Source: a virus. Taken from it: DNA of 27,045 bases. Position numbers and translations under genes: made by a program. Positions within the stretch are counted from its first letter, which is position 1. Each line of letters begins with the position of its first letter. Location: positions 1 through 27,045 of the IMG/VR virus record IMGVR_UViG_3300031539_000263; one strand, 5' to 3'. The notes under the pieces are model-generated. The model searched no databases. It saw only the letters and a program-made list of their open reading frames with translations, and was not told where the DNA came from. This document shows positions 1-27,045 of the stretch, piece after piece.

Positions 1-31
1 TTTATAAATCATACAATAGAGGTAGTATATT

Positions 32-787
32 ATGGCTAAGCCTAAGAAAGAAGTAGTAGCAGCACCTTCGGGCGTTGTGTTAGACGAGCGCCCTGATTGG
101 GTTACTGAAACGGAACGAGGAAGCGAGGCTATTAGCATCGACGATCTTGTTATTCCGCGAATTGAACTCATTCAGGACCTCAGCCCTCAAAGAAAGGCCA
201 ATAAGGACGAGTACATTGAGGGTGCCGAGACAGGAATGGCTTTCAACACAGTTACCAAAGAGCTATTCGATGCCACGATTGGGTTAAGTGTCATACCCGT
301 GTTCTTCCGTAAGGAATACGTCATTTGGCGCGATCGTGAAATGGCAGGCGGCGGGTTCCATGGTGCATTTAACACGGAACTTGAAGCTGTCAGGAAGTTG
401 AAGAGTGGCGAAATTGAGAGTCCAGAGCAATGTGCAGTCGTTGAGACTGATCAGCAGTTTGCCCTGATTCTTAATGGAGCAGGTAAGTGGGAAGAGGCGG
501 TGTTCAGCATGAACATCTCCAAGCTTAAGGCCAGTCGGCAATGGAATTCGTTCATTAAAATCCGAGGCGGAGACCGGTTCAGCAGCGTGTATCAGCTGAA
601 ATCGATCGAAGTTGAAGGTGGTAAGGGCGAATACCAGAACTGGACAGTCAAGGCTCTGGGTTATGCACCAGAGGCGGCGTTCCTACAAGCAGAAGCCGTA
701 TACGAGGCAATCGTAAGCGGACACAAAGATGTATCCCGTGATACTGATAATAATAGCGGGGAAGATGTTGCCGACACTGTCGGTTAA
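32..787 (+). CDS. Uncharacterised early phage protein, possible ssDNA-binding protein
   Basis: A 251-residue soluble protein with no signal peptide or membrane segment. The N-terminus is polar (residues 1-35). The core contains IPRIELIQDLSP, an EGAETGMAFNTVT stretch and VIPVFFRKEYVIWRD. I recognise this arrangement from phage proteins that lie next to replication genes, some of them labelled ssDNA-binding, but I see no diagnostic catalytic motif. The C-terminal 25 residues are acidic and probably disordered, as in phage SSBs. The start is supported by AGAGG at 18-22, nine bases before ATG. A hairpin terminator follows directly, so this gene can be expressed separately, and more abundantly, than the replication operon behind it. 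An abundant SSB would fit, but that is inference; a recombination or annealing protein is an alternative. Confidence 0.55.
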   Translation: MAKPKKEVVAAPSGVVLDERPDWVTETERGSEAISIDDLVIPRIELIQDLSPQRKANKDEYIEGAETGMAFNTVTKELFDATIGLSVIPVFFRKEYVIWRDREMAGGGFHGAFNTELEAVRKLKSGEIESPEQCAVVETDQQFALILNGAGKWEEAVFSMNISKLKASRQWNSFIKIRGGDRFSSVYQLKSIEVEGGKGEYQNWTVKALGYAPEAAFLQAEAVYEAIVSGHKDVSRDTDNNSGEDVADTVG

Positions 788-792
788 CGGAT

Positions 793-820
793 TGGGGGGC
801 TTAACGGCCCCCCAGTTTTT
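793..820 (+). terminator. Rho-independent terminator after the first gene
   Basis: An 8-bp GC-rich stem (TGGGGGGC at 793-800 with GCCCCCCA at 807-814), a 6-base loop and a T run at 816-820. It lies six bases after the stop of the first gene and before the replication operon. The ATG at 821 sits directly after the T run and has no ribosome-binding site, which argues against it as the next gene's start. Confidence 0.85.
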
Positions 821-865
821 ATGACAATATATTCACAATCAGAATACATATCGAGGTTTTTAGTT

Positions 866-1162
866 ATGGGATACGATAAAACCAACACTGGCGTTCTGTT
901 TAAGAACGACACAGCAACCGAAGCTAATCGCCGCCCTCAAATGCAGGGTTCAATGGAAACGTGCTGCCCGGATTGTGGCACAGTAACGGCATGGTGGTTA
1001 AGTGCATGGACCAAGATAGCCGGTCCTCAAGCCCTGAACCCCGGTGCCCGATTCCAATCACTATCGTTCGTACTTAAGGATGATCAAGGTATAGCCAAGG
1101 ATAAGACGGATCAAGTAGCCGCCTCGCAAAATCAGGATTACGAAGACGACATACCATTTTAA
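866..1162 (+). CDS. Small SSB-like protein with C-terminal DDIPF tail
   Basis: Starting at ATG 866 gives 98 residues. An in-frame ATG at 821 would add 15 residues but abuts a terminator and has no ribosome-binding site, whereas GAGG at 853-856 precedes ATG 866. The pattern TGVLFKND, a short spacer, then WLSAW and FQSLSF matches a small phage family often found near replication genes. The protein ends in DYEDDIPF, the acidic tip typical of bacterial and phage SSBs that recruits partner proteins. This copy also carries CCPDCG between the two conserved blocks, half of a possible zinc knuckle. The stop overlaps the polymerase start (TAATG), so it is translated with the polymerase. An accessory ssDNA-binding or polymerase-interacting role is inferred. 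Confidence 0.65.
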   Translation: MGYDKTNTGVLFKNDTATEANRRPQMQGSMETCCPDCGTVTAWWLSAWTKIAGPQALNPGARFQSLSFVLKDDQGIAKDKTDQVAASQNQDYEDDIPF

Positions 1163-3027
1163 TGTTTGATCTGGGGAGATATAAGTATGTGGGACTTGAC
1201 ACCGAAACAACCGGACTCAAATATCCAAAAGATAAAGCTTTTGCAGTCTCAGTTTACGCGCCAAGCGGCGAAACCGCGTCGTTCGATTTCAGATCTGAGG
1301 GAACAGATCGCTTTGCAGAATGGGTCCGTCATTACAATGGCACCTTCGTGTGTCACAACGCGTCATTTGATTGTAGGATGCTCACGTCTTCCGGCGTGGC
1401 AATACCACCTAGCAAGTTCGATTGCACCGCAGTTAGAGCTACACTTATCAATGAACACGAAGCCACTATCTTTCCGTGGACGCGTAAGCCTGGTAATTTT
1501 ACGCTTGATGATCTATGTAGTAAATATCTGGGAATGCGCAAAACTGAGGACGTTTACATTCGTCTTGCCGAGCTATTCGGTGGTTTGGCGACCCGCAATG
1601 TTCAGGCTCCGAATCTACAACATGCGCCGTGGGACTTAGTTAAGGAATACCAAGATCGAGACGCAATGTTAGCGTTGAAGTTGTGGGAGTGGCAGGAAGA
1701 TGAGATTACGCGACAGGGCATACGGGAGATTTGCGAGTTTGAGCGTAGGCTCATCCCCATTGTTATACAGACAGAAATGGCCGGTGTCCGGGTGGATCTT
1801 GAGGCCGCAGAGAAAGCGCAAAAACCACTTACCCGAATCCTCAAGCGACAGCAGACCAAACTCAACGACCTCGCAGGAAGGAATCTCAATGTCAATTCCC
1901 CCAAGCAGATTAAGGAGATGTTCCAGCCAGAACAGAAGGAAGGGGATTGGTACATTGGCGGATACCAAATCGGTACTACCCCAAGTGGGGGGCCTTCTCT
2001 CGCTGGCGAAATTCTCAAGGGCATGCCGGACGAACGAGCACAACTCATTGGCGAGATTCGTTCTATCATCAAGACCAGAGACACATTCCTCGGCAAACAC
2101 ATTCTTGAACATTCACACAATGGTCGTGTGTACCCCACCATTAACCAGACTAAAGGCGAAGATGGTGGTACTGGTACTGGGAGATTCAGTTATGTTGATC
2201 CCGCTCTCCAGCAAATACCGGCTCGGAATAAACAAGTGGCGGCTCAAGTTAAGCCGTGCTTTCTCCCTGATGAAGGGCAAGTATGGTTGGACTCTGACCT
2301 CGCGTCCTTCGAAGTCCGTATCTTCGCACACCTAGTTGCCGCCTTTGATAACCGAATTGCTCAGCGGTATGCCGCTAACCCTTCATTGGACTTCCATCAA
2401 ATGGTAGCCGATATGACGGGTTTGGTGCGTAATGCGACCAGAGCAGGTGAAGCCAATGCTAAGCAGCTGAACCTAAGCATGATCTTTACCCAAGGCAACG
2501 GGGCGACAGCAGACAAGATGGGGATGGATTGGGAATGGAACAAGTTCTTACCGTCCGGTGCAATAGATGAAGAGGAGAATTACATACGATACAAGAAGGC
2601 TGGTCCTGCTGCCATGGCTATAATCGATCGGTACCACTTGGAATTACCGGGTGTCCAGGCATTAGCCAAGCAATGTAAGAAGATAGTGGCAGAACATGGC
2701 TATATTAAAACTGCAGAGGGTCGCAAACTGCGATTCCCTAAAGGCTATAAAAATTATAAGGCTAGCGGGCTGGTGATTCAAGCCACCGCTGCAGATGAAA
2801 ATAAGCGAAATTGGATGTTGATTGATGAAGTCCTCGAAGAGGGACGTTTGATTCTTAACACACATGATAGTTACGGGCTTTCACTGCCTGAGGATTATCA
2901 TTCCGAATGGGCGCGGGTTAAGAACGCAGTTGAACGTGATACACTTAGAGTGCCACTGTTGTTGGATTTCAATGGAGTTGGAGCCAACTGGTGGGAAGCC
3001 TTACAAGGGGATGGAAATGCACATTAG
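1162..3027 (+). CDS. dpoZ: Family A DNA polymerase with 3'-5' exonuclease (DpoZ-like)
   Basis: A 621-residue phage replicative polymerase. The DEDDy exonuclease comes first: Exo I DTETTG (D13, E15), Exo II CHNASFD (N66, D70), Exo III YQDRD (Y163, D167). The polymerase domain follows: TGTGRFSYVDP with QQIP (337-353), motif A DLASFEVR (D379, E384, R386), motif B around K434 (AKQLNLSMIF) and motif C THDS (H568, D569). There is no 5' nuclease domain. Motifs A and C keep both metal-binding aspartates. Motif B lacks the usual Arg four residues before the Lys, the usual Phe is Leu438 and the usual Tyr is Phe442; motif C has Ser instead of Glu. The start overlaps the upstream stop by one base with no clear ribosome-binding site, so translation is probably coupled. 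The dpoZ name is an inference: family A polymerases next to purZ are known to favour 2-aminoadenine over adenine. The family A polymerase call itself is very secure. Confidence 0.9.
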   Translation: MFDLGRYKYVGLDTETTGLKYPKDKAFAVSVYAPSGETASFDFRSEGTDRFAEWVRHYNGTFVCHNASFDCRMLTSSGVAIPPSKFDCTAVRATLINEHEATIFPWTRKPGNFTLDDLCSKYLGMRKTEDVYIRLAELFGGLATRNVQAPNLQHAPWDLVKEYQDRDAMLALKLWEWQEDEITRQGIREICEFERRLIPIVIQTEMAGVRVDLEAAEKAQKPLTRILKRQQTKLNDLAGRNLNVNSPKQIKEMFQPEQKEGDWYIGGYQIGTTPSGGPSLAGEILKGMPDERAQLIGEIRSIIKTRDTFLGKHILEHSHNGRVYPTINQTKGEDGGTGTGRFSYVDPALQQIPARNKQVAAQVKPCFLPDEGQVWLDSDLASFEVRIFAHLVAAFDNRIAQRYAANPSLDFHQMVADMTGLVRNATRAGEANAKQLNLSMIFTQGNGATADKMGMDWEWNKFLPSGAIDEEENYIRYKKAGPAAMAIIDRYHLELPGVQALAKQCKKIVAEHGYIKTAEGRKLRFPKGYKNYKASGLVIQATAADENKRNWMLIDEVLEEGRLILNTHDSYGLSLPEDYHSEWARVKNAVERDTLRVPLLLDFNGVGANWWEALQGDGNAH

Positions 3028-5302
3028 TTTACAGGCAGTTAAAGACATTAGCTGCATTGAAGATCGAGACGATAAGGTATTGGCCGCCGCAAGGATGTAC
3101 GCCGAGGCCGGAATCGCAATAGTACCAATACGGAAGGGGGAGAAGATATTGCCCCCATCCAGCACAGGGATTAACTACTCATCTGCTAGTAAAAATATAA
3201 AGACAGTGGAGAAATGGTATGGACCCAACGGTAAATATAGGGGCTTTAATATCGGGATTGCATGTGGTGGAGGGGGGTGTTTTGCCCTTGATATCGACGC
3301 CCATGAGGAGAAAAATGGGTATGAAGCTCTGCAGACTTTTGTCGACGAATGGGGTGAGCCAGTGGCTCCAATGCAATCCACTCCTTCTGGCGGAAGACAT
3401 TATCTATTTGAATGGGAAGCCAACTGTGTTTCATCCACAGACCGCCTTGCGATTGGAATTGATACCAGAGGCGGCGCAGTACCAGACAAGAACAGGGATA
3501 CTGCTTATGCAAGCCACATTGTTGCATGGCCCAGCACAACTGATCAGGGTGAATATACGTGGGATAAGGGCGGTGAAGCGATTCATCCGCCTGAGTGGGT
3601 GGTGTCTAAGCTTGGGGTATCGTGGGGAGGTGCTATTGGCCGTGGTAATGAAAATGTGGGCAAAGGTGATACCGAGCGCCAATATACCGAAATAGAACTA
3701 GCAGGGATTGTTAATGTAATCAACCCCGGAGAGTGCAGCTATGAACAGTGGCTCCAAGTTGGAATGGCAATTAGTACGCAGATGCCCGATAAGCGGGGAT
3801 TGGAAATGTGGCACAGTTGGTCCCAACGAGGCAAGACACACGAACCCGACGAATGCCAAATTAGGTGGACCGGCTTTGATCCTGCAGGGCCGATTAGAGT
3901 TGGGACCCTTATTCATATTGCCAAACGATTCGGATTTGACCCGAAGACTCAAGACGCTGCAACAGCAGGGGACTTCGAAAATATCATTGATGAGCTTAAC
4001 TCGTACTGTGCTATGACCCTGATAGGGGGCAAGCCGCGTGTGGCGTTTAGAGACCCATCTTCCGGCAGTATCAACCTTATGACCAAGGACGACTTCCTGT
4101 TCTGGTTCAGTAATCAAATGATAGTGACCAGCAACGCTGAGGGTAAGGTATTATACCAATCCAAAGCCCGGATTTGGTTGGCGGATGAACGACGCAACGT
4201 AGCCTCACGGGGCATTGGGTTCATGCCGGATGGCGAATTCATTAGTAATGGGTATATTAACTTATGGCGCGGCTGGAGTATACAACCAGAGGAAGGTAAA
4301 TGGGACTTGTACGACAGGCACGTGCATGATATAATATGTGACGGGGACGATGCGCTGTACACTTTCGTCCTTGATTGGATAGCACAGATGATCCAGAACC
4401 CAATGGAGCTACCGGGCACGGCAATTGTAATGTCGGGGATCGAGGGCTGCGGCAAGGGAACATTAGCATATTTCATAGGACAGGCATTGGGCCAGCATTA
4501 TGCGCACATCATTAACGCCCGCCACTTGACCGGCAACTTCAACTCCCATCTAATGGACAAGTTATTAGTGTTCGCAGATGAAGTAACATTCGGCGGCGAT
4601 CGTCGGGTGGCAGGGACGCTTAAGGGCATTGTGACCGAGCGTGAAATGATCAGTGAGAAGAAAGGCTACGAGGCACACCCATATGAGAACAGGACACGCC
4701 TTATTGTTGCGAGTAATGAAGATTGGTTCATCCCCGCAGGACCTGAGTCCCGCAGATGGCTTGTACTTAGAGTTAGTGGAGACAGAGCAAACCAACGGGA
4801 CTACTTCGATGCAATTTACGATCAGATGGAGGAAGGTGGTACTGCTGCAATGCTGTATGACCTTAGAAATCGTGAAATCACATCAAATTTAAAGGAAGCA
4901 CCCAAGACCCACGCGCTAATGCAGCAACGCGCAATATATACGGTCACCGGGGACCCCATAGTAAGGTGGTGGGTGGAACAGGTCCAACTAGAGGCACTGC
5001 CCGTTCCGTCAATGTCCACCGTTGAGACAGTTGAGGACATAGAATCTTGGCCAGAGAAATGTGAGCGCAAGGCATTATACATGGCATTCAGTGAGTGGGC
5101 CGATGCCAAACGATACAATCCCAATCAGATCAAATCCGCCGGGTTCTTCTATAAGAAGATGCGGGAGTTCGGGTTGTCGGATACAAGAGAGACAGTAGGC
5201 AACTCACGCGGTTACGTGTGGAGCATACCGAGTTTGAGCAAGTGTAAGTTAATAGCTACAACCAAGACGGGTGAGGAATTCGATAATGACGATGAAAGTT
5301 GA
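3017..5302 (+). CDS. AEP primase (PrimPol-type) fused to SF3-type helicase
   Basis: 761 residues from ATG 3017, chosen because AAGGGG (3005-3010) is six bases upstream; the frame stays open further upstream inside the polymerase gene. Domain 1 (about 25-200) is a primase-polymerase domain: IVPIRKG, CFALDID (metal-binding D92 and D94), TPSGGRHYLFE (H128) and a late IDTRGG...HIVAWPS block. Domain 2 (about 220-305) resembles the PriCT_2 primase C-terminal region (YEQWLQVGMAI, W-rich). Domain 3 (about 440-600) is an ATPase: Walker A GIEGCGKGT (K480), Walker B LLVFADE (521-522), sensor Asn in VASNED and arginines at PESRR. It should lay primers and unwind DNA at the fork. It overlaps the polymerase stop by 11 bases and purZ by 17. 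In cyanophage S-2L a related PrimPol is the replicase; here a family A polymerase is also present. Confidence 0.88.
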   Translation: MHISLQAVKDISCIEDRDDKVLAAARMYAEAGIAIVPIRKGEKILPPSSTGINYSSASKNIKTVEKWYGPNGKYRGFNIGIACGGGGCFALDIDAHEEKNGYEALQTFVDEWGEPVAPMQSTPSGGRHYLFEWEANCVSSTDRLAIGIDTRGGAVPDKNRDTAYASHIVAWPSTTDQGEYTWDKGGEAIHPPEWVVSKLGVSWGGAIGRGNENVGKGDTERQYTEIELAGIVNVINPGECSYEQWLQVGMAISTQMPDKRGLEMWHSWSQRGKTHEPDECQIRWTGFDPAGPIRVGTLIHIAKRFGFDPKTQDAATAGDFENIIDELNSYCAMTLIGGKPRVAFRDPSSGSINLMTKDDFLFWFSNQMIVTSNAEGKVLYQSKARIWLADERRNVASRGIGFMPDGEFISNGYINLWRGWSIQPEEGKWDLYDRHVHDIICDGDDALYTFVLDWIAQMIQNPMELPGTAIVMSGIEGCGKGTLAYFIGQALGQHYAHIINARHLTGNFNSHLMDKLLVFADEVTFGGDRRVAGTLKGIVTEREMISEKKGYEAHPYENRTRLIVASNEDWFIPAGPESRRWLVLRVSGDRANQRDYFDAIYDQMEEGGTAAMLYDLRNREITSNLKEAPKTHALMQQRAIYTVTGDPIVRWWVEQVQLEALPVPSMSTVETVEDIESWPEKCERKALYMAFSEWADAKRYNPNQIKSAGFFYKKMREFGLSDTRETVGNSRGYVWSIPSLSKCKLIATTKTGEEFDNDDES

Positions 5303-6329
5303 TTTGGTGGTCGACCTACAGTTTGGGTCTACTGGCAAGGGGTTATTGTGCGGGTATCTGGCAGAGAAGATACAATATGACGTGGTGGTCAATTGCAACA
5401 TGCCGAATGCAGGTCATACTTATATAGATAGTAAGGGGATGAAGATGATATTCAAAGTCCTCCCCTCCGGATTGGTATCTCCCAATCTTAAACACCTTAT
5501 GATCGGTCCGGGCGCGGTAATCAGTGAGACGCAGTTGGCGCTTGAAATACGGGCGGCACGGGCAGCTGGTTACGAAATCGAGAACAAGATACGCATACAT
5601 CCCAATTGTACCATCCTGCGCCATGAACACACAATGATGGAACAGGAACTGTTCAAATCGATCGCCAGTACCGCGCAAGGGTCAGCCTGTGCAGTAATCG
5701 ATAAAATGTCCAGGACCGCAGGCAATATGCCGGTGGCAGGCAAGATGATCGGTTTCATGTATGAGCAATCCGTAGTTACCCATGACCAGTGGGCCACTAT
5801 CCTCGATGATGCGTCCCAGATCATGGTGGAGGGCGCACAGGGCCACTCCCTGTCCATCGACGGGCAGTTCTACCCCTATACCACGTCCCGGTCATGTGCA
5901 CCGTCGTCGTTCTACACCGGAGCGGGTGTGCCAATGCAGTACCACCGCAATGTATATGGTACGGTTAGGACCTACCCAATCCGTGTCGGCAACACAAGTG
6001 AAGGCCACAGTGGTCCTTGCTACGACGACCAGAAGGAAATCCCGTGGTCCGATATCGGGCAGGAGCCGGAATTGACCACAGTCACCAAGCGCCAACGTCG
6101 GCTATTCACCTATTCACATGACCAGATCGCAGAAGCGTGTAAGGTGTGCCGACCAGATGCAATATTCCTGAATTTCGCCAATTACTGCGATCAAGTCACG
6201 TTACAGAGAATAACAGCTGATATATTGGCGATAGGCAGAAATCAGAACCTTTCCGGCCAGATAATCAGATGGCTTGGTAGAGGCCCAACATTCCATGACG
6301 TGGAGAGGATAGGCAATGCCCTCATGTAA
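5286..6329 (+). CDS. purZ: PurZ, dGMP-specific adenylosuccinate synthetase homologue (2-aminoadenine synthesis)
   Basis: 347 residues, starting at ATG 5286 with GAGGA eight bases upstream. It belongs to the adenylosuccinate synthetase fold: a P-loop-like FGSTGKGLL (14-21), NAGHT (41-45, catalytic His44), EGAQG with IDGQFYPYTTS in mid-protein, and TVRTYPIRVGN. Cellular PurA has GDEGKGK at the first site, where the Asp is the catalytic base; here it reads GSTGKGL. Loss of that Asp and the short length (PurA is about 430 residues) are hallmarks of phage PurZ. PurZ joins aspartate to dGMP; host PurB then releases fumarate, giving 2-aminoadenine deoxynucleotide (dZMP). The gene overlaps the primase by 17 bases and mazZ by 14. 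Host-type PurA is unlikely given the Ser and the neighbours. Confidence 0.95.
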   Translation: MTMKVDLVVDLQFGSTGKGLLCGYLAEKIQYDVVVNCNMPNAGHTYIDSKGMKMIFKVLPSGLVSPNLKHLMIGPGAVISETQLALEIRAARAAGYEIENKIRIHPNCTILRHEHTMMEQELFKSIASTAQGSACAVIDKMSRTAGNMPVAGKMIGFMYEQSVVTHDQWATILDDASQIMVEGAQGHSLSIDGQFYPYTTSRSCAPSSFYTGAGVPMQYHRNVYGTVRTYPIRVGNTSEGHSGPCYDDQKEIPWSDIGQEPELTTVTKRQRRLFTYSHDQIAEACKVCRPDAIFLNFANYCDQVTLQRITADILAIGRNQNLSGQIIRWLGRGPTFHDVERIGNALM

Positions 6330-6636
6330 CACGGACTATTTGATAAGGCAGGTGGTTGATTGGGCTGATGAAGCCATTGGCAAGGATCGCCATCCCGACT
6401 CAACCTTCGCAAAGTTAATGATAGAGGAAATACCGGAGTTAGCCAATGCATACAACAAGAACGGGACCTTGGACCCTCAAGAAGTGGGTGACGTGTTCAT
6501 CCTTCTTTTTGATCTGTGTTACATGTGCGGCGTTTGCCCCACCGATGCTGTTCTTTCTAAGCTTGCTGTTAACAGAGAAAGAAAATGGCAACGAAATCGA
6601 TTAGGGCTGATGGAGCATATTGATGGAGATACATGA
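6316..6636 (+). CDS. mazZ: MazZ-like MazG-fold dNTP pyrophosphatase
   Basis: 106 residues, all-alpha, with the MazG-type Mg2+ site: EEIPE (E37, E38, E41) followed by EVGD (E56, D59), then LAVNRERKWQ near the C-terminus as in the DUF550 dATP/dGTP pyrophosphohydrolase group. In cyanophage S-2L, MazZ converts (d)GTP to (d)GMP and so feeds PurZ. Position between purZ and an HD phosphohydrolase, with 14-base overlaps on both sides, supports that role. The start ATG 6316 has a purine-rich GGAGAGGA at 6302-6309. The assignment as dGTP-specific is inferred from context; a general MazG house-cleaning enzyme cannot be excluded from sequence alone. Confidence 0.85.
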   Translation: MPSCNTDYLIRQVVDWADEAIGKDRHPDSTFAKLMIEEIPELANAYNKNGTLDPQEVGDVFILLFDLCYMCGVCPTDAVLSKLAVNRERKWQRNRLGLMEHIDGDT

Positions 6637-7120
6637 CATACTTAGGGCGGCAGATGTTACGCGATGGCACATCGTCCGTACGATTAAGGATCAGTCTGTC
6701 GCAGAACATAGTTTCAATGTGTGCATGATTGCACGAGCTATAGCAAAAGAGGCGAATATTGCAGATGAAGATATCACAAAGGCTGCGCTTGCTCATGACC
6801 TCGATGAAGTACTGTTGGGTGATATACCTACGGTTATCAAGGAGCGAGTACGAGATGGAGGTGTTAACATCAACGATTTATATCAGAAGGTTACCGGACG
6901 GACGCTTACATCCAACATGCAGGATGTTCTCCGGGTCTCTGATCGACTTGAGGCGTATTGGTGGATTAAAACGAACGGTCTTGGAGAACATGCAAAACTA
7001 GTAGCACGGGACTGTTGCGTTCGGTACGAGAACACATTTACAGATGAAATAGACCAACAGGTGATGGTAGCAGCCCGCATAGTAGAGAGGAAGATATTCT
7101 GTGGAACTCATACACTCTGA
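6623..7120 (+). CDS. datZ: DatZ-like HD-domain dATP triphosphohydrolase
   Basis: 165 residues from ATG 6623 (TGGAG seven bases upstream; the TTG one codon earlier is less likely). This is a YfbR-type HD-domain enzyme: RWHIVRT (R14, W15, H16), VAEHSFNV (H29), ALAHDLDE (H58, D59) and VSDRLEAYWW (D107), which together give the expected metal-site residues. In S-2L the equivalent, DatZ, strips triphosphate from dATP and so keeps adenine out of the phage genome. Adjacent purZ and mazZ genes with overlapping ends make that function much more likely than the 5'-deoxynucleotidase activity of cellular YfbR. The substrate is inferred. Confidence 0.88.
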   Translation: MEIHDILRAADVTRWHIVRTIKDQSVAEHSFNVCMIARAIAKEANIADEDITKAALAHDLDEVLLGDIPTVIKERVRDGGVNINDLYQKVTGRTLTSNMQDVLRVSDRLEAYWWIKTNGLGEHAKLVARDCCVRYENTFTDEIDQQVMVAARIVERKIFCGTHTL

Positions 7121-7511
7121 AAATCAATGGCGCGGGATGTGGTTGTGGCGATTAGCTGATTGGCATTGGACTCCAATTGAGAACCACGTAGCCGACCCCG
7201 GAATCCCGGATATTAACGGATGCAAGGGAGGGAAGGAAGTTTGGATTGAACTAAAGATGGAACCCAAACTGCGTAGTACCCAATATGCCTGGATAAAGAA
7301 GCGCATCCAAGTAAGCGGGAAAGTTTGGATAGCATGGCTCGACCTGAACAGTAGCCAAATCTATTTAATATCAGGCGAAGCGGCAGTAAGGGCCAAATTA
7401 CATAGGACCCAATCTAAAGGCGATTGGGCGTTCCACTGTTCGGTAGTAATGCCCTACGATCTTGATGGGGCTTTCTGGGTTAGGATAAAGGAGATATTAA
7501 ATGAAACATAG
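7101..7511 (+). CDS. PD-(D/E)xK nuclease (VRR-NUC-like / resolvase-like)
   Basis: 136 residues. The catalytic core is DPGIPDIN (D38) followed by VWIELKM (E50, K52), the classic PD...ExK layout, with a later STQYAWIKK that matches the conserved Gln helix of VRR-NUC-type nucleases. The start is GTG 7101 with GAGGAAG upstream, and it overlaps datZ by 20 bases. Small stand-alone nucleases of this type in phage replication operons cut branched or flap DNA, or help degrade host DNA. Which of these applies is not visible. If the phage DNA carries Z, the enzyme must either act on Z-DNA or discriminate against it. Confidence 0.8.
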   Translation: MELIHSENQWRGMWLWRLADWHWTPIENHVADPGIPDINGCKGGKEVWIELKMEPKLRSTQYAWIKKRIQVSGKVWIAWLDLNSSQIYLISGEAAVRAKLHRTQSKGDWAFHCSVVMPYDLDGAFWVRIKEILNET

Positions 7512-7917
7512 TGAAGTATGCGAAGAATATAATGACAGTCAAGTAAGTTCGGAATTACCATTCAAATGCATGTGCCCGCCGGGATGGGGATGGAAAATTA
7601 AAAACGAAGAGCCGGACGTGGTGCAAGCTCTACGGCATAATAAGGGTAAACCCCAATTGACCTATGTGCTGTCCGCACCAGCGGCTTGTGTGCAAATAGC
7701 CACTGTGATGGAAGTGGGGAGGCAGAAGTATGAATTGGACAACTGGAAGAAGGGATTTGACAAGAAGGAAGGTTTGGACTCTGTTCTACGTCACATTATG
7801 GCTCACCTGAATGGGCACGTCTATGACCCCGAAACCGAGTTACGGCACCTGTCCTTGGCGTTGGCTGGGTTACTTATGTATGTGGATAATGAGGTATTAG
7901 ACCGAAACCACGACTAA
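7501..7917 (+). CDS. Second dNTP diphosphohydrolase-like protein (DUF5664 / dATP/dGTP diphosphohydrolase N-terminal type)
   Basis: 138 residues, with AAGGAG just upstream of ATG 7501 and an 11-base overlap with the nuclease gene. Residues 1-40 are variable with several Cys and CPPGWGW. The conserved part begins at RHNKGKPQL (45-53), continues with GRQKYELDNWKKG (73-85), LRHIMAHLNG (96-105) and DPETELRHLSLALAGL (109-124). This matches a family I know as DUF5664, now linked to dATP/dGTP diphosphohydrolase; its helices carry acidic and His residues in a MazG-like arrangement. It is the last gene of the operon, and the terminator hairpin begins at its stop codon. It may share or divide nucleotide duties with MazZ. 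Family call good, exact substrate unknown. Confidence 0.72.
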   Translation: MKHSEVCEEYNDSQVSSELPFKCMCPPGWGWKIKNEEPDVVQALRHNKGKPQLTYVLSAPAACVQIATVMEVGRQKYELDNWKKGFDKKEGLDSVLRHIMAHLNGHVYDPETELRHLSLALAGLLMYVDNEVLDRNHD

Positions 7918-7943
7918 AAAAGACCGGGGGTATAAGCCCCCGG
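7916..7943 (-). terminator. Rho-independent terminator at the convergence of the two operons
   Basis: Stem CCGGGGG (7924-7930) with CCCCCGG (7937-7943), 6-base loop. Read on the minus strand the stem is followed by TC and six Ts (7921-7916), a proper terminator for the late genes. Read on the plus strand there is no T run after the stem, so it would stop the early operon only weakly. Confidence 0.85.
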
Positions 7944-7968
7944 CCAAATCCCTAGGCGCGGGAGGAAG

Positions 7969-8346
7969 TTACTTTTTGAATGTGGTTGCTACTTTTTCAG
8001 CGGACCGACCGACTACATAACCGCCGACACCGACCATAACAATATCAAGTAGACCGTTGATACTGGATTCGGTGAGGTTAGGGGCAGTGAACCCAAACCA
8101 ATACATACCAACTAAAAATGCAAACCATACCATCAACATCGGTCGCCAGTTACGTTGCAACCAGCCCCCGCTAGCCTCAGCAACGATAATGTCGCGTTGC
8201 GCCTCAATTAGTTTGGTGTCCAGATTCAACATGGCATTGTTGATTTCAGCCTTTAACGTCATAGCCAAGGTCTTATCTGGTACCGCTTTGTCAATAATGT
8301 TAAGGATGGGCGAAGCCACCATCTTAATCAAATCCAATGGATTCAT
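7969..8346 (-). CDS. Holin (3TM / GTA-holin-like family)
   Basis: 125 residues. The N-terminal half is helical and amphipathic, then comes GGWLQRNWRPMLM, which is characteristic of the phage Holin_3TMs family. Two clear membrane segments follow (about 69-87, ending MYWFGF, and 97-113, with VMVGVGGYVVG), and the C-terminus is basic (TTFKK). Holins form the inner-membrane lesion that releases the endolysin at the time of lysis. It is the last late gene, its start overlaps the endolysin stop by four bases, and the convergent terminator lies behind it. Confidence 0.85.
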   Translation of the reverse strand: MNPLDLIKMVASPILNIIDKAVPDKTLAMTLKAEINNAMLNLDTKLIEAQRDIIVAEASGGWLQRNWRPMLMVWFAFLVGMYWFGFTAPNLTESSINGLLDIVMVGVGGYVVGRSAEKVATTFKK

Positions 8347-8690
8347 ACCGCGTACCCCTTATATCGTCGTGAATAGTGGTTTCCGTCTCGCCGTTTAAAG
8401 TCGCCGCCCCACACATTGTCAGGATGTAACGACTTCCAATATTTACCGAGTTCTACATGGTCACTTGATTCAGCCATATATTGGCCATCCCGGAAGAGAT
8501 TCAAATCAGCCGCTAGTTTACGAAGGTGGTTGGAGTCTGCAATACCTTTACCCGAATCCACATTCCACTGTGCTTGCTCCTTCGACCGAAGGACTTCACC
8601 CATCCGGATAGCATACCCTTGGGCATACGCCCACAATATCAGCATAGCCAAATCGCGTGAAAATTCTTCTTGTGTCTCGCCTAATGTCAT
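8343..8690 (-). CDS. Endolysin, M15-family L-alanyl-D-glutamate / D,D-peptidase
   Basis: 115 residues, with a zinc-peptidase pattern: DSNHLRKLAADLNLF gives S53, H55 and D62, and GGDFKRRDGNHYS gives His105, the third ligand. The N-terminal MTLGETQEEFSRDLAMLILWA with GYAIRMGEVLRS is usual for phage M15 endolysins of about 120-140 residues. It cleaves the peptide cross-links of peptidoglycan. There is no signal peptide, so it needs the neighbouring holin. It overlaps the upstream and downstream genes by four bases each (ATGA type). Confidence 0.87.
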   Translation of the reverse strand: MTLGETQEEFSRDLAMLILWAYAQGYAIRMGEVLRSKEQAQWNVDSGKGIADSNHLRKLAADLNLFRDGQYMAESSDHVELGKYWKSLHPDNVWGGDFKRRDGNHYSRRYKGYAV

Positions 8691-9007
8691 GGTTCTACAC
8701 TATTAAATAGTTCAAGAGATAATTTATTCCGGCGATCGAGCCAGAATTCATATTGGGATTCCTCTGCTCTGGTCCAGCGGTCCCCCTTATCCTCTTTCAT
8801 CAACGCCATCTCTTGGCATTTACCATCCGCTATGAGATACTGAACCGCAGCGTCGACTTGTGCAATTTCTGTCGATACTTTCTGAAGTTCGTCCTTATGA
8901 ACAAGATCAGCAGACCAAGCTGTGACCATGTTGATTCCGCCTATAGTCAGTGCAGTAACCATTGTGACTGCTATAGTCCATAGCAACTTTTTAGCTTGTG
9001 TGTCCAT
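8687..9007 (-). CDS. Small one-TM lysis-region protein (candidate i-spanin or lysis accessory)
   Basis: 106 residues. One N-terminal membrane helix (about 8-30) is followed by a polar, partly heptad-like segment (about 36-62) and a charged C-terminal helix. There is no lipobox. It is the first gene of the lysis cassette, with a strong AAGGAG before its start. An N-terminal anchor with a periplasmic helical domain in a lysis cassette fits an inner-membrane spanin (Rz-like). I could not find an obvious outer-membrane lipoprotein partner, so an antiholin or other accessory role is equally possible. Confidence 0.55.
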   Translation of the reverse strand: MDTQAKKLLWTIAVTMVTALTIGGINMVTAWSADLVHKDELQKVSTEIAQVDAAVQYLIADGKCQEMALMKEDKGDRWTRAEESQYEFWLDRRNKLSLELFNSVEP

Positions 9008-9016
9008 TATATCTCC

Positions 9017-12000
9017 TTATAATTCTGGCTGCGGCATCGTGCCTGATGTTTCAGCGCCCTCTCTAGGCTGCTTGAACACGTACTCCGGAAATTTATTTAC
9101 TAACATAGGGTCAATCGCATCGCTATTATATTTCTCTACAGCGAGTTCGTTTAACAGTTGACCTGCGCGTTCCATTTCAAACGGCAATTTAAGCTTAATG
9201 ACTTTATTTTCATATAGCCGCTTACCGCTGCGCGTGTATTGATCAGTAGGCACCCGTACTGTTATTTCATCTTTGCCCGCTAAGTACTCATGCAAGAATG
9301 TTTGGCGTGTCATTTTATCGGCTGATTGTATAGTCTCAGATATGCGTTGTGCTGCCAATGAGTTTGGTCCATGAATTTGATCGTCACTGGTATAATTTGA
9401 ATACTCACCGTCTATAAATCGATCCATGAACTCTTTACGGTTCTTGCCAATAGCTATCTTATAAGCAGTATATACCCAACCCTCATCATCCAACGCAGAA
9501 AGGTTCAAACTAACAGTAAGCCCATTGGGGGAAGGTAGTGATATTGTATGTCCCGGTTCGGGTATAGGAACCTGAGCATACAGTATGGCTGAAGTAGCTG
9601 GGTCTACTTTGGCCTCATTAACCTCAATCGGAACCAAAGAACGCCACAATGGGGTACCACCCTTGACTTGTACCGTACCATCCCATAGTATTTTAGGGGC
9701 TACATCTCTAGAGGTAAGGGGTAATGCATTCCACAACTGATTAGTCATACGTTGCCAAGCCATAGTCCCAAACGAACTCTCCGGATTCATGGCCGCAGTA
9801 CGCACCACAGGATCTGTTGCTTCTCTTACGTCGCGTGTTACGTTGGGTATGACATAGGAACCGACACTGGCAGCTAATATAGAAGCACCGTACTTAAGGT
9901 TATTATCCTTAACCGCTGTTAAAAATTGTGATACTGTGTTAATTGACGATCTGTCAATCGCCATATCCGCAACTTCAAATATACCGGATGCAACAACACT
10001 AGTCATTTCCTCTGGATTTTCAGCATAAGAGAACGCATCAAGACCAGTGGCCATTATGTTAAGTGTCATAGCCCACGGGTCAACGCGATCTAACTTAACC
10101 CACGTATCGCCAATTCTAACGGAGTTATTGCGAATACCCAAGGCTTCACGGGTCCGATTCACGTCCCAAGATGGGTGACCTTCACCGGCTATCTTGCCAT
10201 CCTCATATAGCATATCCACGTACGCCCACAGGCCAGCGGCGATAGTCAATCGGGTAATAGCATCAGCCCGTTCAGTTGGGGTACCCTTAGCTATAGCTTT
10301 ATATGTTGGGCCACTTATTCCTGCATGTTGACCGGCGTAACCCATAATGTTCATAGGGGATCGCACAAATGGCATAAGGGTTTGGAAGAATATAGAAGAA
10401 TTCTGTAGATTAGATAAAGAAGTAGCCAACCCAGCCCATAGGGAACCATAAACGTCCTCAGGGTTATTGGTAAACGTCATACGTTGGGCCTGTAAGTTAG
10501 CCGCGTTGACCATACCCTCACTTGGGTTATTAACCCAATAGTCCATCCGCTGGTTGAAGTCCCAATCATCAGGAACACGGAAACCCCGTCCATCAGTCGG
10601 CTGCGCTAATGTTCTAGCTTTAACCTCTGCTTGGCCGTACAAGTGCCCATTAAATGCCCATGTTTTAAATACAGCATCTGACGCTTCCAACAATCGAACC
10701 GGTGAAGTTATTACCTTACCGCCAAAATATTCCGGCACAGCATGGGGGTCATATCGCAAGCCTGCTTCAACGGACACCTTGCCGCCATAAGCTATGGGAC
10801 TATCCGGTATTATGCCCCCTTCCATGATTATAGCAAACTTACTGAGCGCATCACCAGTTGACCCAAACATGCCCATAGTAGAGTTTTTCCACCCGGCCAA
10901 AGTCATTCGCTGGGCTTCCTCCTCAGGGGCTACCTTAAGTCTCATTGATGGTATCTTACGAATGCCCCTTCTAGCGTAAAATTCCATGTTGGTAACGGCT
11001 ATTTTGCCTGCAGCAACAAATATTTGCTCATTGATAGCTACACCAAGGTTGCCTATATTGTTAGCTACATGCGTACGCCATGACTTCAACATGAAGTTGT
11101 AACGTATTGCCATCAATTCCTGGATGCTCTTTTGGAGCGTATCCTTACCGACACGATCACTGACTGACGCAGCTGAACCGTCACCCTCAGCCACTAATTT
11201 TACATGTTGCAATACCCCTCTATTGCCAGACATATCCCTAACATAGTTACGAATCATTTCAGCTGCATGCATTGGGTTCATGCCATCAACGTAACCTTGG
11301 AATTGACTAAATTGCCCCACAGGGCCAGTGGAAACACCGGATAGCAATGCCTCAGTAGCAGAAAACCGTGATCGCATAATGGTCCACATGACAATTTCAT
11401 CAGGTGTGATATCGTTACGGGATTTAATGTCATTAGCAAATCGATGCATTTGCAGTGACTGATCCTCAAGCATGTTGAAGAGAATGCCAACTTCTGTATT
11501 AGACCAATAACGGCTGATGCCGCCTTTAACTGTTGAACCCCCTGCCTCAGTTGTTATACGTTTGCGCTTCTTGTGTAAGTAATTTTCCAGTGCTACACGC
11601 TCAACCTCATCCTCGGCTGAAATGTGGGGCATCCTATAGCCTTTAGTACGCTTGCGGGTTGCTATTTCCTTTGCTATCTTGCCCACAGCGGTCGACATTG
11701 ACGACATAAAGAAATGTTTAGGATTAGTTGAATGATCAGGTGCAACTGGAACCCAACTAGTATCAGTTCTTGTACCGGGGCGATTCGACCTATTCCGGAT
11801 TCTAGCTAAAATAGACATTGTGCGGGTCGGCATAGGTGTAGCTGTCGATTTATCCATAGCCATGCGATCGGCTTGCCTATCAACCTGTTTCGATTTGATA
11901 TCAACCTGTTGGGCTATCTTTTCATCGGCATCAAGCTGTGCTCTCTGTTGTACCTGTTCAAGCGCACGTTGACTTTGTATTTGGTTTTTAGCATTGTCAT

Positions 12001-13498
12001 ACTGACGGTTCAACATCTTCTCATAAACAGTAGACTCATAATCAGGTGTGCGCCCGCGTTCCAAATACCAATCATCCGCCTCTTCAATAGCCTGTGCCCA
12101 AGCCGCCTCTTCTTCGTGAGGTTCCAATGGTACCTTGTCCTTAGGCACTTTCTCAGATAAGATACGGGCTTGGGCCTTAACTAGACGCTCTTGGTATTCC
12201 GGCGATCCGTAAGGAGGCTCTTGATCACGCATTACATAATAATCATCAACCTCGGCCACGGCTTTATTAATTGCCTCTGTATTACGGGTTACGGGCTTAC
12301 GCCCCTTCACCGGTTTGGTAAGTGATCCAGCCCGTACTTTGGTAATAACGCCATCAACAGCGCGAACTTCAATCCAGCCATGACCCTTGCCAGCTACAGT
12401 AAAGATGCCCTCACGACCTTCAACACTGACCTTGGTGTCAGGCACTGTTAAATCGGTGCGACTCTCATCATTGGCAATCATATCCTCTGGGTCGACTTCC
12501 CGACGTGCGGGCAAGTGACTATTACGACCGCCACGCCCCTTCCATTTAGCGGCAGCCAATCCAAAGGCACCACCTAATGTCATGCCGAAGATTGCACCCG
12601 CAGCAGCACCGGTCGCACCCGTCGTCGCGACACGCCCATAGTCCATCTCGTCACGCGTCCCGGCACTCTTCTCTGCGCTCTGTCGCGTCGCTTCCACTCC
12701 GGCGGATACTAGGCCCCCCTCGGACGCGCCAGCGGCAGCGAGGCCACTCCCGGCCTGTATCAATCTCTTTGATCCCTCGGTCTTAATAGAATCCTTGAGC
12801 TTTGATTTGGCGAACTGAGTCATAACTTTACCGGCAGTCCATTTGCCGACACCCAACCCAATATATGTAGTAGGGTCCGCCGCAATGCCGCCAATCGCCC
12901 GCCAGAATGAATCACTATTCCACTCGGTCTGGTCATATATGTCAAGCATCTTAGTTAAGGCTTGTGCGTACTCAGTACCGTATTTTGCTGGGTTATATAG
13001 ACCGAGTTTAATAGTGTTAGGTATATTCCAATTGAAATCAGACACCATATCTAATCCCATCTCTGATAATTCTTGGTCTGTACCGTCGAAATCTTCACCG
13101 TTATAGATTTTGAACATAGAACGGGCAGAATCCAACCATTCTGGGTTAGTTGTGAGGTCGGACTCTTGCATTAAAGTAGTATCTGCTTCTTCTACCCTTT
13201 TATCCTCTGTGGCTTCCCCTTTCAATTGGGCCAAAGTCTTAGCTTCATAGTCATTGGGCTGGGCATCGCCCTTTAGTTGCATAGCCTTATATTCTTCCTG
13301 CGCTTCGGGCACCATCAACAGTTCTGGGTTACTGGACCCGGCAAATACAGTAGCGGATTCGGTGGCACTTAAATTATCCCTTGCTCCGGTCGCAGTTTCC
13401 CATTCCTTTTGCTCGTCACTCTCAGGCATAATCTGGCTAGCTTGGCGCTTGTCTTTATCGTCGGCTACTTGTATCCGATAGGACTTAAAATCTTTCAT
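9017..13498 (-). CDS. Large internal virion / DNA ejection protein (T7 gp16-like position)
   Basis: 1,493 residues, the largest gene in the window. It follows two other ejection-protein candidates and precedes lysis, the place of gp16 in T7-like phages. The N-terminal region is acidic. Residues about 245-320 are Ala/Gly-rich and membrane-prone (GATGAAAGAIFGMTLGGAF). Residues about 405-510 hold an imperfect duplication of a roughly 40-residue unit. A Gln-rich coiled coil follows (about 515-565). The C-terminal half is helical and polar. I do not see a lytic transglycosylase EGL or peptidase motif, unlike the N-terminus of T7 gp16. It probably forms part of the trans-envelope channel during DNA entry. 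It overlaps the gene before it by four bases (ATGA). Confidence 0.75.
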   Translation of the reverse strand: MKDFKSYRIQVADDKDKRQASQIMPESDEQKEWETATGARDNLSATESATVFAGSSNPELLMVPEAQEEYKAMQLKGDAQPNDYEAKTLAQLKGEATEDKRVEEADTTLMQESDLTTNPEWLDSARSMFKIYNGEDFDGTDQELSEMGLDMVSDFNWNIPNTIKLGLYNPAKYGTEYAQALTKMLDIYDQTEWNSDSFWRAIGGIAADPTTYIGLGVGKWTAGKVMTQFAKSKLKDSIKTEGSKRLIQAGSGLAAAGASEGGLVSAGVEATRQSAEKSAGTRDEMDYGRVATTGATGAAAGAIFGMTLGGAFGLAAAKWKGRGGRNSHLPARREVDPEDMIANDESRTDLTVPDTKVSVEGREGIFTVAGKGHGWIEVRAVDGVITKVRAGSLTKPVKGRKPVTRNTEAINKAVAEVDDYYVMRDQEPPYGSPEYQERLVKAQARILSEKVPKDKVPLEPHEEEAAWAQAIEEADDWYLERGRTPDYESTVYEKMLNRQYDNAKNQIQSQRALEQVQQRAQLDADEKIAQQVDIKSKQVDRQADRMAMDKSTATPMPTRTMSILARIRNRSNRPGTRTDTSWVPVAPDHSTNPKHFFMSSMSTAVGKIAKEIATRKRTKGYRMPHISAEDEVERVALENYLHKKRKRITTEAGGSTVKGGISRYWSNTEVGILFNMLEDQSLQMHRFANDIKSRNDITPDEIVMWTIMRSRFSATEALLSGVSTGPVGQFSQFQGYVDGMNPMHAAEMIRNYVRDMSGNRGVLQHVKLVAEGDGSAASVSDRVGKDTLQKSIQELMAIRYNFMLKSWRTHVANNIGNLGVAINEQIFVAAGKIAVTNMEFYARRGIRKIPSMRLKVAPEEEAQRMTLAGWKNSTMGMFGSTGDALSKFAIIMEGGIIPDSPIAYGGKVSVEAGLRYDPHAVPEYFGGKVITSPVRLLEASDAVFKTWAFNGHLYGQAEVKARTLAQPTDGRGFRVPDDWDFNQRMDYWVNNPSEGMVNAANLQAQRMTFTNNPEDVYGSLWAGLATSLSNLQNSSIFFQTLMPFVRSPMNIMGYAGQHAGISGPTYKAIAKGTPTERADAITRLTIAAGLWAYVDMLYEDGKIAGEGHPSWDVNRTREALGIRNNSVRIGDTWVKLDRVDPWAMTLNIMATGLDAFSYAENPEEMTSVVASGIFEVADMAIDRSSINTVSQFLTAVKDNNLKYGASILAASVGSYVIPNVTRDVREATDPVVRTAAMNPESSFGTMAWQRMTNQLWNALPLTSRDVAPKILWDGTVQVKGGTPLWRSLVPIEVNEAKVDPATSAILYAQVPIPEPGHTISLPSPNGLTVSLNLSALDDEGWVYTAYKIAIGKNRKEFMDRFIDGEYSNYTSDDQIHGPNSLAAQRISETIQSADKMTRQTFLHEYLAGKDEITVRVPTDQYTRSGKRLYENKVIKLKLPFEMERAGQLLNELAVEKYNSDAIDPMLVNKFPEYVFKQPREGAETSGTMPQPEL

Positions 13499-15252
13499 CG
13501 GTCGCTCCCGTCCATCTTTAAGAATAGACTAAATTCTGTCGCAGGCTCAAGGCCCATTAGCACCTCAATAGGTACGCCTATTCCTTCTTCCATTATGTTC
13601 CATTGATAATCATCAAGCATAGCTTGGGCTTGAACATCAGTTAAGTTATTTTCATTAGCGAAAGTAGCCATTATCTGATATGACATTTCATGGTCACCCG
13701 CCTTTATAGCAGAAGCCAACGTGATAGGGCCAGCATAGGGGGTACCCAAATCTATAGCTATATCTTTTAACCCCGGCTGGTGCTGGTAAAACTGAGTTTC
13801 TTTAGGCACATATAACTTTGAAGTAAAAGCCACGAAAGTAGCAGGTAAGTAATTACCATCTTTATCCTTTAAGATGCCACCTACATTTGAGTATCTATCC
13901 TTATTCTTCTCAATGAACTCACGGGGATTAGCATCAGTACCCGCATCAGCCATGTAATCATCGAAATCACCTAAAAATCTATAAAATGCGCGGGATTGAG
14001 CCGTATTACCTACAATACCCGCTTCAACAATTGATGGGTCTGCGCCCACAGCAGCCGCCATTTGCCGCTTATAATTAGTGGCGACAGAGTTGGTAATAGT
14101 CTTATCGTATGTGGTCTGGTTAAAGGCCATGGCCGCATTATAGGTTTCATTGTCAATTATACCTTCGCCACGGAGTTGATATAATTGATTCTCAATCTGG
14201 ACCTTCCGCATATCCGTGGTTGCTTCTTCAAGTATAGTACCATAGGAATTGCGAATTTTAGCTTCCAAGCTTTGTTGCATGGTCTTATCATTGCCGGGGC
14301 TACCGGCATTGGACCTCATAAGCGCACGAAGCTGTGTTACCTCTGGGCGGGCTATTTCATCATGTTGATATCGCCCTACAATGATATCATCAGTAAGTGT
14401 TCCTGCCACTGCCATGCCTTCAAGTTCAGTAAAGTTCGTGTTGTAACGTTCTTGGTCATATCCCTTAAGGATGCCCCGCTGTCTATTGATATCCCCTTGT
14501 ACCTGTCGACGGGCTTCGACGCTGATTTCCGTATCCGAGGTTAATCGATCCTGTATTAAATCTAAATAAGATTCCTCAACTGACGTACCAATATCAGTGA
14601 AGTAATTATCCACATGTATCTGATCAACGCCCTGTATGAACATTTCACTGGCCCATACAGGGTCCAATCCGCGTTCCAATCCACGATTCAGTACTTCACT
14701 TAATTCAACAGGGTTGCCGGTCTTTATAGCCACTTCAACCGCAGACGTGGTAGAAGCTTGTAGCTCCTGACTAAGTTTCTTATATTGGACCTCAACCGCC
14801 TTAGCCGAACCGGGGTTTTGATATTGAGTCTCCAGTGTGCCACGGGCTTGCTCATAAGTATGCCGCCATCCATAGTCTTGATTGGTATACCGCCTAATAA
14901 TTTCATCAGAAGCAGCCTTATGATAATTCGCTATGTATTTACCCGGAGCCACAACCCTGCCGGTACCTTCAATTTCATAAGTTTCGGATTCGTCGACTTC
15001 AATACCTTGAGCCTGGAGTTCAGACACCATGAAATACGGAGACTCAGCGATACGAACATCAAGCTGCTTTAGCTCGCCCCCGGCATCAGCCACAGTATTA
15101 TTATACTGGATCTCTTTCTCCATTGCGGCGTTCTGAGCCGCAACCCTTACTAAAGTCGCTGCACCCTCTTTTGCTATCTCATTGACTCGATTATACTCGC
15201 CTCTCGTATCAAGGGGAGTTAAATTCGCGATTGGTAATGGAGGAAGTCTCAT
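13495..15252 (-). CDS. Internal virion protein (T7 gp15-like position)
   Basis: 585 residues, mostly predicted helical, with no signal peptide or membrane segment. The start MRLPPLPIANLTPLD is followed by long helices rich in Gln, Glu and Ala (EGAATLVRVAAQNAAMEK). It sits between a small Gly-rich protein and the giant ejection protein, matching the 14-15-16 order of T7-like internal core proteins. It shares a TAATG junction with the gene upstream. Assigned by position, size and composition rather than a recognised motif. Confidence 0.7.
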   Translation of the reverse strand: MRLPPLPIANLTPLDTRGEYNRVNEIAKEGAATLVRVAAQNAAMEKEIQYNNTVADAGGELKQLDVRIAESPYFMVSELQAQGIEVDESETYEIEGTGRVVAPGKYIANYHKAASDEIIRRYTNQDYGWRHTYEQARGTLETQYQNPGSAKAVEVQYKKLSQELQASTTSAVEVAIKTGNPVELSEVLNRGLERGLDPVWASEMFIQGVDQIHVDNYFTDIGTSVEESYLDLIQDRLTSDTEISVEARRQVQGDINRQRGILKGYDQERYNTNFTELEGMAVAGTLTDDIIVGRYQHDEIARPEVTQLRALMRSNAGSPGNDKTMQQSLEAKIRNSYGTILEEATTDMRKVQIENQLYQLRGEGIIDNETYNAAMAFNQTTYDKTITNSVATNYKRQMAAAVGADPSIVEAGIVGNTAQSRAFYRFLGDFDDYMADAGTDANPREFIEKNKDRYSNVGGILKDKDGNYLPATFVAFTSKLYVPKETQFYQHQPGLKDIAIDLGTPYAGPITLASAIKAGDHEMSYQIMATFANENNLTDVQAQAMLDDYQWNIMEEGIGVPIEVLMGLEPATEFSLFLKMDGSDR

Positions 15253-15812
15253 TACGCACCGCCCGCCATTCCGCCAATCGCGCCACCCACTTGTGCTCCC
15301 ATAGGACCGCCAACAACGCCGCCAACAACTGTGCCAACTAATTTAAATACGCCAGCCTTAACAGCTTTTTTAGCTTCTTTCTTCATTTGCTCGGCGCGAC
15401 GTAATTCAGCATCACGTATTGTAGCTGCCGCCAAAGTACCGCGCTGATTATATTGACGCTCGTAGCTTTGCCCGGTTCCGATATCGGTCCGAACATTTTC
15501 ACCTGCGACCTGTGTCTTAATATCAGAAGAGGCTTGATCTACGGCGAATTTTTGTTGGCCGTAATTAAACAAAGCAGCAGCACGAATTTCCTTAGCCGTG
15601 TTCTTAGCAGCTTTGTAATTCTTAATATCAGCAAACCAATCAGTAGCAGCACTAGCAATTCCAGCACCCACTTGGCCAGCTTGACCGGGCGTAGGGCCTG
15701 ATGCCGGTTTGCTGAAATAACCACCCCCCAAAGCTTGTGAGGGGCTTGCTCCACTGGAACGAGCCATGCCGTAACCATATTTCTGGCCAACACTGCTTGC
15801 TTGAACTTTCAC
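15252..15812 (-). CDS. Small internal virion protein (T7 gp14-like)
   Basis: 186 residues. A Gly/Ser/Pro-rich N-terminus (about 1-55) is followed by a central helix (about 60-140, Ala, Gln and Arg rich) and a C-terminal Gly/Ala/Val membrane-active stretch (VGTVVGGVVGGPMGAQVGGA). This build is typical of gp14-type ejection proteins that enter the host outer membrane. GTG start with AGGAG upstream; the start directly follows the tail protein's stop codon. Confidence 0.75.
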   Translation of the reverse strand: MKVQASSVGQKYGYGMARSSGASPSQALGGGYFSKPASGPTPGQAGQVGAGIASAATDWFADIKNYKAAKNTAKEIRAAALFNYGQQKFAVDQASSDIKTQVAGENVRTDIGTGQSYERQYNQRGTLAAATIRDAELRRAEQMKKEAKKAVKAGVFKLVGTVVGGVVGGPMGAQVGGAIGGMAGGA

Positions 15813-17186
15813 TTAGGTTCTCCTAATGGAGGTGAGTCTTGCATTAGATGAATTTATTACATCAACATCACCTTGGCCAGCATTTAATGATACAGCATCA
15901 GGCAGTAGTGAATAATATTCTTTCCATAATTCAACTAACAATTTTTCATTCTCAGTTAACGTTATGCACATTTGAATTGCAAGATGTAAAACCCACAACT
16001 GATAAAATAGCGGATCACCGTGGTTAACGTTGAATACCTTATCAGCTGGATCCACTGTAACCATTGCATAAATATCCCACTTATCTTCATCCCGTAAAAT
16101 GACCTGATTAGTACGTTGATTCCAATTAGTTATAGCATATTCGGGCTTACAAGATGGATTAGTAAACAATCGCTGTATGCGTATTACACGCCAATCATTC
16201 GTACGGATCCACCGCCCAGCTAAGTCCTCTTCCGTTTGACCAAGGGGATCTGCTACACCTGCATTCCATAAGGTAAACCAAGGTCTATCTGCAGAGTCCG
16301 AACTTCCTATTATATTCCATCTGGTGCGATATATTCGTGTGCCTGCACCATTATCTAAAAACTCATGTGTACCAAAGGAGTACCCAACAAGCGCAGTAAT
16401 TGTAAGACTATAATCATCTATGATAGTCATGCCCCTTGCTGAGGGGTCATTAACATCAGTAAGGATCGAGTACATAAATACTTGGCTACCGTCCCTTGAG
16501 GGGGTTAAAATATAAGCCCCGATATATGATGTTCCTCCCGCATCAGGTGTGATAAAAAAAGTACCATCACCATACATTATAAACACTACACGATTGATAG
16601 TAACACCATCTGCTATTAAGGTTAATCCTGTATTGATTGCCGCTTCACCGTTAAAAACTACCCATAAAGTGTTACTATTGGTGAAACTATAAAATCTACA
16701 AACGTCCGGAACGTTAAAATTAATATTTGCTGGATTAGTCAATATTAAATCAAATGACACATTTAATGAATAACTATCTAAAATTGTTGGGATATCCGGG
16801 ATATTAGGGAATGGCCCATTGAAACCTAATCTATCATCGACACCTAATGAGTAATAATATCTATCAGGCTCCCATCCCGCATCGAGTTGTGCTTGGGATA
16901 ATACCATACCTTCATCAGGAAAGCTATAATATGTATTACCGTAACCTACATCCCAAACTTGTCGTGATGGAGGAGCATTTCTTTTCAATAAACGACGAAT
17001 TTCCGTCGCAAACGTCCAATTGCGGGCACCCAACACAAATGCCCGACTTCCATTTAAAAATTTACGGGATTCTACGCCCGAAGCTGTAGTATCGGTATTA
17101 TAATCAGTAACACCAGTTATACCAAGCCTGCCTAAAGCCATATTAGTAACATCAGTGTTATTGTTGATTGCGTCGGTATCGCTCAT
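15813..17186 (-). CDS. Tail tubular protein A (gp11-like) with a large internal insertion
   Basis: 457 residues, more than twice the roughly 190-200 usual for gp11-type head-tail adaptor proteins. The conserved ends are present: residues 11-70 (TNMALGRLGITGV, then SRAFVLGARNWTFATEI) and about 350-457 (NQVILRDEDKWDIYAMVTV, LFYQLWVLHLAIQMCITL, WKEYYSLLPDA). Between about 75 and 345 is a beta-rich, aromatic and Gly/Asp-rich region. The conserved ends would form the ring between portal and nozzle; the insertion probably projects outward. It overlaps the tail tubular B gene by four bases. Confidence 0.78.
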   Translation of the reverse strand: MSDTDAINNNTDVTNMALGRLGITGVTDYNTDTTASGVESRKFLNGSRAFVLGARNWTFATEIRRLLKRNAPPSRQVWDVGYGNTYYSFPDEGMVLSQAQLDAGWEPDRYYYSLGVDDRLGFNGPFPNIPDIPTILDSYSLNVSFDLILTNPANINFNVPDVCRFYSFTNSNTLWVVFNGEAAINTGLTLIADGVTINRVVFIMYGDGTFFITPDAGGTSYIGAYILTPSRDGSQVFMYSILTDVNDPSARGMTIIDDYSLTITALVGYSFGTHEFLDNGAGTRIYRTRWNIIGSSDSADRPWFTLWNAGVADPLGQTEEDLAGRWIRTNDWRVIRIQRLFTNPSCKPEYAITNWNQRTNQVILRDEDKWDIYAMVTVDPADKVFNVNHGDPLFYQLWVLHLAIQMCITLTENEKLLVELWKEYYSLLPDAVSLNAGQGDVDVINSSNARLTSIRRT

Positions 17187-19825
17187 CGTCTGGAACTCCT
17201 CATAGTACCATACGCAGCGGTAATTTCACACGGCAATGGTTTTTCATGTGTTATATTCAATACACCGTCTGTATAACCGGACATAGGTATTGGATAGTCC
17301 CCTGTTAATATAGCATTAGGATCAACAATTGGAGCAGAATCGTCGTCTAATTGTTGATTTAAATTCATAGATTGACCATTAACCATTGGCATAGCGGATT
17401 TCGTTATCCTTAAGATGGCCTCACTAAACCTACGTTTATCTACTTGCGCTGTGCCTGATGGATTACTGCCCTCAGGCTTAAGCGTCTGAATTCGGCCAAC
17501 GTAGCGAAGTCCGTATGTGCAAGTACCGGTATATGCTCTACTGAATACATAGTGCCGAGCAAACGGTGCAAGCAGATCAAATTGGGGAGATATGTCATAT
17601 TCAACATATGTTTTCCCATCTTCATCAGCTATTACAAACGTTATTGGGTCCTCACCATAATTGATGCCACTTGAGACCGGTGTATAGAATCTGTCTTCGG
17701 CGGTAAGTGTACCTTGCCTGCTCATATCCAGGAATCTATCGCCATAGTGCGCTTCACTATAGAATTCAATGTATCGCACGTTGTTATTCCGGGTAACTAA
17801 TACCCAAAATACTGTACCATTAACGTCGTCTACAGCTGCAACTGAGTGTATTTGATTTTGGTTATTAGTATTTATAGGCATTTCAAAATTATAGAAAGCT
17901 TTAACGTCCTGTTCCGGCAAGTAAGTACATGCCGCTAAAGCATCGCCAGCTTTAAATATTAATTGATAATTGGGTACAGCGCCCCAAGCCATCTCATTAA
18001 TACCTGCGCCTAACACATCAGTGGATAAAATAGACAAATCTTCTACTAAATAACCGTATTGTTGGTCGCCCTTATCACTCATAACTCTAATGGCTTTGCC
18101 ACCTTTTTGGATAAACAAAGTGCGGTTATCAATATTTATAGGCTGAACAGGCCATGACCCCCAGCCAGTATTATAATTAAAATCAAAATTTGCGAACGTC
18201 ACAGGGCCATCTGAACTATCAAGTGTCACTTCATTGGAGGTATTACCAATGATCATCTTCCTGTTGGCTTTTAACCAAACAACCTTCCCTTTAAACCTAG
18301 TCTCCCAATACAAAGCATCCTCAGGTGCCGGAACGCCGGGAACAGTGAAATTAAAGAAATCACTCACAGCGGATCCGCTGATAGCTGAACCGTTATCTCT
18401 TCCCCCAGCCAAGTATAATCTTCCACCGTCAAATTCGCAAGCAGAAGGGTACGTACCGGGCAACCAGCCCGGTCCCGGTGGAGTCCAACTGCCGTTGGTG
18501 GATATAGCATCAAATGTCCAAGCAGTACCGTCAAATTCTAAATAATGAGTCTCTACATCCTGATGTGTGAATATCATCAATGCTTCTGATGGCTCAACAT
18601 CATGCATCATTTCATCAATTTGGGTCTTATTCCAAGGTGATGGATATCTAGTTACAGAAGGACCCAGCCCTGTTACTGCGCGTAATTCAGGCTCATACGT
18701 CCATGACCGCCATTGTGAGCGTGAAACTATATTGCCCCCAATATCATATTCACCGTGCTCCCCAAGCAACGTTATTGCTATATAAATATCGCCAGCCGCA
18801 AGTGCTGGCATGATAGCAGTTGTAAACTCGTAAAATTCCTCTTGCCCAGTGACACAAGGAAAATCTTCTTGTAGTATGTCATTGGCGTTATAAGTAGTAC
18901 CCACACGCACACGGAAAAAATGAGTAGGTTGAAGTTTAGCTACCACCGGTATGCCAGCTACAAGCGATTTACCGTCAAGGTATATCTCCGGACTATTAGG
19001 ACCGGGATCATAGGCTATGCAGCCCTCATACCAATTTTTAAACGAAAATTCAAAATCTTTACCGCCATCCTCAATACGGATAGTATGTTTTAGCATTAAA
19101 CTAAAAGTGTAATTTACATTGTCTGGGGCTGTGCCGGGACTAGAAAGACCACCATCCGCGCCAAATATTTCCATGCACGGGTAACACACTCTATTCAACG
19201 GGTCACGACGACCTAATAAATTTCCGTTACCATCGCTTATGAACGGAATAGGGTGGAATGGCCCACCCTCAGCGAACGTTAAAAGAAAAGTCGACTGATA
19301 CCAAAAACTGATATCTGCGCCAAAACTGACACCGGGATCGAGATTTTGCCAAGACGCAGGACCCACACGGTTAAATCGAAATATTCCCGCAGCCCCGTTA
19401 TTAGTAATCTTAGTAAACGCCGGTACGTCCCAAATACTGCCCTCAACCTGCCAACCAGTATTATCCGGGTCCTGAAAACTAGGATCAGTTAAAAGGTTAA
19501 GTGATGTATTTGCATCCACGGATTCTATTACGTCACCGTTTCGTTTCCACAATCCTATCCAAGTCTCGCCCACCTCAATGCAAAAATTACCAAATGACGT
19601 GTTAAATGCGAAAAGACGAGGGGTTGCTTCTACTAAAGTATTGTTCCAAGGGTTGCCAGCATTAACCATGCCTGAGCGAAACCTAGCCGACCCCTGCGGG
19701 GTGGGTATGAAGTTTACCATCTCGTTAACGGACTTATCGTATATGTCCGTTTGAACATTACCCTGCACACTATTGGATATTCTTCCACCAAGAAAACTGG
19801 TCTGAATTGGGAACATTACAGACAT
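17183..19825 (-). CDS. Tail tubular protein B / nozzle (gp12-like) with a carbohydrate-binding-like insertion
   Basis: 880 residues. The N-terminus is diagnostic: QTSFLGGRISNSVQGNVQTD, then NFIPTPQGSARFRSG and RLFAFNTSFGNFCIEVG. The later part has the nozzle repeats DGGRLYLAGGRDNGSAISGS, KANRKMIIGNTSNEVTL and YVEDLSILSTDVLGAGINEM-type blocks. Between about residues 105 and 385 lies a segment that does not fit the nozzle pattern. It opens with NLLTDPSFQDPDNTGW, as jelly-roll carbohydrate-binding modules do. Forms the tail tip through which DNA leaves. GGAG lies five bases before ATG 19825. Confidence 0.82.
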   Translation of the reverse strand: MSVMFPIQTSFLGGRISNSVQGNVQTDIYDKSVNEMVNFIPTPQGSARFRSGMVNAGNPWNNTLVEATPRLFAFNTSFGNFCIEVGETWIGLWKRNGDVIESVDANTSLNLLTDPSFQDPDNTGWQVEGSIWDVPAFTKITNNGAAGIFRFNRVGPASWQNLDPGVSFGADISFWYQSTFLLTFAEGGPFHPIPFISDGNGNLLGRRDPLNRVCYPCMEIFGADGGLSSPGTAPDNVNYTFSLMLKHTIRIEDGGKDFEFSFKNWYEGCIAYDPGPNSPEIYLDGKSLVAGIPVVAKLQPTHFFRVRVGTTYNANDILQEDFPCVTGQEEFYEFTTAIMPALAAGDIYIAITLLGEHGEYDIGGNIVSRSQWRSWTYEPELRAVTGLGPSVTRYPSPWNKTQIDEMMHDVEPSEALMIFTHQDVETHYLEFDGTAWTFDAISTNGSWTPPGPGWLPGTYPSACEFDGGRLYLAGGRDNGSAISGSAVSDFFNFTVPGVPAPEDALYWETRFKGKVVWLKANRKMIIGNTSNEVTLDSSDGPVTFANFDFNYNTGWGSWPVQPINIDNRTLFIQKGGKAIRVMSDKGDQQYGYLVEDLSILSTDVLGAGINEMAWGAVPNYQLIFKAGDALAACTYLPEQDVKAFYNFEMPINTNNQNQIHSVAAVDDVNGTVFWVLVTRNNNVRYIEFYSEAHYGDRFLDMSRQGTLTAEDRFYTPVSSGINYGEDPITFVIADEDGKTYVEYDISPQFDLLAPFARHYVFSRAYTGTCTYGLRYVGRIQTLKPEGSNPSGTAQVDKRRFSEAILRITKSAMPMVNGQSMNLNQQLDDDSAPIVDPNAILTGDYPIPMSGYTDGVLNITHEKPLPCEITAAYGTMRSSRR

Positions 19826-19826
19826 A

Positions 19827-21341
19827 TCAACTCCAAGACCCGGTTCCTATTATCGGGAAAGTAAGTCCGGTTACTAGATCCATTACTGGGCTGACCCCTT
19901 CGTTAACTGGGATATCATGCACAAGATAAGTTCCCTCATATACCCTAACATTTTTAATCACGCCTTTCCATCGATTAGCAATAACCCCGTTAGTTGCCCA
20001 TGCTCCAATAATAAAATCTTCAGGTGCGCCAAAGGCTCCTCGATTAGGAAGGCTTGTTGGTGGAATAATTGAATTAACTCTTACATTTGGATTCCCTGCT
20101 GCGGCAGGCCAATCGAACCGGTTAAAGTATTCAACATCTAGTGCTCTGCCCACTGGAACCACATCGTTAATGCCTCCAATTACTGGGAAGAAACAGCGTA
20201 AATTGCCACCTAAAAACTGCTGCCATTGGAAACCAAAATTAGGTCCAAAGCCGGGACCGAATGTCCCCACTGCACATTGCGCGGCAGTAGCATCTGTTTG
20301 TTTACTATCCCATTCTATAATAGTAGCTATCGCGCTACTGGGCTGGTAATCGGTTACGCGGATAGAACTGTAAGGATTTTCAGATGTGTATTCTTTAGGC
20401 TCAGGAGTAACTACCGACGCTAAACCAGCTTGGAAAATAGGACCTATCAAAGCAGCAGCAGTTTCATTCCAATGTGACCCTCCCATTGGGAATTTATATC
20501 CGGGAAGCATCTTCTTATCACCGGGGGGTGAACCGATATCATTTAGTAGTCCTGCAACATCAACCACAGTCCATGTTAACGGACCTGCTACGAGGTTTAT
20601 CCAAGCATTCAAAGCGTCAATCAACGTCTCAACAGCAACTTGGTTAGTATTCCAAGGAGCCGCAGGGGGATTGTTCCAGTTGTCATCATACGCATCACCG
20701 AGATAGTGTAGAGTAGGAATAACCAGAGCCACTCCCGCATTGACACATAACTTAGATATATCAAGAAGGTCTTCTTTCATTTTAGATAGACATTGGGTAG
20801 TGTCTAACGAACTGGGACCAAGATATTGATATATATCATTCCCTCCCCACGTTATAGCTATAGCCTTACACCCAGTGGCAATATCGCCGGGGATACGATC
20901 GATAAGAGGAGCAGCTGCCCCCGGTTTAGTAAGTCTAGAATTACCTAATGCATTGTTCTGTATAGGGGCAGGAATAGTGAAGTTTGGCCACTGGGTGGTA
21001 AGCAAAGTAATAGGGAAAGAAGAATTGCTATCCCCGTCAGCAACATAAGATACGCCAGCTGGCGGACCAAAAACACCATCAAAAGTGTCCCAAAAATAAA
21101 ACCACATATCAGGCAATGCACCAGCAGGAACACCTACATCAATTAATGCTGCGTATAATGCATCATTAAGAGTGCCGGTTTTGCCTAACGTGCCGACTAG
21201 AAAAGCCCGTTTAGCATCTGATACTATACCTGTAGACGACCCACTTAAATCACGCCAATATTCTAGCAACATATCAGGAACAGCGCCAGTATAACCATGC
21301 ACTGATACTAACTTTTCGAACATTAAATCATTTATATGCAC
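19827..21341 (-). CDS. Tail fibre/spike protein with SGNH-hydrolase (esterase) domain
   Basis: 504 residues. The N-terminal 90 contain two related short units ending GAVPDMLLEYW and GALPDMWFYFW, a type seen at the attachment end of phage tail proteins. Residues about 95-310 form an SGNH/GDSL hydrolase: GDSNSS (S105), Gly133, WGGND (166-169) and GGSHWN (H290). The usual Asp three residues before the His is Gly287. The C-terminal 180 residues are beta-rich and may bind glycan. Such proteins remove acetyl groups from host surface polysaccharide. GTG start with CGGAG upstream. Confidence 0.8.
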   Translation of the reverse strand: MHINDLMFEKLVSVHGYTGAVPDMLLEYWRDLSGSSTGIVSDAKRAFLVGTLGKTGTLNDALYAALIDVGVPAGALPDMWFYFWDTFDGVFGPPAGVSYVADGDSNSSFPITLLTTQWPNFTIPAPIQNNALGNSRLTKPGAAAPLIDRIPGDIATGCKAIAITWGGNDIYQYLGPSSLDTTQCLSKMKEDLLDISKLCVNAGVALVIPTLHYLGDAYDDNWNNPPAAPWNTNQVAVETLIDALNAWINLVAGPLTWTVVDVAGLLNDIGSPPGDKKMLPGYKFPMGGSHWNETAAALIGPIFQAGLASVVTPEPKEYTSENPYSSIRVTDYQPSSAIATIIEWDSKQTDATAAQCAVGTFGPGFGPNFGFQWQQFLGGNLRCFFPVIGGINDVVPVGRALDVEYFNRFDWPAAAGNPNVRVNSIIPPTSLPNRGAFGAPEDFIIGAWATNGVIANRWKGVIKNVRVYEGTYLVHDIPVNEGVSPVMDLVTGLTFPIIGTGSWS

Positions 21342-21360
21342 GATCTAAACTCCGTTCGAA

Positions 21361-21801
21361 TTAATTAAATTTTGCACTTTCCAAAAATACTTCAGTTAAT
21401 TGCGTTATCGTTTCATCAATAAAATGAGTGGCCCGATTACGACCCCCATTAGCTGATACAAAATTTCTACCGACGATAATAGCAATGTCGGTAACAGCTA
21501 TTGATAAATTATCCTCATCAATTATAACCGTTTCACGGGCTGCGTTGATGTAATGGCCGCGAACTATCCAATCAACAGCATTATCTTTCTGGCCCCACCC
21601 GGAAATTATTGCATTCCTTAGTAGCCTAATAGTACCTACACATGATTGAACTTTATGAGGCTCAACACTAGCACCTATATAAAGCTTTATAGTAGTAGCA
21701 CCTACATTAGTATTGTTCTGAGTCACAACTTGGTTTTTAACCCAAGTGCGGAACATGTACCTGCCCCAAGGGGGAACAATTTTAAAAGAGGTTAATGGCA
21801 T
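21361..21801 (-). CDS. Uncharacterised structural-region protein, paralogue 1
   Basis: 146 residues, clearly related to the gene just upstream: both share PWGR near the N-terminus, then IKLYIGA/LKLYMGA, SCVGTIR/TCVGTMR, GHYINA/GHWRDA, and THFIDETITQL/THFLDETMNQL near the end. There are no membrane segments. No known function. Only three bases separate it from its paralogue and no strong ribosome-binding site is visible, so translation is probably coupled. Position next to the SGNH tail protein suggests a tail or head-surface component. Confidence 0.75.
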   Translation of the reverse strand: MPLTSFKIVPPWGRYMFRTWVKNQVVTQNNTNVGATTIKLYIGASVEPHKVQSCVGTIRLLRNAIISGWGQKDNAVDWIVRGHYINAARETVIIDEDNLSIAVTDIAIIVGRNFVSANGGRNRATHFIDETITQLTEVFLESAKFN

Positions 21802-21804
21802 GGC

Positions 21805-22248
21805 TTAATTATAGTGTGAAGCTTCATTGAACACATTGATCAACTGATTCATCGTTTCATCAAGAAAATGAGTCGAATTCACGCGGCCATTGGCAATGCT
21901 GAGAAAACCAAACGACACTAAAAAAGCAATAGTATCGTCGTCAAAGGCCGAGGTATCAGTAGCTACAACAATGTTGGCATTACTCGCATCACGCCAATGA
22001 CCACTAATGATAAGATTTTGACCGTCAACATGTTGAGGCCACTCTGTAAGAACCATGCTCTGTAATTTTCGCATAGTACCTACACACGTTTGAGGGCGTA
22101 ATGGTGCTGCGTTTGGCCCTGTATTAGCGCCCATGTAAAGTTTCAGGGTATTAAGGACCGGGGTTGGGGAAATTGAGATAACAGCATCTTTCTTGCCACC
22201 ATTCCTTAGTAAAGTGCGGCCCCAAGGGGCGAAAAATTTTGTTGCCAT
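21805..22248 (-). CDS. Uncharacterised structural-region protein, paralogue 2
   Basis: 147 residues, tandem paralogue of the following gene (same conserved blocks, TCVGTMR and THFLDETMNQL). GAGG eight bases upstream of ATG 22248. Beta-rich in the middle, helical at the C-terminus. Two copies of different sequence may form a hetero-oligomer or represent a duplicated adapter or decoration protein. Function not recognised. Confidence 0.75.
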   Translation of the reverse strand: MATKFFAPWGRTLLRNGGKKDAVISISPTPVLNTLKLYMGANTGPNAAPLRPQTCVGTMRKLQSMVLTEWPQHVDGQNLIISGHWRDASNANIVVATDTSAFDDDTIAFLVSFGFLSIANGRVNSTHFLDETMNQLINVFNEASHYN

Positions 22249-22276
22249 GGCTCAATCCTCAATATAACCGATCAGG

Positions 22277-22531
22277 TTAGTCAGTGTCCCAATTGTTAGG
22301 GTCGTCGCTTTCAGGTTCGTTATCGTCAGATTCTTCTTCTGCAGTTTCTGGCGCAACATAATCGTCATGGGGTTCAAGTTTGCCAATCTTGATGTAATGA
22401 TCGATCCAATACTCGACCGATTTCTGTTCGACACGCGCATGATGCGAAATAGCAGCTGCACCATTACCTTCGGCATACAACTTGCGTATTTTCATCAATC
22501 CTCTGGTGTTAGGGGCTGATCTTTTTAACAT
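22277..22531 (-). CDS. Small HTH-like acidic protein
   Basis: 84 residues. Residues 10-55 (LMKIRKLYAEGNGAAAISHH then SVEYWIDHYIKIG) look like a helix-turn-helix, such as those in small phage packaging or regulatory proteins. The C-terminal 25 residues are strongly acidic and probably disordered. CGGAG lies seven bases before ATG 22531. It follows the capsid gene's terminator. An overlapping 74-residue frame (22252-22476) is rejected. Role unknown; DNA binding is only suggested. Confidence 0.65.
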   Translation of the reverse strand: MLKRSAPNTRGLMKIRKLYAEGNGAAAISHHARVEQKSVEYWIDHYIKIGKLEPHDDYVAPETAEEESDDNEPESDDPNNWDTD

Positions 22532-22543
22532 TGTTATTCTCCG

Positions 22544-22572
22544 AAAAAAGAAGGCCCCACAATTGGGGCCTT
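22544..22572 (-). terminator. Rho-independent terminator after the major capsid gene
   Basis: On the minus strand: AAGGCCCC (22572-22565), loop AATTGT, GGGGCCTT (22558-22551), C, then six Ts (22549-22544). It lies 16 bases behind the capsid stop. As with the terminator after T7 gene 10, partial read-through would give high capsid and lower tail-gene expression. Confidence 0.88.
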
Positions 22573-22588
22573 CCTATGTTGCTACGGA

Positions 22589-23500
22589 TTAAACCGTATC
22601 AGACAACTGCATCCAAACGAGATGCTTGTCCTCGATACGAATGGCACCGAACGTTGCCATGCAGTAGATTACCCACAAGAAGCTGCGAGTTGGGTCTTCT
22701 GCAATCTTGGCAGTGATATCCCGATTGACCTGCAGACCAATAGCCTTACGAGTCATGCAGAAGCAATCGATTTGATTAGCACCGGGAATGTTGAGGCGGG
22801 TGGAAACTACCCATGAATAACCCATCCAGGATTCAACGTAGCCCTTGCTCGTGAGAGGTCGGAGTGCGTTGTAGTCGCCAGAAGTGGCCTCAGTCAGTTG
22901 CAGAAGCTTGCGCGCCTGCTTAGGACCGATAACCATCAACTTGTTTTCATCAGGATCGATATCGTTATCCATGTACTTTTCAGTTACCTCAGTGATGAGG
23001 TCAAAGGAAAGCGGGGAGGCATAACCGGGCTGGATGACCTGTTGCATATCATCAGTCGGGTTCTGGGCAGGATCCAAGTTCGACGTTCCATCAGGAAAGT
23101 CAATCGTGGTACCATCTTCACGACGTGAAGGACCAGTGGCCGCAATGATAATAGCATCATCAAACGCACGTTTCAACGCCGCACCTTGGGTCATAGCGAT
23201 GTTGCTCTGGGGATTGATAACCATCTGAACAACATCTTCTTGTTCAACGGTATCGGCAACATCCCACGTGTCGTTTTGAGTCTGACGACGACCCCAAACG
23301 CTGTCGTCCAGCGGGGTTGTAGCACGGGCACCGGCTTTCGGGTTGGCATCAACCGTATTCATCGTTTCCCAGTTATGGGCTTCTGAATTGACGGACTTTT
23401 CCATCACCCAAGGGCGAAGCCGCGAGACACCTTGCTGGGCAAGATGCCTAACGGAATTTTCATACGTCTTGACGTAGACGTTACTGATTGTAATAGACAC
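22589..23500 (-). CDS. Major capsid protein
   Basis: 303 residues from GTG 23500. A TTG at 23512 would overlap the ribosome-binding site itself (TTGGAG), and GGAG lies six bases before the GTG, so GTG is preferred. Features: early RHLAQQGVSRLRPWV, VWGRRQTQNDTWDVADTVEQ, ALKRAFDDAIIIAATG, KLMVIGPKQARKLLQ and a C-terminal ATFGAIRIEDKHLVWMQ. This matches capsid proteins of many podoviruses with HK97-type fold, of normal length. It has its own promoter, leader and terminator and lies directly after scaffold, so very high expression is expected. Confidence 0.88.
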   Translation of the reverse strand: MSITISNVYVKTYENSVRHLAQQGVSRLRPWVMEKSVNSEAHNWETMNTVDANPKAGARATTPLDDSVWGRRQTQNDTWDVADTVEQEDVVQMVINPQSNIAMTQGAALKRAFDDAIIIAATGPSRREDGTTIDFPDGTSNLDPAQNPTDDMQQVIQPGYASPLSFDLITEVTEKYMDNDIDPDENKLMVIGPKQARKLLQLTEATSGDYNALRPLTSKGYVESWMGYSWVVSTRLNIPGANQIDCFCMTRKAIGLQVNRDITAKIAEDPTRSFLWVIYCMATFGAIRIEDKHLVWMQLSDTV

Positions 23501-23544
23501 GTTTTTCTCCAAAGAAAAAGTTAGTTAAGAACCTTCGCCTTGAA

Positions 23545-23610
23545 GCTACCCGTATTCTAAGACGGACCCCTATGCTTGTGACCTCTTACGGACGTTTCCG
23601 CTACCCGTAT
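23545..23610 (-). repeat. Two 11-bp direct repeats in the capsid-gene leader
   Basis: On the minus strand, ATACGGGTAGC occurs at 23610-23600 and again at 23555-23545, in the untranslated leader between the promoter and the capsid start. Between and around them are short potential hairpins (CGGA with TCCG; CTTC with GAAG). Possibly a regulatory or RNA-stability element; function not known. Confidence 0.55.
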
Positions 23611-23627
23611 CGTCACCTCGTAGAGAG

Positions 23628-23657
23628 AGTATACCACATCCGGGTATTGTCTGTCAA
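23628..23657 (-). promoter_or_regulatory. Sigma70-type promoter for the major capsid gene
   Basis: On the minus strand: -35 TTGACA (23657-23652, perfect), 18-base spacer, -10 TATACT (23633-23628, five of six), preceded by TGG, an extended -10. The -35 box overlaps the scaffold stop codon. Transcription would begin near 23621, giving a leader of about 120 nt before the capsid GTG. It implies transcription by host RNA polymerase. Confidence 0.82.
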
Positions 23658-24514
23658 CCCCCGGATCCGAGAGAGGCTGTCATATACTCTTGAAACACCT
23701 TTTTAGCGTTCTCATGCCCCGGCATCTGGGGGTTCCAGTATGGGTGCTGACTATTCGCGTTGATTTCAGCGATCTTGATATCCGCTTCGGCGGGTGATAT
23801 GCCCGTTTTGCTTTCATCCTTCTTACCCAACTGAGTACCCTCACCACCGAGAGAATCCGTAATCTTGGAGAACCACTTTACTAGCGATGTATCCAGATTG
23901 TTTTCCTGGAACGCTTTCGCTATGTGCGGAGGCGCTTCCATAATTTTGAGAAGAGCGGATACTTCAGCCGCCTTATCCTCGTAGGCCAATCCCCACTCTT
24001 TCTTGAGTTCAAGGATATTGGATCTCTGCGCCAGTTGGTTAGCCTCTGTCTCAGATTTCGTGCTTTCGTTCATCGTCTTGACGAAGCCATCAAACTGATT
24101 CTGGGTTAGACTGTTATCGAAAGCCACCTTGGCTAGATATTCATCAGGTTCCATCCCATCAGGGAATTTGTAGCCCTTATCTGACGAAGGCCGACCCATC
24201 CGCGTAAGGATTTCGTTTACGGAGTTCGGATCCGTAAAATCGGGGGTAGGTATAAGGCCTGGAACCTTCGAGCTTAATTTAGCGTGAAATTCTGCCAAAT
24301 CTTCTGCACCAGCATCATCACCGGGAATGCGAATGCTATTACCCATATACTGAGCAGCGCCAGCAATTCCAGCCACAACTTCATCCATTGATTTGGCTTC
24401 TTTGAAGAATGGTGCATCGCGTAATTGCTCCGGGATTGATTGTTTCCACTCGTTGCCTTCGCCGCCACCTTCACCTTCTTCCATCTTTCTTTTATAATGA
24501 TTTTTAGTCCACAC
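23654..24514 (-). CDS. Scaffolding protein
   Basis: 286 residues from GTG 24514, chosen because TTGGAG is seven bases upstream; an internal Met at residue 11 lacks one. It is acidic and highly helical: a Glu/Gly-rich head, SIPEQLRDAPFFKEAKSMDE, a block GRPSSDKGYKFPDG, a coiled-coil section (about 135-190) and a C-terminal helix with HENAKKVFQEYM. This is the normal build of capsid scaffolds and sits in the normal place between portal and capsid. It guides capsid assembly and leaves before DNA packaging. Confidence 0.82.
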   Translation of the reverse strand: MWTKNHYKRKMEEGEGGGEGNEWKQSIPEQLRDAPFFKEAKSMDEVVAGIAGAAQYMGNSIRIPGDDAGAEDLAEFHAKLSSKVPGLIPTPDFTDPNSVNEILTRMGRPSSDKGYKFPDGMEPDEYLAKVAFDNSLTQNQFDGFVKTMNESTKSETEANQLAQRSNILELKKEWGLAYEDKAAEVSALLKIMEAPPHIAKAFQENNLDTSLVKWFSKITDSLGGEGTQLGKKDESKTGISPAEADIKIAEINANSQHPYWNPQMPGHENAKKVFQEYMTASLGSGG

Positions 24515-24740
24515 GATCGTACTCCAATAGTTTTTCTACATATTCAATTACATCACGCTGCGCGACCTTGGCACGTAACACGCCATCGGGCAACTCCATC
24601 ACTTGCTCTGCGTCTAGGTAAAATTCTTCCTTGAGCATATGCAACACCCTCTTTCCAGAGGGAGTATCAAACACTGCCCTAAATAGGTCAGCTTTTCTGC
24701 GTAGAAGCTGCTTAGCCTCTATTTCCGATTGGGACGACAT
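24504..24740 (-). CDS. Bbp19-like small phage protein
   Basis: 78 residues, soluble and helical, with LFRAVFDTPSGKRVLHML and AQRDVIEYVEKLL, the conserved ends of the Bbp19 family found between portal and scaffold genes in many podoviruses. GAGGAAGG lies just before ATG 24740. It overlaps portal by 29 bases and scaffold by 11. Function not established. Confidence 0.7.
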   Translation of the reverse strand: MSSQSEIEAKQLLRRKADLFRAVFDTPSGKRVLHMLKEEFYLDAEQVMELPDGVLRAKVAQRDVIEYVEKLLEYDRVD

Positions 24741-26403
24741 TACCTTCCTCCTGATTGGCGGCAGCCATTTCCTGCTCGCCCTTGCCTAGTTCTTGAAGCG
24801 CTTCACCCTTAGCGGCGGCTTGCGCGGTTGCTTGTGCTTCTGCTCTAGCGGCAGCTTTCTTACGCATCGACTTAAGGTCTTCGACCATGGCTGCATCAAC
24901 CGAGGAATCAGCAGCTGTAATGCGACCAAACTCCTCAACATTGATTATGTCCAGCACAGGTTCCAACGAGGGATGCAGGGCAGCAATCTCAGCCAATTGA
25001 CCCACCCACTGGAATGCTGCGTTAACCTTATCCATACGTTGCGCACGCGCCATGGGGCCAGTGTATACGATATCAAGGTCCAAATTACCATCGCCAGTGT
25101 AAGCCTCTTCCGGTATAGGATCAATCTCACCATTCCTATATAGGATGTAGAACGTGCGTTCCACCATACGATCAAGGAAATCGGATTTGAGCCTACCGAA
25201 CGTTGGGCCTAGCAGCCGTTGCATTAACTCATAACGCACGTTGACTTCGGTTGCGGTCATTGCCGGGGATTCTTTCATTTCAAGCTGGTCGACGTAGAAG
25301 ATGTTACGGATCGAGGATATCAAATTCTCTCTCTGCAACGACGATACATCAAATCTAGCCCTTGACTCGTACGCTTTCAACGATTTCTCGATATCGCGCA
25401 CAATAGTCATACCTGCCGGGTTAAGGTCGAGGTTGGACATTAGCCCCCGCTCCGTAACCAGTGTTGCCGGATCGACCACTTTCTCGGTAGCCGTAAGTAC
25501 CAACTCTGTCAACTGATTGATGGTAAGGATATCCGGCAATGCGATCATACCTGGACTATTACCGTACTTCGATTGATTCGTCTTGCGCCAGCGTGGCACG
25601 TAAGAGGGCATTTCATAGTAACCACCCTCTTCACCAAGCATCTCCTCAGGGGCGTTGTAAAGAACGTACTTGAACCCGAACGGACGCTGCTTTGCTGATA
25701 AACGTTTGGGCGAATTCTTATTTTTTAACTTGTTCTGGCGCGGATAGATGCAAAATATAACATCTATCTTTTCCGTCGCGCCACGGACCGTATCAAACTG
25801 CTCCGACACGACAAGCGGAATGTTCTTAACGCCGAACTTGTCCCGGATTTGGTGAGCGGTATACTTATACTTACGATAGAACCGGAGGACCTGACCACGG
25901 GCATCCTCTTCAAACAAACCTTCTTTAAGGGGGACCGATTGGAACAGAAGCTCTTTAAATGAACCGCGTTCCAGAACTTCCTCCTCAAGGATTATGCCCG
26001 TACCATACGAGGGTAGATCTAGGTATAACTCATTGGCTTCAAGGTCAAAGTTGGAATCCATCAGCGCATTGTATACACGCAGTGTGGTTTCCTGCGACCA
26101 CTGCCGGACCCGTGCCATCTTACGCAACGACGGATTCCGGAAGACGATATCGAACCATTGGTACGCCGGATTCGTCAGCGCGGAATGGATGGACGAAGCC
26201 AACAAATTGTTGGAATTAGGGGCTGTGGAATCGAAAATTTCGCGATTCTGATGCCAATTAATACTGTTCTCATTTGTAACTTCCCGCCAGAAGTCTCCAC
26301 GGAACGGCACAATCAGTTTTGAAATAACGTCCCAAGTTCCCATCACGGCAGTTTGAGCTGACCATAGGGCATCATACGCGTGCTTAATTTCAATTCCTTT
26401 CAT
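24712..26403 (-). CDS. Portal (head-tail connector) protein
   Basis: 563 residues, normal for podovirus connectors. Characteristic stretches: FRGDFWREVTN, DSTAPNSNNLLASSIHSALT, NPAYQWFDI, then a conserved middle with YGNSPGMIALPDI and DQLEMKESPAMTATEVNVR. The C-terminal 50 residues are Ala/Glu-rich, probably helical. Twelve copies form the ring through which DNA is packaged and ejected. It shares an ATGA overlap with the TerL gene. Confidence 0.92.
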   Translation of the reverse strand: MKGIEIKHAYDALWSAQTAVMGTWDVISKLIVPFRGDFWREVTNENSINWHQNREIFDSTAPNSNNLLASSIHSALTNPAYQWFDIVFRNPSLRKMARVRQWSQETTLRVYNALMDSNFDLEANELYLDLPSYGTGIILEEEVLERGSFKELLFQSVPLKEGLFEEDARGQVLRFYRKYKYTAHQIRDKFGVKNIPLVVSEQFDTVRGATEKIDVIFCIYPRQNKLKNKNSPKRLSAKQRPFGFKYVLYNAPEEMLGEEGGYYEMPSYVPRWRKTNQSKYGNSPGMIALPDILTINQLTELVLTATEKVVDPATLVTERGLMSNLDLNPAGMTIVRDIEKSLKAYESRARFDVSSLQRENLISSIRNIFYVDQLEMKESPAMTATEVNVRYELMQRLLGPTFGRLKSDFLDRMVERTFYILYRNGEIDPIPEEAYTGDGNLDLDIVYTGPMARAQRMDKVNAAFQWVGQLAEIAALHPSLEPVLDIINVEEFGRITAADSSVDAAMVEDLKSMRKKAAARAEAQATAQAAAKGEALQELGKGEQEMAAANQEEGNVVPIGNRG

Positions 26404-27045
26404 CGTCCTGCCCTCATTACTCGTGGATTTTGGTCGTTAATAAGATGATTATTCCCAACACTGCGCACAGCGCGAAACCGTGTATTAGAAATGCCAGAAG
26501 TCGGCCTATCGTAATCCCATGCGGTGGAAAGATACCTAACCATATCTGCCGGATGCGACGACCAATCATGTACAGGTTTGTCTCTAAATAAATTAAGCCT
26601 TTCATCGAATTCCCTTCTATAGGAGTATAACCCGTCTAGCATTCGTTCTACCAACGGTCTGTTGAAGTAACCTACCCTCAGCATGCGCCTTACTTGTTCA
26701 ATTCCGTCCTGTACGAACAGCTTCTCTACTACGTCAAAGTTGAAATCCAACCCCTGGGCTATTTCGATACGTGTCATTCCGGAGCCGTATTCATGCTGTT
26801 CCAAATCATGCGGCCCATAATGGTAATCATAATCGTACGGGAGCGATCGGACTTCTCTAATCCAATCAATGAGGGATTTGTTTCGTCCCTCCATATAATC
26901 GATAAAAATTGGCGCTCCTGATTCGTGGCGCTGCGTAAACCCAATGCAGTTTTTGTCACGGAAACCAATGTCCCACGCCGTTTGAACTGTCTTTGCAGGG
27001 TTATGCGGAAAATCTCCAATACGTCCTTCCTTTTCAGCTAACGCA
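26400..27045 (-). CDS. Terminase large subunit, C-terminal nuclease part (gene cut by window edge)
   Basis: The frame is open to the right edge, giving 214 residues of what must be a longer protein. The first Met in the window (26894) lies inside the domain and is not the start. Upstream in frame is TVQTAWDIGFRDKN, the first active-site Asp of the RNase H-like TerL nuclease, followed by GAPIFIDYMEGRNKSL, YGPHDLEQHEYGSGMTRIE and DGIEQVRRML. Near the end comes HDWSSHPADMVRYLS, with the last active-site Asp. The ATPase domain would lie outside the window. It is the motor and nuclease for packaging and directly precedes portal. Confidence 0.93.
   Translation of the reverse strand, partial: ALAEKEGRIGDFPHNPAKTVQTAWDIGFRDKNCIGFTQRHESGAPIFIDYMEGRNKSLIDWIREVRSLPYDYDYHYGPHDLEQHEYGSGMTRIEIAQGLDFNFDVVEKLFVQDGIEQVRRMLRVGYFNRPLVERMLDGLYSYRREFDERLNLFRDKPVHDWSSHPADMVRYLSTAWDYDRPTSGISNTRFRAVRSVGNNHLINDQNPRVMRAGR

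Follow-up and report, generated by a model that had tools for sequence, protein, structure and literature searches.

Does the replication locus of IMG/VR virus record IMGVR_UViG_3300031539_000263 encode a complete apparatus for building DNA in which 2-aminoadenine (Z) stands in for adenine? We analysed the whole linear record of 27,045 bases (hereafter the window). We are highly confident that the genes of this locus make up a module for replication and Z-base synthesis in a podovirus of the phiVC8/ZP6 kind, with Z replacing adenine in the genome; judging by studied homologues of the enzymes, the virion DNA very likely contains Z. Curated models, the closest structures in the PDB, residue conservation, synteny and a phylogenetic tree all bear out what an earlier note on this DNA had put forward, both in its naming of the genes and in its reading of a Z-genome.

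Layout of the gene run

Nine genes lie on the + strand between positions 32 and 7917 (Table 1). From 821 on, SSB-like through DUF5664, they form a single run of intact, tightly overlapping genes; from 7969 on, the − strand carries holin, endolysin-like, tail, head and portal-type genes.

Table 1. Features of the replication and Z-base locus in the window
Feature	Coordinates	Strand	Basis
Pam3 gp34-like protein (PF23977)	32..787	+	Pfam E 6e-64
SSB-like (single-strand DNA-binding-like) protein	821..1162	+	phrog_7364 E 1e-6; ZP6 gp26 match, 36%
DpoZ, family A DNA polymerase with 3′-5′ exonuclease domain, phiVC8-like clade	1162..3027	+	NF038380
Primase-polymerase / primase-helicase	3011..5302	+	Prim-Pol, PriCT-2, DUF5906 (Pfam)
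PurZ, predicted N6-succino-2-amino-2′-deoxyadenylate synthetase (dGMP + Asp)	5286..6329	+	NF038379
MazZ-1 (S-2L/DUF550 type), predicted dGTP to dGMP pyrophosphohydrolase	6316..6636	+	PF04447
DatZ, predicted HD-domain dATP triphosphohydrolase	6620..7120	+	phrog_7076 E 2e-29
Small nuclease-like protein, conserved datZ neighbour	7101..7511	+	phrog_2165; BUCT555/ZP6 matches
Stand-alone DUF5664 (dGTP_diPhyd_N), putative dATP/dGTP pyrophosphohydrolase	7501..7917	+	PF18909
GC-rich hairpin, intergenic	7918..7968	.	terminator-like site 7922-7945

Neighbouring genes share 1 nt (SSB-like and DpoZ, at 1162), 17 nt (DpoZ and primase with start 3011, or 11 nt with start 3017, for which the ribosome site is better spaced), 17 nt (primase and PurZ, whose ATG at 5286 has a GAGG-type ribosome site upstream), 14 nt (PurZ and MazZ), 17 or 14 nt (MazZ and DatZ, which has two possible starts, TTG 6620 and ATG 6623), 20 nt (DatZ and nuclease-like) and 11 nt (nuclease-like and DUF5664). 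The earlier note had described an apparently complete Z operon with overlaps of 1 to 20 bases; all the genes that it named are present and intact on the + strand, and the overlaps between 821 and 7917 measure 1–20 nt. The run stands as described, but not its start, set at 866: this position is inside the SSB-like ORF (821-1162), and the polymerase starts at 1162. Assignment to a podovirus is supported by the − strand, whose genes include families of portal/head-tail adaptor, major head and tail proteins, as well as by the synteny with the podoviruses phiVC8 and ZP6.

The PF23977 gene (38–49% identity to the genes of relatives) is a conserved upstream neighbour of the module in phiVC8, ZP6, BUCT555 and SH-Ab 15497. 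At the other end, where the replication module meets the convergent structural module, a strong GC hairpin lies between the two (7922-7945), with a T-run towards the − strand transcript; with the exception of this inter-module hairpin, promoter and terminator counts showed no excess over shuffled sequence. Counts of A-containing restriction sites revealed a mild under-representation of GATC (0.74 of expected), which is uninformative on Z. The record is probably a genome fragment; genomes of close relatives are ∼36–41 kb long versus 27 kb here.

PurZ, DpoZ and the partner enzymes

The polymerase scored 788 bits against the curated NCBI model NF038380 (cut-off 500) and the PurZ product 309.5 bits against the curated model NF038379 (cut-off 300), scores that rule out a chance origin of the matches.

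Since the purZ product falls in the adenylosuccinate synthetase family (PF00709), we considered whether it could be a cellular-type PurA using IMP. We regard this as highly improbable. While the gene passed the curated PurZ model, PurA models scored far under their cut-offs, and the best PDB relative is phiVC8 PurZ (6fm1). A Ser within GSTGKG occupies the position of the PurA catalytic Asp13 (E. coli PurA has D), and the PurZ-specific TTVT loop is present along with the dGMP-pocket residues and the R240/V241 pair (S-2L numbering); at the ATP site the window protein has Asn, as in phiVC8.

The PurZ tree leads to the same assignment. It had 99 rows, among which one PurA (E. coli) and one PurZ0 (Arthrobacter phage) were the outside rows; since both have long branches, they root the tree only roughly. 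The window sequence pairs with that of a metagenomic locus, L011 (SH-aLRT 92). This pair belongs to a podoviral clade of 55 rows that also contains phiVC8, ZP6 and BUCT555 (SH-aLRT 96) and is apart from PurA and PurZ0. This placement in the podoviral PurZ group is independent of the two outside rows. Clustering with PurA, which the earlier note had named among the outcomes that would speak against Z, was not observed.

The best PDB relative of the window DpoZ is phiVC8 DpoZ (7pbk, 722 bits; runner-up 102 bits). In the alignment the protein keeps the exonuclease residues D26, E28 and D85; the residues L455, F459 and G548, which mark the clade, are also conserved, as is S583; M165 is replaced by A. 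The roles of the residues discussed here for PurZ, MazZ, DatZ and DpoZ were taken from PMC8342488, PMC8065100 and PMC8599892.

For both MazZ and DatZ the best PDB relatives are the S-2L enzymes (7ody and 6zpa, respectively). As aligned, MazZ retains the metal ligands E34, E35, E38, E50 and D53, the guanine contacts I56 and D60, plus R83 and W85; E35, E38, E50, D53, I56, D60 and R83 are invariant in a 13-row alignment (A3). DatZ likewise keeps in its alignment the selectivity residues W20 and I22, the phosphate-binding R19 and K81 and the HD metal residues H34, H66, D67 and D119. Although the polymerase, primase and PurZ are phiVC8-like, MazZ belongs to the S-2L type (MazZ-1) rather than to that of phiVC8 (MazZ-2); this and the stand-alone DUF5664 are the less usual features of the module.

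Substitutions were found in both enzymes: MazZ has E at R94 and L at A92, and DatZ has R at K116 (conservative; R116 is absent from the relatives compared) and V at P79 (V79 occurs also in phiVC8). We counted these changes, as well as the fragmentary state of the record, against the full Z reading. The gene downstream of datZ, called a nuclease in the earlier note, indeed matches nuclease-like datZ neighbours (39% identity to the BUCT555 gene, 30% to the ZP6 ‘nuclease’).

Predicted route to Z and comparison with known Z-phages

By analogy with studied homologues, MazZ would cut dGTP to dGMP, and DUF5664 probably would as well. PurZ would then join dGMP and aspartate, using ATP, to give dSMP, and the adenylosuccinate lyase and kinases of the host would convert dSMP to dZTP. 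DatZ would turn dATP into deoxyadenosine; DUF5664 may act on dATP too, with dAMP as the product. The primase-helicase would prime DpoZ, for which we infer a preference for dZTP over dATP opposite T; genomic adenine would be replaced by 2-aminoadenine and many restriction enzymes would be blocked. The steps have been established for homologues (PMC8342488, PMC8065100, PMC8599892, PMC12884076).

How complete would the replacement be? The earlier note took the S-2L triad of PurZ, MazZ and DatZ to be sufficient; the triad does make Z, but replacement is not full, as in E. coli it exchanged ∼12% of plasmid adenines, or 22.7% after normalisation (PMC8342488). This figure, together with the changes at DatZ K116 and MazZ R94, would fit a virus with mixed A/Z virion DNA, in which dATP is incompletely removed or the enzymes are weak. 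We consider such a partial replacement improbable for the window, where all genes are intact, a DpoZ of the Z-preferring type with conserved signature residues is present and two candidate pool enzymes accompany DatZ.

The gene order shared with known Z-phages also supports the Z reading of the module. Vibrio phage phiVC8 (Enhodamvirus) has the order SSB – DpoZ – primase – PurZ – MazZ – DatZ – nuclease-like, followed by convergent structural genes, with identities to the window of 54% (DpoZ), 42% (primase), 46% (PurZ) and 43% (DatZ). It differs in having MazZ-2, without detectable similarity to the window MazZ-1, a DUF6378-type gene at the place of DUF5664 and small extra genes between some members. 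The same compact overlapping order is seen in Alteromonas phage ZP6 (Mareflavirus; DpoZ 50%, PurZ 44% and, as for phiVC8, primase 42%), whose MazZ, however, is of the MazZ-2 type and whose module ends with DUF6378; no structural-gene match to the window was found among the genes compared.

Stenotrophomonas phage BUCT555 has the same order and, in the same combination as the window, an S-2L-type MazZ (MazZ-1/DUF550, 46% identity); it differs by a DUF6378-type gene in place of DUF5664 and a primase just 26% identical. Acinetobacter phage SH-Ab 15497 has DpoZ (42%), PurZ, DatZ, DUF550 (MazZ-1) and DUF5664; its locus lacks a primase of this type, and DUF5664 and DUF550, stand-alone in the window, are fused there into one protein of 385 aa. 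Cyanophage S-2L, whose MazZ and DatZ structures are the closest to those enzymes of the window, has purZ, mazZ and datZ in the same order, but is without DpoZ and uses a PrimPol (PMC8065100).

Since phiVC8, ZP6 and BUCT555 already show this arrangement of the Z operon, with a gene order equal to that in the window, the operon itself is not novel. The window adds to the small known podoviral set an intact compact module with a PurZ less than 50% identical to those of cultured phages. It bears on the question of which parts the building of Z-DNA in cells needs, and new polymerase and hydrolase variants are on offer.

DUF5664 and MazZ across PurZ loci

The last gene of the run, noted earlier as a second dNTP hydrolase-like gene, is the stand-alone DUF5664 (PF18909 E 1e-19, 70.7 bits, cut-off 27). 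The helical core of its AF2 model has pLDDT >95, and residues G73, K76, Y77, H98, D109 and H116 are invariant or nearly so. Its profile comparison with MazZ-1 gave no match, nor did its model match a fold in the PDB; we therefore do not claim a MazG fold for it. A stand-alone homologue from phage Wayne was shown to hydrolyse dATP and dGTP, and the same is reported for the fusion protein of SH-Ab 15497 (PMC12884076). Since a distant stand-alone DUF5664 cuts dATP, dUTP and dGTP, with kcat about tenfold higher on dATP than on dGTP (PMC12884076), an enzyme of this family could both supply dGMP and remove dATP.

To survey metagenomic PurZ loci we used two scans of at most 80 loci each, with many contigs common to both; the loci were annotated with profiles built from reference phages, and duplicates were removed. 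Among the 53 podoviral-type loci counted, window and reference phages included, nine have MazZ and DUF5664, 35 have MazZ without DUF5664, nine have DUF5664 without MazZ and none lacks both (Fisher p ∼1e-5 by hand, with loci that are not independent, as the MazZ-less podoviral loci fall into about three tree groups). A co-loss test on independent branches was not significant and was too small (three pairs on starred branches).

Profile searches of ten whole MazZ-less records of related Z-phages (one a duplicate) found MazZ-1 in 0/10 (controls 6/6) and MazZ-2 in 0/10 (controls 4/4); PF04447 and the single window MazZ, probes without a working positive control, gave no match in MazZ-less records either. 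All ten records keep a stand-alone DUF5664, whereas the window has DUF5664 and MazZ. Absence of MazZ from records with a stand-alone DUF5664 suggests that DUF5664 can do the job of MazZ; an ability to replace it is the simplest reading. In three siphovirus-type loci (L077, L150 and L154) DUF5664 lies between purZ and datZ and so takes up the mazZ slot.

With some reservation, we lean towards stand-alone DUF5664 being an interchangeable replacement of MazZ: MazZ would have disappeared from several lineages that retained or acquired DUF5664, and the window would represent the state with both present. A description of such a replacement was not found in the open-access papers searched. We doubt, while giving it real weight, the alternative that DUF5664 is unrelated to Z, serving general dNTP/dUTP pools or host takeover and located at the operon end by chance. 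It would account for the many phages not in the PurZ set that carry relatives of DUF5664 (among them Vibrio phage D69, with the copy nearest to that of the window), for the dUTP activity of the best-studied stand-alone enzyme and for the unrelated DUF6378-type gene that phiVC8, ZP6 and BUCT555 have at the same place. It is at odds with the ten MazZ-less records, with the count of none among 53 loci lacking both genes (though only about three losses are independent), with the mazZ-slot position in the siphovirus-type loci and with the fusion to a MazZ domain in SH-Ab 15497. This alternative concerns one gene only and is compatible with the Z-module explanation of the locus.

If replacement of MazZ by DUF5664 is accepted, the dGTP to dGMP step seems to be always covered, by at least three small families (MazZ-1, MazZ-2 and DUF5664) among which no sequence similarity is detectable. 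A testable rule follows: Z-phages always seem to keep some dGTP to dGMP enzyme, and which one is interchangeable. Only five loci (L052, L061, L066, L153 and L156) are without MazZ-1, MazZ-2 and DUF5664; all five have in their mazZ slot another small protein, the same in each, and perhaps a fourth family covers the step there. A model of this protein gave weak, non-significant fold matches with several MazG proteins among them, which makes a possible MazG-like character a lead, not a result.

DUF5664 in PurZ phages has been described as ‘often fused’ (PMC12884076), and we considered whether the window gene could be a split of an SH-Ab-type fusion. We did not retain this origin: a tree of these short proteins, poorly resolved, groups the window DUF5664 with the copy of Vibrio phage D69 (87/84), and separate acquisition appears at least as likely as a split from the fusion.

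Z loci departing from the full gene set

DpoZ, PurZ and MazZ-1 (the S-2L type of MazZ) are present in three close relatives, L029, L032 and L043; searches of the entire records found datZ in none of the three (controls, 4/4). The place of datZ is taken by a small membrane-type protein, with DUF7220 in L032. Z-phages lacking DatZ may exist.

In five other PurZ loci one common family of small proteins lies where mazZ is usually found, with purZ on one side and datZ on the other. A Pfam scan of three members gave nothing significant; a predicted model of the family has weak, non-significant fold likeness to MazG proteins.

At the position of the stand-alone DUF5664 gene, phiVC8, ZP6 and BUCT555 carry a DUF6378-type protein (Pfam match obtained for the ZP6 protein), which, according to the locus survey, many Z-podoviruses keep.

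In the alignment, Ser stands in place of Asp13 of PurA in the annotated adenylosuccinate synthetase of Flavobacterium phage MaF61 (168 kb), whose TTLT loop resembles that of PurZ; no further Z genes were among the annotations of the surrounding 9 kb stretch.

Coordinates of the features discussed
Feature	Locus	Position	Strand
mazZ-slot small protein	L052	9056-9358	
mazZ-slot small protein	L061	9106-9477	
mazZ-slot small protein	L066	5389-5664	
mazZ-slot small protein	L153	3390-3707	
mazZ-slot small protein	L156	9008-9256	
DUF6378-type protein	L003 (phiVC8)	16676-16945	
DUF6378-type protein	L002 (ZP6)	17470-17763	
DUF6378-type protein	L004 (BUCT555)	16210-16569	
annotated adenylosuccinate synthetase gene	L092 (MaF61)	3968-5311	
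146-aa ORF	window	21361-21801	-
147-aa ORF	window	21805-22248	-
504-aa ORF	window	19827-21341	
1493-aa ORF	window	9017-13498	

Window ORFs outside the Z module

The four window ORFs tabulated above were unmatched in the PHROG search. The adjacent 146-aa and 147-aa ORFs have PWGR and QxCVGT motifs in common and, by sequence, look like tandem paralogues. The 504-aa ORF, adjoining a tail gene, has SGNH-hydrolase-like motifs recognized by eye (DGDSN, GGND); it is possibly a receptor-binding or surface-polysaccharide esterase. The 1493-aa ORF has the lysis genes on one side and further ORFs resembling internal proteins on the other; this position suggests that it encodes a large virion protein that is ejected.
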